A stretch of 64,000 nucleotides of DNA from Kibdelosporangium persicum (GTDB taxonomy: Bacteria > Actinomycetota > Actinomycetes > Mycobacteriales > Pseudonocardiaceae). Below, in pieces: positions 1-64,000 of the stretch. The translations under genes were made by a program, and so were the position numbers. Position 1 is the stretch's first letter, and every line of letters begins with the position of its first letter. The stretch lies in contig NZ_JAAATY010000003.1 of assembly GCF_013280595.1 (NCBI RefSeq), positions 62,001 through 126,000 of the forward strand, given 5' to 3'. The notes under the pieces are model-generated. The model made no database searches. It was not told where the DNA came from and saw nothing but the letters and a program-made list of their open reading frames with translations.

Positions 1-492
1 GACCCATGCCGTCATCCTTTCGGTTCCGACGACGAGAACGTATTCGGCGGAACCGTTGCGCACCGCGTCCGCCGCGACTGTCAGCGCGTAACAGAAACCC
101 GCGCACGCCGCGTTCAGGTCGAACGCGCCCGCCGTCCGCGCACCGATTCCGTGTGCCACCTCCGACGCGACGTCCGGCGCCCGCCGTTCGGCGCTGCAAC
201 TGGCGACGATCACCAGACCGATCCGGGACGCCTGGACACCGGCGTTGTCCAGCGCCTGGCGCCCGGCCGCGACGGCCATCTGCTGCACAGTCTCGGACTC
301 GCTGGCCTTGCGCAGCGACACGATGCCGGTGCGTCCCCGGACCCACTCCCCCGTACGGCCGAACCGCTTGGCCGTCTCCTCGCTCGTGACCACAGTCGAC
401 GGTTGGTAGGCGCCGAACCCGATGATCCGGGCACCGGCCACCGGCGTGGCCTGCCGAAGACGAGAAATTTTCACTGCGGAAACTCCACCCAT
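1..492 (-). CDS. beta-ketoacyl-ACP synthase III (FabH-like), C-terminus cut off by window edge
   Basis: The 164 visible residues are the N-terminal half of a thiolase-fold ketosynthase III, which condenses an acyl-CoA starter with malonyl-ACP. The family signature GRTGEWVRGRTGI lies at residues 45-57. The nucleophile Cys130 sits in the FabH-type context LNAACAGFCYAL. The catalytic His and Asn would lie beyond the window edge. The ATG at 492 is preceded by AGGA at good spacing; a GTG at 474 is a weaker in-frame alternative. It lies 46 bp after the TetR gene on the same strand. It could be a housekeeping fabH or a starter-unit enzyme of a specialised pathway; the fragment cannot decide. Confidence 0.88.
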   Translation of the reverse strand, partial: MGGVSAVKISRLRQATPVAGARIIGFGAYQPSTVVTSEETAKRFGRTGEWVRGRTGIVSLRKASESETVQQMAVAAGRQALDNAGVQASRIGLVIVASCSAERRAPDVASEVAHGIGARTAGAFDLNAACAGFCYALTVAADAVRNGSAEYVLVVGTERMTAWV

Positions 493-538
493 GGGCACAT
501 CCTGATGGCTACCAATGAGTAAGAGATCATCCTCAGGT

Positions 539-1189
539 CTATGTTTCCGGCGACACTCCACCTGGCCCCATCAATACTGCCAGGTAACTTATCGCGAATG
601 CGCGAACCGACTCGTCGTCGTCCAACGGAATGCAACTGTCCGGAGTGAGCGTGAACGAGATGGCCAGCCGGACGAAAAGCTCCGCGACACCGGCAGGCTC
701 CCGCCCGGCAACCGGCTTGTCACCATCCGGCAGCGCCTGCGCCTGACCGACCAGGAAATCGCGGGCCACGGCGACCACGAGCCCGCCATTGACCGTGAGA
801 TACGGCAACAACGCTTCCGGGTCGGTGGACAGAAGCCGGGACAACAACGGGTCACGACGGGTATACCGCATGCCCACCACAAAGCCTTCGACCAGCCGTT
901 CCCGCGCCGTCGGCAACTGGGCGACGGCGTCGGCGACACTGCCGAAGAACCGGCGGCACTCACGGACGAGAACAGCCTGGACAAGAACGTCCTTGTTCTC
1001 GAAACGACGGTAGACGGTGGCCCGGGAGACCCCGGCGCGCCTGGCGACCGAGTCGACGCTCGCGCGGCGCAGGCCGTAGTCGAGGAACTCGGCGAGCGCG
1101 GCGTCCAGAATGGATTCGCCGACCGGATCGGGTGCACGCCCAGCCGCCAGCACGAGCTCGAGCAACGCATTCGGCTCAGCGGGCTTCAC
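539..1189 (-). CDS. TetR/AcrR family transcriptional regulator
   Basis: A 216-residue one-component regulator. The N-terminal TetR helix-turn-helix is clear: an ILDAALAEFLDYGLRRASV helix, then VARRAGVSRATVYRRFENK as recognition helix. The C-terminal ligand domain is family-typical and does not reveal a ligand. I chose the GTG at 1189 because longer in-frame starts run into a palindromic repeat (1216-1264) that also appears elsewhere in the window, so they are not coding. It lies between the 3-hydroxybutyryl-CoA dehydrogenase gene and the FabH-like gene, all on the minus strand. Control of fatty-acid or acyl-CoA genes nearby is plausible but inferred. Confidence 0.85.
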   Translation of the reverse strand: MKPAEPNALLELVLAAGRAPDPVGESILDAALAEFLDYGLRRASVDSVARRAGVSRATVYRRFENKDVLVQAVLVRECRRFFGSVADAVAQLPTARERLVEGFVVGMRYTRRDPLLSRLLSTDPEALLPYLTVNGGLVVAVARDFLVGQAQALPDGDKPVAGREPAGVAELFVRLAISFTLTPDSCIPLDDDESVRAFAISYLAVLMGPGGVSPET

Positions 1190-1215
1190 ACCGCCCAGCC
1201 TATGCCCAGCCAAAA

Positions 1216-1264
1216 CCTCGTGAGTGGTTATCAGGGTTAGAACACCGATAAACACTCACGAGGG
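1216..1264 (-). terminator. palindromic intergenic element, copy 1 of 3; probable terminator
   Basis: A 17-bp arm (CCTCGTGAGTGGTTATC, 1216-1232) pairs with 1248-1264 with one mismatch around a 14-nt loop. It starts 4 bp after the stop of the minus-strand 3-hydroxybutyryl-CoA dehydrogenase gene. Two further copies with the same arms and the same core (TCAGGGTTAGAAC) lie at 10681-10728 and 24561-24608. In all three the same end faces the 3' end of a minus-strand gene, as expected of a terminator. Confidence 0.7.
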
Positions 1265-1268
1265 GGTT

Positions 1269-2126
1269 TCAGTACTGGAAGAAACCGCGGCCGCTCTTCT
1301 TGCCCAGCAGACCCGCGTCCACCATGCGCAGCAGCAACGGCGGCGGGGAGTACAGCGGCTCCTTGAACTCGGCGTACATCGACTCCGCGATGGCCTTCGT
1401 GGTGTCCAGGCCGATCAGGTCCGTCAGGTGCAACGGCCCCATCGGGTGGGCACAGCCCAGGACCATGCCGTTGTCGATGTCCTCCGGGGAGGCGAACCCG
1501 GACTCCAGCATCCGGATCGCCGACAACAGGTACGGGACCAGCAACGCGTTCACCACGAAGCCCGCCCGGTCCTGCGACCTGATGACCTGCTTGCCCAGCA
1601 CGGACGTCACGAACGCGTCCGCCCGCGACTGCGTTTCCTGCCCGGTCAGCAGCGACGGCACCAGCTCGACCAGCCGCAGCACCGGAACCGGATTGAAGAA
1701 GTGCACCCCGATGACCTGCTCGGGCCGCGACGTCGCCATGCCCAGCTTCATGATCGGAATCGAGGACGTGTTCGACGCGAAGATCGCCGCCGGGTCCTCC
1801 ACGACCTTGTCCAGTGCCGTGAAGACGTCCGTCTTGACCTGCTCGTTCTCGGCGACCGCCTCGACGGTGAACTGCCGGTCGGCCAGGTCACCGATGTCGG
1901 TCGAGAACGTGATCCGGCCGAACGCGGCCTCCCGGTCCCCGGCGGTGAGCTTGCCGTTGCGCACACCCCGGTCGAGCGACTTCTCGATCCGGCCCCTGCC
2001 CGCGGCCAGCGCGTCCGCGGACGCCTCGGTGACCTTGACGTCCAGGCCCGCCCGGGCGCACACCTCCGCGATGCCCGAGCCCATCAGCCCACACCCGATC
2101 ACACCCACGCGGCGGATCTCGCTCAC
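1269..2126 (-). CDS. 3-hydroxybutyryl-CoA dehydrogenase (3-hydroxyacyl-CoA dehydrogenase family)
   Basis: A 285-residue NAD(P)-dependent oxidoreductase interconverting 3-hydroxybutyryl-CoA and acetoacetyl-CoA. The Rossmann motif GVIGCGLMGSGIAEV is at the N-terminus, the catalytic-His segment GVHFFNPVPVLRLVELV lies centrally, and the C-terminus ends in the family-typical KKSGRGFFQY. Length matches the single-domain PaaH/Hbd type. The GTG at 2126 has GAAGGGA just upstream, better than an ATG at 2180 that lacks a ribosome site. It follows icmF by about 57 bp on the same strand, so the two are probably co-transcribed, linking butyryl/isobutyryl-CoA isomerisation to C4 hydroxyacyl-CoA turnover (inference). 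Confidence 0.9.
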   Translation of the reverse strand: MSEIRRVGVIGCGLMGSGIAEVCARAGLDVKVTEASADALAAGRGRIEKSLDRGVRNGKLTAGDREAAFGRITFSTDIGDLADRQFTVEAVAENEQVKTDVFTALDKVVEDPAAIFASNTSSIPIMKLGMATSRPEQVIGVHFFNPVPVLRLVELVPSLLTGQETQSRADAFVTSVLGKQVIRSQDRAGFVVNALLVPYLLSAIRMLESGFASPEDIDNGMVLGCAHPMGPLHLTDLIGLDTTKAIAESMYAEFKEPLYSPPPLLLRMVDAGLLGKKSGRGFFQY

Positions 2127-2183
2127 GCCCGTCCCTTCAGTGTCGATGCTCGATCCTGCGAGCAGATCTTCTGTCCTCATGGC

Positions 2184-5100
2184 TCACACATTACGGCGGT
2201 ACTGACCGCCCACTTCGAAGAACGCCTCGGTGATCTGGCCGAGCGTGCAGACCCGCGCCGCGGACATCAGTTCGGCGAACACGTTCCCGCCCGACGTCGC
2301 CGCCGCACGCAGCCGGCGCAACGCCTCCTGGGCCTCGTCGCGATGCTTGGCCTGGAACGCCCTGGTCCGCTCGACCTGCGAGCGCTTCTCCTCCTCGGTC
2401 GCCCGAGCCAGCTCGATCTCGATCGGCTCCGCCGAGCCGTCGTCCGGCAGGAAGGTGTTCACGCCGATCAGCGGCAGCGACCCGTCGTGCTTGCGGGTCT
2501 CGTAGAGCATCGACTCGTCCTGGATGCGCCCACGCTGGTAGCCCGTCTCCATCGCACCGAGCACACCGCCACGGTCGGACAGCCGGTCGAACTCGGCCAG
2601 CACGGCCTCTTCGACCAGGTCGGTCAGCTCGTCGATGACGAACGAGCCCTGCAACGGGTTCTCGTTCTTCGACAGGCCCCACTCCTTGTTGATGATCAGC
2701 TGGATCGCCATCGCCCGGCGCACCGACGCCTCCGTCGGCGTGGTGATGGCCTCGTCGTAGGCGTTGGTGTGCAAGGAGTTGCAGTTGTCGTACAACGCGC
2801 ACAGCGCCTGCAGCGTGGTGCGGATGTCGTTGAAGCTCATCTCCTGCGCGTGCAGCGAACGGCCCGAGGTCTGCACGTGGTACTTGAACTTCTGCGACCG
2901 CTCGTTGGCGCCGTACCGCTCGCGCATCGCGATCGCCCAGATCCGCCGGGCGACCCGGCCGATCACGCTGTACTCGGCGTCCATCCCGTTGGAGAAGAAG
3001 AACGACAGGTTCGGCGCGAAGTCGTCGATGTGCATGCCGCGGGCCAGATACGACTCCACGTACGTGAAGCCGTTGGCGAGGGTGAACGCCAGCTGGCTGA
3101 TCGGGTTCGCCCCGGCCTCGGCGATGTGGTAGCCGGAGATCGACACCGAGTAGAAGTTGCGGACCTTGTTCTGGATGAACCACTCCTGGACGTCGGCCAT
3201 CATCCGCAGCGAGAACTCGGTGGAGAAGATGCAGGTGTTCTGGCCCTGGTCCTCCTTGAGGATGTCGGCCTGCACCGTGCCGCGCACGTTCGCCAACGCC
3301 CACGCGACCAGCTCCTCGCGCTCCCCGGCGCCGGGCTCCCGGCCGTGCTCGGCGCGGAACTTGTCGATCCGCTGGTCGATCGCGGTGTTCAGGAAGTACG
3401 CCAGGATCGTGGGCGCCGGGCCGTTGATCGTCATCGACACCGACGTGGCCGGCGCGGTCAGGTCGAACCCGTCGTAGAGCGCCTTCATGTCGTCCAGCGA
3501 CGCGATCGACACACCGGACGTGCCGATCTTGCCGTAGACGTCCGGCGGGGTGTCCGGGTCGCGGCCGTACAACGTGACCGAGTCGAACGCGGTCGACAGG
3601 CGCGTCGCCTCCGAACCCTGCGACAGGTACTTGAAGCGGCGGTTGGTGCGGAACGCGTCGCCCTCACCGGCGAACATCCGCGCCGGGTCCTCGCCCTCCC
3701 GCTTGAACGGGAACACGCCCGCGGTGAACGGGAACCTGCCGGGCAGGTTCTCCTTGCGCAGGAACCGCAGGACCTCGCCGTCGTCGTCGAACGACGGCAA
3801 CGCCACACGCCGGATCTTGCTGCCGGACAACGTCTCCCGGACCAGGGGCGTGTGCAGTTCCTTGTCCCTGATCCGCACCACGAGCTCGTCGCCGGTGTAG
3901 TCCTCCTTGGTCTTCGACCACTCCGCCAGCAGCTCGCCGGATTCCCGGTCGACCTTCCCGGCCGCGCCCGCGACCAGTTCGCCGACGTCCTTGGTGGCCA
4001 GACCGGCCCCGGCGAGCGCTTCCCGGGTGGCCTCGAAGTGCTTCAGCTCGCGGACCGCGGCGACCTGCTGCTCGGTCCGGGCGTGGTAGGCGCGGATCGT
4101 CTCGGCGATGTCCGACAGATAACGCGCCTTGGACGCCGGGATGACGGTCGCCGCGGACGTGGACGTCTTGTGGTCCACGACCGGCAACGTGCCCTCGCTG
4201 ACCGAAAGGCCCCGCGCCACCAGCTGGTCGCGCAGGTACTGGTACAGCGCGGTGACACCGTCGTCGTTGAACGTGGCGGCGCTGGTGCCGAAGACCGGCA
4301 TGTCCTCCCAGGACTGGCCGAACGCCTCCCGGTTGCGCACCATCTGCCTGCCGACGTCGCGGCGGGCGTCCTCGGCGCCGCGGCGCTCGAACTTGTTGAT
4401 CGCCACCGCGTCGGCGAAGTCCAGCATGTCGATCTTCTCCAGCTGCGACGCGGCGCCGAACTCCGGCGTCATCACGTACAGCGAGACGTCGACGAACGGC
4501 ACGATCGCCGCGTCACCCTGGCCGATACCGGGCGTCTCCACGATGATCAGGTCGTAGCCCGCGGCCTTGCACGCGGTGATCACGTCGGCGAGCCCGTCCG
4601 GGACCTCCGCACCGGCCCGGCGCGTTGCCAGCGACCGGAAGTACACGGTGTCGTCGGCAGAACCGTCGACCGTGTTGATTCCGACGCTGTTCATCCGGAT
4701 GCGGTCGCCCAGCAGCGCCCCACCGCCCCGGCGGCGGGTCGGGTCGATGGCCAGCACCGCGATGCGGACCTTGTCCTGCTGGTCCTGCCGGAACCTGCGG
4801 ACCAGTTCGTCGGTCAGCGACGACTTGCCGGAGCCGCCCGTGCCGGTGATGCCCAGGACGGGCACCTGACGGCTGGTGCTGAGCAGGTCCTTGTCGAAGA
4901 CACCGGCCTCGATCTGGGTGATCGCCCGCGCCAGCACGTCCTGCCGGCCGGTGAACAGCCCGTCCCACGACTCAGGCGCCCGCTCGGCGAGCGGGTGGTC
5001 ACAGGCCTCGACCATCGAGTTGATCATCCGGGCGAGGCCCATCCGCTGCCCGTCGGCGGGCGAGAAGATGCGCGCCACGCCCCGCGAGTGCAGCAGCTCG

Positions 5101-5432
5101 ATCTCGGCGGGCACGATCACGCCGCCCCCGCCGCCGAAGACCTTGATGTGCCCGGCGCCGCGCTCGTTCAGCAGCTCGACCAGGTACGAGAAGTACTCGA
5201 CGTGCCCGCCCTGGTAGGCGCTGATCGCCACGCCCTGGACGTCTTCCTGGATGGCCGCCGCGACGACCTCCCGCACCGAGCGGTTGTGCCCGAGGTGGAT
5301 CACCTCGGCACCCTGGGACTGCAGGATCCGCCGCATGATGTTGATCGCGGCGTCGTGGCCGTCGAACAAGCTGGCCGCCGTGACGAACCGGACCGGGTTC
5401 ACCGGCCGGTGCAGAGGCGCCTGAGTGGTCAT
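2184..5432 (-). CDS. icmF: fused isobutyryl-CoA mutase/GTPase (IcmF)
   Basis: A 1082-residue adenosylcobalamin enzyme that interconverts isobutyryl-CoA and n-butyryl-CoA, with a built-in G-protein chaperone. Three parts are visible in order. The B12-binding domain has DGHDA near residues 24-28 and a GGHVEY loop. The MeaB/MeaI-like GTPase has the P-loop GITGTGGSGKSS near 194-205 and the guanine motif NKFE. The C-terminal half is the TIM-barrel mutase domain. This order and length are diagnostic for IcmF rather than methylmalonyl-CoA mutase, whose subunits are separate. The ATG at 5432 gives the conserved start of the cobalamin domain. The 3-hydroxybutyryl-CoA dehydrogenase gene follows downstream. 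Such enzymes feed valine/isobutyrate carbon to and from the polyketide precursor pool. Confidence 0.95.
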   Translation of the reverse strand: MTTQAPLHRPVNPVRFVTAASLFDGHDAAINIMRRILQSQGAEVIHLGHNRSVREVVAAAIQEDVQGVAISAYQGGHVEYFSYLVELLNERGAGHIKVFGGGGGVIVPAEIELLHSRGVARIFSPADGQRMGLARMINSMVEACDHPLAERAPESWDGLFTGRQDVLARAITQIEAGVFDKDLLSTSRQVPVLGITGTGGSGKSSLTDELVRRFRQDQQDKVRIAVLAIDPTRRRGGGALLGDRIRMNSVGINTVDGSADDTVYFRSLATRRAGAEVPDGLADVITACKAAGYDLIIVETPGIGQGDAAIVPFVDVSLYVMTPEFGAASQLEKIDMLDFADAVAINKFERRGAEDARRDVGRQMVRNREAFGQSWEDMPVFGTSAATFNDDGVTALYQYLRDQLVARGLSVSEGTLPVVDHKTSTSAATVIPASKARYLSDIAETIRAYHARTEQQVAAVRELKHFEATREALAGAGLATKDVGELVAGAAGKVDRESGELLAEWSKTKEDYTGDELVVRIRDKELHTPLVRETLSGSKIRRVALPSFDDDGEVLRFLRKENLPGRFPFTAGVFPFKREGEDPARMFAGEGDAFRTNRRFKYLSQGSEATRLSTAFDSVTLYGRDPDTPPDVYGKIGTSGVSIASLDDMKALYDGFDLTAPATSVSMTINGPAPTILAYFLNTAIDQRIDKFRAEHGREPGAGEREELVAWALANVRGTVQADILKEDQGQNTCIFSTEFSLRMMADVQEWFIQNKVRNFYSVSISGYHIAEAGANPISQLAFTLANGFTYVESYLARGMHIDDFAPNLSFFFSNGMDAEYSVIGRVARRIWAIAMRERYGANERSQKFKYHVQTSGRSLHAQEMSFNDIRTTLQALCALYDNCNSLHTNAYDEAITTPTEASVRRAMAIQLIINKEWGLSKNENPLQGSFVIDELTDLVEEAVLAEFDRLSDRGGVLGAMETGYQRGRIQDESMLYETRKHDGSLPLIGVNTFLPDDGSAEPIEIELARATEEEKRSQVERTRAFQAKHRDEAQEALRRLRAAATSGGNVFAELMSAARVCTLGQITEAFFEVGGQYRRNV

Positions 5433-5512
5433 GGGAATAGTTTGACGTCCAACCTTCTGACAGACAACCCGATGTGGCCCGGGTCTCCGGTAAACCGGCC
5501 TCTACCTGCTGA

Positions 5513-6133
5513 TCAGCGCAACAGAAGGAACACCACGCCGCCCACGACGGGACCGAGCAGTGCACCGACGACGACCTGGGCGGCGGTGTGGTCGCGCACC
5601 TTGACCCGTGCCCACGCGACCAGCGCGACCAACGGCGCGAGCAGCGCCATCACCCAGCCGTAGATCAGGACGACCGTCGCGACGGCGCCGCCCGCGACCG
5701 TGGCGTGCAGCGACACCTTCCACCATTTGGTGATGATCACGCACACGATCAGCACGGTCACCATCGACCACGCCAGCGCCACCACATCGGCCGGCGCGTC
5801 CCAGACCAGCAGGATCGCCAGCCCGGCGAGGGCGGACAGCAGGCACATCGTCAACGGCACGAACCGGCGTTCCCGCTCCCGCACCCAGTGGCCGTCCCAC
5901 TTGCCCCGCCGGGCGCCCAGGATGATGAACGCCATCGGCAGCACGCTGAAGAACACCGCCACGACCAGCGACCACAGGATTGTCGCGAGAACCCGGTGCC
6001 CGGTGGCGTTCCACGCCACCGCGAACGGCAACAGGACGACGATCGTCGCGGGCGAGAGCACTTCGGTGACGATCCTGGCGAGCCGCAGGCCCGTGCCCGG
6101 GGCTACGGGGGCGTCGTCCTTCTCGGTGACCAC
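5513..6133 (-). CDS. PAP2-like (phosphatidic acid phosphatase superfamily) integral membrane protein
   Basis: A 206-residue protein with five to six hydrophobic segments covering most of its length. Two pieces resemble PAP2 phosphatase motifs: KWWKVSLHATVAGG (a degenerate PSGH region with Ser and His) and RVKVRDHTAAQVVVG (an R..H motif like the third PAP2 signature). The first K-x6-RP motif is not obvious; RRFVPLTM may be its remnant. It is therefore a PAP2-superfamily member of uncertain activity. It lies 80 bp downstream of the icmF start on the same strand, with no sign of shared function. Confidence 0.7.
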   Translation of the reverse strand: MVTEKDDAPVAPGTGLRLARIVTEVLSPATIVVLLPFAVAWNATGHRVLATILWSLVVAVFFSVLPMAFIILGARRGKWDGHWVRERERRFVPLTMCLLSALAGLAILLVWDAPADVVALAWSMVTVLIVCVIITKWWKVSLHATVAGGAVATVVLIYGWVMALLAPLVALVAWARVKVRDHTAAQVVVGALLGPVVGGVVFLLLR

Positions 6134-6184
6134 GCGGCAATCCTGGCAGGACGCCGGCGGCGCGAGCCGGACAGACCCCGGGAA

Positions 6185-6733
6185 TCAGCGCTTGAGCGTG
6201 AACGTGAAGTCGCCGGAGAGCCTGCCGCCCAGCCGGACCGCCGAAACGAGTTTGCCGTCCCTGACCAGTCTTTCGACCTCGGCCCGCGGCAGGCCGCACC
6301 CGTCGGCGATCAGCCGGACCGGCCGGACGGGAATCCGTGCCGCGAAGCGGACCGAAACGTCGATCACCTCGCGGTCCAGGTGATCCGATCCGCCGGTGTC
6401 GAGGCGCCAGGCGTCGTCCCAGTCGAGCGCGATGCGGTTACGGCGCCGCACGACCGGATCCTGGAGCAGCTCGGCCGCCAGGCCAGGATCGTTGCCGTGC
6501 AGGCGGTCCAGCAGCTCAGGCCGGACCGACCGCACGTTCACCCGCTCCAGGACCGTGAACTTCGCCGTGTCCCCGCAGCCGGTGCAGAGCCCGAGCAGCC
6601 AGGCGTCGATGAGCTTGTGGTTCGCGTTGACGCGGAATTTGCCGCCGGCCCGGAAACGCCCGGACGCGCACACGTGGCAACGGCGAACAACGAGAGGCAG
6701 GCAGGTGGGTACGACCACCCAGATGGAGAGCAC
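6185..6733 (-). CDS. DUF1062 domain-containing protein
   Basis: A 182-residue protein of the DUF1062 family: an N-terminal W-x-V-x-P-x-C-LP opening, then CHVC and a CTGC pair that look like a zinc ribbon, with GKFRVNANHKLIDAWLLGLC between them. The conserved RPELLDRLHGNDPGLA segment follows. The C-terminal part contains an S4-like stretch (ADGCGLPRAEVERLVRDGKLV). No function is established. The start is a GTG with a poor ribosome site. It is flanked by a 177-bp gap upstream and lies 51 bp before the PAP2-like gene. Confidence 0.75.
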   Translation of the reverse strand: MLSIWVVVPTCLPLVVRRCHVCASGRFRAGGKFRVNANHKLIDAWLLGLCTGCGDTAKFTVLERVNVRSVRPELLDRLHGNDPGLAAELLQDPVVRRRNRIALDWDDAWRLDTGGSDHLDREVIDVSVRFAARIPVRPVRLIADGCGLPRAEVERLVRDGKLVSAVRLGGRLSGDFTFTLKR

Positions 6734-6910
6734 AGAAGTACACCGTTTCTGTGAGAAGTCCGCAGCAGGAAGAAGCGCGGCGCGAAATGCGCGACGCGCG
6801 ACGAATCAGCGCTCGGGAGGTCTCACAGGGTGTACAACGGCACGTCCTTGCCTAGGTTCGGCAGCAAGGTAATGGCGCGCGGCGGCGCTGTTCCAGTGGT
6901 TTTCGCCAAG

Positions 6911-7705
6911 TCACCGGGTGAAGCGGTGGTACAGCGGCGTCAACACGTCGATCAGCGGCTTGCCGTGCACCGTGACCGCGGGCGCGTCCACCCGGAGCAG
7001 AACCAGGCCGGCGTCCTGCGGTTCCGGTTCGGGCGGCAGCGGGCCCGCGGCGAAGAAGTTCTCGACGTCGAGGGCGGCCCGCGGTGGTGCCGGGGTTTCC
7101 CCGGCGCGGTTGCCGCGCAGTTCGCGCAGCAGTTCGGCCTTGGACCGGCCGCGCCACTCGAAGATCAGGAACGGGTCGTCGTCGAACCGTTCGGCGAGCA
7201 GGAAACACACCGCCGCGACGTGTTTGCACGGCACCGCCCAGTCCGGGCAGCTGCAGTGCATCGGCAGGTCCCGGGCGGCCGCCGGGAACAGCGGCACGTC
7301 CACCTCGGCGAAGACCTCTTCGATCTCCGGCGGCATCTCACCGGCCAGCAGTTTCGCCGCGAACAGCGCCTTGCTCGCGAGTTTGCCGGTGACCAGGTCC
7401 CACTGCTCCGCGGTCAGCGGCTTGGAGATCAGCTTCACCGCGTACGGCTGCGGGCGTGACCCCTGCACCTTCGCGATCACCTTGCCCGGGGAGATGTCCA
7501 GCGACATCACCTGCCCGGAGCGCGCGTAGTTCTTGCCCCGGCTCATCCGCCCGCCGAGTTGCAGGTCCTCGAGCACGGTGATGAAGCGCTGTGACCACCA
7601 GCTGGTCGCGATCCTGCCGCGCGCCCGGCGGGCCTTGATGCCGTTCTCGACCTTGATCGGCCCGGATGACGGGTAGTCCTGCCACCAGTTGTCGTCGCGC
7701 GCCAT
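6911..7705 (-). CDS. SWIM zinc-finger domain protein, partner of SNF2 helicase
   Basis: A 264-residue protein with a central SWIM finger, CSCPDWAVPCKH (C-x-C-xn-C-x-H), a zinc-binding fold used for DNA or protein contact. The N-terminus opens with Trp/Arg-rich segments (DNWWQDYPSSG, ATSWWSQRF), typical of SWIM proteins encoded with SNF2 ATPases. The ATG at 7705 overlaps the TGA of the helicase gene by one base (TGATG), so the pair is translationally coupled and probably forms a complex. The exact process, such as repair or nucleoid remodelling, is not known. Confidence 0.9.
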   Translation of the reverse strand: MARDDNWWQDYPSSGPIKVENGIKARRARGRIATSWWSQRFITVLEDLQLGGRMSRGKNYARSGQVMSLDISPGKVIAKVQGSRPQPYAVKLISKPLTAEQWDLVTGKLASKALFAAKLLAGEMPPEIEEVFAEVDVPLFPAAARDLPMHCSCPDWAVPCKHVAAVCFLLAERFDDDPFLIFEWRGRSKAELLRELRGNRAGETPAPPRAALDVENFFAAGPLPPEPEPQDAGLVLLRVDAPAVTVHGKPLIDVLTPLYHRFTR

Positions 7706-10650
7706 CACGCCGCCTCCCCCACCGCGTCGGGAGTCAGCTCGAACATCTCCCGCAACGCGTCGGTGGACAGCTCGGTCAGCCAGTCCTCGCCGGTGCCGAC
7801 GACCATCTCCGCCAGGGCCTTCTTCTGTCTGATCATCGCGTCGATGCGGTCCTCGACCGTTCCCGCGCAGACGAACTTGCGGACCTGCACGTTGCGGCGC
7901 TGGCCGATGCGGAACGCCCGGTCGGTCGCCTGGTCCTCCACCGCCGGGTTCCACCACCGGTCGACGTGCACGACATGGCTCGCCGCGGTGAGATTCAGTC
8001 CCACGCCGCCGGCCTTGAGCGACAGCACGAAGATCGGCGGTCCGGCGTCGGACTGGAACCGTTCGACCATCGCATCGCGCTGGGACTTGGTCACGCCGCC
8101 GTGCAGGAACAGCACCGGCTGCTCGAACCTGGCCGTCAGGTGCGCCCGCAGCATCTCACCGAACTCGGCGAACTGCGTGAAGCACAGCACCTTGTCCCCT
8201 TCGGACAGTGCCTCGTCGAGGATCTCCTCCAGCCTGGCCACTTTGCCCGACCGGCCGGGTATCCGGGACCCGTCCTTGAGCAGGTGCGCCGGGTGGTTGC
8301 AGACCTGTTTGAGCCGGGACAACGTGGACAGCACGAGCCCGCGGCGTTCCATGCCCTCGCTGTTCTCGATGCGCTGCATCATGTCGCTGACCACGGCCTG
8401 GTACAGCGATCCCTGCTCGGCGGTCAGCTGGCAGACCTCGGTCATCTCGATCTTGTCGGGCAGGTCCGAGATGATCTGTTTGTCGGTCTTGACCCGGCGC
8501 AGGATGAACGGCTGGGTCCGGCGCCGCAGCGCCGCCGTGACGGTGGGGTTCTTGTCCCGCTCGATCGGCACGGCGAACTTGCTGCGGAAGGTGCTCGCCG
8601 GGCCGAGCAGTCCCGGGTTGGCGAACTCCATCACCGACCACAGCTCGGCCAGCCGGTTCTCCACGGGCGTGCCGGTCAGCGCGACCCGGTGCGCGGCGGG
8701 CAGGGCACGCACGGCCCTGGCCTGTTTCGACGCGGAGTTCTTGATGTTCTGGGCTTCGTCGAGCACGACCCGGTGCCAGCCGAGCGCGGCCAGCTCCTCG
8801 TTCTGCCGGGAGACCACGCCGTAGGTGGTGATCACCAGGTCCGATTCGGCGACCTTCGCGGCCAGGTCGTCACCGGAGACCCGGCCGCTGCCGTGGTGGA
8901 CGTACACCCGCAGGTCAGGGGTGAACCGCGCGGCTTCCCGTTGCCAGTTGCCGACCACGGACATCGGGCACACCAACAGGTTCGGCCCGGTGCCCTCGGC
9001 GGCGATCAACGCGAGCAGCTGGACGGTCTTGCCCAGGCCCATGTCGTCGGCCAGGCAGCCGCCGAGCCCGAGCCGGGACAGGAAACTCAGCCACGCCAGG
9101 CCGCGTTGCTGGTACGGCCGCAGCGTCGCGGTGAAACTGTCCGGTGTGGACACCGGGGCGAGCCGGTCCTCGATGGTCCCGGCCAGCACGTCACCGAGCC
9201 AGCCGTCGGCGGCCACGTCGGTGACCGGGACGTCCACGCCCTGCTCGGCCAGCGCGGAATCCGCCTGCAGCAGGTCACGGGCGGTCATCTCGCCTTCGCC
9301 CGCCCGTTCGAGGAACGTCAGCGCGCGCCGCAGCCGGGCGTTGTCCAGCTCGACCCATTTGCCGCGCAGCCGGACCAGCGGCGCCTTCGCCCTGGCCAGC
9401 TCGGCGATCTCGTCCTCGGTGAGCTCGTTCTCGCCGACCGCCAGTTTCCACTGGTAGTTCAGGATCTCGTCGAGCCCCATGCCGCCGCTGACCACCGCGC
9501 TCTGGCCCTTGGCGGACGAACTCGCCTTGAGTTTCAGCCCGAGCTCCGGGGCGCGCTGCAACGCCGACGGCAGCTGGACGCCGAACCCGGCCAGCGTCAA
9601 CGCGTTCGCCGACTGACGCAGAAACCGGTACGCCCCTTGCGGATCGGTCTTCAGCTCGGCGGGCGCACTGACCCGCAGCGCCGCGTCCAGCTCCGGATAG
9701 ACCCTGCTGGCCCGGCCGAGCCCGGCGAGCAGGACCTCCTCGGGGTGCTGGGCGTGCCGGGCCAGCAGCTTGGCCGCCCCCGTGCCCCGCCAGACCTCCG
9801 CGGCGCTCGCGGTCAGACTCGGATCGGCGGTGGCCTGCAGGAAGAACTCGACGCGCCAGTCGTCGTCGTCCTCGTCGGGCAGGGCCAGCCGGAAACACGT
9901 CCGCAGCGGACCGGCCGGCGGCGCCGCGGAACGGTGCCACGCGCGCAGAGTCTCGCCGAGATCACCCAGATCGCCGTCGACCCGGCCGTCCGGCGTGGTC
10001 AACGCCCGCAGCCACCGCTCAGCGGGAGTCTTTCCCGGCGGGCTTTCCGCAAGGCGGTCGCGCACCGTCGCGTCGGTCAACGCGGTCAGCACCACCGGGA
10101 CGAGATCGCCGGGCAGAACCGCGTTCTCGGCGCGGACCGCCGACGGCATCGCTTGGTGCAGCGCCCGGGTGTGGTCGGCGTCGGCACCGATCAGCTGGGG
10201 AATCCAGCGCGCGTGCCCGTCGACCAGGCCCGGCAGGACCTGACCACGGTCGGCCAGTGATCGGGCGAAGCGGGCCACCGAGGCCATCCACCGCCACGAC
10301 CCGCTCGGCGTCTCCGGCGGTTCCTCGCCCAGCACCCGCATGGCTTCGGCGGGGGTCAACGCCAGGGCGTTCACGGTCCACGGGGCGAGTTTCAGCTTCT
10401 TCGGCCTGCCGGCCGTGGCACGGACCAACTCCGGCGCCGCGACCGGGCCCGTGCCCGACGACGGCAGCAGAAGCGTGAACGAGAACTCGTCGCCGGTGCC
10501 GAAGACCTTGCGCAGTGTCTCGGCTGACGCGCCGAAAGGATGCTTCTTCGGCCTGGCCCCCGGCCGGACGTCGGCGGCGGGCACCGTGGCGTCCTCGGCC
10601 CATACGCACACCCCGCCGGTCGACGACCAGGCAGCGTGGACAACAAGCAT
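7705..10650 (-). CDS. SNF2/RapA-type DEAD/DEAH-box helicase (Swi2/Snf2 ATPase)
   Basis: A 981-residue double-stranded-DNA translocase. The N-terminal ~450 residues are the bacterial SNF2-associated domain. The ATPase core starts after RPYQQRGLAWLSFL: motif I DDMGLGKTVQ, motif II DEAQ (VLDEAQNIKN), motif III LTGTPVENRL, then the second RecA lobe with FTQFAEFGEML, LKAGGVGLNLT and motif VI FRIGQRRNV. All catalytic motifs are intact. It is the first gene of a two-gene operon with the SWIM protein. A palindromic element (10681-10728) lies just upstream and probably ends the preceding DUF1707 transcript. Confidence 0.95.
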   Translation of the reverse strand: MLVVHAAWSSTGGVCVWAEDATVPAADVRPGARPKKHPFGASAETLRKVFGTGDEFSFTLLLPSSGTGPVAAPELVRATAGRPKKLKLAPWTVNALALTPAEAMRVLGEEPPETPSGSWRWMASVARFARSLADRGQVLPGLVDGHARWIPQLIGADADHTRALHQAMPSAVRAENAVLPGDLVPVVLTALTDATVRDRLAESPPGKTPAERWLRALTTPDGRVDGDLGDLGETLRAWHRSAAPPAGPLRTCFRLALPDEDDDDWRVEFFLQATADPSLTASAAEVWRGTGAAKLLARHAQHPEEVLLAGLGRASRVYPELDAALRVSAPAELKTDPQGAYRFLRQSANALTLAGFGVQLPSALQRAPELGLKLKASSSAKGQSAVVSGGMGLDEILNYQWKLAVGENELTEDEIAELARAKAPLVRLRGKWVELDNARLRRALTFLERAGEGEMTARDLLQADSALAEQGVDVPVTDVAADGWLGDVLAGTIEDRLAPVSTPDSFTATLRPYQQRGLAWLSFLSRLGLGGCLADDMGLGKTVQLLALIAAEGTGPNLLVCPMSVVGNWQREAARFTPDLRVYVHHGSGRVSGDDLAAKVAESDLVITTYGVVSRQNEELAALGWHRVVLDEAQNIKNSASKQARAVRALPAAHRVALTGTPVENRLAELWSVMEFANPGLLGPASTFRSKFAVPIERDKNPTVTAALRRRTQPFILRRVKTDKQIISDLPDKIEMTEVCQLTAEQGSLYQAVVSDMMQRIENSEGMERRGLVLSTLSRLKQVCNHPAHLLKDGSRIPGRSGKVARLEEILDEALSEGDKVLCFTQFAEFGEMLRAHLTARFEQPVLFLHGGVTKSQRDAMVERFQSDAGPPIFVLSLKAGGVGLNLTAASHVVHVDRWWNPAVEDQATDRAFRIGQRRNVQVRKFVCAGTVEDRIDAMIRQKKALAEMVVGTGEDWLTELSTDALREMFELTPDAVGEAA

Positions 10651-10680
10651 GCCGGAAACGATATAGGCACCCAGCTCAGC

Positions 10681-10728
10681 CCTCGTGAGTGGTTATCAGG
10701 GTTAGAACACGGCTAAACACTCACGAGG
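10681..10728 (-). terminator. palindromic intergenic element, copy 2 of 3; probable terminator
   Basis: Arms CCTCGTGAGTGGTTA (10681-10695) and 10714-10728 pair with one mismatch. The core TCAGGGTTAGAACAC is shared with copy 1 at 1216-1264. It begins 13 bp after the stop of the DUF1707 gene on the minus strand and lies 30 bp upstream of the helicase start, so it separates two same-strand transcription units. Confidence 0.7.
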
Positions 10729-10741
10729 GGTTGGGGCCGGG

Positions 10742-11326
10742 TCAGCGGCCCCAGGGGTGCTTGACCTTGAAGTTGCCCATCCCGACCTTGGCGTGCACGT
10801 GCAGGACCGGCATGGCCGGGTCGGCGGGGTCGGTCGCCTTGTTCACCGCGTTGCCCATGCCGGTGGACACCGACTCCATCCGGACCAGCCATCCGCGCGG
10901 CACGATCACCACGATGTTGCCCGACCCGCAGGTCGCGTGCAGGGTGACGTTCTTGTGCGCACACCGTGCCCGGGTGAAGTCGATGTGGATGGTGCCCATC
11001 GTGCACTGCGCGGTGATGGTGCCCGGCACCGTCCACTCGCCCTTCTGCTTCACCGTGCCCGCGCCGGTCCTGAGCAGCAACGGCTCTTCCCTGACGGGCG
11101 CGACGTCGGCGTGCACGAGGCCGGGCAGGTCGATCAGCAGGCTGTTCAGCTCGCCCCGGGTGCTCGACGCCAACGCGCGGTCGGTGCGTTTGGTGAACTC
11201 GTCCAGCGAGAGCATGCCCTGCCCGACCGCCTTCTGCAGCAGGCCCAGGACGTGCTCACGGTCGGCGTCGGACACCCGGAGGTTCTTCGGGTCGAACGGC
11301 TGCGGCTCAAGCTGATTCTCACCCAC
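10742..11326 (-). CDS. DUF1707 domain-containing protein
   Basis: A 194-residue protein. The N-terminal DUF1707 segment (LRVSDADREHVLGLLQKAV through ELNSLLIDLPG, residues ~12-60) is common in actinobacterial envelope-associated regulators. The rest is a beta-rich domain resembling the cell-wall-active stress-response fold (DUF2154-like: NIVVIVPRGWLVRMESV). No membrane helix is seen, so it is probably cytoplasmic. The GTG at 11326 is chosen because the domain starts soon after; its ribosome site is weak. It follows the SDR gene by 19 bp and may be the last gene of the SDR operon, ending at the palindromic terminator. Confidence 0.75.
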   Translation of the reverse strand: MGENQLEPQPFDPKNLRVSDADREHVLGLLQKAVGQGMLSLDEFTKRTDRALASSTRGELNSLLIDLPGLVHADVAPVREEPLLLRTGAGTVKQKGEWTVPGTITAQCTMGTIHIDFTRARCAHKNVTLHATCGSGNIVVIVPRGWLVRMESVSTGMGNAVNKATDPADPAMPVLHVHAKVGMGNFKVKHPWGR

Positions 11327-11345
11327 GCGCTCACCGTATCGCCAA

Positions 11346-12224
11346 CTACTGGACAACAGTGAGCAGCTCCGGGTAACCGATACGGCGGTAGAACTGCTGC
11401 CGCACCGCGTCGCCGACCGCGTTGACCAGCTCCGCGCCGTCCTCGGCCGGGTCGATGTGCACGCGGAACGGCCGCTGTCCCCTGGGCAGGCCGACCACTC
11501 GCACGATCGCACGTGCCACCTCGGCGGGGTCGGCGTCGGGCGGCAACAGGTCCGCCAGCCGCCGTGCGACTTCCTCCGAGAAACCGGCGTACTTCTCGTC
11601 GTACGCGGCCACGACCGCCGGATCGTCCGCGTGCCCCGCGTTGGCGAAGTGGTTGGTGCCCCGGGTGAAGGCGCCGGGCACGATGATGGTCGACTCGATG
11701 CCGAACCGCGTCAGCTCGGTCGCGTAGCTCACCGCCAGTGCGTCCATGGCCGCCTTCGCGGCGAAGTACGGGGCGAGGAACGGCGGCGTGCCACCGCGTG
11801 TGCTGGACGAGCCGACCCACACCACCAGACCGTCGCCCTGCTTGCGCAGCTGGGGCAACGCGGCCCGGTTGAGCCGTTGCGTCGACAGCACATTCGTGTC
11901 GTAGACGCTGGCGTACTGCTCGGGTGTGAAGGCTTCGGCCGCGCCGAGCACCATGTGCCCGGCGTTGTGCACGACGACATCCAGCCGTCCTTCTTCGGCG
12001 AGCACCGTGGCGACGGCCGCGTCGACCGAGCGCTGGTCGGACATTTCCATCTGGACGGGACGCAGGTTGTCGCTGTACGCCCTGGCCTGCGCCGCCGGGA
12101 CGGCGTTGCGGCCCGCGATGTCCCGCATTCCGGCGTAGACGGTGTGGCCCGCGTCGACGAGCGCACGGGCCGTCAGGGCACCGAATCCGCTCGAGGCACC
12201 GGAGATGATGACGATCTTCGACAT
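11346..12224 (-). CDS. short-chain dehydrogenase/reductase (SDR), classical
   Basis: A 292-residue NAD(P)H-dependent oxidoreductase. The cofactor motif SGASSGFG is at residues 8-15, the NAG structural motif appears in VVHNAGHM, and the catalytic YxxxK is in PYFAAKAAMD, preceded by a serine-rich strand (VGSSSTRGG). The C-terminal extension carries a substrate-binding segment of no recognised specificity. It follows another SDR gene by 30 bp on the same strand; both are divergent from a TetR gene across an operator-like array, so a common inducible response is likely (inference). Confidence 0.85.
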   Translation of the reverse strand: MSKIVIISGASSGFGALTARALVDAGHTVYAGMRDIAGRNAVPAAQARAYSDNLRPVQMEMSDQRSVDAAVATVLAEEGRLDVVVHNAGHMVLGAAEAFTPEQYASVYDTNVLSTQRLNRAALPQLRKQGDGLVVWVGSSSTRGGTPPFLAPYFAAKAAMDALAVSYATELTRFGIESTIIVPGAFTRGTNHFANAGHADDPAVVAAYDEKYAGFSEEVARRLADLLPPDADPAEVARAIVRVVGLPRGQRPFRVHIDPAEDGAELVNAVGDAVRQQFYRRIGYPELLTVVQ

Positions 12225-12254
12225 TGTTCTTTCCTCACAAGGTGATGGGACGGG

Positions 12255-12983
12255 TCAGGCGGCCACGCCGCCGTTGGTGTAGATGACCTGGCCGTTGATC
12301 CAGCGGGCCGGGCCGGCGAGGAACGACACGACCTCGGCGACGTCCGAGGGCAGGCCGAGACGCTCCAGCGGGGCGGCCTTCGACGCGGCGTCGATGACCT
12401 CCTGCGGCTTGCCTTCGAAGTACAGCGGGGTGGCGGTCGGCCCAGGGGCGACGGCGTTGACCGTGACGTCGCGGCCGCGCATCTCCTTGGCGAGGGTCAG
12501 CGTCATCCCGTCGACGGCGCCTTTGCTGGCCGCGTACGCGGTGTAGCCCGGGACGGCCAGTTTGGTGACCGTGGTGGAGAAGTTGATGATGGCGCCGCCC
12601 TGGCGCACCCGGCGGGCCGCCTGCTGGGACACCACGAACGTGCCGCGGATGTTGGTGCGGTGCATCCGGTCGAGGTCCTCGAGCTTCAGCTCGGTCAACG
12701 GCGACAGCAGCATGATGCCCGCGGTGTTCACCACGACGTCCACTCCGCCGTACAGCCGCTCCACCTCGTCGAACAGCGCGGCGATCTGGGTCTCGTCGGC
12801 GACGTCCGCCTGGAACGCGCTGGCCGTTCCGCCCGCCTCGGTGATCTTCTCGACGGTCTCGTCGGCCCGGCCCTTGTTGCCCGAGTAGTGCACCAGCACG
12901 GTCATCCCGTCCGTGGCCAGCCGCTGCGCGACCTCACGGCCGATTCCGCCGGAAGCACCGGTGACGATCGCAACCCGAGTCAT
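12255..12983 (-). CDS. short-chain dehydrogenase/reductase (SDR), FabG-like
   Basis: A 242-residue classical SDR. It shows TGASGGIG at residues 8-15, NTAGIML in place of NNAG, the catalytic YTAYAASKGAVDG with YxxxK, and the PGPTATPLY loop after it. The closing SFLAGPARWINGQVIYTNGG is typical of FabG-type reductases. The ATG at 12983 has the ribosome site AGAGGGAGA. It is the first gene of the minus-strand unit that starts within the palindrome array at 12999-13101, so it is probably the main target of the divergent TetR repressor. Confidence 0.88.
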   Translation of the reverse strand: MTRVAIVTGASGGIGREVAQRLATDGMTVLVHYSGNKGRADETVEKITEAGGTASAFQADVADETQIAALFDEVERLYGGVDVVVNTAGIMLLSPLTELKLEDLDRMHRTNIRGTFVVSQQAARRVRQGGAIINFSTTVTKLAVPGYTAYAASKGAVDGMTLTLAKEMRGRDVTVNAVAPGPTATPLYFEGKPQEVIDAASKAAPLERLGLPSDVAEVVSFLAGPARWINGQVIYTNGGVAA

Positions 12984-12998
12984 TGTTCTCCCTCTCTT

Positions 12999-13101
12999 GT
13001 TAGCGTTGTTCCGCTCGTTCGATAGCAACGCTACGCCGGTGTTCGTAGCAGCGCTACCCCAAATTCGATATCAACGCTATGACGTGGGTAACATCGCTAC
13101 C
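12999..13101. promoter_or_regulatory. array of about five operator-like palindromes between SDR and TetR genes
   Basis: Related 13-15-bp sites occur at 12999-13011 (inverted, GTTAGCGTTGTTC), 13021-13034 (GATAGCAACGCTAC), 13045-13057 (perfect GTAGC-AGC-GCTAC), 13067-13081 (GATATCAACGCTATG) and 13087-13101 (GGTAACATCGCTACC). The shared core is about TAGCANCGCTA. Centres lie 20-24 bp apart, roughly two helical turns, so bound dimers would line up on one face. A TATCA-C-TGATA palindrome follows at 13111-13121. Position between a TetR gene and its divergent neighbour is the classic place for TetR operators. Confidence 0.7.
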
Positions 13102-13131
13102 CGAGCCGCGTATCACTGATAACATCGGGGC

Positions 13132-13821
13132 ATGGACGATCTCAGGACACGCATGCTGGAGGCGGCGTCCGAACTGCTGGACTCCTCGCCGGACCGGGAC
13201 ATCTCCACCCGGGCGGTCTGCGAGGCGGTCGGTGTCGGGGCGCCCGTGCTCTACCGGTTGTTCGGTGACAAGAACGGGCTGCTCAGCGCGGTCGTCGACC
13301 ACGGGTTCGAGAAGTACCTGACGGTCAAGCGGGTGACCCGGCCGTCGGAGGACCCGGTCGCCGACGTGGCAGCGGGCTGGGACAACCATGTCGCCTTCGC
13401 GCAGCAGCACCCCACGGTGTACCGGATGATGTACTCCCCTGCCCTCAGCGCGGTGCCGAAGGCCGCGCACGAGGCGTTCGAGCTGCTCCGCGGCCTGCTG
13501 GAGCGATGTGCCGAGGCCGGGCGGCTGCGCGTCCCGGTGGACGCCGCCGCACAGACGATCATGTCCGCGAGCGTCGGCGTCGCGTTGAGCGTGGTCACGC
13601 AGCCGGATGTGTACACCGACGAAGGACTGCCGGCGCGGGTCCGGGACGCGGTGTTCTCGTCGGTCTTCGTGGACAAGCCGGCCGAGCCGGAGCCGCCGGC
13701 GAGCCTCGCGACCACGTCGCTGCAGCTCAAGGCGATACTGGCGGCCGATCCGGGCACCGAGCTGGTCGAACCCGAGGTGCACCTGCTCCAGCACTGGCTG
13801 GACCGGCTGGCGAAGGCCTGA
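13132..13821 (+). CDS. TetR/AcrR family transcriptional regulator, divergent from SDR genes
   Basis: A 229-residue regulator with an N-terminal HTH (MLEAASELLDSSPDRDISTR, then AVCEAVGVGAPVLYRLFGDK). The C-terminal ligand pocket is of unknown specificity. The ATG at 13132 begins directly with the first DNA-binding helix. The divergent arrangement with two SDR genes and the palindrome array in between suggest that it represses them and itself until an effector, perhaps an SDR substrate, binds. That regulatory link is inferred. Confidence 0.88.
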   Translation: MDDLRTRMLEAASELLDSSPDRDISTRAVCEAVGVGAPVLYRLFGDKNGLLSAVVDHGFEKYLTVKRVTRPSEDPVADVAAGWDNHVAFAQQHPTVYRMMYSPALSAVPKAAHEAFELLRGLLERCAEAGRLRVPVDAAAQTIMSASVGVALSVVTQPDVYTDEGLPARVRDAVFSSVFVDKPAEPEPPASLATTSLQLKAILAADPGTELVEPEVHLLQHWLDRLAKA

Positions 13822-13935
13822 CGCGTGAAAGGGCGTGGGCCGGCGACACCTCCAGCAAGCCGCCGGACCACGCGACAGCTGCGGCAATGAGGGTAGGGAC
13901 CGGCCGTACAGCGGTGCGTACAGCGAGTTTGACGG

Positions 13936-16689
13936 TCACTGGACGCTGCCGGCCAGTAACTCCTCGAGTACGGGATCACGGCGGATGCTCGGCGCGGCGA
14001 ACAGTTCGTAGGCCCGACGCCGTTCCACTCCGGCGGCCCAGGCCTCGCCCAACGCGGTCCGTGCGCGAGCCACCTGCCTGGCCGAGGCGGCCTGACCGTA
14101 GTCGTGCTCGATCCGAGCAGTCAGTTCCTTGGCTCGCAACGCGTCATGCAGCGCCGCACGGACTTTGCCCTCCCGCAGCCAGATCTCCGAGCGGCACAGC
14201 AACGCTTCCCACTCGTCGTCCCGGTTGCCCATCTCATGGCAGCAGGTCACGGCCTCGTCCAGGGTCCGCAACGCGTCCGTTCGCTGATCCATCAGGCAGT
14301 ACGCGCGGCCCAGCGCGACCAGCGTGATGCTCTCACCCATCCGGTCGTCGTACCGCCTGCGCATGGCGAGGCACTCGTGCAGGCTGTCCACGGCCTCCGT
14401 GTGCTTGCCCATCCGCAGCAGGACCTCACCGAGGTTGTGCTGGGCGATGAGCACCTTGGCCGAGCCCTCCGCCGACAGCAGCCGGATGCTTTCGGTGAAG
14501 TGGTCCAGCGCCAGGCGCAGGTCCTGCGTCCACATGCACAGCCAGCCCAGGTTGTGCAGGGCGAGTCCTTCGCCTTCCCGGTCACCCAGGTCGCGCCAGA
14601 TCCGCAGGGCACGGGTCAGGCCCGCCCGCGCGGACTCGACCCGCCCGGCCCGGTACTCGATCGTGCTGTGGATCGCGAGCGTCGCCGCCTCGCCGCGCCG
14701 GTCGTCGTCACGCCGCGCCACGCCGAGCGCCAGTTCGGCCAGCGTCGCCAGCTCACGCCAGTGGCTGCGTTTCGACGCGTACGCGCGGACCGCGGTGACG
14801 ACGTCGATGGTGAACCGGGCGATCCCGGGCTCACGCTCCGCGGCCTGGGCCGCGACCGCCACGAGGCACGGCATCTCCGCGTCGAACTCTTCCACCTCGG
14901 CACGCCCGCACATCGTCACATACCAGTCCAGCGCACGCTGCAAGGCGCACGTGCGCTCGGCCGCCGGGTCGACCTCGGCGGCGAGTTCGGCCGCGTAGAG
15001 CCGGAGCAGGTCGTGGGTCCGGAACCGGCCGCCCGCGACCGGGTCGAGCAGGCGGACCTCCACCAGCCGGTCCAGCGCCCGTTCCGCGCGCAGGTCGTCC
15101 ACCTCGAGCAGGACGGCGACCAGCTCGACCCCGACCTCCGGCACACCGAGCACACCCAGCAGCCGGAAAGCCTTGGCCGCCATGGCATCCGCGCCGAGCG
15201 ACTCGTAACCGACGGCGAAACACGCGCGCACGCCCAGATCCGCGACACGCAACTCGTCCAGCCGACGCCGCCGGTCGGCCAGCCGCGCGCCGAACCGCGC
15301 GAGCGACCAGTCCGGCCGGCTCGCCAGCCGAGCACCCGCGATGCGCAGCGCCAGCGGATGCCCGCCGCACCACCGGGTGATCTCCGCCGCCGCGGTGTCC
15401 TCGGCCGCGACCCGGTCGTCCCCGGCGATCTTTCCCAGCAACCGCACGGAATCCGCACCGTCGAGCACGTCGACCCGGATGTGCCTGGCGTCCACAGTGG
15501 TCAATGCGATCCGGCTGGTGATCAGCACCGCGCAGTCCCGGTTGGCCGGCAGCACCGGTGCCACCTGGCCCGCGTCCGCCGCGTTGTCCAGGACCACGAG
15601 GACCTTCCGGGACGCCAGCAGCGACTGGTACCGGGCCGCCGCCTCACCGGGCTCGACCGTCAGCTCACCGGCGGGCACACCGAGTGCCCGCAGGAACCGG
15701 CCGATCACCTCCGGCGGGTCCAGCGGCCGCAGACCAGGGCTCGATCCCTGCAGGTCCACGTACAACTGGCCGTCCGGGTACCGGCCTGCGACGGTGTGCG
15801 CGACCTTCAACGCGAGCGTGGACTTGCCCACGCCGCCGGGCCCGTGGAACGCCACCACGCCCCCGGCCGAGGCGGCGGCGAGCTCCTGCTGCCTGCCGAC
15901 GAACACCGCGGGCTCCGGCGGCAACTGCCGGGGCACCACCGCCGGTCCGGCCCGGACGGGCGACAACGCCGGGTCCCGCCGCAGCACCTGGTCGTGCAGG
16001 CGGCTCAGCTCCGGGCCGGGGTCGATGCCCAGCTCGTCGACGAGCGTCCGGCGGGCCGACCGGTACGCCTCCAGCGCGCCCGGCACGTCCCCGGAGCGGT
16101 ACAGCGCCAGGACCAACTGGCTGTGCAGCTTCTCCCGCAACGGGTGCTGCCGGATCCAGCCCCGTAATCGGGCCGTGACGTCCGCGTGCCTGCCGGTGGC
16201 CAGCTCGACCTCGACGTAGTCCTCGACCGTGGCCAGGTACCGCTCGGTCATCCGCGCGGCGAACTCGCTCAGCCGCGGGCCGAGCGGCACGTCCTCGGCG
16301 ACCGGGCCGCGCCACAGCCGCAACGCCTCGTCGAAGGCCTCGCCCGCGGCCGGCAGATCGGACCGGGCCAGCGCCTGCCTGCCGGCCTCGGCGAGTTCCT
16401 CGAACCGGGGGACGTCGAAATCGTCCGGATCGACGTCCAGCCGATAACCCGAACGAAGGGTGACGAGCTGGTCCTCGTCGGTGAGCAACCGGCGCAGCCG
16501 CATCACGTAACCGCGCAGGTTCGGGGCGGCCGAACGCGGCGGACGGTCACCCCACACCTCGGCGACCAGCGCGCTCGCCGGGACCGTCCGGCCGGCGTTG
16601 ACCAGCAGCATCGCCAGCACGGTGCGTTGTTTGTCCGCGGCGATCGGGCTGGTGCGGATCTCCAGTGGCCCCAGCAGCCGGAACCTCAT
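13936..16689 (-). CDS. AfsR/SARP family transcriptional regulator (BTAD, NB-ARC, TPR)
   Basis: A 917-residue SARP-type activator. Residues 1-90 form an OmpR-like winged helix starting MRFRLLGPLEI. Residues ~95-240 are the bacterial transcriptional activation domain. The NB-ARC ATPase has Walker A GPGGVGKST near residue 283, Walker B KVLVVLDNAAD, and the ARC signature GGHPLALRIAG. TPR-like repeats fill the C-terminal third. All parts are intact, unlike the second AfsR gene at 44084-46050. It is divergent from a LacI gene across about 128 bp. Such proteins often activate antibiotic clusters, but no biosynthetic cluster is visible beside it. Confidence 0.92.
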   Translation of the reverse strand: MRFRLLGPLEIRTSPIAADKQRTVLAMLLVNAGRTVPASALVAEVWGDRPPRSAAPNLRGYVMRLRRLLTDEDQLVTLRSGYRLDVDPDDFDVPRFEELAEAGRQALARSDLPAAGEAFDEALRLWRGPVAEDVPLGPRLSEFAARMTERYLATVEDYVEVELATGRHADVTARLRGWIRQHPLREKLHSQLVLALYRSGDVPGALEAYRSARRTLVDELGIDPGPELSRLHDQVLRRDPALSPVRAGPAVVPRQLPPEPAVFVGRQQELAAASAGGVVAFHGPGGVGKSTLALKVAHTVAGRYPDGQLYVDLQGSSPGLRPLDPPEVIGRFLRALGVPAGELTVEPGEAAARYQSLLASRKVLVVLDNAADAGQVAPVLPANRDCAVLITSRIALTTVDARHIRVDVLDGADSVRLLGKIAGDDRVAAEDTAAAEITRWCGGHPLALRIAGARLASRPDWSLARFGARLADRRRRLDELRVADLGVRACFAVGYESLGADAMAAKAFRLLGVLGVPEVGVELVAVLLEVDDLRAERALDRLVEVRLLDPVAGGRFRTHDLLRLYAAELAAEVDPAAERTCALQRALDWYVTMCGRAEVEEFDAEMPCLVAVAAQAAEREPGIARFTIDVVTAVRAYASKRSHWRELATLAELALGVARRDDDRRGEAATLAIHSTIEYRAGRVESARAGLTRALRIWRDLGDREGEGLALHNLGWLCMWTQDLRLALDHFTESIRLLSAEGSAKVLIAQHNLGEVLLRMGKHTEAVDSLHECLAMRRRYDDRMGESITLVALGRAYCLMDQRTDALRTLDEAVTCCHEMGNRDDEWEALLCRSEIWLREGKVRAALHDALRAKELTARIEHDYGQAASARQVARARTALGEAWAAGVERRRAYELFAAPSIRRDPVLEELLAGSVQ

Positions 16690-16817
16690 GGCACTCGCTG
16701 AACCGGAATTCGCCGCATTCGCGCAGTGTGTCGACGGTCCGGTGGTCCGGTCAAGTTCGCGGTGCGGAACACTCCACGACGGTAACGCCCGAGTCCGTTC
16801 GTTGTAGAAATACTGAT

Positions 16818-17855
16818 ATGAGCAAGCCGGCTGCCCGCACCCCGACCCTCGAGGACGTCGCCCGGGTCGCCGGCGTGTCCCGGGCGACGGTGTCCCGGGT
16901 GATCAACGGCATCCGCAACGTGGACGTGGAGATCCAGCAGGCCGTCCGCGAGGCGATCCAGGCGACCGGGTACGCGCCCAACCAGGCGGCGCGGTCGTTG
17001 GTCACGCGGCGTGCCGGCACGATCGCCCTGGTCATGGCGGGCGCACCGGGGCAGGGCGACGAGTTCGCCACGCAGATCTTCGCCGACCCGTTCTTCGGCC
17101 GGGTGGCCGGTGGCGTGGTGGGCTTCCTGCGCAACCACGGCGTCCACCCGGTGCTGATGCTCGGCGAGACGGACAAGGCCCGCGCCGAGGTGGTGGACTT
17201 CCTCAAACGCGGAAACGCCGACGGCGCACTGCTGGTCTCGACGCATCCCGAGGACCCGCTGCCCCGGTCGCTGACCGAGGCCGGGCTCGCGGCGGTGCTG
17301 TTCGCCCGGCCCGCTCGTCCCGTGCCGATCAGTTACGTCGACCTGGCCCACCAGGCGGGCGCGGCGCTGGCCGCCGACCACCTCGTCGCCCGCGGCCGCA
17401 CGAGGGTCGTCACCATCTGCGGGCCGCTCGACGTGCCCGCGGCGCAGGACCGGCTGGCCGGTTTCCGGGAGGCCATGGCCCGGCACGGATATCCGTACAT
17501 CCCGATCGCGGAGGGCAACTTCACCCAGCAGAGCGGGGAGGCGGCGATGTCGCGGCTGCTGGCCGAACACCCGGACCTGGACGGTGTGTTCGCCGCCAAC
17601 GACCTGATGGCGCACGGCGCTTTGCTGGTGCTGCAGAAGAACGGACGCCGTGTGCCGGAGGACGTCGCGCTGGTCGGCTTCGACAACAGCCCGCCCGCGC
17701 TGGCGTCGCGGCCCCGGCTGACCACGGTCGTGCAGCCGATCGAGGAGATGGCCGCCGAGATGGCCAGAATCCTGCTGGAACGGATCGAGTCGCCCGGCCA
17801 GGCACCCCGCTCGGTGATCTTCGACCCGACCCTGGTGATCCGCGAATCGGCGTGA
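16818..17855 (+). CDS. LacI family transcriptional regulator
   Basis: A 345-residue repressor. The N-terminal HTH TLEDVARVAGVSRATVSRVI is textbook LacI, followed by the hinge helix (PNQAARSLVTRR) and a periplasmic-binding-like effector domain ending in DPTLVIRES. The start at 16818 puts the HTH at residues 10-30. No sugar-utilisation genes are adjacent: the divergent neighbour is an AfsR-type regulator and the convergent one an ABC permease, so its targets are unknown. A strong hairpin follows its stop. Confidence 0.92.
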   Translation: MSKPAARTPTLEDVARVAGVSRATVSRVINGIRNVDVEIQQAVREAIQATGYAPNQAARSLVTRRAGTIALVMAGAPGQGDEFATQIFADPFFGRVAGGVVGFLRNHGVHPVLMLGETDKARAEVVDFLKRGNADGALLVSTHPEDPLPRSLTEAGLAAVLFARPARPVPISYVDLAHQAGAALAADHLVARGRTRVVTICGPLDVPAAQDRLAGFREAMARHGYPYIPIAEGNFTQQSGEAAMSRLLAEHPDLDGVFAANDLMAHGALLVLQKNGRRVPEDVALVGFDNSPPALASRPRLTTVVQPIEEMAAEMARILLERIESPGQAPRSVIFDPTLVIRESA

Positions 17856-17893
17856 GAACGCCGGAGGAAGCCCCGATACCCCCTCCGGCGTTC
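17856..17893. terminator. bidirectional hairpin terminator between LacI and FtsX-type permease genes
   Basis: A perfect 12-bp inverted repeat, GAACGCCGGAGG (17856-17867) and CCTCCGGCGTTC (17882-17893), with a 14-nt loop. It starts immediately after the LacI stop, and the convergent permease gene ends 20 bp further on, so it can serve both strands. Confidence 0.8.
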
Positions 17894-17913
17894 TCCCCTG
17901 GGGATGGCCGCTG

Positions 17914-20163
17914 CTATTCGTCCGAATAGTCCCTTGCCGACACCCGGCGGAGCACGGGTCCGCAAGCGGCGGCGGCCATCAGAGCCACGACGAGCCCGAG
18001 CACGGCGGGCGTGACGATCCACGGGTTGAGGTCCAGCTCGCCCTTGATCAGGGTGAGCAGTCCCGAACCGACCAGCACCCCGGCGACACCGGCGCCGAGC
18101 GTGGCGACGAGTGCCGGAAGCATGGCCTCCCGGCGCAAGGCCCTGGTCAGCACGTTGACCGGGGTACCGGCGGCGATCAGCGCACCGAACGTCCGGCGCC
18201 GGTCCACGACCGAGCCCGCCGCGGCGACACCCGCGCTCACCCCGCCGAGCACGGTGGCGATGCTCAACCCGATCAGCGTGGCCCGCTGGAGGTCACCGGC
18301 GAGCGTGTCGGCCCGGCCGTCATAGCGTTCGTTGCTGTACAAGGAAACGCCTGGCATGTTCCGGACGAGCATGGTGTGCACGATGTCCTGGTTGGCAGGC
18401 GTCGTCGCCACGGCGACCGTGCCCAGCCCGCCCTGCAGAGCGGACCCGAAGACGGCGGGGTCGATCAGGACCCCGTGCCAGCCGGCCGGGTTGTACTCCC
18501 GGACGGGCACGCCCTGCGGCAGCGACAGCGGCTCCGAGACCTTGCCCGTGTACGGCATGAACTCCAGCTTGCCCGGATCGAGAACCATGCCCTGGGGCAC
18601 GTAGATCGCCGGGCCGGGATGGCACGCGTCGAACCGCGCGCCCAGCACCTTGCCCGCGTCGGCGCACCCGAGCACCGTGCCGGACATGGTGCCCCGGGCA
18701 CCGGGCACCTGGAGAGCACCCTCCTGGATCTCCACGACGGGCGCGTCGACCTTGCGGGACGCCAGGTCTGCCTTCAGGTCGTCGATCTGCTCGCTGGTGT
18801 ACCCGGAGCCCTGTGCGACGTACACACCGTCGCGCCATTCCCCTGTGCTGTAGCCGATCCGCTCCTCGATACTCGGAAACATGGCCAGCGCCATGGAACC
18901 CGCGAACACGGCGAGCACGACACCCGCGGACGCCCGGAAGGCCGCCTTCGGGTCGTCCATCAGCCTGCGGCCGGCCAGCAGCGTGGCGGGCGAGCGCCAG
19001 CGGGCCGTGAACATCTTGCCCAGCAAGGACGTCACGAGCGGCCCGACGAACACCAGCGACACCGCGACCGCGGACAGTCCGATCAGGACGAACGTCATCC
19101 CGCCGTCCCTGCTGGTCTGCGCGACGCTGATCGCGACGACGAAGGCCACGGCGGCACCGACGAGCCACAGCAGGCGGGCGGCGTTGGGCTGACGCTTGGT
19201 CTGCTGCTGCGCGGCACCCAACGGCCGGTTCACCGCACGCCGCAGGCCGAGCACGGCCGCACCGACCACCAGCAGCGGGGCCACCACGAGGACAAACCCG
19301 ATCAGCAGGCCGGACGGTGTCCAGTCCGACGGGAACCAGTCGCCGCCGTCCCACGGGATCAGCGCGGTCAGTTCCCGCATCGGGAACGTCAACGCCACCC
19401 CCAGCACGGCGCCGACGATCGAAGCGATCGCGGTCTCCGCGGCGGTCATGGCGATGACCTGCTGCGGCGTCGCCCCGGCCAGCCGCAACGCGGCCAGACG
19501 GCGTTCACGGCGAGCCGCGGTCAGCCGGGCCGCCGACGCGACCAGCACGAGGCAAGGCGCGATCAGCACGACGATGCCGATCTGGCTGAGGAACACCAGG
19601 AGCTTGTTCACCGAACCCGGTGAACCGGTTCCGGTCAGGCCGTCGCGCGGCATCGCGTTGGGCATCTCACTGGGATCGTGCCCGACGATCGCGACCAGTT
19701 CGTCGGGGAACATCAGCGCCTCGGGCCCGATCCGCCCGACCACCGTGCCCTTGAACCGATCGGCCAGCTGGTCGGCCGGTTTGGTCCCGGCCAAGTCGGC
19801 CAGCGCGGGCGACAGCAGGACCTCGCCGGGCCCCGGCAGTCCCGGAATGCCCGCCGCGACCGGCACGTCCGGCTTCAGGCCGGCGACGTCGAACCGCTGG
19901 ATCTCCCGCTGCCCGACGTTGTCCCGGGTTTTCGCGACCAGGACGGCGGCGTCGGCCGACTGCTGGTCGAACCGCTCCTGGCTGGAGAACGTCGGGTTGC
20001 GCCAGCTCTCCCGGTCCGCCCTGGACTGCAGGGCTCCCGGAACCGTGGCCAGCCACAGCACCAGTGTCACCCCGACCGCGACACCGATGGCTGTGAAGAG
20101 GGCTGACATCCGGCTCCGGGAATCGCCCCGCAGCACCCGCCATGCGAGCTGCAGCGGATTCAT
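17914..20163 (-). CDS. ABC transporter permease, FtsX/MacB-like
   Basis: A 749-residue membrane protein with an N-terminal transmembrane helix, a first FtsX-type block in the middle (helices around LLVFLSQIGIVVLIAPCLVL and onward, with the cytosolic RLTAARRERRLAALRLAGAT loop), and a second FtsX block at the C-terminus with the paired motif VVDRRRTFGALIAAGTPV. Two large extracytoplasmic domains follow helix 1 and the middle block. Duplicated FtsX topology is usual for single-chain actinobacterial MacB-like permeases. It overlaps the ATPase gene by 4 bases (ATGA), so the two form one exporter. The substrate is unknown. Confidence 0.9.
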   Translation of the reverse strand: MNPLQLAWRVLRGDSRSRMSALFTAIGVAVGVTLVLWLATVPGALQSRADRESWRNPTFSSQERFDQQSADAAVLVAKTRDNVGQREIQRFDVAGLKPDVPVAAGIPGLPGPGEVLLSPALADLAGTKPADQLADRFKGTVVGRIGPEALMFPDELVAIVGHDPSEMPNAMPRDGLTGTGSPGSVNKLLVFLSQIGIVVLIAPCLVLVASAARLTAARRERRLAALRLAGATPQQVIAMTAAETAIASIVGAVLGVALTFPMRELTALIPWDGGDWFPSDWTPSGLLIGFVLVVAPLLVVGAAVLGLRRAVNRPLGAAQQQTKRQPNAARLLWLVGAAVAFVVAISVAQTSRDGGMTFVLIGLSAVAVSLVFVGPLVTSLLGKMFTARWRSPATLLAGRRLMDDPKAAFRASAGVVLAVFAGSMALAMFPSIEERIGYSTGEWRDGVYVAQGSGYTSEQIDDLKADLASRKVDAPVVEIQEGALQVPGARGTMSGTVLGCADAGKVLGARFDACHPGPAIYVPQGMVLDPGKLEFMPYTGKVSEPLSLPQGVPVREYNPAGWHGVLIDPAVFGSALQGGLGTVAVATTPANQDIVHTMLVRNMPGVSLYSNERYDGRADTLAGDLQRATLIGLSIATVLGGVSAGVAAAGSVVDRRRTFGALIAAGTPVNVLTRALRREAMLPALVATLGAGVAGVLVGSGLLTLIKGELDLNPWIVTPAVLGLVVALMAAAACGPVLRRVSARDYSDE

Positions 20164-20837
20164 GCCGCCGCCCGCACCGCGACACGGCCGTCGCGCATCT
20201 CGATGACCCGTTGCGCCCGATTCGCAACGGAGACATCGTGCGTGACGATGACAACGGCCGCGTTGGTCTCCTGTGCGACGGTCAGCAACGCGCTGATCGT
20301 CTCCTCACCGGTCTTGGTGTCCAGCGCCCCGGTCGGCTCGTCCGCGAAGATCACCTGCGGCCGGTGCGCCAGCGCGCGGGCGATCGCCATCCGCTGCAAC
20401 TGTCCGCCCGAGACCTCACCGGGCCTGCGGGTGGCCAGGCCGCCGAGGCCCAGGCGCACCAGCCACTCCCGCGCCGCGGCGATGCCCTTGTCGCGGGGCG
20501 TGCCGGCCAGCAGCATCGGCAGGGCGACGTTCTCCTCGGCGGTGAGCTCGGCGACGAGCATGCCGGACTGGAACACGAACCCGAAGGCCGAACGGCGGAG
20601 CTTGCTGCGCTCGGTCTCCGACATCCGGGTGATCGGCTGACGGCCGAGGAACACCTCACCGCCGTCGGCGGGCAGAATCCCGGCGAGCACGTGCAGCAGG
20701 GTCGACTTGCCCGACCCGGACGGGCCGACGATCGCGACCACCTCACCCGCCCCGATGGTGATGTCCACCCCCGCGAGCGCGATCACGTCACCGTAGCGTT
20801 TGACCACGCCACGTCCGGCCAGAATCGGCTCTGTCAC
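20160..20837 (-). CDS. ABC transporter ATP-binding protein, LolD/MacB type
   Basis: A 225-residue ATPase with every motif intact: Walker A GPSGSGKST, Q-loop FVFQSGML, signature SGGQLQRMAIARAL, Walker B VIFADEPTGALD and the H-loop VTHD. The length and the ADEPTGALD form are characteristic of the family that partners FtsX-like permeases (mechanotransmission rather than direct membrane transport). It is the first gene of the operon and is translationally coupled to the permease. Confidence 0.93.
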   Translation of the reverse strand: MTEPILAGRGVVKRYGDVIALAGVDITIGAGEVVAIVGPSGSGKSTLLHVLAGILPADGGEVFLGRQPITRMSETERSKLRRSAFGFVFQSGMLVAELTAEENVALPMLLAGTPRDKGIAAAREWLVRLGLGGLATRRPGEVSGGQLQRMAIARALAHRPQVIFADEPTGALDTKTGEETISALLTVAQETNAAVVIVTHDVSVANRAQRVIEMRDGRVAVRAAA

Positions 20838-20927
20838 CGTTTCTCCTCCTCGGTCGCTGCGAACGGGAAGGAGAATGCCGGGGCCGAATGGGTCGCCGCT
20901 TCGGCCTGGGAGCCGGGGAAACGGATC

Positions 20928-20955
20928 GGCGCATCGGCCAGATGGCTGATGCGCC
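20928..20955. terminator. hairpin downstream of carbonic anhydrase gene; probable terminator
   Basis: A two-step stem: outer arms GGCGCATC (20928-20935) and GATGCGCC (20948-20955), inner arms GCC and GGC around an AGAT loop. It lies about 55 bp beyond the minus-strand carbonic anhydrase stop and before the ABC operon start. No T-tract is seen, as is common in actinobacteria. Confidence 0.5.
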
Positions 20956-21010
20956 GGTCGGTCAGTCGGTCAGATCACTGTGCACGTCACTGTGCGCGCG
21001 GGATGTCGCC

Positions 21011-21754
21011 TCAGATGTGCGGGCGGCCCACGGTGACGGTGCGTCCGTTCAGCGGCTGGGTCGCGCGAGCGTTTCCGCTGGTGAACAACTGCTGGAAACG
21101 GGTGATCGTGGCCTGGGTGACGGTCTTCTCCCGCATCAGGAACCATTTCACGTTCTCACTGAACGGGTACGTCGTCAGCGAGCCGTTGTAGCGGGCCGTC
21201 GTACGGTCGTGCGGCAGCAGGGTGTTCAGGTCGATCTCGCCGACGTGCACGTTCGCACCGCACTCCGGCGCGAGGTCGGCGAGCACCTTGTCCACTGTGG
21301 AGGCCGGGCCGACCGTCAGCGGGATGCCGATGACCAGCAGTTCCTGGGCCGCGTTGCGGTGCACCAGGTGCATCTCCAGCGGGGTGGACTGGCCGTGGAA
21401 CCGGTGCTCGGACGGCGTGTGGAAGTGGAACTGGACCAGGTCGTACCGCACGCCGGACAGGGTCACGTGCCCGGCGCCCGGCTCGACCTCCGCCTCCTCG
21501 GTCTCCTCGTGGTCGCGCGTGGTGCAGCCGGTCGGGCTGTCCTGGTCCTTGCGGATGTAGGTCAGCTCGATGTCGGAGTGGCCGTAGGAGACGTTCAGCG
21601 GCGGCAGGTGCGGGTCGTACCGGAGCGATTCCAGGGTGACGTCGATCGGGCTCTGCTGCGGCAGCTTCGACTCGGCAGGCCCGGCGAAAGCGACAACAGC
21701 GACCGAAAGGGCTAATGGTACGACAATTGCGGTGGCTTTTCTCATTCTTGCCAT
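21011..21754 (-). CDS. secreted alpha-class carbonic anhydrase
   Basis: A 247-residue zinc enzyme hydrating CO2 to bicarbonate. It carries an N-terminal signal peptide (basic MARMRK, hydrophobic core, AGPAES cleavage region), then QSPIDV, the alpha-CA zinc-site strand QFHFHTPSEH (two zinc His) and EMHLVH (third His), and a SENVKWFLM segment typical of the C-terminal sheet. All three zinc ligands are present. It probably acts outside the membrane. It is monocistronic, with a divergent, AT-richer 200-bp region upstream and a hairpin downstream. Alpha-type enzymes are less usual than beta-type in actinobacteria. Confidence 0.9.
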   Translation of the reverse strand: MARMRKATAIVVPLALSVAVVAFAGPAESKLPQQSPIDVTLESLRYDPHLPPLNVSYGHSDIELTYIRKDQDSPTGCTTRDHEETEEAEVEPGAGHVTLSGVRYDLVQFHFHTPSEHRFHGQSTPLEMHLVHRNAAQELLVIGIPLTVGPASTVDKVLADLAPECGANVHVGEIDLNTLLPHDRTTARYNGSLTTYPFSENVKWFLMREKTVTQATITRFQQLFTSGNARATQPLNGRTVTVGRPHI

Positions 21755-21955
21755 ATGCGCGATCCTGCAGATGGCAAAAGATTGCCTACAACCTACGAAG
21801 GTCGGTTTTCGGACATTTATTCGATCACATCACCGGCCATTTTCCGCCATGCGACATGCGCCACCGTACGTCCGTTTTTCTTGTACGCGAATACGAACAA
21901 TCCGCCCATTCGGGCAGACGCGGGACCATCTGACGAAGCCCCATAAGCTGACCTC
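21755..21955. promoter_or_regulatory. divergent promoter region between carbonic anhydrase and FetB-like genes
   Basis: About 200 bp, clearly more AT-rich than the flanking genes, with runs such as GGTTTTCGGACATTTATTCG and CGTTTTTCTTGTACG. It holds the promoters of both divergent genes. I could not assign exact -10/-35 boxes and see no strong palindrome. Confidence 0.4.
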
Positions 21956-22699
21956 GTGATCCACATCGGCCCGTTGCTCGCCGTCGTACTGACGCTGTTC
22001 GCCGCCGCGACGGCGGTGCTGGTCTGGCTGGGACGTCTCGGTGCGTGGCATTCGGTCCTGACGGCCGCGGTCCGCGCGGCCGTCCAGCTCGCGGCGGTGT
22101 CCCTGTTGATCACGGCCGTCCTGCACTCGGGGTGGCTGACCGCCGGGTTCGTGCTGATGATGTTCACGGTCGCCAGCGTCACCTCGGCCCGGCGCTTCGG
22201 CGACTGGCCGGACGCGGTCTGGACGGCCGCCGCCATCGCCGCCGGGGTCTCGCCGCCGTTGGCCGTCCTGATCCTGTCCGGTCTGGTCCCGGCGCACCCG
22301 GTGGCGATCGTGCCGATCGCGGGCATCCTCATCGGCGGCGCGATGACCGGGACGACACTAGCCGGCCGCCGTGCGCTCGACGAGCTGAAAACCCGCCGAG
22401 GCGAGTACGAGGCAGCACTGGCGCTGGGCCTCATGCCCCGGGACGCGGCACTGCTGATCCTGCGCCCGACAGCCGGGCAAGCGCTCGTTCCCGCGCTGGA
22501 TCAGACCAGGACCGTCGGCCTGGTGACACTGCCCGGCGCGTTCGTCGGCGTCCTGCTCGGTGGCGCGTCGCCGCTCCAGGCCGGGGCGACCCAGTTGGTG
22601 GTGCTGATCAGCCTGCTGCTCGTCGAGGCGGTCGGCGTGCTCGTCATCGTCGAGCTGATCGCGGCCGAGCGGGTCCGGCGGCCGGACGGCTCGGCTTGA
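21956..22699 (+). CDS. FetB-like ABC transporter permease (UPF0014 family)
   Basis: A 247-residue integral membrane protein with about seven hydrophobic segments. The family core TARRFGDWPDAV-like loop and the EYEAALALGLMPRDAALLIL / TVGLVTLPGAFVGVLLGG segments are those of the FetB/YbbM group, the permease half of an iron-export (or metal-stress) ABC transporter in E. coli. No FetA ATPase gene is adjacent, so its partner must be encoded elsewhere. It starts with GTG at 21956. It is tail-to-tail with the next gene, 2 bp between stops. Confidence 0.85.
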   Translation: MIHIGPLLAVVLTLFAAATAVLVWLGRLGAWHSVLTAAVRAAVQLAAVSLLITAVLHSGWLTAGFVLMMFTVASVTSARRFGDWPDAVWTAAAIAAGVSPPLAVLILSGLVPAHPVAIVPIAGILIGGAMTGTTLAGRRALDELKTRRGEYEAALALGLMPRDAALLILRPTAGQALVPALDQTRTVGLVTLPGAFVGVLLGGASPLQAGATQLVVLISLLLVEAVGVLVIVELIAAERVRRPDGSA

Positions 22700-22701
22700 C
22701 G

Positions 22702-23103
22702 CTAGAAGTGGTCCGTGCCGGCCAGTTCGCGCTCGAAGCTGTCGGCATGCGCGACCACCAGCTTGAGCGGGCGTTCGAACTCCTCACGCACGCTCAGGTC
22801 CTCGACCGGCACGGTGTGCTTGAGCAGCGCGACGCCGTCGACCACCGCGACCCCGCCGACGGTCGCGCTGCCGGCCAGTTCGAGGAGCCTGCGCAGGTCG
22901 ACCTGGTCGGCCCAGCCGACCGGGGAGGAGATCTCGAGCCACTCGCCGTCGTCGTCGGGCACGTGGTGCACCGAGACCTGCTGGCTGCGCGAGCCGTCGG
23001 TGTCCATCCGGAACCGCAGCCAGGTGTCGCTCTCCTCCAGCACCTCGTACCGGGTTCGAACGTAGTTGATCACTTCGGTCCAACTGCTCACGCGGGTGAG
23101 CAT
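22702..23103 (-). CDS. conserved hypothetical protein, 133 aa
   Basis: An acidic soluble protein I do not recognise with certainty. It reads as alternating helices and strands: an N-terminal helix (SWTEVINYVRTRYEVLEES), strands (WLRFRMD, QQVSVHHV, EWLEISSPVGW), then two helices, ending in VVAHADSFERELAGTDHF. This pattern resembles the YbjN/type III chaperone-like fold found in many small actinobacterial proteins, which is only an analogy. No signal peptide or membrane segment. Convergent with the FetB-like gene. Confidence 0.6.
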   Translation of the reverse strand: MLTRVSSWTEVINYVRTRYEVLEESDTWLRFRMDTDGSRSQQVSVHHVPDDDGEWLEISSPVGWADQVDLRRLLELAGSATVGGVAVVDGVALLKHTVPVEDLSVREEFERPLKLVVAHADSFERELAGTDHF

Positions 23104-23187
23104 CTCACGTCGGTGGGGGTGGCACTACCGAGACGTGTCAGGCCGGCCGGATGGTTCACGACCGGCTGAACCACGACGCTTTCCGGC

Positions 23188-24558
23188 ATGAGACGACTCT
23201 TATGCGTCACTGCGCTCACGACTGTGCTCACGGGGTGCCTGTCGGCGTCCCCCGCGATGGCCGAGACGGGCCAGACAGGCCCCGGCTGGACCGCGTGCCC
23301 GGCCGACCCGCGTCAGGAATGCGCCACGATCCAGGTGCCGATGGACTACCAAGACCCGGCGAAAGGCCACGTCTCGCTGGCGATCTCCAGAATCCGGACG
23401 GCGAAACCGGAAACCCGCCGGGGAGTGCTGCTGCTGATCCCCGGCGGGCCCGGGAACTCCGGTCTGTCCCGGCCGCTCACCCACGGCATGCGCCTGCCCC
23501 GTGAAGTGCTCGACCGGTACGACCTCGTCGGCTTCGACCCACGAGGCGTCGGTGCGAGCACACCCATCACCTGCGGGCTGAGCAGCGACGACGCCCATCT
23601 GCGCAACTTCCACCCGTGGCCCGGTCCCGGTGGTGACATCACGGCGAACGTCGCGCGTGCTCGCCGGGTCGCCGAGGCATGTACGCGTGTGGAATTGGCG
23701 CGGCACATCACGACCCGCAACGAAGCCAGGGACATCGACCAGATCCGTCAGGCCCTGGGCGAGCGGAAGCTGTCGTACTGGGGCGTCTCGTACGGCACGT
23801 ACGTCGGCGCCGTGTACACGACCATGTTCCCGTCCCGTACGGACCGCGCTGTGCTCGACAGCAGTGATGACCCCGATCCACGCCGGGTGGCGCGGGGTTG
23901 GCTGAACAACTTCGCCGTCGGTGTCGAGGACCGCTTCCCTGACTTCGCCGCCTGGGCCACTGCCCGTGAGAGCACATATGGCCTTGGTGACGTCCGTGCG
24001 ACCTACCTCGCCCTCACGGAGACACACCCCGATCTACGGGCGTACATGTTCCAAGGGCTGTACTCCGACTCGACCTTCCCACTGCTCGCCGAGTACATGC
24101 GGGCCCTGCGGGCGGGCGACCCGTTGCCGACGATCCCGCTGCCGCCGCCGGACCAGCACCAGAACGCGGTCGCCGTCCTGACCGCCACCGGCTGCAACGA
24201 TGTCGCCTGGCCCCGTTCGGCCGGCCACTACGCACGGGCCGTGGCCCGGGACCGCCTGACGTACCCGTTGACCGCTGGCATGCCGCAGAACATCACCGCG
24301 TGTGCGTTCTGGCCCTACCGTCAGGCCGAACCCGCCACACGGATCGCTCCGTCGTCGAAGGTCCTGATGATCCAGAACCGTCGGGACCCGGCGACGCCGT
24401 ACTCCGCGGGCCTGAAGATGCGCGACGCTCTGCGTGCACCTCTGGTGTCCGTCGACGCCGGCGGCCATGGTGCTTATTTCGCGAACGGCAACGCCTGCGG
24501 GAATGACGCCGTCACAGCGTTCCTCGTGCACGGCACCCGCGCCGACCGGGACTGCTAG
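23188..24558 (+). CDS. secreted alpha/beta hydrolase (tripeptidyl aminopeptidase-like, peptidase S33 group)
   Basis: A 456-residue exported hydrolase. The N-terminus has a signal peptide (MRRLLCVTALTTVLTGCLSA); LTGC would be a lipobox, while SPAMA-E further on would be a signal peptidase I site, so it may be a lipoprotein or free. Catalytic features: oxyanion segment IPGGPGNSG, nucleophile elbow GVSYGTYVG, acid in NRRDPATPY and His in GGHGAYF. This set defines the SlpD/SlpE-type actinobacterial tripeptidyl aminopeptidases, which trim peptides outside the cell. Specificity is not proven. Confidence 0.88.
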   Translation: MRRLLCVTALTTVLTGCLSASPAMAETGQTGPGWTACPADPRQECATIQVPMDYQDPAKGHVSLAISRIRTAKPETRRGVLLLIPGGPGNSGLSRPLTHGMRLPREVLDRYDLVGFDPRGVGASTPITCGLSSDDAHLRNFHPWPGPGGDITANVARARRVAEACTRVELARHITTRNEARDIDQIRQALGERKLSYWGVSYGTYVGAVYTTMFPSRTDRAVLDSSDDPDPRRVARGWLNNFAVGVEDRFPDFAAWATARESTYGLGDVRATYLALTETHPDLRAYMFQGLYSDSTFPLLAEYMRALRAGDPLPTIPLPPPDQHQNAVAVLTATGCNDVAWPRSAGHYARAVARDRLTYPLTAGMPQNITACAFWPYRQAEPATRIAPSSKVLMIQNRRDPATPYSAGLKMRDALRAPLVSVDAGGHGAYFANGNACGNDAVTAFLVHGTRADRDC

Positions 24559-24560
24559 GC

Positions 24561-24608
24561 CCTCGTGAGTGTTTGTCAGGGTTAGAACCCTGACAACCAC
24601 TCACGAGG
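24561..24608. terminator. palindromic intergenic element, copy 3 of 3; near-perfect 48-bp palindrome
   Basis: Arms of 23 bp (24561-24583 and 24586-24608) pair with one mismatch around a 2-nt loop (AG). It lies between convergent genes: 2 bp after the hydrolase stop, and its right arm supplies the TGA stop of the minus-strand radical SAM gene. Outer arms (CCTCGTGAGTG) and the core TCAGGGTTAGAAC match copies 1 and 2. Suited to bidirectional termination. Confidence 0.75.
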
Positions 24609-26055
24609 GGTGAGCTGCGGAAACGTCGAAGTCGGCGTTGATGACGGCTTCCACCAGGACCTCTCCCGCAGGCGTCAACCGAAGCCCGTCCGCATCCGTC
24701 AGCAGCAGACCGCGCGCGACCAGGGACTCGAAAGTGGCCCGCCAGGCGCCATCCACCAGAGACCGCCCGAACCGCTCGCGATGAACGGACTCCCGGACGG
24801 GCTGGAGCGTCGACAACGCCATCTTGATCGCCCGCTCCTCCTGGGCCTCGGGCGAGAACCGCGTCGCGGAACCCAGCGGAACCCGCCCGGCGTCCACCGC
24901 CTCGGCGTACCGCTGCCAGTGCACGTCGGTGATCGCCTCGGACCGGCGGCAGCTGGAACTGCCGCCCAGCCCGATGGCCACCTCGGCCTCCTGGCGGTGC
25001 TGATCCACCATGATGGACTTCCACTCCTCGGGCCCCTGGCCGTCCCGGGCGAAGTACATCGTCGGATGCTCGGTATAGCCCGCGGAACGCAGACCCTCGG
25101 TGAGGATCTCGCGCATCTGGTACTGCTCCCCCAGCGTGGGCCACCGATGCCCGTCCCGCACCAGCTTGTCCCGATAGGAGGGAATCTGCCACGCCGCGGG
25201 CTGCACACCCGCCACGCCGGTCCGGGTGTCCGAGTAGGACTTGAGGTGCAGCTTCGTACAGACGACGGCCGTCAGCTCCAGGTCGAGCACCGTGTCGAGG
25301 TCGCGGCGGACGCTGTCGAGGGTCTGGTCGAGCAAGCCGTACATCAGGTCGATGCTGATCCACGGGAACCCGGCGCGTTGCGCTTCGCGCACGAAGGCCA
25401 CGCACATCTCGGCGCTGTGTTCACGGCCGCACTCGGCCAGGACCTTGTCGTCGAAGGACTGGACCCCGCTGGAAAGCTTGGTGACGCCCAGCGACGCCAG
25501 CAGTTCCAGCTTCGGCGGGGTGAACGTGCTCGGGTCGCCCTCGAAGCGGATCGCCGTGTCCGGGCCGAACGCGAAGTTCTCCCGGTAGAAGTCCAGCAGC
25601 CTGCGGATCGCGTCGGGCGGCAGCAGCGAAGGCGTGCCCCCGAAAACGTTGAACTCGCCGATCGGCGCGGTCCGCAGGGCGGGCACTTCGCGCAGCCACG
25701 ACCGGGCTTCCCTGATGTTCCAGTCCACCCACTGGTTCGCCTTGGCGTCGGCGTTCTCGCCCTTGGCCAGCACGACGGGATACTGGCAGAAGCGGCAGCG
25801 GTACGCGCAGGTCGGAATGTAGGACCACAGGTGGATCGGCGCGGTGTCTTCCAGTTGCGTGTTGAGGTCGGCCAGGAAGTCCGGCACCGCGTAGCCGACT
25901 TCGTTGCCGGGGAACACATGGGCGCCGAACGGGTCCTCGACGACGTACTCCAGCAGGTGCCGGTTCTCCGGTGCGGCAAGGACATCCGCCACCGCGGGCT
26001 TGGGGTGGGACGGGTCGAGCACGCGCAGGGACGCCAGCGCTGACGCGTAGTCCAT
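24601..26055 (-). CDS. HemN/HemW-like radical SAM protein
   Basis: A 484-residue radical SAM enzyme. The cluster motif CAYRCRFC (C-x3-C-x2-C) follows HLWSYIPT, near residue 83. The GGTPSLLP loop, the SSGVQSFDDKVLAECGR segment and IDLMYGLLDQTLDSV are hallmarks of the oxygen-independent coproporphyrinogen oxidase-like superfamily, and the C-terminal ~120 residues resemble the HemN C-terminal helical domain. It has one cysteine fewer in the motif than true HemN (C-x3-C-x2-C-x-C), so it is unlikely to be the haem enzyme. The ATG at 26055 overlaps the stop of the glycosyltransferase gene by one base, so the two are translationally coupled. Substrate unknown; modification of a sugar or glycoside made by its partner is an inference. 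Confidence 0.88.
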   Translation of the reverse strand: MDYASALASLRVLDPSHPKPAVADVLAAPENRHLLEYVVEDPFGAHVFPGNEVGYAVPDFLADLNTQLEDTAPIHLWSYIPTCAYRCRFCQYPVVLAKGENADAKANQWVDWNIREARSWLREVPALRTAPIGEFNVFGGTPSLLPPDAIRRLLDFYRENFAFGPDTAIRFEGDPSTFTPPKLELLASLGVTKLSSGVQSFDDKVLAECGREHSAEMCVAFVREAQRAGFPWISIDLMYGLLDQTLDSVRRDLDTVLDLELTAVVCTKLHLKSYSDTRTGVAGVQPAAWQIPSYRDKLVRDGHRWPTLGEQYQMREILTEGLRSAGYTEHPTMYFARDGQGPEEWKSIMVDQHRQEAEVAIGLGGSSSCRRSEAITDVHWQRYAEAVDAGRVPLGSATRFSPEAQEERAIKMALSTLQPVRESVHRERFGRSLVDGAWRATFESLVARGLLLTDADGLRLTPAGEVLVEAVINADFDVSAAHPS

Positions 26056-28622
26056 CAGAACACGCCTCCGTTGCCGAAGTAGTTGTGTGCCTCGCCGGAT
26101 TCCCTGTCCTCGCAGTAGTACTTGACGAACTCGACAAAGCGGTCCGGCGGCACGTCCTCGAAGCACGGCGGGAGTGGCGGCGGGTGGCCGATGTCCTGCC
26201 CCACGGTCGCCCGCAGCCGGGCGAAGATCTCGTCGGCGAACTCGAAGTAGAGCCGGTAGGACGGAGTCTTGTACGAGTGGATCGGCGTGAAGTCCGTCAT
26301 CCGCATCTCGTCCTTGATCTCCGCGATCCGCCTGCCGAGCCGTTCGGCCAGTGCCGGGGTGAAGAACTCGATCACCGCGTCGTCGTCCAGCAAGGACGGC
26401 GTGAGCAGGACCGGGAGGATGGTGTTCTTCGGGGTGAAGTCCTTGATGGAGTACTCCCACGCCTGCTGTGCCTGCTCCTCGGTCAGGTCCTCGCTCACCG
26501 CTGTGGACTCCGGCCGGATGTCCCGCATCACGATGATGCCGTCCGAACCGTACGCACGGCCGGCGATCACCTCGTCGATCGCGTGGTCGACCCTGCGCGG
26601 GTTGATCTCCACCCGTGACCGGGGAACGTAGCCGATGTCCTCGCCGCTGCCCCGGACCTTGATGCCGAAGTCCCAGTCGTCGGACAGGTGGTTGACGAAC
26701 CTCCCGTCCTGCAACTGGTAGAAGATCTCGATGCCGCCGACCCGGTCGTGCACGTCGCGGTCGACGGCGAACCCCTTGCCGTCCGGGAATCCGCCGAACA
26801 ACGCGAACGTCACCGCCCGGCAGCGCAAGGTTCTGGTGATCGCGTCCCACAGCCGGGGCCGTCCGGCGAAGTGTTCGGCGGAGTAGTAGTAGTCGCACAC
26901 CCCGATCGCCGCCTTGCCGGATTCCATGGCCACGAACAACTCGGACAACCAGTCCTGGTCGACGCGGCAGTCGGCGTCCGCGGACACGAGGTAGAAACGC
27001 TCCTCCGCGTTGACCCGGCCCCGGCTGCGCACGCTGGCGAACCGCATGCCGGTCCGGCGTGCGCACGACACGCCTTGCTCAGGCTCGGGAACGACGTGGA
27101 TCGCCAGGTCGGGGTGGTCCGAGGCGAACTTCTCGGCGATGTCCACGGTGTCGTCGGTGGAGTTGTTGTCCACCAGGACGACTTCGTAGGTCGATCGGTC
27201 CATTCCGCGCTGGTGGTAGAGCGAATCGAGGACGGCGGGCAGGTTCGCGGCCTCGTTGTACACGGGCAGCACCACGCTGAGCCGGATCCGCTCGTCCATC
27301 GGCGTGAGCACCAACCGGTCCAGCAGGTCCCGTGCCGTGCTGAAATCACGCTCGCCCAGCCTGAAGTTGTGCTCCGCCATCGCCGCTCGCTTCTCCTCGT
27401 CGGTGAGCAGGTCCCGTACCCGCCGGACGAAACCAGGGTCAGGGATGTCCTCGGTGAGCAGCGGCGCACGGAAGCCCTTGCTGCCGTACACCGTGTCGTA
27501 CAGCTCGTACCGGGTGGCCACGTAAGGCACACCGGAAGCGATGGCCTCCCCCACCGGGTTTCCATAACTCTCGTAGTCATACGATGTCAAGAACGACACC
27601 AAGTCCGCGTGGGCCAGCAGATCCCGCACCGAGTACCGGCAGCCTGTCGAGCGGCCGATGTCGTCCTCGTGCGGGGCGAGCCAGCCGCCGAACACGACCC
27701 GATCGGTGACGCCCAGCTCCTGCGCCAGTGCGGTGAGCCTGCGGTACTCCTCCGGCGACTCGCCGGTGTCACCCGCCACGAACAGGTACGCCTCCGGGAT
27801 TCCGGCCAGCAGGTGCAGATCCCGGTCGATGCGCTTCTGCCTGATGATCCGCGTGCACCGGGCGATCAGCGGGGCGCCGGCCGGAATGCCGTGCTCACGG
27901 CGGAAATCGGCGTTACCGGAGTGGACGATCGCCTTGCGGTGCGTGAACGTGTTCGGCAGGACGTCGATCGTACGCAGGTGCGGCGCCCATTCCAGGGTCC
28001 TGCGGCGGGCCTGGTCGTGCAGCGCCAGGTAGTGGATGTGCGGGGAGTTCGGCGGTTTGGGGGTCGCCGGGTAGGGATACTCGCCGTACTTCCCCGAGCT
28101 CGGTTCACTTTGCCACATCAGGTCGTGGTCACGCCACAGGACGTACCGGCCCAGGCCGCGGCGGGCACCGTACTTGTCGATGGCGAGGTGCAAAGCCTTG
28201 GTGTACGTGATGTTCTCGGGCAGCGTTCCGTTCTCGACCAGCACATACGCCACGTCGTGCGCTTCCCAGGTGGCGACGATGAGCTCGCTCAGCGTGTGCG
28301 CGATCGCGTCGATCCTGGGCAGCAGATGTGTTCCCTCGCCGCGACCGACCACTTCGCGCAGCACGTCGGCGACGAACTGCCTGTCGTATCCGGCAATCCC
28401 CTCGATGCCCGCGATCCGGCCGAGCCGGACCCAGTCCGGCAGCAGCCGGGATTCGTGCTCGTACGGCCGGAAGAACGCGTCCTTGTCGGCCTTGATGTCG
28501 TAGCCGAGGTCCAGCACGACCCGCGTGCCCCGGTCGGCGAAGTGCCTCGCCGTCTTCACGAACTCCACAACGACACCGGAGATCGGCGTGGCGTCGAAGG
28601 AGATGCCCCAAAGCGCCGTCAT
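26055..28622 (-). CDS. bifunctional GT4-GT2 fusion glycosyltransferase
   Basis: A protein of about 855 residues. The N-terminal half is a GT-B glycosyltransferase of family-4 type, with the nucleotide-sugar region ESYGNPVGEAIASGVPYVAT (E-x7-E-like). The second half starts RLSVVLPVYNEAANLPAVLDSL, a GT-A family-2 domain with VDNNSTDD and the metal motif SADADCRVD, then a ~130-residue C-terminal extension without recognised domain. No membrane segment or signal peptide. The ATG at 28622 gives the GT4-like start MTALWGISFDA; its ribosome site is close and weak, and longer starts are open. It is coupled to a HemN-like radical SAM gene downstream. The two active sites suggest that one chain adds two sugars or extends a glycoside. 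Confidence 0.85.
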   Translation of the reverse strand: MTALWGISFDATPISGVVVEFVKTARHFADRGTRVVLDLGYDIKADKDAFFRPYEHESRLLPDWVRLGRIAGIEGIAGYDRQFVADVLREVVGRGEGTHLLPRIDAIAHTLSELIVATWEAHDVAYVLVENGTLPENITYTKALHLAIDKYGARRGLGRYVLWRDHDLMWQSEPSSGKYGEYPYPATPKPPNSPHIHYLALHDQARRRTLEWAPHLRTIDVLPNTFTHRKAIVHSGNADFRREHGIPAGAPLIARCTRIIRQKRIDRDLHLLAGIPEAYLFVAGDTGESPEEYRRLTALAQELGVTDRVVFGGWLAPHEDDIGRSTGCRYSVRDLLAHADLVSFLTSYDYESYGNPVGEAIASGVPYVATRYELYDTVYGSKGFRAPLLTEDIPDPGFVRRVRDLLTDEEKRAAMAEHNFRLGERDFSTARDLLDRLVLTPMDERIRLSVVLPVYNEAANLPAVLDSLYHQRGMDRSTYEVVLVDNNSTDDTVDIAEKFASDHPDLAIHVVPEPEQGVSCARRTGMRFASVRSRGRVNAEERFYLVSADADCRVDQDWLSELFVAMESGKAAIGVCDYYYSAEHFAGRPRLWDAITRTLRCRAVTFALFGGFPDGKGFAVDRDVHDRVGGIEIFYQLQDGRFVNHLSDDWDFGIKVRGSGEDIGYVPRSRVEINPRRVDHAIDEVIAGRAYGSDGIIVMRDIRPESTAVSEDLTEEQAQQAWEYSIKDFTPKNTILPVLLTPSLLDDDAVIEFFTPALAERLGRRIAEIKDEMRMTDFTPIHSYKTPSYRLYFEFADEIFARLRATVGQDIGHPPPLPPCFEDVPPDRFVEFVKYYCEDRESGEAHNYFGNGGVF

Positions 28623-28724
28623 TCTTCCGAAGTTAACGCCTGAACCTGTGGCGCGGGTGACGAGAACGACCATTTGCCGACGTGAGAAGTGGCAAGTTGT
28701 CGCCACCGGCACCTCATCGGCACC

Positions 28725-29831
28725 TCATCGGCGCGGCAGTGACACCAGTGACGGTGACGGGATACCGAACACGACGGTCAGTTCCAAGCCGCCGTCCGGG
28801 TTGGGCCGCGCCGTGATCTCGGCATGGTGCGCCCGCGCGATCGAAGCCGCTATGGACAGCCCGAGGCCGGCGCCGTCCGTGCGGGTCCGCGTGTGCAACC
28901 GGCGGAACGGCTGGAACAGCTCGGGAATCCGTTCCGGGGCGACGTGCGGCCCGGTGTTGCGGACGGTCAGCACCCCGGACGCGCTGAGTCCGATGTGCAC
29001 TGATCCACCCGGGTGGTTGTACCGCACGGCATTGCTCACCACGTTGACAAGCAGCCGGTGCAGTAGTACTGGATCACCACGCACCATGACCGGTTCGGTG
29101 GCGACCGTGATGGTGATTCCGTCCGTTGTGGACTCCGTGGCCGTCTGCCGCACCAGGGTCGCCAGTTCCACCGGCCGCATGGCGTCCAGGCCGTGCTCGG
29201 CCTCGGCGAGCACCAGCAGCGAATCGATGATCTGTTCGGTACGCCGGTTGTGGGTGAGCAGTTTCGCCCGGACCGCGGGCAGGTCACCGGCGTCTTCGAG
29301 TCCTATTTGGATCGCGGCGCGCTGGGTGGCCAGCGGCGTTCGCAGCTCGTGTGCGGCGTTGGCGATGAACTGACGCTGGCTCTCCGCGGAGCGCTCCAGC
29401 CGTTCCAGCATCGCGTCGAACGTGTCGGCGAGGTCTTTCAGCTCGTCGTTCGGTCCGGTCAACGCGATCCGCTCGTCCAGGTTGGAGAACGAGAGCCGCT
29501 GCGCGGTCGCGGTGATCCGGCGCAGCGGCCGCAGCATCCGGCCCGCCATCCACCACCCGGCGGCGATCGACAGCGCCGCGAGAACGGCGATGGTGATCAG
29601 GGTCGCGATCCACTGGTCCCGCAGCACCTCCTCCGGCAGCTCCCGGACGTTCTCGACCCGCAGTCCCGGTGGTGGCGGCGGGGGGAATTCCAGGCGCACC
29701 GGCCGGTCCGGCGCGATCTGCGCGACCTCGGTGTTCAGCCTGTCGCTGAACACCATGTTCACCACGATCACCAGGACCGTGGAGGTGACCAGGAAGATAC
29801 CGGTGTAGAGCACGGTCAGCCGGACCCGCAT
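28725..29831 (-). CDS. two-component sensor histidine kinase
   Basis: A 368-residue membrane kinase: helix 1 near residues 10-30, a short Pro-rich external loop (EFPPPPPPGLR), helix 2 near 80-105, a HAMP segment (GRMLRPLRRITATAQRLS), the phosphoacceptor H-box NAAHELRTPLA, N-box NVVSNAVRYN and G-box DGAGLGLS. The short external loop suggests sensing at or in the membrane. The ATG at 29831 has GAGG upstream; a GTG at 29846 that overlaps the regulator stop (GTGA) is also in frame. Either way it is coupled to the response regulator. Its signal is unknown. Confidence 0.92.
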   Translation of the reverse strand: MRVRLTVLYTGIFLVTSTVLVIVVNMVFSDRLNTEVAQIAPDRPVRLEFPPPPPPGLRVENVRELPEEVLRDQWIATLITIAVLAALSIAAGWWMAGRMLRPLRRITATAQRLSFSNLDERIALTGPNDELKDLADTFDAMLERLERSAESQRQFIANAAHELRTPLATQRAAIQIGLEDAGDLPAVRAKLLTHNRRTEQIIDSLLVLAEAEHGLDAMRPVELATLVRQTATESTTDGITITVATEPVMVRGDPVLLHRLLVNVVSNAVRYNHPGGSVHIGLSASGVLTVRNTGPHVAPERIPELFQPFRRLHTRTRTDGAGLGLSIAASIARAHHAEITARPNPDGGLELTVVFGIPSPSLVSLPRR

Positions 29832-29842
29832 CGTCCGTCGCC

Positions 29843-30496
29843 TCACAGCACGTATCCAGCGCCCGGCACGGTCTGGATGCACGCCGGGTCACCGAGTTTG
29901 GCCCGCAGTCTGCTGATGATCACACGCACGACGGTCGTGAACGGATCGGTGTGCTCGTCCCAGGCCGACTCCAGCAGCCGTTCGGCGCTGACGACCGCCC
30001 CATCGGCCCGCATCAGCACCTCCAGGACCGCGTATTCCTTCAGTGACAGGCGGAGGAACCGGCCGTCCCGCGTCACCTGCATGCGCTGCGTGTCCATCAC
30101 GATCCCGTGCCGCCGCAACGTCGGCGGCACGGGCGCCTGACTGCGCCTGCCCAGCGCTTGCACCCGTGCCACCAGTTCGCTGTAGTCGAAAGGTTTCGGC
30201 AGGTAGTCGTCCGCGCCGAGGCCGAGACCGGCGACCCGTTCGGGCACCGACGCGGCCGCGGTGAGCATCAGGATTCTGGTCCGGGCCCCGGCCGTGACCA
30301 GGTCCTGGCAGATCTCGTCGCCGTGCACCTCGGGTAAGTCCCGATCCAGCACCAGCACGTCGTAGTCGTTGACCGCCAACCGCTCGGACGCGGTTGCCCC
30401 GTCGTAGGCCACGTCGACGGCCATCGCGTGCCTGCGCAACCCCGTGGCGACCAGATCTGCCAGGTCCCGTTCGTCCTCAGCCACCAGTACTCGCAT
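29843..30496 (-). CDS. OmpR/PhoB family response regulator
   Basis: A 217-residue regulator. The receiver has acidic residues ED at 7-8, phosphoacceptor Asp in VLVLDRDLP, Thr in MLTAAA and Lys in LPKPFDYSEL. The C-terminal winged helix is typical (LKEYAVLEVLMRADGAVVSAE, then VVRVIISRLRAKLGDP) and ends at GAGYVL. It is the first gene of the pair with the histidine kinase. No obvious operator is seen. The genes it controls cannot be named from sequence. Confidence 0.94.
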   Translation of the reverse strand: MRVLVAEDERDLADLVATGLRRHAMAVDVAYDGATASERLAVNDYDVLVLDRDLPEVHGDEICQDLVTAGARTRILMLTAAASVPERVAGLGLGADDYLPKPFDYSELVARVQALGRRSQAPVPPTLRRHGIVMDTQRMQVTRDGRFLRLSLKEYAVLEVLMRADGAVVSAERLLESAWDEHTDPFTTVVRVIISRLRAKLGDPACIQTVPGAGYVL

Positions 30497-30537
30497 CCAT
30501 CGGTCCTAGCGGATCGGACGTTGCCCCCACGTGAACG

Positions 30538-30602
30538 TCGGCCCAGGATCTTCGGCCCAGGATCCTCAGCGCAGAATCTTCAGCGCAGAGTCTTCAGCGC
30601 AG
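30538..30602. repeat. 14-bp tandem repeat, about 4.6 units, at the 3' end of the S41 protease gene
   Basis: Units at 30538 (TCGGCCCAGGATCT), 30552 (TCGGCCCAGGATCC), 30566 (TCAGCGCAGAATCT), 30580 (TCAGCGCAGAGTCT) and a partial unit at 30594 (TCAGCGCAG). The last unit contains the final codons and stop of the protease gene, so the array looks like an outward duplication of the gene's own end. It fills most of the space to the response regulator start. Confidence 0.85.
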
Positions 30603-31982
30603 CAAGGCGAGGGCCTTGCCGACACCCGGGTCGCGCCCGGCGGAGAGGTCCGCGGCGGTGATCGGCGCGAAGTGGTCGGGCGGCACACCGACGGTGTCGA
30701 CCTTCTGACGGTTGGGACCGATCTCGTGGATCTTCGGCAGGCCGATCATGCTGCCGTCGTCCAGCACCCACCCCGAGCCGGGGCCGGACACCGCACCCGC
30801 GGTCCGGGCACCGACCAGCGTGCCGAACTTCAGGTCCTTGACGGCACTGGAGAACGCGTCGCACGCCGAGGCACATCCGCGATCGGTGAGCGTGACCAGC
30901 GGCAGGCCGACCAGAGGCACCGAGTCGTCGGTCTTGTTGGGCGTGCACTTGTCCTTCACGTCGCACCAGTAACTGTACGTCTTGTTGTGCACCCACGAGC
31001 TGACCAGCTTCTTGACCTCGTCCGGCGAGCCGCCGCCGTTGCCCCGCAGATCGAGCACGACGCCGCGCAGTTCGCGGTCCTCGCCCAGGTCCGCGATGGC
31101 CTTGAGCACCTTGTCGGCCGAGCCGGGTTCGAAGCCGCGCAGCCGCACGTAGGCCACGTCACCGGGCAGCAGCTTCGACTCGACCACCTCGCGCTGCGGC
31201 GGCGGCCCGGCCGGTTTGGTCGCGGTCACGGTGTAGGTCTTGGTCTCGCCCGTGGACGGCCTGCGCGTGGTCAGCTTGACCTGCTGCCCGTCCCGGGCCT
31301 CCATCAGCCACTCGACCACCTGCGGCACCGCGACACCGTTGATGAACAACGGCACGTCGTTGACCGCGAGGATCTCGTCCCCCAGCTTGATGCCCGCGTT
31401 CGCCGCGGCGCTGCCCGGCAGCACATCGACCACGAACGCCGGTCCGCTCGTCGCCGGATCTGTCCGGCCCGGGCCGCGGGCGTGCGAGGGCATGAACCCG
31501 ACCGGGACGGTGTCGCGTTCCGTCGGACGCATCCACCGCGCGTGGTTGTCGTTGAGGCTGCCCACCATCGCGTTGATAGTCACCTCGGCGATGGCCTGGT
31601 GCACGTCCTGCGGCAGCTTGGCGATGATGTCCTGGTACGCCCGGCTGAAGGAACGCCAGTCCGCGTCCCGTTTGCCGGTCAGCACGGGTGCGCCCGCGGT
31701 CGCCTGGTCCAGTCCGCGGCGCTGCAGTTCCTGGGTGAGCGCGGCGAACGCCGGCTGCAGGAGGGCCCGGCTGTCCAGGACCGGACCGCTGAAGTAGTTG
31801 TCGAAAACGCAGTGATACACCTGGCCGATCGTGGTGACCGTGGTCGGCTTCAGCGGCGGTGGTTCCTCCGGGGGCCGCTGGCAGGAAGCCGGTCTTGAGC
31901 TCTCCGGACTGGCGCTGACTGTCGCGGTGCCCGCGAACGTCGCGGCGACGGCGACGATGGCGAGCAGCTTCAAGGATTTCAC
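30594..31982 (-). CDS. secreted S41 family peptidase (tail-specific protease-like) with PDZ domain
   Basis: A 462-residue exported protein: signal peptide (LKLLAIVAVAATFAGTATVSASPES), an N-terminal helical domain, a PDZ segment (GSAAANAGIKLGDEILAVND) and the S41 core with GVVLDLRGNGGG and the nucleophile-like Ser in DRGCASACDAFSSA. In classical CtpA enzymes a Lys follows about 25 residues later (E-K-T-F-G); here that place reads GARTAG with Arg. It may therefore use another catalytic set, as in other S41 subgroups, or be inactive. The GTG at 31982 puts the signal peptide at the very N-terminus. It probably acts in the cell wall on misfolded or targeted proteins. Confidence 0.85.
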   Translation of the reverse strand: MKSLKLLAIVAVAATFAGTATVSASPESSRPASCQRPPEEPPPLKPTTVTTIGQVYHCVFDNYFSGPVLDSRALLQPAFAALTQELQRRGLDQATAGAPVLTGKRDADWRSFSRAYQDIIAKLPQDVHQAIAEVTINAMVGSLNDNHARWMRPTERDTVPVGFMPSHARGPGRTDPATSGPAFVVDVLPGSAAANAGIKLGDEILAVNDVPLFINGVAVPQVVEWLMEARDGQQVKLTTRRPSTGETKTYTVTATKPAGPPPQREVVESKLLPGDVAYVRLRGFEPGSADKVLKAIADLGEDRELRGVVLDLRGNGGGSPDEVKKLVSSWVHNKTYSYWCDVKDKCTPNKTDDSVPLVGLPLVTLTDRGCASACDAFSSAVKDLKFGTLVGARTAGAVSGPGSGWVLDDGSMIGLPKIHEIGPNRQKVDTVGVPPDHFAPITAADLSAGRDPGVGKALALLR

Positions 31983-32119
31983 GAGCCGACTGTGCTCGGC
32001 CCGGTGTTGCGAGGGCGCGAACGTTGTCGTTAACGCCCGTGTAAACCGTGACCCGGTAACGCCTGTCGACCGTGCTCCGGATGGTGGTGTCACGGGACAC
32101 GGCAGGGGGACGAGTCGCG

Positions 32120-32499
32120 ATGACGGAATGGCCGATGAGCCAACAGATCGCCCATCCGGCGCGGACGGCAGTGGTGACCGGCCTGCTCATGCCGATCGTC
32201 GTGGTGGCGGTTGACGTGATCGACGAGGGCGGATTCCGGCCGTCCGTGGCGGTGCTCGTGATCGGTGGATTCGCCCGCGCGCGAAGGCGCTCGGCCTGAC
32301 GATCACAACGCTGCTCTTGGCGGCCGTCATCTTCGCCATCGACGACGAACCGCTGATCACCCGGGTATGCCTGCTGTTCGCCGGTCTCCTCGCACTGGCG
32401 ATACCGGGGATCGCACGCGCGACGAAGTACCGCCGGAACGCGGAAACCGTGCATGCGCAAGCACTTCGGTTGCTCGCGTCGTCGCGGGGTGCGCGATGA
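32120..32499 (+). pseudogene. small membrane-protein gene split by a frameshift in a CG repeat
   Basis: The ATG at 32120 (GGGGA upstream) opens a frame with one long hydrophobic segment (VVTGLLMPIVVVAVDVI) that stops at 32299. A second frame encodes two more hydrophobic segments (LTITTLLLAAVIFAI and CLLFAGLLALAIPGIA) and stops at 32499 but has no good start of its own. The break falls at a (CG)4 run at 32276-32283. Removing one CG joins both parts into a 125-residue protein with three to four membrane segments. Read as sequenced, it is either a broken gene or a real slippage site; a base-call error is also possible. Divergent from the S41 gene, about 138 bp apart. Confidence 0.6.
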
Positions 32500-32628
32500 C
32501 GACCGCCGCCTGACCGGACAGCGTAGGCCAATCGGGGGACTACCAGCGGATTCGTGTTTCCGGACCGGTTGGCACGGGCAGGTAATAGGCACCGCTATCC
32601 ACCTCGTCGCCGAAGGGAGTGTTGCGCC

Positions 32629-32805
32629 ATGACTCGCCGATTGGTTCACCCTACAGCCGGACGACGACGGCGACGTGCCGGCGGTGACTTCGAGTATCCG
32701 GGGGCGTGCACCTGCCGTGCGTTCTCCGGTGGCCGCGCCGTGCACAACTACGGTCAACCCGGGTGCCGCTACGCGGAGCTCGACGACCGGACCTCGACGC
32801 ACTGA
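32629..32805 (+). CDS. small cysteine-containing peptide, 58 aa, unknown function
   Basis: ATG at 32629 with a strong ribosome site, GGGAGT, eight bases upstream. The peptide is basic at the start (RRRRR) and polar after, with three cysteines (CTC and C in QPGCRY) in the second half. No signal peptide, membrane segment or known family. The good start supports translation. It sits upstream of, and convergent with, the PAS-LuxR regulator gene. The role is unknown; a short hypothetical call with moderate support. Confidence 0.5.
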   Translation: MTRRLVHPTAGRRRRRAGGDFEYPGACTCRAFSGGRAVHNYGQPGCRYAELDDRTSTH

Positions 32806-32844
32806 TTCACCGTCACCGCAACAGGTCACGGCAAACCGCGGACC

Positions 32845-33378
32845 CTACTTCACGAAGTCGGGTACCACCTTCGGCGGCCACGTCCCGGCCGCGAGGATGC
32901 CTTCCGCGTAGGCCTTGGACACCAGCGAAGTCCTGTTGGGCGCGCGCAACTTCCGCAGCAGGTTCGTGACGTGGTACTCCACCCCACCGCGGCTCAGCTC
33001 GACCATGCCGGCGAGTTTCGCGGTGGGCACGCCCGCGGCCACGCCCTCGAGGATCCGGGAATCCATCTTGGTGAGGATCTTGCGGTACTTGATCGCGTCC
33101 GGCCGCTGGGTCCGCTGCTGGTCGGGCGCGACCATCACGATGATCGTCTCGCCGCGCAGCCCGTCCCGCTGGACCACGTCGTGCAGGTAGCGTCCGTGCA
33201 GGTCGTCAGGCTGACAGCCGAGTCGCCGGTAGAGCTGCTGACTGGCCCGCACCAGCACACCCCGGGCGTCCACCTGCGCGGCATACACGCCCGGAACCGT
33301 GGTGAAACTCCGGAAAACATCGTTGTCCACAGGACGACCCACCTCCACCCCCGAGACCAGGTCCCTCCGCACGTCCAC
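32845..33378 (-). CDS. PAS-LuxR transcriptional regulator
   Basis: A 177-residue regulator. Residues ~20-95 form a PAS-like sensor (VYAAQVDARGVLVRASQQLY, then GRYLHDVVQRD). The C-terminal ~65 residues are a LuxR-type HTH (LEGVAAGVPTAKLAGMVELS, then GVEYHVTNLLRKLRAPNRT). PAS-LuxR proteins of this size often sit in actinobacterial antibiotic clusters such as polyene ones, where they act as pathway activators. None of the neighbours here is obviously biosynthetic. The start is a GTG at 33378; several in-frame starts just downstream are possible. Confidence 0.82.
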   Translation of the reverse strand: MDVRRDLVSGVEVGRPVDNDVFRSFTTVPGVYAAQVDARGVLVRASQQLYRRLGCQPDDLHGRYLHDVVQRDGLRGETIIVMVAPDQQRTQRPDAIKYRKILTKMDSRILEGVAAGVPTAKLAGMVELSRGGVEYHVTNLLRKLRAPNRTSLVSKAYAEGILAAGTWPPKVVPDFVK

Positions 33379-33470
33379 GGCCGAGACTAACCACGGCCGT
33401 GTGGCTTCGCAAGGGTTCCGGCGTGGAGCGGTGTTGCTTGCCGTGCTTTTGAGTGGGTTCGCCGAGCGCG

Positions 33471-34922
33471 CTACTGAGCCTTCAGCGGGTTCAGCGGGAT
33501 CCGGACCTGGAAGGTCGTCCTGCCCGGCCGGGATTCCACGCGCACGTCACCGTGATGCTTGTTCACCACGATCCGCCACGTGATGTCGAGGCCGAGGCCG
33601 GTTCCCTCCCCCACGGCCTTGGTCGTGAAGAACGGTTCGAAGATGCGGTCCCTGATCTCGGGCGGGACGCCCACGCCGGTGTCGGTGATCTCCACGACCA
33701 CGCACACGTCGTCCCGGTACGTGCGGACCGTCAGCGTGCCCTTGCCGTTCATCGCCGCGATGGCGTTGTCGATCAAATTCGTCCACACCTGGTTCAGCTC
33801 CGCCGCGTACGCGGAGATGAGCGGCAGGGAACGGTCGTAGTCCTTCACGACCTGGACACCGTCGCCGAACTTGCTGTTGAGCATCACCAGGGTCGAGTCG
33901 AGCAGTTCGTGGACGTCGACCACCTGGAAGGGCGCGCGGTCCATCTGGGAGTACTGCTTGGCCGCTCCCACCAAAGTGGACACCCGGGTGGTCGCGTCCT
34001 CGATCTCGTTCATCAGCGACTCGGTCTCGACCGTGTAGGCGATCCAGCGGATCGCCGCCTCGGTTGTCGCTTGTGGACATTTCGCGACCGCTCCGGACAG
34101 CCACTCCACGTCCAGGCCACCGGCCACCAGCACCGGCGCGAGGTCCCAGCTTGCCTGGATTCCCCGCTCGGCCAGCCAGTCCGCGACCTCGTCCTCACGG
34201 TCGCTGGCCTGCATCGGCGCCAGCTTCGGGGCCTTGGCGACCCGTTCCACCGCTTCCTCCTGCAGCAGCACCAAGGACGGCAGGGTCACCGGGTCGATCG
34301 CGCCGCTGGCGAGCATGGCCAGCTTGTGCCGCATGCCCGCGACGCGTTCCCGCAACGCGGCCGTCGCACGGACCGCGGCCGCGGCCGGGTTGTTCAGTTC
34401 GTGGGTCAGCCCCGCGGACAACGAACCGAGCGCGAGCAGACGTTCCCGTTGGCTGGTCGCCCGCTGCGTGTTCTGCAGACCGAAGAACAGGCCTTCGAGC
34501 AGGTGCAGCGCCATCGGGAACCACTCACGCACGATCGGCCCGAAATCCTCCGCGGGCAACTGGAACATCCGCGTGTCGGTGATCGACCGCACCGTCATCT
34601 GGTAGTGCGTCTTCGACGGGGTGTCCGCTTCCAGGTACGACTGGGTCGCCCCGAAGTACGAGCCCCGGTGGTCCGTCCGGTTCGTCTCGACGATCTCCCC
34701 GCCGATGTTGCGGCTCAACGCCACCGTGCCGTCCAGCAGGACGAAAAAACACGTCGCCGGTTCACCCTCGGTCAGGATCGGCGTGCCCGCGGTCCGGTGC
34801 TCCACGTGCCCGTGCTCGACCAGCCACGCCAGCTGCGAGTCGTCCAGGCGCTCGAACAGGAACAGTTCACGCAGTTCCTCGGCGGTCAGCTTCTCGGCGG
34901 TCGGCTTGTCAGCCATCGTCAT
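33471..34922 (-). CDS. cyclic-nucleotide-binding-domain sensor histidine kinase
   Basis: A 483-residue cytoplasmic kinase. Residues ~20-140 form a CNMP-type beta barrel (LFLFERLDDSQLAWLV, GEPATCFFVLLDGTVAL). The kinase part has an H-box LSAGLTHELNNPAAAAV, N-box NLIDNAIAAM and G-boxes DTGVGVPPEIRD and GTGLGL. It overlaps the upstream receiver-reductase gene by 4 bases (ATGA), so the two are translated together. With no membrane segment, it probably senses an internal ligand or partner protein. This gene order is a recurrent actinobacterial module (established from other genomes). Confidence 0.9.
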   Translation of the reverse strand: MTMADKPTAEKLTAEELRELFLFERLDDSQLAWLVEHGHVEHRTAGTPILTEGEPATCFFVLLDGTVALSRNIGGEIVETNRTDHRGSYFGATQSYLEADTPSKTHYQMTVRSITDTRMFQLPAEDFGPIVREWFPMALHLLEGLFFGLQNTQRATSQRERLLALGSLSAGLTHELNNPAAAAVRATAALRERVAGMRHKLAMLASGAIDPVTLPSLVLLQEEAVERVAKAPKLAPMQASDREDEVADWLAERGIQASWDLAPVLVAGGLDVEWLSGAVAKCPQATTEAAIRWIAYTVETESLMNEIEDATTRVSTLVGAAKQYSQMDRAPFQVVDVHELLDSTLVMLNSKFGDGVQVVKDYDRSLPLISAYAAELNQVWTNLIDNAIAAMNGKGTLTVRTYRDDVCVVVEITDTGVGVPPEIRDRIFEPFFTTKAVGEGTGLGLDITWRIVVNKHHGDVRVESRPGRTTFQVRIPLNPLKAQ

Positions 34923-36613
34923 GACCTTTCCAAGTACCGGTGGACCAGGGTCACGGCCATCGCGCCTTCACCGACCGCCGACGCCACCCGTTTCACCGAG
35001 TCCGAACGCACGTCCCCGGCCACGAACACACCGGGAAGACTGGTCTCCAGGTGGTACGGCGGCCGGTCGAGCTGCCAGCCCGCCGGTGTGGCGCCGTCGG
35101 TCAGCAGGTCCGGGCCGGCCAGGACGAACCCCCGGTCGTCCCGCGCGAGGGTGCCGTCCAGCCACTCCGTGCGCGGTGCCGCGCCGATGAACGCGAACAG
35201 CCACGAGGCCTCGACGGTGGTCGTCTCGCCCGTCTTGTTGTGCCGCAGCGTCAACGTCTCCAGATGGTCCTTCCCGGACCCGCCGACGACCTCGGTGCAC
35301 GTCAGCACCTCGATGTTGCCGGGACCAGGCAGCTGGTCGATCAAATAGCGCGACATCGAGCGCTCCAGCGAATCACCCCGCACGATCAGCACGACCCGCT
35401 TGGCGTGCTTCGAGAAGTACATCGCGGCCTGGCCCGCCGAGTTCGCGCCGCCGACCAGATACACGTCCTGACCCGCACAGCTCGGTCCCTCCGTCGTGGA
35501 CGCCCCGTAGTACACGCCACGGCCGGTCAGCTCCCCGAGGCCCGGGGCCTCGAGCGTCCGGTACGAGACACCGGTCGCGAGGATCACCGTGTGCGCCGAG
35601 AGTTCGGAGCCGTCGTCGAACCGGACCACCCGCGCCGCTCCCCTCGGTTCGAGCGACACCACCTTCCTGGTGGTCAGCATCTCGACGTCGAACTTCAACG
35701 CCTGCCTGCGGGCCCGCTCGGTGAGCTGCTCGCCCGACACCCCGTCCGGGAAACCGAGGTAGTTCTCGATCCTGCTGCTCGTCCCCGCCTGGCCACCCGC
35801 GGCCAGCCGCTCGACCAGCACGGTCCGCAGTCCCTCGGAACCGCCGTAGACGGCCGCGCCCAGCCCGGCCGGGCCCGCTCCGATCACGATCAGGTCGTAG
35901 AAGTCCGTGGAGGGTGTCGTTGTCAGGCCTACCCGGGCGGCGAGTTCGGCGTCGGTCGGCTGGACCAGGGCCTCGCCGCTGGTCGTCACCACGACGGGGA
36001 TGTCGGCATCCGCACATCCCGACGCGGTGAGCAGGCGCTTGGCCTCGCAGTCGGTCTCGTCGAGCTCGTACCAGCGGAACGGGACCGCGTTGCGGGCCAG
36101 GAAGTCACGGACCTCATAGGACCGTGCCGACCATCGGTGCCCGACGACCTTGACCTGCCGCACCGGTTGCCGGTCGGCCGCCTCCCAGGACGTGAGCAGC
36201 TCGTCCAGCACCGGGTAGAGCTTCTCCTCCGGCGGGTCCCACGGTTTGAGCAGGTAGTGGTCCAGGTCCACCACGTTGATCGCCTGGATCGCGGCGTCGG
36301 TGTCGGCGTACGCGGTCAGCAGCACCCGCTTGGCCACCGGGAAGAGGTCCATCGCCTGCTCGAGGAACTCGATCCCGCTCATCTCCGGCATCCGGTAGTC
36401 CGCCAGCAGCGCCGCGACTTCCTCGCCGCGCAACTTGATCTCCCGTAACGCCTCCAGGGCCTGCGCGCCGGACTCGGCACGCACGATCCGGTAGGACTCG
36501 CCGTACTGCCTGCGCAGGTCGCGTGCGACCGCCCGGGACACGCCTGGGTCGTCGTCCACAGTGAGGATCGACGGGCGTGCGGCTCGGCTGGAATCAGGCA
36601 GAGCTGTTGTCAT
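34919..36613 (-). CDS. fused response regulator / FAD-dependent thioredoxin reductase-like protein
   Basis: A 564-residue fusion. Residues ~12-130 form a receiver with DDD, phosphoacceptor in LLADYRMPEM, and a LLTAYAD/LLKPWD region. A glutaredoxin-like domain follows (~155-235), where the usual CPYC is WSARS. The C-terminal part is a flavin/NADPH two-domain reductase: GAGPAGLGAAVYGGSEG, GGQAGTSSRIENYLGFP, VGGANSAGQAA and GDVRSDSVKRVASAVGEGA. The thioredoxin-reductase CxxC is replaced by GAST, so thioredoxin reduction is not expected. ATG at 36613. Coupled to the CNMP kinase and divergent from a UBP zinc-finger gene. Probably a redox-linked signalling output; the substrate is unknown. Confidence 0.9.
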   Translation of the reverse strand: MTTALPDSSRAARPSILTVDDDPGVSRAVARDLRRQYGESYRIVRAESGAQALEALREIKLRGEEVAALLADYRMPEMSGIEFLEQAMDLFPVAKRVLLTAYADTDAAIQAINVVDLDHYLLKPWDPPEEKLYPVLDELLTSWEAADRQPVRQVKVVGHRWSARSYEVRDFLARNAVPFRWYELDETDCEAKRLLTASGCADADIPVVVTTSGEALVQPTDAELAARVGLTTTPSTDFYDLIVIGAGPAGLGAAVYGGSEGLRTVLVERLAAGGQAGTSSRIENYLGFPDGVSGEQLTERARRQALKFDVEMLTTRKVVSLEPRGAARVVRFDDGSELSAHTVILATGVSYRTLEAPGLGELTGRGVYYGASTTEGPSCAGQDVYLVGGANSAGQAAMYFSKHAKRVVLIVRGDSLERSMSRYLIDQLPGPGNIEVLTCTEVVGGSGKDHLETLTLRHNKTGETTTVEASWLFAFIGAAPRTEWLDGTLARDDRGFVLAGPDLLTDGATPAGWQLDRPPYHLETSLPGVFVAGDVRSDSVKRVASAVGEGAMAVTLVHRYLERS

Positions 36614-36688
36614 GGTGCATAGTGAAGCACCCGTTCGCACGGAGGCGTACTTTCACGTCTGACAGTCGCCGAGCAGGGAGTTAGCAGC

Positions 36689-36979
36689 GTGAAGGACGGC
36701 ACCGTGAAGGACGACACCGTGAGCGTTTGCCAGGACATCGCCGATCTGGGGCCCGACCCGGAGCCGCACACCCGGGAGGGCTGTGAGGACTGCCTGGCCG
36801 ACGGCGGCACCTGGGTGCACCTGCGCCTGTGCTTGGCCTGCGGCCACGTCGGCTGTTGTGACTCGTCGCCCGCGAAGCACGCCGGCAGGCACGCCGCCGA
36901 GACCGGGCACCCGGTGATCCGGTCGTTCGAGCCGGGTGAGTCGTGGCGCTGGTGCTTCGTGCACCGGACCGCCGCCTGA
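36689..36979 (+). CDS. UBP-type zinc-finger protein
   Basis: A 96-residue protein with a ubiquitin-protease-type (ZnF-UBP) finger: [24 protein letters not shown], then [17 protein letters not shown] and WCFVH, so the zinc Cys/His set is complete. Start GTG at 36689 with GGGAG before it; a short repeat (GTGAAGGACG) lies in the first codons. Divergent, 75 bp, from the receiver-reductase operon. UBP fingers bind free C-terminal tails in eukaryotes; in actinobacteria they often accompany this redox operon, role unknown. Confidence 0.88.
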
Positions 36980-37001
36980 ACGCTCACGCGCGCACCGGGA
37001 A

Positions 37002-37025
37002 TCAACCACCGGCCGAGGTGGTTGA
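37002..37025 (+). promoter_or_regulatory. inverted repeat just upstream of rpmJ start
   Basis: A perfect 9-bp inverted repeat, TCAACCACC (37002-37010) and GGTGGTTGA (37017-37025), with a 6-nt spacer, ending 7 bp before the rpmJ ATG. It overlaps the ribosome-site region, and the GAGGTGG in its right arm would be hidden if it folded in RNA. It could equally be a protein-binding site. It does not match the AT-rich actinobacterial Zur box. Confidence 0.5.
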
Positions 37026-37032
37026 AGCGGAC

Positions 37033-37155
37033 ATGAAGGTCAGGAACTCGTTGAGGTCGTTGAAATCCAAGCCGGGCGCCCAGGTGGTCCGGCGGGACGG
37101 CCGGGTGTTCGTCCTGAACAAGAGGGACCCCCGGGCCAAGGCCCGCCAGGGCTGA
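37033..37155 (+). CDS. rpmJ: 50S ribosomal protein bL36, cysteine-free (C-) type
   Basis: A 40-residue protein with the bL36 pattern [30 protein letters not shown] and KARQG. The zinc-binding Cys/His residues of the standard L36 are absent, so this is the zinc-independent paralogue that many actinobacteria make under zinc limitation. ATG at 37033, 53 bp after the UBP gene on the same strand. An inverted repeat directly before the start may control it. The location away from the main ribosomal operons supports the alternative-paralogue call. Confidence 0.93.
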
Positions 37156-37171
37156 GCGCTCTCCGCCGTCT

Positions 37172-37564
37172 CTAGGACAGGATCCGCCGGACGTGATCCG
37201 GCAGGTCCCGCTCCGCCGCCTCGGCCGGGGTCAGCCACGCGTACCCGTCGTGCTCGCCAGGGTTGAGGGTCACCTCGCCCTGGCCGTCCTCCACGACATC
37301 GAACACGGTCGCGTTGATCGTCACCGGTTTCCCGGTGATGTCCGGCCAGCTCGACGTGGCCCGCTCGCCGGTCACCCGGACCGTCAGGCCGGTCTCCTCG
37401 GCGATCTCCCGGACCGCCGTCTCGGCCGACGGCTCCCCCGGTTCGACTGTCCCGCCGGGCAGTTCCCACCGTCCACCGAGGAACGTGCCCGGCTCACGCC
37501 GGATGAACAGGATTCGGCCGGCCCGGGTGATCCAGCCGTACGCGAGGTTCTTCTCGGCAGTCAT
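37172..37564 (-). CDS. Nudix hydrolase
   Basis: A 130-residue pyrophosphohydrolase. The Nudix box is intact, running from GGTVEPGEPSAETAVREI to AEETGL (G-x5-E-x7-REUxEExGU). The short length and N-terminal KNLAYGWITRAGRILFIRRE are like the MutT-type small enzymes that cleanse or cap nucleotides. Substrate cannot be told from sequence. It is convergent with rpmJ (16 bp apart) and 11 bp after the SMI1-like gene. Confidence 0.9.
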   Translation of the reverse strand: MTAEKNLAYGWITRAGRILFIRREPGTFLGGRWELPGGTVEPGEPSAETAVREIAEETGLTVRVTGERATSSWPDITGKPVTINATVFDVVEDGQGEVTLNPGEHDGYAWLTPAEAAERDLPDHVRRILS

Positions 37565-37575
37565 GCGAAGTGATG

Positions 37576-38070
37576 CTAGGACTTGTACGGGTCGAACGGG
37601 TCGCGTTCGCCGGATGTCGCGGCGAGCGTCAGGCGTTCGAGGAACTCGCCGAACGACTCCGCGACTTCGCGTGCCGGTCCGGTGTAGACCCCGTCGTCGA
37701 TGCCACCAGGGGGCAGGGCAAGGACTTCGCCAGTGTTCGGGATGGCGTACAGGGTCCCGCCGCCGTTGCTCGCGACCACCACGACTTCGCCGTGGCCGCG
37801 TACCTCACGCGGCGAACTGTCGCGGTACAGGTCGGCCGACCAGCCCAGCGGACCGATGAAGTAGCCGTTCCACAGATCGGGCAGGCTGACTTCGCCGATC
37901 ACGGAGAAGAACCCGGCCACCTCCGCGGGCAGCCGGCCGCCGAACCGCGCGGTCACCTCACCGATCCCGGCCGACTTCACGACTTCGTTGGTGCCGGGTG
38001 GCCACTGGGCGTTCGCCACCACCGCCCGTGCGATGGCCCGGAACCGGGTCTCGAGGTTCGCCAAGTCCAC
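37576..38070 (-). CDS. SMI1/KNR4 family protein
   Basis: A 164-residue soluble protein with the SMI1/KNR4-like core: an N-terminal helix, an I-x-x-LE-like GIGEVTARFGGRLPAEVAGF, FSVIGEVSLPDLWNGYFIG and a late DDGVYTGPAREVAESFGEFL helix. SMI1/KNR4 (SUKH) proteins are often immunity proteins of contact-dependent toxins or housekeeping binders. No toxin gene is adjacent, so an immunity role is not supported here. Same strand as, and just before, the Nudix gene. Confidence 0.65.
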   Translation of the reverse strand: MDLANLETRFRAIARAVVANAQWPPGTNEVVKSAGIGEVTARFGGRLPAEVAGFFSVIGEVSLPDLWNGYFIGPLGWSADLYRDSSPREVRGHGEVVVVASNGGGTLYAIPNTGEVLALPPGGIDDGVYTGPAREVAESFGEFLERLTLAATSGERDPFDPYKS

Positions 38071-38254
38071 GCCGCAGCCTACAGCCCGCGGCCGACAGCC
38101 ATCATCGGATGTCTTTCGAACTGATCACGGTTTCACATTTCCCACGGAACGCTTCGCGCCCTTCGCATAGTGATGGTTGCGTTATGGAACGAGCGCGGCA
38201 GATGATTGCCGAGCACAGCTGACAACTGGCGACTCCTGGGTGGTGGCCCTGCCG

Positions 38255-41200
38255 ATGTACGCGCCGGCCGACGGGCACGCGAACACTGGGAGACGTTGGC
38301 GGATATGGCACAAGCTCGCGATTGTCAGCCTGGCGTTCACCGCGCTGCTCGCCGGTGCCACATATCTGTTGCTCGACGCGAACTCACGGCGGATCGACCT
38401 GACCGCCAACGAACTACGCGGCCTGGAATATCTGCGTCCGCTCACCACACTGTTGCCCGACCTGGCGGCGCACAAAACGTACGTCCGTCAGGTTGATGCC
38501 GGTGTCCGGCCCGCCGCCGACCTGAAACCGCTCCAGGACCGGATCGACAGCGGATACGCCACGCTGGCCGAAGTGGACGGCCGGCTGCGGGACGATCTGC
38601 GGACCACCGGCTCGGACCTCAACGTCAGCGCGTTGCCGGCGACACAGATCCAGAACTGGCGAACCGTCCGGTCCGGGCAGTACGACCAGGCGGGCACCGA
38701 CGCGGCGCACGCGATGCTGATCGGCGACGTCCGCACGCTGATCGGGTACGTCGGCGCGACGTCCAACCTGGTCCTCGACCCGGAGCTGGGCACGTACCAC
38801 CTCGCCGACGCCATGGTGGTGTGCTCGCCAGAACTGGTGATCCGCGTCAGCAGACTCGGCAACACCGTCGACGACCTGCTGACCAGCGGCCAGAACTCGT
38901 TACCGGACCGGACCAAGGTGGCCGGCGACGTGGCGATGCTGTTACGGCACGCGGACGTGCTGCAGGACAGCCTGTTCACCGCGTTCCGCGCCACCGGCGG
39001 CACGGCCGACGGGCGGGCGATGCGCGATGAACTCGCGCCCCAGCTACGCACGGCGTACCAGGCGGTGACCGACCTGGCCACCATGACCACACGCGACTTC
39101 GTCGAGGCGACCACCGTTAGGGTCGACCGGACCGCGTACGCCCGCGCGGTCGACGACGCGGCGGCGGCGATGGCGACCCTCTGGGCGACGATCCTGGATC
39201 AGGAAAGCCGGATGCTGCACACCCGGCAGGCCGGCGACGTGGAGGACCGCACCTTCGCACTGCTGGGCGTGCTCGTGGCGTTCGCGATCACAATGGTGCT
39301 CACGGTGTGGCTGGCGCGGCGGATGAGTACGGACGTCGGGGCGGTCGCCCGGGGAGCGACCAGCCTCGCGAAAGGCAACCTGGCGGAGCGCGTACGGGTG
39401 CGCAGCCGTGACGAGATCGGTGACATGGCGACAGCGTTCAACGGGATGGCCCAGCGCCTCCAGGAGATGGTCGAGGAGCAGCAGCGCTCGGAGCTGCGGC
39501 TGCGCAACGAGCACGACTTCGTCGACGCGGTGCTCAACGTCGCGGGCAGCCTGATCGTGGTGTTCGACCGCGGCGGCCGGATCGTCCGGTTCAACCGGGC
39601 CTGCGAGGTCGTCACCGGGTACACGTTCGCCGAGGTGGCGGGCAAGCCGTTCTGGGACCTCTTCCTGCCCGAGGAGGAACGGGCGGCCACCCAGGAGTAC
39701 TACCGCGAGCTCAAACCGTCCGACCTGCCCTCCTACTACGAGCACACGTGGGTTCGCCGCGACGGCGTGCGGTTCGAGGTGTCCTGGTCCAACGGCGCGA
39801 TGGTGGACGAGCACGGCGAGGTCACGCACGTGATCTCGACCGGCATCGACGTGACCGCGCGCCGAGCCGCCGAACGGGATCTGCGGGACGCCGAGGAACG
39901 GTTCCGGCAGGCGTTCGACCACGCGTCCATCGGAATGTGCCTGGTCGGCGAGGGCGCGACCTTCCTGCAGGTCAACAAGGCGCTGTGCGAGATGCTCGGG
40001 CGGACCGAGGCCGAACTGCTGGCCATGCGGATGTCCGACGTCACGCACCCCGACGACTTCGCGGTCGGCGGCGCGGCGATCGCGGCGATGAAGGCGGGCA
40101 GCAACGAGCCGTTCCATGGCGTCAAGCGGTACTTCCACGCCGACGGCCGGATCGTGTGGGGCCAGGTCACCGTGTCGCCGGTCCGGCCCGGCGGCGACGC
40201 ACCGGTCTACCTGGTCACGCAGATCGAGGACATCACCGAACGCCGGGAGGCCGAGGCCCGCCTGGTGCACCAGGCCTTGCACGACTCGCTGACCGGCCTG
40301 CCCAACCGCGCGCTGCTGATGGACCGGCTCAAGCAGGTGCTCGCTCGCGCCGACCGCCATCCCACGCTGACCGCCGTGATGTTCCTCGACCTCGACGGGT
40401 TCAAGGACATCAACGACAGCCTCGGCCACGACATCGGCGACCAGGTCCTGCGGGAGATCGCGCACCGGATCAGCGCCCAGGTCCGGCCGTCCGACACGGT
40501 GGCGCGGCTGGGCGGTGACGAGTTCGTCGTGCTGTGTTCGGACCTGCGGACCGAGCAGAACGCGGTGGAGATCGCCGAACGGCTGACCGCGGCGGTGGGC
40601 AGACCCGTGGCACTGCCCGGCTACGCGGTCGAGGTCGAGGTCACCGCGAGCATCGGGATCGCGTTGTCCGACAACGACTCGCTGACGCCGGAGGACATGC
40701 TGCGCAACGCCGACGCGGCGATGTACGGCGCCAAGACACAGGGCAAGAACCGCTGGGAGATCTTTGACGAGAACCGCAGGGCACGGGCCGTCGACCGGGT
40801 CGCGGTGGCCGCCACCCTGCGCCAGGCGTTACGCGACGACCGGTTCGTCCTGCACTTCCAGCCGGTGATCGACCTGGGCACCGGCAAAGCGGTCGCGGTC
40901 GAGTCGCTGGTCCGGCTGGACGACCCGCACTACGGCCTGCTGCCGCCCGCCGCGTTCATCCAGGTCGCCGAGGACAGCGGGCTGATCGTGCCGATCGGCA
41001 CCTACGTGCTGCAGGAGGCGTGCCGCCGGCTCGCGGCCTGGCGTGCGGCGGGGATCGTGCCGCCGGACTTCCGGGCCGCGGTCAACCTTTCGGCCCGTCA
41101 GGCCACGCAGCCGGATCTGGCCAAGACGGTCGGCCGGGCGCTGGCCCGCGCCGGGATCGAGCCGGCCGCGCTGGCGCTGGAGCTGACCGAGACCGTGCTG

Positions 41201-41599
41201 ATGGACGCGGACACGTCCACCCTGCGGCAGTTCGAGGAGCTCAGGGAGATGGGCGTCGAACTGGGCATCGACGACTTCGGCACCGGCTACTCGTCGCTGA
41301 GCTATCTCAAACGGCTGCCGGTCAGCATCATCAAGGTGGACCGCTCGTTTGTGGCCGGGCTGGTCACCGACCCGTCCGACCGGGAGATCGTGACCGCGGT
41401 GATCCGCCTCGGCCAGGCGCTCGGCCTGACCACCATCGCCGAAGGCGTCGAGGACGCCGAACAGTTCTCCATGCTCCAGGAACTGGGCTGCGACCAGGCG
41501 CAGGGCTACCTGCTCGGCCGTCCGCAGGCTCAGCCGCCCACGGTCTCGGTCCTGATGAGCGGCACGTCCCGCGACAGCTCCCGGAACCCGACGCTGTAG
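38255..41599 (+). CDS. membrane PAS-GGDEF-EAL cyclic-di-GMP turnover protein
   Basis: A protein of about 1114 residues: transmembrane helix near residues 25-45, a ~300-residue external sensor, a second helix (FALLGVLVAFAITMVLTVWLA), HAMP, two PAS domains, a GGDEF domain with intact RLGGDEFVVL, and an EAL domain. The EAL signature reads ESL (AVESLVRL), keeping the catalytic Glu; the DDFGTGYSSLSYLKRL loop is intact. It can probably make and break cyclic-di-GMP, with sensing outside and inside. The start is uncertain: ATG 38255 is used, with possible longer starts back to TTG 38177. Its last ~70 bp overlap the convergent GNAT gene. Confidence 0.92.
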   Translation: MYAPADGHANTGRRWRIWHKLAIVSLAFTALLAGATYLLLDANSRRIDLTANELRGLEYLRPLTTLLPDLAAHKTYVRQVDAGVRPAADLKPLQDRIDSGYATLAEVDGRLRDDLRTTGSDLNVSALPATQIQNWRTVRSGQYDQAGTDAAHAMLIGDVRTLIGYVGATSNLVLDPELGTYHLADAMVVCSPELVIRVSRLGNTVDDLLTSGQNSLPDRTKVAGDVAMLLRHADVLQDSLFTAFRATGGTADGRAMRDELAPQLRTAYQAVTDLATMTTRDFVEATTVRVDRTAYARAVDDAAAAMATLWATILDQESRMLHTRQAGDVEDRTFALLGVLVAFAITMVLTVWLARRMSTDVGAVARGATSLAKGNLAERVRVRSRDEIGDMATAFNGMAQRLQEMVEEQQRSELRLRNEHDFVDAVLNVAGSLIVVFDRGGRIVRFNRACEVVTGYTFAEVAGKPFWDLFLPEEERAATQEYYRELKPSDLPSYYEHTWVRRDGVRFEVSWSNGAMVDEHGEVTHVISTGIDVTARRAAERDLRDAEERFRQAFDHASIGMCLVGEGATFLQVNKALCEMLGRTEAELLAMRMSDVTHPDDFAVGGAAIAAMKAGSNEPFHGVKRYFHADGRIVWGQVTVSPVRPGGDAPVYLVTQIEDITERREAEARLVHQALHDSLTGLPNRALLMDRLKQVLARADRHPTLTAVMFLDLDGFKDINDSLGHDIGDQVLREIAHRISAQVRPSDTVARLGGDEFVVLCSDLRTEQNAVEIAERLTAAVGRPVALPGYAVEVEVTASIGIALSDNDSLTPEDMLRNADAAMYGAKTQGKNRWEIFDENRRARAVDRVAVAATLRQALRDDRFVLHFQPVIDLGTGKAVAVESLVRLDDPHYGLLPPAAFIQVAEDSGLIVPIGTYVLQEACRRLAAWRAAGIVPPDFRAAVNLSARQATQPDLAKTVGRALARAGIEPAALALELTETVLMDADTSTLRQFEELREMGVELGIDDFGTGYSSLSYLKRLPVSIIKVDRSFVAGLVTDPSDREIVTAVIRLGQALGLTTIAEGVEDAEQFSMLQELGCDQAQGYLLGRPQAQPPTVSVLMSGTSRDSSRNPTL

Positions 41600-42486
41600 T
41601 ACAGCTCGCGCGCCTGGGGGTGCCCCGGCGCACCCAGGCAGGCGACCGTCATGTGAGCGGCCCCCGCCGCCCGCGCCAGCCGCATCCCGTGCAGCAGCAT
41701 CGCCCTGGCCAAACCCCGGCGCCGGTAACCAGGATGCGTCCCGACCGGCTCGAACTCCGCGGTCTTGTTCACCTCGTCGAGCCACATGATCGTCGAGGAC
41801 GCCATCGTCCCGTCCGGCGCCTCCACCAGCAGGTGCAGGTCACCGCGGTACCCCGGCGTCTGCCGGACGCCCTCGTAGGCCTCGGCCGTGTACGTCGAGG
41901 GCGCCCACGCGTCCACATGAGCCTGGACGGCGGCCCCGGGCCCGGCCTCGTCGGCGGTGCGGAACCGGAATCCGGGTGGCAGCACCGGATTTTCCACGTC
42001 GGTGAGGTCGCGCTCGTTGAGCTGGGTCCAGTACCCGGTGTCGCCGAGCGAGGCCGGGTCGGTCTCGTAGCCGTGCGCCGCCCACCGCCTCAGGGCGAAC
42101 CCGTCGGCGGCGCCCGGCGTCACCCGTCGGTCGACGTCGCCCGCCGTGTCGTCGAACCAGTCGATCACCTCGTCGATCAGCCCGGCGTGGCCGGGATGGA
42201 CCTGGTACGCCAGGTAGGCGCCGGTGACGTCCTTCACCGACCCGTCGCTCCGGCGCACCCGGTGCGGAAGCTGCGCCCAGCCCCACGCCACCAGATCCCC
42301 GCCCGAGAACCACAACCGGCGCGGCCAGCCGGCGCCTTCGGCGGCGTGTCCCTTGCCCCAGTTCCAGGCCAGCTCACCGAACGACGCGTCGCTGTTCACC
42401 AGCTCCGGACGGGTGGCGGTGACCCGCTGCGCCAGATCCCGCATGAGCCGCACGTCCGCGGCGGTCAGAAGCTCGACGTTCGCCAT
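41530..42486 (-). CDS. GNAT family N-acetyltransferase (tandem-domain)
   Basis: A 318-residue protein. The C-terminal half is a clear GNAT acetyl-CoA-binding fold: FEPVGTHPGYRRRGLARAML is the R/Q-x-x-G-x-G/A loop, followed by MTVACLGAPGHPQARELYYS and VGFRELSRDVPLIR. The N-terminal half resembles a second, degenerate GNAT module. The ATG at 42486 starts right at the first domain; a longer start at 42570 would overlap the divergent cyclase start. The acetylated target is unknown. Its 3' end overlaps the cyclic-di-GMP gene by 70 bp, tail to tail. Confidence 0.85.
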   Translation of the reverse strand: MANVELLTAADVRLMRDLAQRVTATRPELVNSDASFGELAWNWGKGHAAEGAGWPRRLWFSGGDLVAWGWAQLPHRVRRSDGSVKDVTGAYLAYQVHPGHAGLIDEVIDWFDDTAGDVDRRVTPGAADGFALRRWAAHGYETDPASLGDTGYWTQLNERDLTDVENPVLPPGFRFRTADEAGPGAAVQAHVDAWAPSTYTAEAYEGVRQTPGYRGDLHLLVEAPDGTMASSTIMWLDEVNKTAEFEPVGTHPGYRRRGLARAMLLHGMRLARAAGAAHMTVACLGAPGHPQARELYYSVGFRELSRDVPLIRTETVGG

Positions 42487-42568
42487 GGTGGGCCACTGTG
42501 TCAGGGACCGCCCGAAGCCGTCGAGCAGTTTCCGATGACTTCCGGGCCCCGAACGGGTCAGTACAAGC

Positions 42569-43729
42569 ATGAACGTCGACCTGTTGCGTGTTTTCCTGTC
42601 CCGCCGAGGTGTGCTGACGGCCGGCGCCGCCGGCACTCTGCTGGCCACACTCCCCGCGCCAGGGCACGCCGCCGCGCCGGATGATGTGCCGTTCGACTAC
42701 GCCGACCCGGCCAACCTGCGCGACTGGGCGCCGAGCCGGTACGGCCCGCACGATCAACGCGGCACGCTCAACGAGGTGACTCCGGCCAAGACCGCCCGGG
42801 TGCTGCGGCAGACCTTGGATCCGAACCGTCCCGTGCGGACGTACAACCTCGGTGCCCTGATGTGGAACGGGTTCCCGGCGATCCAGCCGTATCCGCCGGA
42901 GCGACGGCACGAGCTGCGGCTGCTGCTCGGCGGCTACCCCGCGCCCGCCGGTTTCGGTGGCCACGTCGCGTTCACCGATCCGTTCGGCGCCAACAAACTC
43001 AGCGTGCACGAGGAACGGTTCGCCGGGTCGACGACGTTCCAGATCGGGTCCCAGCTGGACGGTCTGAACCACGTCGGCGCGGCCGAGTTCTTCTACAACG
43101 GCCTGCGCGGCCCGGACATCGCGCGTGACCACGGCACCGCGAAGCTCGGCGCCGAACACGTCGGGCCGATCGTCACCAGGGGTGTCCTGCTGGACATCGT
43201 CGGCGTCAAGGTGGCCACCGGGCAGCACGACGACCTCGGCGCGCCCGCGTCCGGCGGCGGGCCGGTGCTGAAGGAGAACTACCGGGTCACGGTCGAGGAC
43301 ATCAAGCAGGCCATGGAGTTCGGCCGGATCGACCGGATCGACCCGGGCGACGCGGTCCTGCTGCGGACCGGCTGGAACCAGCTGCTCGCGCGACGCGATC
43401 CCGGCGACATCGCCCGGTGGGGCGGATCCGGTGGCGTACCCGGGATCTACCTGCGAGAGGCCCGGTTCCTCGCCAAGTTCCGGCCGGTGCTGATCGGCAG
43501 CGACACGTGGACTCTCGAAGTGATGGGCAATCCGGTCAACAACGACGGGTCGGTCATCCCCGTGCACCAGGAACTGCTCATGCGGCACGGTATCCGGATC
43601 GCGGAATCCTACGCGCTGGACCAGTTGGCGGCCGACGGCGTGCACGAGTTCGTGTTCATCGTGACGCCCCAGTACGTCGAGGGCGCGACGTGCGGCAACA
43701 CGCCTCCGGCCGCACTCGGCCAGCCCTGA
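42569..43729 (+). CDS. Tat-exported cyclase family protein (PF04199-type)
   Basis: A 386-residue metal-dependent hydrolase of the cyclase/kynurenine formamidase group. N-terminal twin-arginine signal (LSRRGVLTAGAAGTLLA, cut near GHAAA). The core includes SQLDGLNHVGAAEFFYNG, which supplies the Asp/His metal ligands, LLDIVGV, DAVLLRTGWNQ, and a VIPVHQELLMRHGI motif with the late His. Tat export fits a folded metal-bearing enzyme. Natural substrate unknown; homologues hydrolyse amides or lactones. A hairpin terminator follows. Monocistronic. Confidence 0.85.
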   Translation: MNVDLLRVFLSRRGVLTAGAAGTLLATLPAPGHAAAPDDVPFDYADPANLRDWAPSRYGPHDQRGTLNEVTPAKTARVLRQTLDPNRPVRTYNLGALMWNGFPAIQPYPPERRHELRLLLGGYPAPAGFGGHVAFTDPFGANKLSVHEERFAGSTTFQIGSQLDGLNHVGAAEFFYNGLRGPDIARDHGTAKLGAEHVGPIVTRGVLLDIVGVKVATGQHDDLGAPASGGGPVLKENYRVTVEDIKQAMEFGRIDRIDPGDAVLLRTGWNQLLARRDPGDIARWGGSGGVPGIYLREARFLAKFRPVLIGSDTWTLEVMGNPVNNDGSVIPVHQELLMRHGIRIAESYALDQLAADGVHEFVFIVTPQYVEGATCGNTPPAALGQP

Positions 43730-43751
43730 CACGCCGCATCGCGTCAACGGT

Positions 43752-43785
43752 GCCAGGTGCCGTGCCCAGCAGTGCGGCACCTGGC
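43752..43785 (+). terminator. hairpin terminator after cyclase gene
   Basis: A perfect 11-bp inverted repeat, GCCAGGTGCCG (43752-43762) and CGGCACCTGGC (43775-43785), with a 12-nt loop, 22 bp after the cyclase stop. Confidence 0.75.
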
Positions 43786-44083
43786 GTTCCGCTTCGCCAC
43801 GACACCCCACGAGTCGTGGATCACCGCGCCCACCGTTGCCGCCGGAGCCGGCCCCCAGCCCGGCCCCGGCGACGTCCCCACCGCCTTGCCGGGGACGTTC
43901 CCCCACGAAGAACATCCTGACCCGCCGCGCTACACAAAACGCCCTACAAGCTTGTGCACGAAAACCACCGAAGTCCGAAGTCACCGGCCCACACCGGCAA
44001 CCGATCGGACATTTCAGACAAAGAGGCGACAGGTATCATTCCTGGCGGCCATCCGGCCGACTGGGCATACGGGGGGCGCGGGC
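43786..44083. other. non-coding stretch before the truncated AfsR gene
   Basis: With the terminator before it, this makes about 350 bp without a recognised gene. It probably holds the promoter of the AfsR remnant; a GGGGGGCG ribosome-like run lies before the ATG at 44084. I see no other feature. Confidence 0.4.
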
Positions 44084-46050
44084 ATGCGGTACCGGGTGCT
44101 GGGGCCGCTCGAAGTCAAAAGCGATGCCGACAGGCACACGACCTGCTGGCTGAGCTGCTCGGCGACGCCGAGCCGGACACCATCGACGAACTGGCGCGCC
44201 TGTGCGGTTACCTGCCGTTGGCGCTACGGATCGCCGCGGCGAACCTGCTGGGCGGTGGGCACGCCGGCGTGCGGGACTACGTCACCGCCTTGTGCGAGGG
44301 CGACCGGATGACCGAACTGGCCATCGAAGGCGATCCCAGCGTCGCGGTCCGTGCCACCTTCCACCTGTCCTACCGGGCCTTGGACGCCGTCACCGCGCGG
44401 GTGTTCCGGCTGCTCGGCGGCGCTCCCGGGCTGGATTTCACGGCGAGGTCGGCGGCCTCGGCGGCGGGCCTGCCCGTGCGTGAGACCCGGCGGTCGCTCG
44501 ACCGGCTGGTCACGGCGAACCTGCTGACGCAACGCGGCAACCGGTACCACTTCCATGACCTGATCAGGGAGTTCGCCGCGAGGCAGTCCGATGATGAGGA
44601 CTCATGGGCGGACCGGCGCACGTCCGACCTCGCGCTGTTGGACCACTACCTGCAGACCGCCGACCAGGCCGCGACCACGCTGTACCCGTCGACCCGACGG
44701 TTGAGGCCGGTGCCCGCGGCCGTGCCCGCCGACCCGTTCGAGACCGACGCGGCCGCCCTGCGATGGCTGGATCAGGAGCGAGCCAATCTGCTGACCGCGG
44801 TGAAGTACGCCGCGGCCGACTACCACCTGTACGCCTGCCAGCTCGCCGACGCGCTGCGCGGTTACTTCCAGGCGCAGGGGTACGCCACCGACGGCCTGGC
44901 CGTCTGCGTGGCCGCGTTGGAGGCCGCCCGCCAGTCGGGGGACGCGCTCGCCGAGGCGTCCATTGTCGACCTGCGCGGCGTCATCTACTTCAACCTCAGC
45001 GACTACCGGAAGGCGATCACCGAGCACACGGCCGCGCTCGAAGTCGCCGAGCGGACCGGTGACAAGGACGCCATCGCCGACTCACTGCACAACCTCGGCC
45101 GCGTCTACGCGCAACTCGGCCGGCCCGGACCGGCGATGCGTCACCACAAGCAGGCGCTGGAGATCAGCCGTGCGTCCGGCAACCAGAACGCGGAAGCGTT
45201 GGCGCTGAACTACGTCGGCGCCGCGTACCTGTCGTTCGGCGAGGCCGTCGAAGCGATCGACTGGCACGAGCGGGCCAGGGACCTCAGCAGGCGGATCGGC
45301 AACCGGTCCACCGAGCTGCGCGCGATCAACGGCCTGGGCCTCGCGTGCTGGACCCTCGGCAGGCTGGCCGACGCCGCCCGGCACCACCGGGAGAACGTCC
45401 AAGCCTGCCGGCGGCTCGGGTACCGGCACGGTGAACTGATCTCCATGGTGTGTCTGGCGGAGACGTACTGCGACGCGGAGCGATACGCCGAGGCCGCCGA
45501 GATCGCCCAGGACGCGCTCGCCCTGAGCCTGCAGCTGGGCGAGCGCCGCAACGAGGCCAGCGGCATCGAGCTCGCCGCGACGGTCCGGCAACGGCTCGGC
45601 GACCACGAAGGCGCGATCCGCGGCTACACCAAGGCGCTCGCCCTGGCGCGCCGGATCGACTTCGGCTACGGCGAGATTTCCATCCTGATCGGCCTGGCGC
45701 AGGCGTACGCCGGTCTCGGCGAGCCGGAGAACGGCCTGAGGCACATCGGCGAAGCACTCGCCAGGATCCAGGACACCGGGATGCGGGTGCTGGAGGCCCA
45801 GGTCGTCACCGTGCTCGCGCTCTGCCAGGTCCAGGCGGGCCGGACGGATGACGCGGCGACCAGCGTTGAACAAGCGCTTGCCTTGGCGCGTAAGGGCAAA
45901 CAGCGCCTTGTCGAAGCCCGCGCGCTGCTCGTGCTCGCGCACGTCCAGCGCACCCGCGGTGACCAGGAAGCCGCGGAGCAGACCTGGTCGGCCGCCGCGG
46001 CGGTGTTCGCCGAACTCGGCGTGCACCCGAAGATCCCGCCGGTGTTGTGA
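44084..46050 (+). pseudogene. AfsR/SARP-type regulator with large internal deletion
   Basis: The ATG at 44084 opens with MRYRVLGPLEVK, the standard SARP N-terminus (compare MRFRLLGPLEI in the intact gene at 13936-16689). After about 13 codons the sequence jumps, in another frame, to the late NB-ARC region (AHDLLAELLGDAEP, then LARLCGYLPLALRIAAANL), followed by a full set of TPR-like repeats to 46050. By comparison with the intact paralogue about 380-400 residues are missing: the winged helix, the activation domain and the Walker A/B ATPase. The remaining frame is open back to a GTG at 43954 and has no internal stops over some 640 codons, so the TPR part might still be made. As an activator it is dead. 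Confidence 0.75.
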
Positions 46051-46434
46051 TCACGAACCGTCCGTGTCGGGGTCGTCGAAGTCGCCGAGGTCGGAGAAGA
46101 CGAAGACCCGCACGGCGTACCCGGTGCTGGGGTGGACCTGGGCGAGGTACGCGGACACCGGGCTGCCCACGATCTCCTCGATCGCCTCGAGGAAGTCCGC
46201 CTTCGTGGCCTCGTGCAACGCCTCGTGGTGCCGGATCACGTCCTCTTTGTGCCCGCGCGCGCTGAGCACGGAGTCCGCGACAGTCAGGCTGTCGACCGAC
46301 AACACCACGAGGCTGATCGGGTCGTCGTCGCTGACCGACACCTTGACGTTGCGCGGACCGCGCCCGTAGAACGACCGCTCAAGGCTGGTGATCTTCTCGG
46401 CCACCGCGTTGCGCTGTGCTCTGGTTATCCGCAC
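46051..46434 (-). CDS. DUF2294 / MpsC-like protein
   Basis: A 127-residue protein of the DUF2294 family: GRGPRNVKVSVSDDDPISLV (the GRGP motif is characteristic), VVLSVDSLTVADSVLSAR, a basic helix (HHEALHEATKADFLEAIEEI) and VGSPVSAYLAQVHPSTGYAV. In Staphylococcus, MpsC is part of a cation-translocating, membrane-potential-generating system, but single genes like this are common and of unknown role. GTG at 46434 with GGTGG before it. Convergent with the AfsR remnant: its stop at 46051 is the base after that gene's stop. Confidence 0.7.
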   Translation of the reverse strand: MRITRAQRNAVAEKITSLERSFYGRGPRNVKVSVSDDDPISLVVLSVDSLTVADSVLSARGHKEDVIRHHEALHEATKADFLEAIEEIVGSPVSAYLAQVHPSTGYAVRVFVFSDLGDFDDPDTDGS

Positions 46435-46607
46435 TTGGCCACCATATAGTGGCTTTTCGGGCTGTGCCGTGGTGACCACACCGGACAGCGGCGTGGTCGA
46501 CGGCGGCAGCGGCTCGAGCGAGATACCGATCCACGCTGGCCTGGAGCGACGGGACCCCCGACCCGGCGGACCAGGACACCGTGGTTCATGGCGAAAGGGC
46601 ATGTCTC

Positions 46608-47138
46608 GTGGAGTTCACAAGCGACGCCGTGCTGCCCGTCGGGCAGTTGCGAGAAATCGTCGAAAGAATCGCGAATTCACCGGAACACTGGCGGCCGCAA
46701 GTCCACTTCGACCTGACGAACAGGTATTGCACCCGGCTGCACCGCGAAGAAGACCACGAAGTGTGGCTGATCTGCTGGGACATCGGCCAGGACACCCTCC
46801 TGCACGACCACGGCGGAAGCGTCGGAGCCTTCGCGGTGGCCAAGGGCTCCCTGGTGGAGGACTACGGCACGACCACCCACCCACAACTGCGGACGAGAAG
46901 GCACAACGCAGGCACATCGGTCGCATTCGGCGCGGACTACCTGCACAATCTGGTCAACGTCGGAATGGAACCGACGGTCTCGATCCACGCCTATTCACCA
47001 CCGCTGAAGGTGATGAACTTCTACTGCTGGCTCCCTTCCGGAACACACCACCTGAGAGCGATACCGTGTGACACCCCGGAACCGGACACCAGCGCGCTGG
47101 AATCCGAAGCCATCGCACTCCGCGTGGCACGATCATGA
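46608..47138 (+). CDS. cysteine dioxygenase family protein
   Basis: A 176-residue cupin oxidising cysteine to cysteine sulfinate. The iron site is visible as HDHGG (two His) in TLLHDHGGSVGAFAV, with the third His in TVSIHAYSPPLK. The GTG at 46608 has AAAGGG eight bases upstream and is preferred over an earlier GTG at 46581. It overlaps the rhodanese gene by 4 bases (ATGA). Together they suggest cysteine sulfur is oxidised and the product passed to a sulfurtransferase step. The pairing also occurs in other actinobacteria. Confidence 0.88.
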   Translation: MEFTSDAVLPVGQLREIVERIANSPEHWRPQVHFDLTNRYCTRLHREEDHEVWLICWDIGQDTLLHDHGGSVGAFAVAKGSLVEDYGTTTHPQLRTRRHNAGTSVAFGADYLHNLVNVGMEPTVSIHAYSPPLKVMNFYCWLPSGTHHLRAIPCDTPEPDTSALESEAIALRVARS

Positions 47139-47533
47139 ACACGATCGCACGCCTGCTGGCAGAGGCACGGCGGACAATCGTGCGCCACACCCCGGCACAA
47201 GCAGCGGAGGCACTGCGCGCAGGTGCGACCCTGGTGGACCTCAGGCCGACCGAGTACCGCTGGCGCTTCGGCGAGATCCCCGGCGCGGTCCCGGTGTCGA
47301 GGCACGTCCTGGAATGGCGCCTGGACGTGACAAGCCCGTGGCACATCAAGGAACTGCGGCACGGAGACCCGGACCAGGAGATCATCCTGATCTGCAACGA
47401 GGGTTACACGTCAAGCCTGGCCGCACACCAGGTGATGACCCAGCTGGGCCTGACCAGGGTCAGCGACGTGCTGGGCGGGTTCGCCGCGTGGAAAGAAGCC
47501 GGATACCCCGTGATGAAGCGGCTGGCGAACTGA
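47135..47533 (+). CDS. rhodanese-like sulfurtransferase
   Basis: A 132-residue single-domain rhodanese: ATLVDLRPTEYRWRFGEIPG, then AVPVSRHVLEW, with the active Cys in LICNEGYTSSLAA and the closing VLGGFAAWKEAGYPV. The active-site loop CNEGYTS is unlike the basic loop of thiosulfate enzymes, which suggests a small or different acceptor. Coupled by 4-base overlap to the cysteine dioxygenase gene. A strong hairpin follows its stop. Confidence 0.9.
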   Translation: MNTIARLLAEARRTIVRHTPAQAAEALRAGATLVDLRPTEYRWRFGEIPGAVPVSRHVLEWRLDVTSPWHIKELRHGDPDQEIILICNEGYTSSLAAHQVMTQLGLTRVSDVLGGFAAWKEAGYPVMKRLAN

Positions 47534-47556
47534 AAAGGACCAGGGAGACGCTGGAA

Positions 47557-47601
47557 GTTGCCCTGTGGCAATGGCTGGGACCATAACCTACACAGGGCAA
47601 C
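47557..47601 (+). terminator. hairpin terminator after rhodanese gene
   Basis: An 11-bp inverted repeat, GTTGCCCTGTG (47557-47567) and CACAGGGCAAC (47591-47601), loop 23 nt, with extra pairing outside (GCTGG with CCAGC across a short bulge). It begins 24 bp after the rhodanese stop. Confidence 0.75.
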
Positions 47602-47674
47602 CAGCGCGACAGAAACGCAAAACACCACACGATCGAGTGACGTCACGACAGAGAGATGCCGCTATCTTGAACAT

Positions 47675-48784
47675 ATGAGCGAATCAGCACTCGATCACAT
47701 CAGGGAGCTCTACCAAGCCCGGAGCCGAGCCGAAGCGCAATACATTCGTGGCTTGGCCGGCTATGCCGCCGGTCATCCACCGGATCGCGACGGCATCAGT
47801 GTCGGTGACGGCGTGGCGGAAGAAGTCGCGCTGGAACTCCACCTGAGCCCGGCGACCACAGCCAAGCACCTGGCCGAAGCCCAGGATATGGTCTCGCGCC
47901 TGCCGATGACGGTAAACGCGCTGGAAGCGGGCGAGATCGACTACATGCGCGCCAAAGCCGTGCGTGACTACACCAAGGACCTGGCCGGCGACCAGGTCGC
48001 GGAAGTGGAGAAACGTATCCTGGCTGGCGGACCCCGCGAAAGCCTGACGAAGTTCAAGTACGCCCTCAACCGCGAAGTCATCCGGGTCGACCCCGAAGCC
48101 GCCGAGGAACGCCGCCGCCTCGCCAAGGCCCGGCGGGGCGTGACCAAATGGCACAAACCCGACGGCACGGCGAAGCTGAGCGTCACCCTGCGACCGGACG
48201 AAGCCGAACAGGCCTACAACCACATCGACCTGCTCGCCAGGCAAGCCAAGGTCAACCGCGCCGACGTGTTCATGGACCTGGTGTGCGGCAAGAAGTCCGA
48301 GCGAACACCGGCGGCGGTGCACGTCGTCGTGCCGATGACCACGCTCCTGGGCCTCAACCGTGAACCCGGCGAGATCAGCGGCGTCGGCCCGATCACCGCG
48401 GAGCACGCCCGCGAACTGGCGCGGCACGCCACCTGGCGCCGCCTCATCACCGACCCCACCGGGCAGGTGCTCGAAGTCAGCAGGCGCCGGTTCGCCTCAC
48501 CGGCGTTGCGGCGCCACCTCCAGTTGCGCGACCGTACCTGCCGCCAACCGGGCTGCAACGTCCCCGCCCACCGCTGCGAGACCGACCACACCAAGAGCTA
48601 CGTGACAGGCGGCCCCACCAGCCCTGGCAACATCGCCATGTTCTGCAAGCGGCACAACCTCATGCGGCAGCGGACGAAGTGGCGACTCCGGCAACCGGAA
48701 CCAGGCACGCTCGTCTTCACCACGCCGACAAAGCGCATCGTCGTCACGAAGCCCGAGCCCTACGAGCCTATTACCGCTCAGTAG
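47675..48784 (+). CDS. 13E12 repeat-type protein: DUF222 plus HNH endonuclease
   Basis: A 369-residue protein. Residues ~15-250 are DUF222 (RAEAQYIRGLAGYA, VAEEVALELHLSPATTAKHLA, LPMTVNALEAGEIDYMRAKAV). The C-terminus is an HNH nuclease fold with two Cys pairs: CRQPGCNVPAHRCETDHTKS (with the DH), GGPTSPGNIAMFCKRHN. The catalytic-motif first His is replaced by Asp-His context usual for this group. Such proteins occur in many copies in actinobacteria and are linked to mobile DNA or repair; function unproven. ATG at 47675 just after AACATATG; no clear ribosome site. Confidence 0.88.
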   Translation: MSESALDHIRELYQARSRAEAQYIRGLAGYAAGHPPDRDGISVGDGVAEEVALELHLSPATTAKHLAEAQDMVSRLPMTVNALEAGEIDYMRAKAVRDYTKDLAGDQVAEVEKRILAGGPRESLTKFKYALNREVIRVDPEAAEERRRLAKARRGVTKWHKPDGTAKLSVTLRPDEAEQAYNHIDLLARQAKVNRADVFMDLVCGKKSERTPAAVHVVVPMTTLLGLNREPGEISGVGPITAEHARELARHATWRRLITDPTGQVLEVSRRRFASPALRRHLQLRDRTCRQPGCNVPAHRCETDHTKSYVTGGPTSPGNIAMFCKRHNLMRQRTKWRLRQPEPGTLVFTTPTKRIVVTKPEPYEPITAQ

Positions 48785-48838
48785 CCTTTTCGCCTACGCT
48801 GAGGCCCAACTGCCCCCAGCGACGGGAGGTTCAGGCGG

Positions 48839-50350
48839 ATGGCAAGGCGGTCCGGCTCGCCCGTGGTGATCCTGAGCGTCCTGCTCGTGCTGACGCTCGC
48901 GGGCTGGTTCGGTTACGACTACCTACGCACCCGCTTGGCCGCGTCCAGCTGTGACACCGTCACCACCTTGCGGATCTCGGCGGCGCCGGACATCGCGTCG
49001 TCGCTGGCAGCGGTCTCCCACCAGGACACGTCGGCGTGTTACCGGGTCGAGGCGATCCCGGTCGAGTCCGGCAAGGCGATGGAGACCCTGGGCATCACGA
49101 AGCCGGACGTGTGGCTGCCCGAATCCTCGTTATGGTTGCGGCGGGCGCAGGAACGCGGCCAGTGGAACCTGCCGGTGAGCGGGACTTCGGTGGCCTCGTC
49201 GCCGATCGTCGTCGGCCTGACCGAAACCGCGGCGCGCAGGTACGGCTGGCCGGACAAAACGCCGACATGGGCGGACGTCTTCCGGGGTGATCCCGCGATC
49301 GCCTTCGTCGACCCCGCCGTCGACCCGGTCGGGCTGGCGGCGTTGGTCGGGACGGGTGAGCTGAGCAAGACCGCGCGGGATCCGGCCGGTGCCTACGCCT
49401 TGACGCTGCGCAAGCTCACCAAGCACACCGTCCAGGAGCAATCGGCTCTGTTCGACCCGGAACTGGACGGCGCGATCACCTCCGAGGTGTCGTTGAAGGC
49501 GCACAACCTCGTGGGCGTGTACGCCGATCCGGCGATCCCGTCGCTGGACTACCCCTATGTGGTGCTTCCGGGAACATCGGACGCCCAACGCGCGGTGGCC
49601 CAACAGTTCCTGGGCAAACTGCTTGAGCCGTCCGGGTCCGCGGTGCTGACCGCGGCCGGGTTCCGGTCACCGCAGGGCACGCTCGCTGGCCTGCCCGACG
49701 ACCCTGACCAGCTGCTCAACGAGTGGGCCGCGGTCAACCGCAGCGCGCGGATCCAGGTGCTGCTGGACGTGTCCGGCTCGATGGCCGCCGCGGTGCCCAA
49801 GGCGCGGGCGGACCGGATGACGCTCACCATCCGGGCCGCGGAGCTGGGGATCAGGCTGTTCAAACCGATCACGAAGATCGGGCTGTGGCGGTTCTCCACC
49901 AAGCTCGACGGCGACAAGGACTACCAGGAAGTGCTGCCCGTGCGGCCGGTCAGCGAGCAACTGGCCAACGGCGGGCTGGAGCGGCTGCGGTCGGTCAAGG
50001 CGATCAGCAACGGCGGAACCGGGCTGTACGACAGCTTGCTCGCGGCGTACCAGTCGGCGCGGCAGAACTGGGAACCCGGCCGGATCAACCTGGTGGTGCT
50101 GCTGACCGACGGCCGCAACGACGACGACGGCCGCGGGCTGAACCAGCGGCAACTGCTCGCCGAACTCGGCAAACTGCAGGACCCCAAGCGGCCGCTGCAG
50201 ATCATCGCGATCGGTATCGGCCCGGACGTCGACGCGGCCGAGTTGCGCACGATCAGCCACGCGACCGGCGGCGAGGCGTACCCGACGCCGGATCCGACCA
50301 AGATCGTCGACACGTTCTACGCCGCGTTAGGCAGGTTGCTGGAGCAGTGA
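48839..50350 (+). CDS. extracellular solute-binding and VWA domain protein
   Basis: A 503-residue protein anchored by an N-terminal membrane helix (VVILSVLLVLTLAGWFGYDY). Residues ~40-310 form a periplasmic solute-binding domain (DIASSLAAVSHQD, VWLPESSLWLRRA, PTWADVFRGDPAIAF). Residues ~320-495 are a von Willebrand A domain with an intact MIDAS: DVSGSM, then a Thr in NGGTG and Asp in LLTDGRND. It probably binds a wall or sugar ligand outside the membrane. It overlaps the following GT-C gene (GTGA), so it is likely linked to that enzyme's work. Confidence 0.85.
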   Translation: MARRSGSPVVILSVLLVLTLAGWFGYDYLRTRLAASSCDTVTTLRISAAPDIASSLAAVSHQDTSACYRVEAIPVESGKAMETLGITKPDVWLPESSLWLRRAQERGQWNLPVSGTSVASSPIVVGLTETAARRYGWPDKTPTWADVFRGDPAIAFVDPAVDPVGLAALVGTGELSKTARDPAGAYALTLRKLTKHTVQEQSALFDPELDGAITSEVSLKAHNLVGVYADPAIPSLDYPYVVLPGTSDAQRAVAQQFLGKLLEPSGSAVLTAAGFRSPQGTLAGLPDDPDQLLNEWAAVNRSARIQVLLDVSGSMAAAVPKARADRMTLTIRAAELGIRLFKPITKIGLWRFSTKLDGDKDYQEVLPVRPVSEQLANGGLERLRSVKAISNGGTGLYDSLLAAYQSARQNWEPGRINLVVLLTDGRNDDDGRGLNQRQLLAELGKLQDPKRPLQIIAIGIGPDVDAAELRTISHATGGEAYPTPDPTKIVDTFYAALGRLLEQ

Positions 50351-52068
50351 CAGCCACCGCCACCAGACCGGCTCCGACGCTGGCGATACCCAAATCGCTG
50401 ACCATCGCCGCGGCGCTGGTCGCGGCCATCCCGTTCGTCGTGCACGCCGTCGCCACGTTCGGGGGCTACTTCGGCCAGGACGACTTCGTGATCCTGTACC
50501 GGGCCGGGCAGAGCGGCCCGTTCGACCCGGGTTACCTGTTCCAGGACTACAGCGGTCACATCGCGCCCGGGATGTTCCTGCTCGCCTGGTTCGTCACGGC
50601 CTTGGCGCCGTTGAGCTACCCGGTCGCGGTGATTCCCGCGTTGCTGATGCAGGCCGGGACGTCGATCCTGTTGTGGCGCCTGCTGGTCCGGGTTTTCGGG
50701 CACCGCTGGGGTTTGTTGCTGCCGTACGCGATGTACACGTTCTCGTCGCTGATCCTGTTCTCCACCATGTGGTGGGCGTACAGCGTGCAGCTGTTCCCGT
50801 TGCTGCTGACGATGTTCGGTGCGTTCAACACGCACCTGACCTATCTGCGGACACGAGCGCCCAAGCACGTCGTGACCACCTTGCTGTGGACAGTCGCAGG
50901 CATGGCGTTCTACGAGAAGGCCGCGTTGTTCTTGCCGCTGCTGTTCGGTTTCACGTTGCTGCTCGGCGAACGTGTGCCGTGGCGCGTCTGGCTGGCGCAC
51001 GGGGCTCTGCTTGCCGGGTTCGTCGGGCTGTACGTGGGTCTGACGGTCAGCCGGGTCAAGGAAGGCCTGCCGTCCGGGGACGTGATGCTGGAGTTCCTCC
51101 GGCGATCCGTGGTGGACGTCTTCCTGCCGGGCCTGTTCGGCGGGCCCTGGACCGATCCCGCGATGGGCGCGGCGATCGCCACACCGCCGTTGGGCCTGCG
51201 CGTCGCCGCCGCCGTGGTCGCCGTGGCGGTCGTTGTCGGCGGCGTCCTGGTCGGCGGCCGGAAGGCCGTGCTGGCGTGGGGCCTGCTCGGCGCCTATGTG
51301 GTGGTCGACCTGGCGCTGGTGATCGTCACCCGGCTGCCGGAAATCGGTCCCCTGATTGGTAACGACCCTCGGTACACAGCGGACGCCGTGCCGATCACGG
51401 TGCTGTGCGGGGCTTTCGCGTACTCGTCACTGCGGCTGCAACGGGCCGCGGCCGGTCTGCTGGTGGTCCTGCTGGGGGCCAGCGCGACACTCAGTTACCT
51501 GTGGCTGGCCCCGGGCCTGCGGTTCGAGAAGTCCCGGCAGTACGTGGCCACGGCGCGGGCCGCGTTGCAGGCGGACCCGTCGATCGTCCTGTACGACACG
51601 CGCGTGCCGGACCCGATCATGAACACGTGGTTCTTCCAGGACGGCAAGGCATCGCGGGTGATCGGCCTGTTGCCCGGGCCGCCGAAGTTCGATCAGCCGG
51701 CCGAGCACATGTACCTGCTGGACGACAACGGCTCGCCCCGCAAGATCGAGAACGTCCGTGACGCGGTGGTCGGCCGTCCGGGCCCGTACCCGAAGTGCGG
51801 ATACGCCGTCGGCTACGACACCGCGACGATCCCGCTGAGCGGGCGGGTCGACGGCAGGCGGTTGCTGCGAATGGAGTACTACACGTCCGGCAAGGGCCCG
51901 GTCACCATCCGGCTGGGCCGAACGACGCACGAAGTCCTGCTGGACGACGGCCTGCACGTGCTCTACCTGGTGGTGGACGGCAGTTTCGACCGGGTCGACA
52001 TCAACCGCGCCACCCAGGTCGACCCGATGTGTGTGGTCGACGTCCGGATCGGCACTCCGGTCACCTGA
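50347..52068 (+). CDS. GT-C-like polytopic membrane protein (probable glycosyltransferase)
   Basis: A 573-residue protein with about 10-11 transmembrane helices followed by a ~160-residue soluble C-terminal domain. The first external loop contains GGYFGQDDFVILYRAGQ, where the acidic DD matches the catalytic position of GT-C polyprenyl-phosphate glycosyltransferases. The start is the GTG at 50347, which overlaps the stop of the solute-binding/VWA gene (GTGA). The position beside AftD-like genes suggests cell-wall glycan work; the donor sugar is unknown. Confidence 0.75.
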   Translation: MTATATRPAPTLAIPKSLTIAAALVAAIPFVVHAVATFGGYFGQDDFVILYRAGQSGPFDPGYLFQDYSGHIAPGMFLLAWFVTALAPLSYPVAVIPALLMQAGTSILLWRLLVRVFGHRWGLLLPYAMYTFSSLILFSTMWWAYSVQLFPLLLTMFGAFNTHLTYLRTRAPKHVVTTLLWTVAGMAFYEKAALFLPLLFGFTLLLGERVPWRVWLAHGALLAGFVGLYVGLTVSRVKEGLPSGDVMLEFLRRSVVDVFLPGLFGGPWTDPAMGAAIATPPLGLRVAAAVVAVAVVVGGVLVGGRKAVLAWGLLGAYVVVDLALVIVTRLPEIGPLIGNDPRYTADAVPITVLCGAFAYSSLRLQRAAAGLLVVLLGASATLSYLWLAPGLRFEKSRQYVATARAALQADPSIVLYDTRVPDPIMNTWFFQDGKASRVIGLLPGPPKFDQPAEHMYLLDDNGSPRKIENVRDAVVGRPGPYPKCGYAVGYDTATIPLSGRVDGRRLLRMEYYTSGKGPVTIRLGRTTHEVLLDDGLHVLYLVVDGSFDRVDINRATQVDPMCVVDVRIGTPVT

Positions 52069-52124
52069 CCTGCGCATACCACTGCGATAACAGGCAACCT
52101 GAAAATCGTTCATACTTCTCTAGG

Positions 52125-52868
52125 ATGGCTCGGGTGAGTTTCGACGAGGTACGGCGGGACTGGACGACGCTCGGCGAGCAGGATCCGCTCTGGGCGGTGC
52201 ACATGGCGCCGGACAAGCGCGGCGGCAAGTGGGACGTCGACCAGTTCCTCGACCTGGGTCGTGCGGACGTGGCCAGGGCGCGGGCCTGGCTCGGCCGCCT
52301 CGCCCTGCCGGTCACGTGGAAACGGGTGCTGGACTTCGGCTGCGGCGCCGGCCGGCTGTCACAGGCACTGGCCGAGTACGCCGACGAGGTGACGGGCGTC
52401 GACGTGTCCGAGCCGATGCTCGACACCGCCCGCAGGCTCGACCGGACGGCTGGGAAGTGCCGGTTCGTGCACAACGACAGCCCTGATCTGAGCCAGTTCG
52501 ACGACGGGTACTTCGACCTGGTCTACACCGAACTCGTGCTGCAACACCTGCCCGCCGACCTGATCGACCGGTATCTGGCCGAGTTCATGCGTGTGCTGAA
52601 TTCCGGCGGCGTCGGCGTGCTCCAGTGCACCACTCGTCCATTGTGGACTGTCAAGGGCACGTTGTGGCGGTTCGCCCCATACCGGCTGCTCGCGCTGGGA
52701 CAGCGGGTTGTGTTGCGTTATCCCGCTCCCATGCGGATGACAGCCGTGTCGCCGCACCATTTCAGATCGGTGATCGCCGCGCATGGCGGCGAGGTCGTGG
52801 ACAGCAGGACCGAGGACATCCCGGAGGCACACTGGCAGTCGACACGATATGTCGTACGCAAGGGTTAA
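52125..52868 (+). CDS. class I SAM-dependent methyltransferase
   Basis: A 247-residue methyltransferase. SAM motif I is VLDFGCGAGRLSQALAEYA, followed by VDVSEPMLDTARR and a post-motif YTELVLQHLPADLIDRYLAE, all typical of methyltransferase_11/25-type enzymes. The GTG at 52134, with AGGATGG before it, is an alternative to the ATG at 52125. It is followed by, and perhaps overlaps, the AftD-like gene. It may methylate a wall sugar or lipid carrier; inferred from the neighbours only. Confidence 0.85.
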   Translation: MARVSFDEVRRDWTTLGEQDPLWAVHMAPDKRGGKWDVDQFLDLGRADVARARAWLGRLALPVTWKRVLDFGCGAGRLSQALAEYADEVTGVDVSEPMLDTARRLDRTAGKCRFVHNDSPDLSQFDDGYFDLVYTELVLQHLPADLIDRYLAEFMRVLNSGGVGVLQCTTRPLWTVKGTLWRFAPYRLLALGQRVVLRYPAPMRMTAVSPHHFRSVIAAHGGEVVDSRTEDIPEAHWQSTRYVVRKG

Positions 52869-55800
52869 TGTCATCGGCGTGCCGACCAAGCTGCGGAGCC
52901 CCACCCCCTGGGTGATGCTCGGCCTCACCCTGGTCTCGTTCCTGCAGCGGCCCGGCCGGACCACTTTCGACACCAAGCTCGACCTCGCGGTCGACCCGCT
53001 CGCGTTCCTCGGCCGCGCACTGCATCTGTGGAATCCGGAGGCGACCGGCGGCGAGCTGCAGAACCAGGCGTACGGCTACCTCTTCCCGATGGGGCCGTAC
53101 TTCGCGGCGTGCCAGCTGCTCGGAGTCCCGCCGTGGATCGCACAGCGGCTGTGGTGCGCCTTGTTGCTGTGCCTGGCGTTCTACGGTGTTCTGGCCATCG
53201 CGCGCACGCTGAGGATCGGGAATCAGCCCGCGCAGTACACCGGTGCGGTGGCGTACGCGCTCGCGCCGCGCATGCTCACCGAGATCGGCCCGCTGTCCGC
53301 GGAGATGCTCGCGCCGACGATGTTGCCGTGGGTGCTTCTCCCGCTGGTCAAGGCGAACCGAATCGGTTCACCCAGACGCGCCGCCGGTCTGTCCGGGCTC
53401 GCCGTGCTGTGCATCGGCGGCATCAACGGCGCCGTCGTGATCCTGGTGCTGGTGCTGCCCGCTTTGTGGCTGCTCACCAGGGAATGGACGAGGCAGCACG
53501 GCAAACTGGTGCTCTGGTGGATCGGTTCGGTCACGGCGGCCGTGCTCTGGTGGTTCCTGCCGCTGACACTGCTCGGCCAGTACAGCCTGCCGTTCGTCGA
53601 CTACGTCGAATCGGCCACGAACACCACGTCGCCGATGTCGCTGTTCCAGGCGATGCGCGGGACCAACCAGTGGGTGGCCTACGTCGTGCAAGGCAGTCCG
53701 TGGTGGCCGTCGGGCTTCATGCTGGTCGACAACCCGGTGCTGATGCTGGCGACCGGACTGGTCGCGGCGATCGGCCTGGCCGGTCTGGTCCGGCGAGGGC
53801 TGCCCGAACGCCGGTTCATCACGATCGGCGTGATCACCACGGTCACGTTCCTGACCATCGGTTACGTCGGCTCGCTGGACAGCCCGTTGTCCGAGACCGT
53901 CCGGCAGTTGCTCGACGGCCCGCTCGCGCCGTTGCGCAACGTGCACAAGTTCGAACCCGGGTTGCGCCTGCCGTTGATGCTGGCGTTCATGCACGCGGTG
54001 TCCCGGCTCGGCGAGGCGCGGGCGCCGGCCCGGGCCAGGCTGTCCGCCGGTATCGCGCTGGTGCTCGTGATGGCCGCGCCGGCATGGCTTTTCACGCTCC
54101 GTCCCGGTCCCGGCTGGACGGACGTGCCGGGCTACTGGCGCCAGGCGATGACGTGGCTGGGCGAGAACGATCCCCAGGCCCGCACGCTTCTGGTGCCCGG
54201 CACGGGGTTCGGCGAGTACACGTGGGGCAGGACGGTCGACGAACCCGCGCAAGCGCTCGCTCGGTCACCGTGGGCGTTGCGCAGCCAGATCCCGTTGGGG
54301 TCCGAGGGCAACACCCGGATCATGGACGCGGTCGAGGACGTGTTGGCCGACGGCCGCGGTTCGGCGGGCCTGGCCGACTTCCTGGCCCGGTCTGGGCACA
54401 GATTCCTGTTGCTGCGCAACGACATCGACCGGGCGGCCACGGGCGCGCCGCCGGTCACGATGATGCGCGACGCGCTGGCCCGCTCGCCGGGGATCGACCG
54501 CGTCATGACGTTCGGCCCGGACGTCGCCGCGCGTGACCAGGCCGGTGTGGCCTCGGTGGACCTGGACGCGCCGCCGGGCAAGGCGATCGAGATCTACGAG
54601 GTCAAGCGGCCGGTCGCGCGGGCGGTGGCGACCAACCTGACCGATGTCGCGACCGTGAGCGGCGGCCCGGAGTCGTTGTTGCCGCTGCTGGATTCCGGTG
54701 TGCTGGCGCGGGACCGGCCGACCGTGCTGGCCGGTGACAGCACCGCACCGACCGGCCAGGACTGGTTGGTGACCGACGGGCTGCGGCACCGGGAGCGCAA
54801 CGTCGGCCGGGCGCGGGACAACCTGAGCCAGACGCTGGCCGCGGATGAGGAACCGCGGCAGAGCCGGCCGGCGACCGACATCCTGCCGTTCCATGGTCTG
54901 GAGCATCAGACAGTCGCGGCGTACCGCGGTATCCGCGGGGTGACAGCGTCCACTTCGGCCGGTTACGCGGACTCGGTCCGCCCGTCGGACCCGTCGTCGA
55001 TGCCGTTCGCCGCGGTCGACGGTGATCCGTACTCCGCCTGGCAGTCCTCGACGATCTTCGGCCCGGCCGGGCAATGGCTGGAGGTCGACCTCGACACGCC
55101 TCGCGTGGTCGAGCAGGTGGAGATGCGGATCGTGGACGACGAACGGGTCGGCTGGCCGGTCGCGCGGATCCGGATCGCGACGGATTCGGGGTCGCGGGAC
55201 CACGACGTGGCCCGGGGCGGTGCGCCGCAGAAGTTCACCGTGGCGCCGGGGCTGACCAGCAAGGTGCGGGTGACGGTGCTGTCGGTGGCGGCCGGCCGGG
55301 ACACCGGCGGTGTCGGTATCGCCGAACTCGCCGTGCCCGGGGTGACCGCGCAGCGCGCCTTGCAGGTGCCGACGGACTTCGCGCCGAATCCCGGCCAGCG
55401 AGCCAGTTTCGTGTTCACCCGGGGGCCTCAGCCGCGTTACGCCTGTGCCGCGATGCAACGGGAACAGCGCTGCGATTCTGCGCTGACCAGGCTCGGTGAG
55501 GAGCCGGACGGCATCCATCGGCTGTTCCGTACGCGCGAGGCGGGCAACTATCGTCTCGAAGGGACAGTCCTGCCCGCGGCCGGCGGGAAGATCCCGATCG
55601 CCTCGGCGGCCACCGGATCCACCCAGCTGGCCGGTGACCCGGCCGCAGCGCCGCTCGCCGCGGTCGACGGCAACGCGGGGACGACGTGGATCGCCGACTA
55701 CACCGACGAGACACCGACGCTGCAACTGGCCTGGCAGGGTGCCAGGACTGTCACCGGGCTCCGGCTGACGACCTCGGCCACGTCGGGCGCTTCCCGGCCG

Positions 55801-57171
55801 GCCGAGGTGGTGGTCAGGACACCGGCGGGCAACCGCACGGCACAGGTCTTCTCGGACGGCTCGGTGACGTTCGCCCCGGTGACCACCGACCGGCTGACCG
55901 TCCAGATCACCAGGACCGAAGCCCCGGCCGGCCGGGTGCCGGGTCCCGCGGGCATCAGCGAGGTCAAGATCACCGGCGCGGAGGGCGTGTTTCCGCCGAT
56001 CCCGCAGGACACCCGGTTCACCGTGCCGTGCGGCTTCGGCCCGCCGGTCACCGTCGACGGAACCACTTACCAGACAACGGTTTCCGGGACGCTGTCGGAC
56101 ATCGTCAACCACCGGCCGCTGGCGTTGGGCACGTGCCGCGATCTCGCCGAGGGTATCGATCTGCCCGCGCGGGACCATGAGCTGCGCACGGAACGGTCGG
56201 AATCCTTCGTGGTGCAGGACGTCCGGCTGTTGCCGAACACTCCCGCGGCCCCGGCCGCCCGGCAACGGCCGGTGGACGTCGTCGAATGGAACGTCACCCA
56301 GCGGGAACTGCGGGTCGGCGCGGGTGAGACCGCGGTGATCAGCGTCCCGGAGAACGCGAACGACGGCTGGGTGGCCACAGTGGACGGCAAGCCGCTCGCC
56401 CGTACGCGGATCGACGGCTGGCAACAGGCATGGGTTCTCCCGGCGGGCGCCGAGGCGACGGTCAGCCTGCGGTTCGAGCCGGACGTGCCCTACCGGCAAC
56501 GGTTACTGATCGGCGCCGTGGCGGCGGGCCTGCTGCTGGTGATCACGGTCCTGCCGGTGCGGCGCCGGGTGCGGATCAGCACCGAGCCGGGCGGCGAACA
56601 GTGGGTCGCGGTGACACTCGTGGTGTTGCTGGCCGCGCTGGGCGGGATTCTCGCGGTGGTCCTGCTCATCGCCAGCCTGCTGGTGCAGGCGGTGTTCCGG
56701 CGTAAGGTGCTGGTCTCCGGAATTCTCGCTGTCGGCGGCATGGCGGTGGCGACGGTCGTCTCGGTCATCGGCCGGTTGCAGGGCGAGGGCCAGGCGTGGG
56801 CGTACGGACCCGTCGCGCAGGCGGCGATCCTGGTGTCGCTGGCGACCGTGGTGTCAGCGTGTGTCGACTGGTTCGATCCGCGCCCGGAACTCGATGAGGG
56901 CACCGAAGCAGGCCAGGGCGGCGGTCGCGGCAACGGCGCCCGAGACGACCTGCGTCAGCGACCCGTGCCACCACCCCAGCACCACCGTGATCTCGGTGGC
57001 CACGGCCAGCCACGTCAGCAGGGTCGACCGCCGGTCCGCGCTGGCGATGCGGGAGTACAGCAGGAGCTGCACCAACGAGAGCAACGACCCGACCAACGCG
57101 AACGGCCACACGGGAATGGAGCTGGAGGCGTACGCCGCTCCCCCGATCAACGCCACGACCGTCGGTCCTAG
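52849..57171 (+). CDS. AftD-like alpha-(1->3)-arabinofuranosyltransferase with discoidin-like domains
   Basis: About 1440 residues as read. Residues ~15-430 are GT-C membrane helices; the first loop has the acidic motif TTFDTKLDLAVDP. Later come two F5/8 type C-like (carbohydrate-binding) modules, near VDGDPYSAWQSSTIFGPAG and VDGNAGTTWIADYTDE, then terminal helices (LLIGAVAAGLLLVITVLPV onward). This layout matches mycobacterial AftD (Rv0236c), which puts alpha-1,3 Araf branches on arabinogalactan/LAM. The last ~105 residues (from ~56854) are low-complexity and overlap the flippase gene on the other strand, so the true C-terminus may have lost its stop. The start could be GTG 52879. Confidence 0.82.
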   Translation: MSYARVNVIGVPTKLRSPTPWVMLGLTLVSFLQRPGRTTFDTKLDLAVDPLAFLGRALHLWNPEATGGELQNQAYGYLFPMGPYFAACQLLGVPPWIAQRLWCALLLCLAFYGVLAIARTLRIGNQPAQYTGAVAYALAPRMLTEIGPLSAEMLAPTMLPWVLLPLVKANRIGSPRRAAGLSGLAVLCIGGINGAVVILVLVLPALWLLTREWTRQHGKLVLWWIGSVTAAVLWWFLPLTLLGQYSLPFVDYVESATNTTSPMSLFQAMRGTNQWVAYVVQGSPWWPSGFMLVDNPVLMLATGLVAAIGLAGLVRRGLPERRFITIGVITTVTFLTIGYVGSLDSPLSETVRQLLDGPLAPLRNVHKFEPGLRLPLMLAFMHAVSRLGEARAPARARLSAGIALVLVMAAPAWLFTLRPGPGWTDVPGYWRQAMTWLGENDPQARTLLVPGTGFGEYTWGRTVDEPAQALARSPWALRSQIPLGSEGNTRIMDAVEDVLADGRGSAGLADFLARSGHRFLLLRNDIDRAATGAPPVTMMRDALARSPGIDRVMTFGPDVAARDQAGVASVDLDAPPGKAIEIYEVKRPVARAVATNLTDVATVSGGPESLLPLLDSGVLARDRPTVLAGDSTAPTGQDWLVTDGLRHRERNVGRARDNLSQTLAADEEPRQSRPATDILPFHGLEHQTVAAYRGIRGVTASTSAGYADSVRPSDPSSMPFAAVDGDPYSAWQSSTIFGPAGQWLEVDLDTPRVVEQVEMRIVDDERVGWPVARIRIATDSGSRDHDVARGGAPQKFTVAPGLTSKVRVTVLSVAAGRDTGGVGIAELAVPGVTAQRALQVPTDFAPNPGQRASFVFTRGPQPRYACAAMQREQRCDSALTRLGEEPDGIHRLFRTREAGNYRLEGTVLPAAGGKIPIASAATGSTQLAGDPAAAPLAAVDGNAGTTWIADYTDETPTLQLAWQGARTVTGLRLTTSATSGASRPAEVVVRTPAGNRTAQVFSDGSVTFAPVTTDRLTVQITRTEAPAGRVPGPAGISEVKITGAEGVFPPIPQDTRFTVPCGFGPPVTVDGTTYQTTVSGTLSDIVNHRPLALGTCRDLAEGIDLPARDHELRTERSESFVVQDVRLLPNTPAAPAARQRPVDVVEWNVTQRELRVGAGETAVISVPENANDGWVATVDGKPLARTRIDGWQQAWVLPAGAEATVSLRFEPDVPYRQRLLIGAVAAGLLLVITVLPVRRRVRISTEPGGEQWVAVTLVVLLAALGGILAVVLLIASLLVQAVFRRKVLVSGILAVGGMAVATVVSVIGRLQGEGQAWAYGPVAQAAILVSLATVVSACVDWFDPRPELDEGTEAGQGGGRGNGARDDLRQRPVPPPQHHRDLGGHGQPRQQGRPPVRAGDAGVQQELHQREQRPDQRERPHGNGAGGVRRSPDQRHDRRS

Positions 57172-58059
57172 GACGGCGCAGCCGATCACGACCAGGGAGT
57201 CGACCGCGGCGACGATCGCCAGGGCCTTGGGCACCAGCCTGCGCCGGACTTCCTCGTCGGCCAGCTTCGGCAGGACGACGACCGCGATCGCGTACGGCAG
57301 CCAGTAGGCGATCTTCGTGACGACTGAGCCGACCGCGTACTCACCTGCCTGGTGGGCCGGGAGGCTGTGCCGCGCCAGCACCAGGTCCAGGTTCACCAGG
57401 AGCACCAGGGCCAGCAGGGCCTGGACCGCGTGCAGGACTTCGGTGACGTGACCGGTTCCCCGGCGGCCCGGCAGCGGCCTGCCGCAGATCAGCCAGCCCG
57501 AGAGGGCCACCGTGGACGCCCCGATCGCGGCCCCCGCGAAGGCTCCCGCCGGGGTGCGGAAGACGACCAGGCCGGTGAGGGTCCCGCCGACGCGGCCGAC
57601 GCCTTCGAGCGCGATCAGCCTGGCCATCAGGCCGAACCGTTCGGTGCCCTGCAGGATTCCGTAGCAGAGTCCGACGAGGGTGATCGGTGCCAGTGCCAAG
57701 GCCAGGAAGATGACCGTCCACGGGGTGGTGATGTGCAACAGGGCCATCAGCAGGGGCGAGGCGGCGAGCGCGGTTGCCGCGATGGTGCCGCTGGTCAGCA
57801 GGCCCAGCGTGACGAGCCGGCCCCGGTCCTGCTCCGGGTGTTTGGCGACCTTGAGGGCGACCACGGTCTGCAGCCCCATGGCGGGCACCGCCCCGATCAC
57901 CAGGACCGCTGTGAGGGAACCGAATTCGCCGAAGGTCGCCGGGGGCAGCAGGCGGGCCGCGATCACCGTCATCAGGTAGCTCGCCATGTTCGTGCCCGCG
58001 AACGCCACGGCCACGTACAACGCGTCCGTCCGAGTCCTGGCTGACAGGCCGCTGGCCAT
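56854..58059 (-). CDS. MOP-superfamily polysaccharide flippase (O-antigen/teichuronate type)
   Basis: A 401-residue membrane protein with about 12 hydrophobic segments, opening YVAVAFAGTNMASYLMTVIA and including ARLLPPATFGEFGSLTAVLV, characteristic of Wzx/MurJ-like lipid-linked sugar flippases. ATG at 58059 with AAAGGGGAG before it. The first ~296 bp upstream are non-coding and shared with a divergent GT-C-like gene. Its 3' 318 bp lie antisense to the end of the AftD-like frame. Probably moves a lipid-linked glycan for the wall locus; the cargo is unproven. Confidence 0.88.
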   Translation of the reverse strand: MASGLSARTRTDALYVAVAFAGTNMASYLMTVIAARLLPPATFGEFGSLTAVLVIGAVPAMGLQTVVALKVAKHPEQDRGRLVTLGLLTSGTIAATALAASPLLMALLHITTPWTVIFLALALAPITLVGLCYGILQGTERFGLMARLIALEGVGRVGGTLTGLVVFRTPAGAFAGAAIGASTVALSGWLICGRPLPGRRGTGHVTEVLHAVQALLALVLLVNLDLVLARHSLPAHQAGEYAVGSVVTKIAYWLPYAIAVVVLPKLADEEVRRRLVPKALAIVAAVDSLVVIGCAVLGPTVVALIGGAAYASSSIPVWPFALVGSLLSLVQLLLYSRIASADRRSTLLTWLAVATEITVVLGWWHGSLTQVVSGAVAATAALACFGALIEFRARIEPVDTR

Positions 58060-58355
58060 GGACTCCCCTTTGCTACCGGCGGGTAGTACTCCGGGGACTA
58101 TAACTCCCGGGACGCGTGCACGCCGGGTACCTGTTCTGGCGTACATGGCTTCTTGTGCCGGGCGCCAACGGCCTCATCGCAACCGATGGCGGTGCTTCCG
58201 GTTGGTCTTCCAGCGTTCCGGCAAGATGTCCCGCCGACGGGCAGGCCGCCGAGAGCCTTCGTCCCTCGCTGTTCGTTGCCGGTTCGACATCTGGGGGCGC
58301 GTGTCCCTGGCCGATAATGGATCGCCTCAGTGGCGGGTTGGAGAGAGTGGGTGGG

Positions 58356-60032
58356 ATGCGGCGGTATGCGGTGCCCGGCGTGTCCGCCGTGCTCGCGCTC
58401 CTCGTGCTCATGCCGGTGCTCGGGCGCGGTTTTGTTCTGAACTACGACATGGTTTTCGCGCCGCGTCAGCCGCTTGTTCCCGACAGCCTCGGCCTGGGGA
58501 CGTCGGTGGCCAGGTCCGTGCCCGCGGACGCGGTGATGGCTGTGCTCACGTCCGTCGTTCCCGGTGACGTCCTGCAGAAGGTCATTCTGTTTCTGATCCT
58601 CTTTCTGGGGTCCTGGGGCGCGGGCAGGCTCGTCCCCACCGAGTCCGAGGCCGTCCGGGTGGTCGCGGCCGTCTGGTATGGGTGGAGTGCATATCTGGCT
58701 GAGCGGTTGCTCATGGGGCATTGGGCATTGCTTGTCGCGTATGCCTGTCTGCCCTGGGTCGCCGCCGCGGCCCTGGCCATGCGGCGTACGGAGCCGCGGG
58801 CGTTCGCGAAGGTCATCGTGGCGTGCGCACCAGCGTGCATTACGCCGACCGGCGGCCTGCTCGCCGTTGTGCTGGCCGTGGTGTGTGCGGGCAAGCAAGC
58901 GTTTGTCATCACCGTGCCGGCCGCCGTCCTGCTGAACCTGCCGTGGATTCTCCCGTCCGTCCTGCGGCCCGGCGGAACACTGTCCAGTCCGGACGGTGTG
59001 GACGCGTTCGCCGCGCGGGCCGAGAACTGGGCGACCCCGGTGCTGAGCGTGCTCGGCACGGGCGGCATCTGGAACGCGGAGGTCACGCCGGACAGCCGGG
59101 CCATGCCGCTGATTCCGGTCTTTGTCCTGTTCTCCCTGGTGGTCGCGTTCGTGGGGTTGCGTTCTCTCGCGGCCCGTTGGGGTTTGGCGCCCACCTTGTC
59201 GTTGGTCCTGCTCGGGGTGGCCGGTGTGGTGCTCGCGGTGTTCACGACGTTGCCGGGCGGCGATGACGTGATGCGGTGGGCGGTCACGCACATTCCTGGT
59301 GCCGGGCTGCTGCGGGACTCGCAGAAATGGGTGGCGTGGTGGGCTTTGCCGTTGGCGGCCGGGTTCGCGCTGGGCGTCCAGGCGGCCAGCAAGTATCTGT
59401 CCAACCAGGCCGGTCTGATCGTCGTCGCCACGCTCATGCCCGTTTTGACCATGCCGGATCTGGCCTGGGGCGCGTTCCAGCGACTGGAGACGGTGAAGTA
59501 TCCCGCCGACTGGCAGGAGGTCCGTTCCCTGCTCGGCGAGGACCAGCAGTCGGGCGACGTGCTGACGTTGCCGTTGTCGGCGTTCCGGCAGTTCCCGTGG
59601 AACGACAACCGGACGCAACTGGACCCGGCGCCAAGGATTCTGCCGCGCACCACCGTGATCGACGACGTCGTCGCGGTCAACGGCCGTCCCGTCGCAGGTG
59701 AGGACCGGCGCGTCGCGGAGATTCGCCGGACGGTGGAGACCAACGGCAACCTCGCCACGCTCGGCATCGGGTGGGTCCTGGTGGAACACCGCACTCCGGG
59801 CCGGGTCGACCCGGCCGTGCTCGAGCGGCTGCGGCTCGAGTACACCGGTCCGTGGCTGAGCCTGTACCGGGTGCCGGGAATGATCGCGCGGTCCCCGGCA
59901 GGCGCGCCGGCTTTGCCCGTGGTGGCAGCGGATTGCGTGGTTCTGGCCATGATCGGCGGCGCGCTATTGTGGCTTGTGTTACCAGCCGGTAGATTCATTC
60001 GGCGAAGCCGGTCACGAACAGCCGAGGAGTGA
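58356..60032 (+). CDS. GT-C-like polytopic membrane protein (Rv0226c-like)
   Basis: A 558-residue protein with about ten transmembrane helices. The first external loop reads FVLNYDMVFAPRQPLVP, with the acidic residue expected in the catalytic loop of GT-C enzymes. A soluble C-terminal domain follows. By size and neighbourhood it resembles mycobacterial Rv0226c, a membrane protein near Rv0236c (AftD). ATG at 58356 with GGAGAG upstream. No donor known; lipid-linked sugar is likely. Confidence 0.75.
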   Translation: MRRYAVPGVSAVLALLVLMPVLGRGFVLNYDMVFAPRQPLVPDSLGLGTSVARSVPADAVMAVLTSVVPGDVLQKVILFLILFLGSWGAGRLVPTESEAVRVVAAVWYGWSAYLAERLLMGHWALLVAYACLPWVAAAALAMRRTEPRAFAKVIVACAPACITPTGGLLAVVLAVVCAGKQAFVITVPAAVLLNLPWILPSVLRPGGTLSSPDGVDAFAARAENWATPVLSVLGTGGIWNAEVTPDSRAMPLIPVFVLFSLVVAFVGLRSLAARWGLAPTLSLVLLGVAGVVLAVFTTLPGGDDVMRWAVTHIPGAGLLRDSQKWVAWWALPLAAGFALGVQAASKYLSNQAGLIVVATLMPVLTMPDLAWGAFQRLETVKYPADWQEVRSLLGEDQQSGDVLTLPLSAFRQFPWNDNRTQLDPAPRILPRTTVIDDVVAVNGRPVAGEDRRVAEIRRTVETNGNLATLGIGWVLVEHRTPGRVDPAVLERLRLEYTGPWLSLYRVPGMIARSPAGAPALPVVAADCVVLAMIGGALLWLVLPAGRFIRRSRSRTAEE

Positions 60033-60036
60033 ACGC

Positions 60037-60204
60037 GTGAGCACACTGATCGCTGCGATCATTGTCGTGGTCGCCGGCCTTGGCCTCGCCACCGGCGGAG
60101 TGTACGTCCTGGTGGAGAACACCAAGCCGGACAGCAACATCCAGTTCGAGAACGCGCCCGCACCGAACAACACCGGCGGCGTTGTCAACTACGGCACCAA
60201 GTAG
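60037..60204 (+). CDS. DUF2613-like small membrane protein, 55 aa
   Basis: A 55-residue protein with one membrane helix (LIAAIIVVVAGLGLATGGVYVLV) and a short external tail ending VVNYGTK, like mycobacterial Rv0236A, a small protein coded beside AftD. GTG at 60037 with GGAGT before it. It is 5 bp after the GT-C-like gene and 1 bp before the next methyltransferase gene, so it is in one operon with them. It may help assemble or localise the arabinosyltransferase (inference). Confidence 0.75.
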   Translation: MSTLIAAIIVVVAGLGLATGGVYVLVENTKPDSNIQFENAPAPNNTGGVVNYGTK

Positions 60205-60205
60205 C

Positions 60206-60934
60206 GTGTCCCGCACCGCGACGCTGGACCGTTCTGTCCGCCTGTTCAAGGCATTCCGCGACGAACAGACCGATCGCGACACGTTCTACCGGCTGCTGGC
60301 CGGCGATTCGGTCCGGCAGGTCGGCGAGTTCGCCCCGCTTGACGGGCGCACCCTGCTGGATGTCGGTGGCGGGCCTGGGTATTTCGCCGACGCGTTCCGC
60401 GCCGCGGGCGCCTGGTACCTCGGTCTGGACCCGGACGTCGGCGAACTGTCCGCCCGGGGCGGTCACCCGTCGGGCATGATCCGGGCCAGTGGCACGCAGT
60501 TGCCTGTTCGAACCGGCTCAGTGGACGTCTGCTATTCGTCGAACGTGCTGGAACACGTGGACAAGCCGCGCAGGATGCTCGACGAGATGGTGCGGGTGAC
60601 CAGGCCCGGTGGCACCGTGTTCCTGTCGTTCACGCCGTGGTTCTCGCCGTGGGGCGGCCATGAGACGTCGCCGTGGCACTTCTTCGGCGGGCACTACGCC
60701 CGGCGGCGCTTCCGGGCCAGGACCGGTCACGAGCCCAAGAACGCCTTCGGGGAAAGCCTTTTCGCCGTGTCCATCGGCCAGGCACTGCGCTGGGCGCGCA
60801 CTCACCCGGACGCCACGCTGGAACGCGCACTGCCCCGCTACCACCCGTGGTGGGCGGCGTGGATCGTGCGCGTTCCCGGTCTTCGTGAGGTGGCGTCCTG
60901 GAACCTGGTGCTGGTGCTCAGAAAGAATGCCTAG
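60206..60934 (+). CDS. SAM-dependent methyltransferase (Rv0224c-like)
   Basis: A 242-residue class I methyltransferase: motif I LLDVGGGPGYFADAFRAAG, acidic loop YLGLDPDVGEL, then VCYSSNVLEHVDKPRRMLD and VTRPGGTVFLSFTPW. By context it parallels Rv0224c of the mycobacterial AftD neighbourhood. GTG at 60206 right after the DUF2613-like stop, co-transcribed. Its 3' end overlaps the DUF3068 gene by 17 bp, tail to tail. Substrate unknown. Confidence 0.85.
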   Translation: MSRTATLDRSVRLFKAFRDEQTDRDTFYRLLAGDSVRQVGEFAPLDGRTLLDVGGGPGYFADAFRAAGAWYLGLDPDVGELSARGGHPSGMIRASGTQLPVRTGSVDVCYSSNVLEHVDKPRRMLDEMVRVTRPGGTVFLSFTPWFSPWGGHETSPWHFFGGHYARRRFRARTGHEPKNAFGESLFAVSIGQALRWARTHPDATLERALPRYHPWWAAWIVRVPGLREVASWNLVLVLRKNA

Positions 60935-61910
60935 GCCGCTGCCTTCCGGTCACCAGCAACAGGATTCCCACCAGCAGTGCCACGCCGCCGACGATCCAGA
61001 GGATCACCGGCAGGCCGGTGAGCAGCCACATTTGGGACGAGTTCTCCTTGGCCGTGGCGACGTTCTTGGCCACGGTGTCCTTGGTGAGCTCCATGGTGCC
61101 GTCGAACACCGTCGTACCCTGCCCCGGGCCTTCGTCCAGGGTGCGCAGTTCCTGCTTGCTCCACTGCTTGGCCTTGATCACCGCGCCGGTGACCGGTTCG
61201 ATCCACAGTGTCCGGTCGACCTCGTAGTACAGGCCCGCCCGCACGGTCGGTTCGGGCTTGCCGATCAGGGAACCGGGCACGGCCCGGGTGTCGATCTGGG
61301 TGGCGGGCGCGGTCTGCCGGAAGCGGTAGACCTCGACGCCGTCGATCTCCTCCTCGCCGTCGAACTTCGCGTCGATCGTCGTGCCCAGCGAGAGGTCGTA
61401 CCACTTGTACGTCTCTTTCCGGGTGTCGAACGGGAACTTGAAGTTCAGGCCGGGGAACTGCGGGGCGCCGCCCGCGGCCTTCTCCCGGTTGCCCTTCTCC
61501 TTCTCCAGGTAGCCGTTGGAGCACGGCGCCACCGCCTGGGCGGTGAACCGGTCAAGGCAGAGCTGGCGGACGGTGCCGTTGACCACGAGCTTGGTGCTGT
61601 CGTCCCGGACCTCGCTGGCCTCGTTCCACGTCACGACATCACCGTTGGGCTTGGACTCCGGTGCGCGCAGGTCACCAGACACGTAGGTCCTCGACGTCAG
61701 GTTGAGGCCGCGGCGGATCTCCGGCCGGGCGGTCGGTCCCTCCGGGACGTAGACCAGCGCGGTGACGCCACTGCCCTGCGCGACCGACATGGTGTCCGGA
61801 TTCTGGGGGATCTTCGCCAAAGCCGGGTACGCGTAGAACCGCAGCAGCAAACCACCGGCGATACAGAACACGCCCAACCCGATGAGGGTCAGGCTCACAG
61901 CGCGTCGCAC
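60918..61910 (-). CDS. DUF3068 membrane-anchored protein (Rv0227c-like)
   Basis: A 330-residue protein with one helix at each end (AVSLTLIGLGVFCIAGGLLL and MWLLTGLPVILWIVGGVALL) and a large external domain between them (~30-300) with two cysteines (LCLDRF, PCSNGY). This is the DUF3068 layout of Rv0227c, near AftD in mycobacteria. The GTG at 61910 has AGGAGG in ideal position. It overlaps the GT4 stop by 16 bp, so it follows in the same operon. Probable envelope function, unproven. Confidence 0.85.
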   Translation of the reverse strand: MRRAVSLTLIGLGVFCIAGGLLLRFYAYPALAKIPQNPDTMSVAQGSGVTALVYVPEGPTARPEIRRGLNLTSRTYVSGDLRAPESKPNGDVVTWNEASEVRDDSTKLVVNGTVRQLCLDRFTAQAVAPCSNGYLEKEKGNREKAAGGAPQFPGLNFKFPFDTRKETYKWYDLSLGTTIDAKFDGEEEIDGVEVYRFRQTAPATQIDTRAVPGSLIGKPEPTVRAGLYYEVDRTLWIEPVTGAVIKAKQWSKQELRTLDEGPGQGTTVFDGTMELTKDTVAKNVATAKENSSQMWLLTGLPVILWIVGGVALLVGILLLVTGRQRPRHSF

Positions 61911-63061
61911 AGGTCCTCCTGGGGAGCTGGACCGCGGGCACGGCCCGGGTGGGAACTGTAAAGCAGATCCGTGACCACGGCCACGAACCGATGTCCGCTT
62001 GAGGTCCAGTCGAAGCGGGCGGCCCAGTCCCGGCACGCCTTCGCCACGATCCGTGCCTCGTGGGGCCTGCTCAGCAAGGTCAGCGCGTCGTGCACCGCGC
62101 CGCGCACGTCGTCCGTTTTGGTGACCAGCCATCCTGTTTCGCCGTGCCGCACTGAATCGCACAAGCCGTCGACCCGGCGGCACACGGTCGGTACTCCGTG
62201 CGCCGCGGCCTCGATCACCGACAGGCCCCAGCCTTCGCCGTCGGACAGCGTCACGTTGAGCCAGGAATCCCGCAGCAGAGCGCTTTTTGTCTCGTCGTCG
62301 ACAAATCCGTGCACCACGACGGCATCGCCGAACCGGGCGGCTGCCGTGCGCAGGGCCGTTTCCTCGGGTCCTGTCCCGATCACGTGCAGCCGCAGGGAAG
62401 GCCAGTCCGCCAGCATCCCGCCGGCGATGTCGATCAGCCGGTCGACCCGCTTGTGCGTGACCAGCCTGCCGAGGCACACGATCGACGGGTGCACCGAACG
62501 GTCGTGCCCGACGTCGGCTGGCTGGTCCATTCCGTTGTGCACCACCACGATCGGCCCGCGCCAGGCGAGGCGTTCGCGCATCGCCCGGACAGTGGACTCG
62601 GACACCGCGACGGTCGTCGCGCGCCGGTAGACCCGGCGCGCGGCCGGGCCTTCCAGCCAGCGCCCGATCCTGGCCAGCCACGGCGGGAAGTGCACGGCGA
62701 ACTGCGCGTCGTGCACGTGGTGCATCACCAGCACGACCTGGGTCCGCCGGGAGACCACGAGCGGGCTGAAGAACGGGATGCCGTTCTGGCAGTCCACCAC
62801 GACGTCGACGCGTCTTCGGTTGCGGAGCAACCACAACAATGCCCAGAGGTAGACGGTCCACCGGCCGCCACGGCGAACCGTCGTCGCGTCACCCGAGGTC
62901 TGTCCCTTGCCGCGTGCGGTGAGGAACGTGACCGAGGCGCCGGCCGCGGTCATCGCGCCGGCCATTCGCGCGGCGTATTCCTCGGCGCCGCCCGCGAGCG
63001 GATGTCCGCGGTCCCGCCAGTTCACCAACACCACTCGCGCTCCGTTGAGCGGTGGTACCAC
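61895..63061 (-). CDS. GT4 family glycosyltransferase (Rv0225-like)
   Basis: A 388-residue GT-B enzyme. The N-terminal acceptor lobe includes GHPLAGGAEEYAARMAGAM, and the donor lobe shows VCLGRLVTHKRVDRLIDIA and the E-x7-E region EGWGLSVIEAAAHGVPTV. No membrane helix: cytosolic face. GTG at 63061 directly follows the TGA of the GT2 gene. Genes of this type sit beside AftD and DUF3068 in mycobacteria (Rv0225). Donor unknown. Confidence 0.88.
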   Translation of the reverse strand: MVPPLNGARVVLVNWRDRGHPLAGGAEEYAARMAGAMTAAGASVTFLTARGKGQTSGDATTVRRGGRWTVYLWALLWLLRNRRRVDVVVDCQNGIPFFSPLVVSRRTQVVLVMHHVHDAQFAVHFPPWLARIGRWLEGPAARRVYRRATTVAVSESTVRAMRERLAWRGPIVVVHNGMDQPADVGHDRSVHPSIVCLGRLVTHKRVDRLIDIAGGMLADWPSLRLHVIGTGPEETALRTAAARFGDAVVVHGFVDDETKSALLRDSWLNVTLSDGEGWGLSVIEAAAHGVPTVCRRVDGLCDSVRHGETGWLVTKTDDVRGAVHDALTLLSRPHEARIVAKACRDWAARFDWTSSGHRFVAVVTDLLYSSHPGRARGPAPQEDLCDAL

Positions 63062-63829
63062 TCAGGCCACCTCCGCGATCGGTGTGGTGACCGGACGAGC
63101 TTCCGGCACGGCCGCGGGATGGTCCGGTTCGGCGAGGACGGAGCGCATCCGGGCCAGCGCCGAGAAACTCCGGTATCCGTCCCGCACCGGGTGGAAGGTC
63201 GATCCCGGCACGTCCCGCCAGCACACCGGCAGTTCGAAGATCACCGCGCCGATCCGCTGTGCCCGTGCGAGAAGCTCGACGTCGAACGCGAAACCGAAGG
63301 TGCGCAACGGCCGGAACACCGCGTCGGCTGTCCGGCGATCGAAGAACTTGTAGCCGCACTGGGTGTCGCCCACTCCGGGCACAAAACCGTTCGCCACCTG
63401 GCGGAACACCCACGCGCCTGCCTGCCGCACCAAGCTGTGCCGGGCCTTGACGATCGAGCTCGGGTGCGCGCGTGACCCGACGACCACGTTCACTCCCGCG
63501 CCGAGCTGCGTCAGAGTCGGTTCCAGCGCCGCCATGTCGGTCGCCAGATCGGCATCGCAGAAACCGACGTAAGGACTGTCGGACTGCAGCACACCCGCCC
63601 GCACCGCGGCGCCTTTTCCCAGTTGCGCACAGTGCACGAGACGGATTGGGATCGCTCCCAATTGGTGGGCCCGGACAATGTCGACGCTGCGATCCGTGCT
63701 GGCATTGTCGACGACGACAATCTCCGCGCTCCTGGTGATACCGGCCAACGCCTCGGTGAGCCCGCGCAACGTGCCAGGCAGCCGGGACTCCTCATTGCGC
63801 ACCGGCACGACAATGGAAAGCAGTGTCAT
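63062..63829 (-). CDS. GT2 family glycosyltransferase, dolichyl-phosphate-glucose synthase-like
   Basis: A 255-residue GT-A enzyme: LSIVVPVRNEESRLPGTLRG, VVVDNASTDRSVDI, and the metal motif FCDADLATD, with QCGYKFFDRRTADAVF as acceptor segment. These features match ALG5-like polyprenyl-phosphate glucosyl/mannosyl transferases that supply lipid-linked sugars to GT-C enzymes. ATG at 63829; GGAG is about 11 bp upstream. It is the first gene of the minus-strand unit GT2-GT4-DUF3068. The CRP-type palindrome at 63958 may control it. Confidence 0.85.
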   Translation of the reverse strand: MTLLSIVVPVRNEESRLPGTLRGLTEALAGITRSAEIVVVDNASTDRSVDIVRAHQLGAIPIRLVHCAQLGKGAAVRAGVLQSDSPYVGFCDADLATDMAALEPTLTQLGAGVNVVVGSRAHPSSIVKARHSLVRQAGAWVFRQVANGFVPGVGDTQCGYKFFDRRTADAVFRPLRTFGFAFDVELLARAQRIGAVIFELPVCWRDVPGSTFHPVRDGYRSFSALARMRSVLAEPDHPAAVPEARPVTTPIAEVA

Positions 63830-63957
63830 GACGGATCGGCTCCTGATTTGGGCACGGCTAAACCGGTGAGGCGTCGCAAGAGTCCTCCCGTGAACGTGAG
63901 GCAGATCGCAGGGCCGCGAAGTTACCCAACGGTAGTTCTCCGGAAATAGAATGCTAC

Positions 63958-63973
63958 TGTGATCCACGTCACA
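63958..63973. promoter_or_regulatory. perfect CRP-type palindrome upstream of GT2 gene
   Basis: TGTGATCCACGTCACA matches the CRP/GlxR consensus TGTGA-N6-TCACA exactly, 129 bp upstream of the GT2 ATG at 63829. Nearby sequence is AT-richer (GGAAATAGAATGCT). A gene to the right may also share it, as the window ends 27 bp later. Confidence 0.55.
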
Positions 63974-64000
63974 GCAATTTCGCATTCCTGGGGCAAGCCG

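Follow-up and report, generated by a model that had tools for sequence, protein, structure and literature searches.

A conserved gene pair encoding a GT4-GT2 fusion glycosyltransferase and a predicted HemN-fold radical SAM enzyme in actinobacteria and proteobacteria

Described relatives and the layout of the locus

In the mycofactocin system the GT2 glycosyltransferase MftF occurs with the radical SAM enzyme MftC, and in the blasticidin S pathway a glycosyltransferase occurs with the radical SAM enzyme BlsE. In both systems the two enzymes serve one small product, as we propose for the gene pair described here, but their radical SAM enzymes belong to other subfamilies, they build on a peptide or nucleoside core and they comprise more genes. 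Furthermore, unlike the transferase-radical SAM pathways that can be named, the present pair stands alone in most genomes. MftF is a weak profile match, and BlsE appears in the structure search with the model of its radical SAM enzyme (Z 13.6).

The pair is located in a 64,000-nucleotide stretch of Kibdelosporangium persicum DNA, hereafter the window (Table 1). In the larger protein Pfam detects a GT4 domain (residues 239-418, E 3.3e-11) and a GT2 domain (449-600, E 3e-25), which bears out the fusion claimed in the initial annotation, except that the unassigned C-terminal part, put there at about 130 residues, is somewhat larger (approximately 684-855). The smaller protein matches Radical_SAM (78-250, E 1.6e-20). 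NCBIfam contains no equivalog for either protein, every listed match falling below its cut-off, and the scanned neighbors of the pair in the window include no carrier or backbone gene, as had been noted at the outset. The matches in NCBIfam, Pfam and PDB reveal superfamily kin only and no characterised pathway, and the literature searched holds no functional description of the pair. The types of parts are known; their combination, the C-terminal tail and the setting are new within the literature searched.

Table 1. Features of the gene pair in the window
Feature	Coordinates	Strand	Basis or remark
GT4-GT2 fusion glycosyltransferase gene	26055..28622	-	ATG start, 855 aa
HemN-fold radical SAM enzyme gene (fold predicted)	24601..26055	-	484 aa
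GT4 domain (GT-B fold), residues 1-443	27294..28622	-	Pfam and structure match; R258, K263, E359 invariant in 77/77 fusion rows
GT2 domain (GT-A), about residues 447-680	26583..27284	-	Pfam; D485, D549, D551, D648, D649 invariant in 77/77 fusion rows
C-terminal helical region without assigned family, residues 684-855	26058..26573	-	Model, Pfam, PDB sequence comparison
18-residue C-terminal tail, residues 838-855, EDRESGEAHNYFGNGGVF	26058..26111	-	100/101 loci
GGAGG, ribosome-binding-like site for the radical SAM gene, within the tail codons	26065..26069	-	Read from sequence
One-base stop/start overlap, TGATG	26055	-	Read from sequence
C83-x3-C87-x2-C90 iron-sulfur cluster motif	25786..25809	-	80/80 rows

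The two enzymes and the invariant tail

The structure model of the radical SAM protein (pLDDT 88) matches HemN (1olt) in whole-chain fold (Z 35.2, rmsd 2.6, 414 of 434 residues; next row 14.5), and the two also agree in cluster and SAM-site residues. In all 80 aligned rows C83, C87, C90, G139, G140, T141, E172, Q199, R211 and D236 are invariant; the roles assigned to these residues, and to those conserved in the GT4 and GT2 domains, are those of the respective families. The HemN-type fold with only C-x3-C-x2-C, which the initial annotation had described, is thus supported by both the model and the alignment: at the position of the fourth cysteine of HemN (C-x3-C-x2-C-x-C), Tyr is present in 77 and Phe in 3 of the 80 rows.

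The missing fourth cysteine does not, however, set this enzyme apart from other HemN-like enzymes. The class C radical SAM methylases (NosN/NocN, TbtI, C10P) are likewise HemN-like with a three-Cys motif, and the motif is not odd in itself because that of NocN, a HemN-like methylase, is identical (PMC12871812, accessible part). NocN is also the second PDB sequence match of the radical SAM protein (E 6.5e-24). According to the accessible parts of PMC12871812 and PMC6050322, the substrates of the class C methylases are peptides or aromatic and olefinic carbons, and the tyrosine that stacks on the second SAM (HemN Tyr56, NocN Tyr34) is conserved among HemN-like methylases (the latter from PMC12871812). 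In the register of the PDB sequence alignment, this position is Trp77 in 80/80 rows of the present family, so that a second SAM is not assured; Trp77 is still aromatic, and the stacking may persist. Compared to HemN, the enzyme thus lacks the fourth Cys, has Trp for the SAM II Tyr, scores below the profile cut-off and has an obligate glycosyltransferase partner; from the class C methylases it differs in the same Tyr to Trp replacement and in its partner. Since it lacks a defining feature of each in these comparisons, we file it under neither class, although by its predicted fold it would work like both.

Equally, the profile scores provide no home for it among the haem enzymes. The best NCBIfam match is the STM4012 family (NF006067), at 116.3 bits far below the cut-off of 380, and we reject this identity because a true STM4012 member (623 bits) is encoded elsewhere in the K. 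persicum genome. Haem oxidase, haem chaperone and haem-degrading functions are also rejected, all scores being below the cut-offs: 100.8 bits for HemN (TIGR00538) against an equivalog cut-off of 324.95, 92.0 against 205.4 for HemW and 110.3 against 400 for HutW. That the second gene encodes a haem-pathway enzyme of the HemN, HemW or HutW type which merely happens to lie beside a glycosyltransferase is accordingly a very improbable reading: the HemN fold and the HemN, HutW and STM4012 matches speak for it, but against it stand the sub-threshold scores, the absence of the fourth Cys and of the SAM II-stacking Tyr, both replaced in all 80 rows, the further HemN-like genes of the genome and the strict partnership with the fusion.

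For the fusion protein (model pLDDT 85, pTM 0.63), structure comparison matches residues 1-443 to HepE (Z 31.8) and BshA (Z 30.1), with the TreT rows (Z 23.0-24.9) ranked under these two. HepE (Alr3699), BshA and TreT share the GT-B fold and the donor-site residues with the GT4 domain of the pair, but are single-domain enzymes with 11-19% identity to it in the structural alignments. The GT4 domain displays the superfamily-level hallmarks, namely the GT-B fold in the model, the donor-site Arg and Lys and the E-x7-E motif, with Glu (56) or Asp (21) at position 351 among the 77 rows; the GT2 domain similarly carries the Asp, DxD and catalytic-base Asp motifs. In the structure search with the fusion model, GT4 entries make up most rows and the GT2 rows align poorly; neither the GT2 domain nor the C-terminal region obtained a fold match of its own. 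Neither the fusion nor the radical SAM protein has a membrane-like segment (top Kyte-Doolittle 19-mer means of 1.28 and 1.05).

The region downstream of the GT2 domain has no Pfam match in the window's protein; a single chance-level match (E 0.085) is seen in one of 16 aligned members, and the best match to PDB sequences has an E-value of only 0.19. It ends in an 18-residue tail with the consensus EDRESGEAHNYF[G/A]NGGVF-stop, which 100 of 101 loci retain with at most two substitutions and always directly before the stop codon (at least five of the 101 are duplicates, and in two loci one counted position is an ambiguous base), despite a between-phyla identity of just 48%. The sole exception is a divergent Burkholderiaceae locus (L163) that encodes the radical SAM enzyme and a GT4 domain alone, without GT2 or tail. 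The best-conserved 18-residue windows of the alignment are those numbered 837 and 838, with 16 of 18 positions above 90% and identical between phyla; the lead is narrow, since 15 such positions are reached by the best window apart from these. Every tail position shows synonymous codon variation, so that selection acts on the protein sequence. The GGAGG site occupies an equivalent position in the other loci compared; we nevertheless reject the explanation that the tail is conserved as a by-product of ribosome binding, given this synonymous variation and the extension of the conservation far upstream of GGAGG.

The simplest idea is that the tail docks onto the radical SAM partner. A bold one is that it is itself the substrate of the radical SAM enzyme, in the manner of a RiPP, and possibly the carrier on which a glycan is built. 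Such a role would fit the best-conserved window of the protein, its position against the stop codon in 100/101 loci, the synonymous variation at every codon and the low confidence of the tail in the model (block means of 67 and 50, compared with 86-92 for the conserved block 601-630). However, the low confidence is not specific to the tail because the conserved stretch 631-650 is modeled at low values as well (69 and 59), the lead in conservation amounts to one position in 18, no recurring protease or peptide-maturation gene is seen, the radical SAM enzyme of L163 occurs without any tail, and a docking or active-site lid role can also conserve a tail. We therefore consider the tail decidedly unlikely to be the substrate.

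Conservation and spread of the pair

The initial annotation had proposed that co-occurrence of the two genes be checked, and they prove to be anything but seldom together. In the family of the window's organism, the fusion and the radical SAM protein are detected in the identical 19 of 150 genomes and in no others (E 1e-40), and in all 19 the genes are adjacent and in constant order. The one-base overlap, correctly read in the window by the annotation, is kept as TGATG in 18 of the 19 members, the remaining one having TGAATG. The 18 include L049, whose sequence shows TGATG although an upstream start was called there by program. No wider conserved cluster is found in this family: in a comparison based on a crude ORF caller, which for the radical SAM gene often reported an antisense frame, none of the flanking gene families is present in more than five of the 19 regions.

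A scan of named genomes yielded 137 relatives of the fusion, of which the best 80 were examined: 57 are actinobacterial (Kibdelosporangium, Amycolatopsis, Lentzea, Kutzneria, Streptomyces, Nonomuraea, Frankia with two genomes, Micromonospora, Kineosporia and others) and 23 proteobacterial (Pseudomonas, Enterobacterales, Cupriavidus, Paraburkholderia, Ensifer/Sinorhizobium). Hence the actinobacterial scope first envisaged holds in that actinobacteria have the pair, but the pair is not confined to them. A radical SAM gene adjoins the fusion or its split form at every one of these 80 loci, the protein being short (343 aa) in one Pseudomonas locus, L117. Moreover, the pairwise distances of the two proteins are correlated, with r 0.94 over 57 actinobacterial rows including the window (0 of 999 permutations as high) and r 0.95 over 19 proteobacterial rows, five of 81 loci being omitted on account of short or split proteins; between the phyla, each of the two proteins has a median identity of 48%. 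The identical presence in 19/150 genomes, the adjacency in 80/80 loci (best 80 of 137) and the co-divergence lead us to reject chance neighborhood, and, because the pair is kept while the flanking genes change, it is a self-contained two-gene unit. Since the motifs of the radical SAM enzyme and of both transferase domains are intact and the literature searched contains no matching pathway, the suggestion of an undescribed conserved system stands.

The distribution is patchy. Across the phylum, the pair was found in 1 of 396 genomes, the window's own, in a search limited to the top 2 or 4 candidates of each genome, which bounds close relatives only. With the seeds counted, it is present in 2 of 151 genomes of the family of the Ensifer/Sinorhizobium seed, 12 of 295 for the Lonsdalea seed and 4 of 145 for the Paraburkholderia seed, including a divergent one; among 298 genomes of the family of the Pseudomonas seed, only that seed has it. 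Other Pseudomonas with the pair exist among the relatives from the named-genome scan. The transferase domains come in two arrangements: besides the fusion, GT4 and GT2 are encoded separately in Cupriavidus taiwanensis, Duffyella, Rhizobium jaguaris and Lonsdalea. Ten plasmid records bear the fusion or its split form.

Genomic context and a candidate pathway

Near the pair, all 18 gammaproteobacterial loci examined encode a 265-residue protein without a Pfam family, with a second copy in the loci read closely, and 17 of the 18 have an MFS transporter gene; the 265-residue protein was not found in 10 alpha- and betaproteobacterial loci. An MFS gene also lies divergently upstream of the pair in 6 of 57 actinobacterial loci (among the best 80 of 137), with matches in two more, and it is on the recurrence of this gene in both groups that our proposal of an exported product is based.

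In Lonsdalea iberica, the genes otsB, otsA, GMC oxidoreductase (best match pyranose oxidase, below cut-off), class III aminotransferase, sulfotransferase-like, GT4, GT2, radical SAM and the 265-residue protein follow each other on the same strand. Three near relatives keep this row, with OtsA 93-98% identical; in one of these (L160), the match to otsB covers just 74 residues and that to the sulfotransferase 208. A second OtsA (53% identity over the searched fragment) is encoded elsewhere in the L. iberica genome. In Duffyella, treB-treC, both above their NCBIfam cut-offs, lie 148 bases upstream of the pair, and in four Pseudomonas loci (L117, L120, L132, L134) treC and PTS genes are upstream; in three of these loci a porin is matched as well. 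Most other proteobacterial contexts contain no trehalose genes, and a panel of proteobacterial trehalose proteins found a sole match in the actinobacterial loci, a GH13 enzyme (33%) in L081. For Pseudochrobactrum (L143) we abandoned a trehalose link because NCBIfam does not identify the sugar genes there as trehalose-specific and because frame changes disrupt both the GT2 gene and the radical SAM gene.

Expression data are available for one symbiont. In Paraburkholderia phymatum the pair is on pBPHY02, the symbiotic plasmid (PMC8305402, PMC5979394, accessible parts), about 9 kb from nodU and nodS. RNA-seq of bean nodules formed by a nifA mutant, in the part of PMC8305402 available, lists the fusion (Bphy_7707) as down by log2 4.98 and the radical SAM gene (Bphy_7706) by 4.07, alongside one nifH (Bphy_7808, 4.88) and treS (Bphy_7407, 7.53), the last also located on the plasmid of the pair. 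The same table comprises 142 plasmid genes, five of them up, so the dependence on NifA is common to many genes and may be indirect. Bphy_7707 is also down by 3.6 in an rpoN mutant (PMC5979394, accessible part). The accessible parts of these two papers discuss no function for either gene, and the locus tags occur in no other full text searched. A NifA site (TGT-N10-ACA) within 500 bases upstream is present in 0 of 9 rhizobial loci and in 2 of 77 others. RpoN-like sites within 300 bases are found in 5 of 9 rhizobial versus 5 of 76 other loci with a relaxed pattern and in 3 of 9 versus 0 of 76 with the stricter GGCAC-N5-TYGC, an enrichment to which we give no weight because it comes from approximately two independent contexts.

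Taken together, the otsBA row of Lonsdalea with its second OtsA elsewhere, the tre genes in Duffyella and Pseudomonas and the NifA-dependent treS point to trehalose as the best-supported candidate acceptor. The link was noticed post hoc, and the trehalose neighbors in Pseudomonas and Duffyella are perhaps incidental. We tentatively propose that the pair is a self-contained two-gene pathway for a soluble, probably exported oligosaccharide. Using housekeeping NDP-sugars, the GT4 and GT2 domains would act in succession to add sugars to a small acceptor soluble in water, for which trehalose or one of its derivatives is the most likely candidate. The HemN-fold enzyme, coupled to the fusion in translation, would then convert cluster-bound SAM to a 5'-deoxyadenosyl radical and, via a second SAM, one carbon might be given to, or hydrogen taken from, a carbon of the glycoside. 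The tail of the fusion most likely docks on the radical SAM partner or closes an active site, which would allow handover of the product, and export would probably be through the MFS transporter, the direction of transport being assumed.

The two-step logic could be kept with another small molecule, such as an amino acid, nucleoside, polyol or an aglycone from core metabolism, the trehalose genes then being incidental. In keeping with this, nearly all actinobacterial loci are without an adjacent trehalose gene, the flanks are otherwise variable, and among the nearest structural matches of the GT4 domain are BshA and HepE, whose acceptors are different. Nevertheless, the otsBA row in Lonsdalea and its near relatives, with the second OtsA elsewhere in L. 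iberica, and the tre genes in two further genera favor trehalose, and we regard a different acceptor as possible but somewhat less likely.

The initial annotation had suggested that the pair makes and then radically modifies a glycoside or glycan. The glycoside part fits the data; a soluble product is more likely than a glycan of the cell wall because neither protein has a membrane-like segment and the genes that recur beside the pair include none for a lipid carrier or a polymer. More generally, decoration of a cell-surface polysaccharide, lipid or glycoprotein is suggested by the profile kin of the GT2 domain, mostly exopolysaccharide enzymes (all weak and below cut-off), and by HepE and WaaG among the structural kin of GT4. 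However, polymerase, flippase or carrier genes do not recur in the flanks compared, the recurrent partner being an MFS transporter, and together with the lack of membrane-like segments in both proteins this makes a surface target improbable.

A farther-reaching version of the proposed pathway, which we deem unlikely but worth stating, is that the glycosyltransferase's own invariant C-terminal peptide serves as docking arm, glycan carrier or substrate for its dedicated HemN-fold partner, in a portable two-gene radical-sugar pathway of soil actinobacteria, plant-associated gammaproteobacteria and nitrogen-fixing symbionts that is under NifA control in at least one of them.

If the proposal of a soluble oligosaccharide is true, the pair would be a minimal route to radical chemistry at the carbons of a sugar, one that two phyla have retained and that a legume symbiont turns on together with nitrogen fixation. 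Expression of both proteins could then uncover an exported carbohydrate and a HemN-fold reaction, each of them new, as well as the purpose of an invariant enzyme tail.

Genes and signals around the pair in the window

Directly upstream of the pair, on the same strand, lie genes for a sensor kinase and a response regulator; related genes occupy the same position in the Kibdelosporangium locus L059 and in L114, an arrangement that is not general among the loci compared. The record that holds L114 is labelled Rhodococcus rhodnii NRRL B-16535, a title that is probably wrong; its fusion shares 88% identity with that of the window.

At its 3′ end, the radical SAM gene overlaps a near-perfect hairpin (22 bp with one mismatch, −42 kcal/mol) that is placed between two convergent genes and is likely to act as a two-way terminator. 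The window further encodes, in this actinobacterial host, a 133-residue protein whose match to the Pfam family CesT, a type III secretion chaperone, scores 24.1 bits, barely above the cut-off of 22.

Coordinates of features in the window and in related loci
Locus	Position	Feature
Window	22702-23103	CesT-matching protein
Window	24560-24609	Hairpin
Window	28725-30496	Sensor kinase and response regulator
L134 (Pseudomonas)	10065-13057	Proteins of about 265 residues
L139 (Paraburkholderia phymatum)	26051-26631	queE
L143 (Pseudochrobactrum sp. XF203)	9998-14114	Plasmid-borne pair
L161	10135-11423	GT2 split over two ORFs
L163 (Burkholderiaceae)	9418-17743	Divergent locus

Neighbors of the pair in other loci

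Near the Paraburkholderia phymatum pair lies a queE gene (Bphy_7690) which is likewise NifA-dependent (log2 −4.11; PMC8305402). In L134 and its equivalents, an MFS gene is flanked by two copies from a family of internally duplicated proteins, for which a Pfam search returned no match.

Interrupted and divergent copies

The Pseudochrobactrum pair sits 16 bases behind a row of sugar-transporter genes, and its GT2 and radical SAM genes are broken by frame changes that reflect either decay or sequencing error. Decay or sequence errors are also possible explanations for the split GT2 of L161 and for the short radical SAM protein (343 residues) of L117.

The divergent locus L163 combines a GT4 and a radical SAM gene, with identities of about 38-41%, and lacks both GT2 and the conserved 18-residue C-terminal tail of the fusion. 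Its neighboring genes encode a QueA-like protein, two FAD oxidoreductases, a lectin-domain protein and one product that matches no Pfam family. This locus possibly represents a sister pathway.
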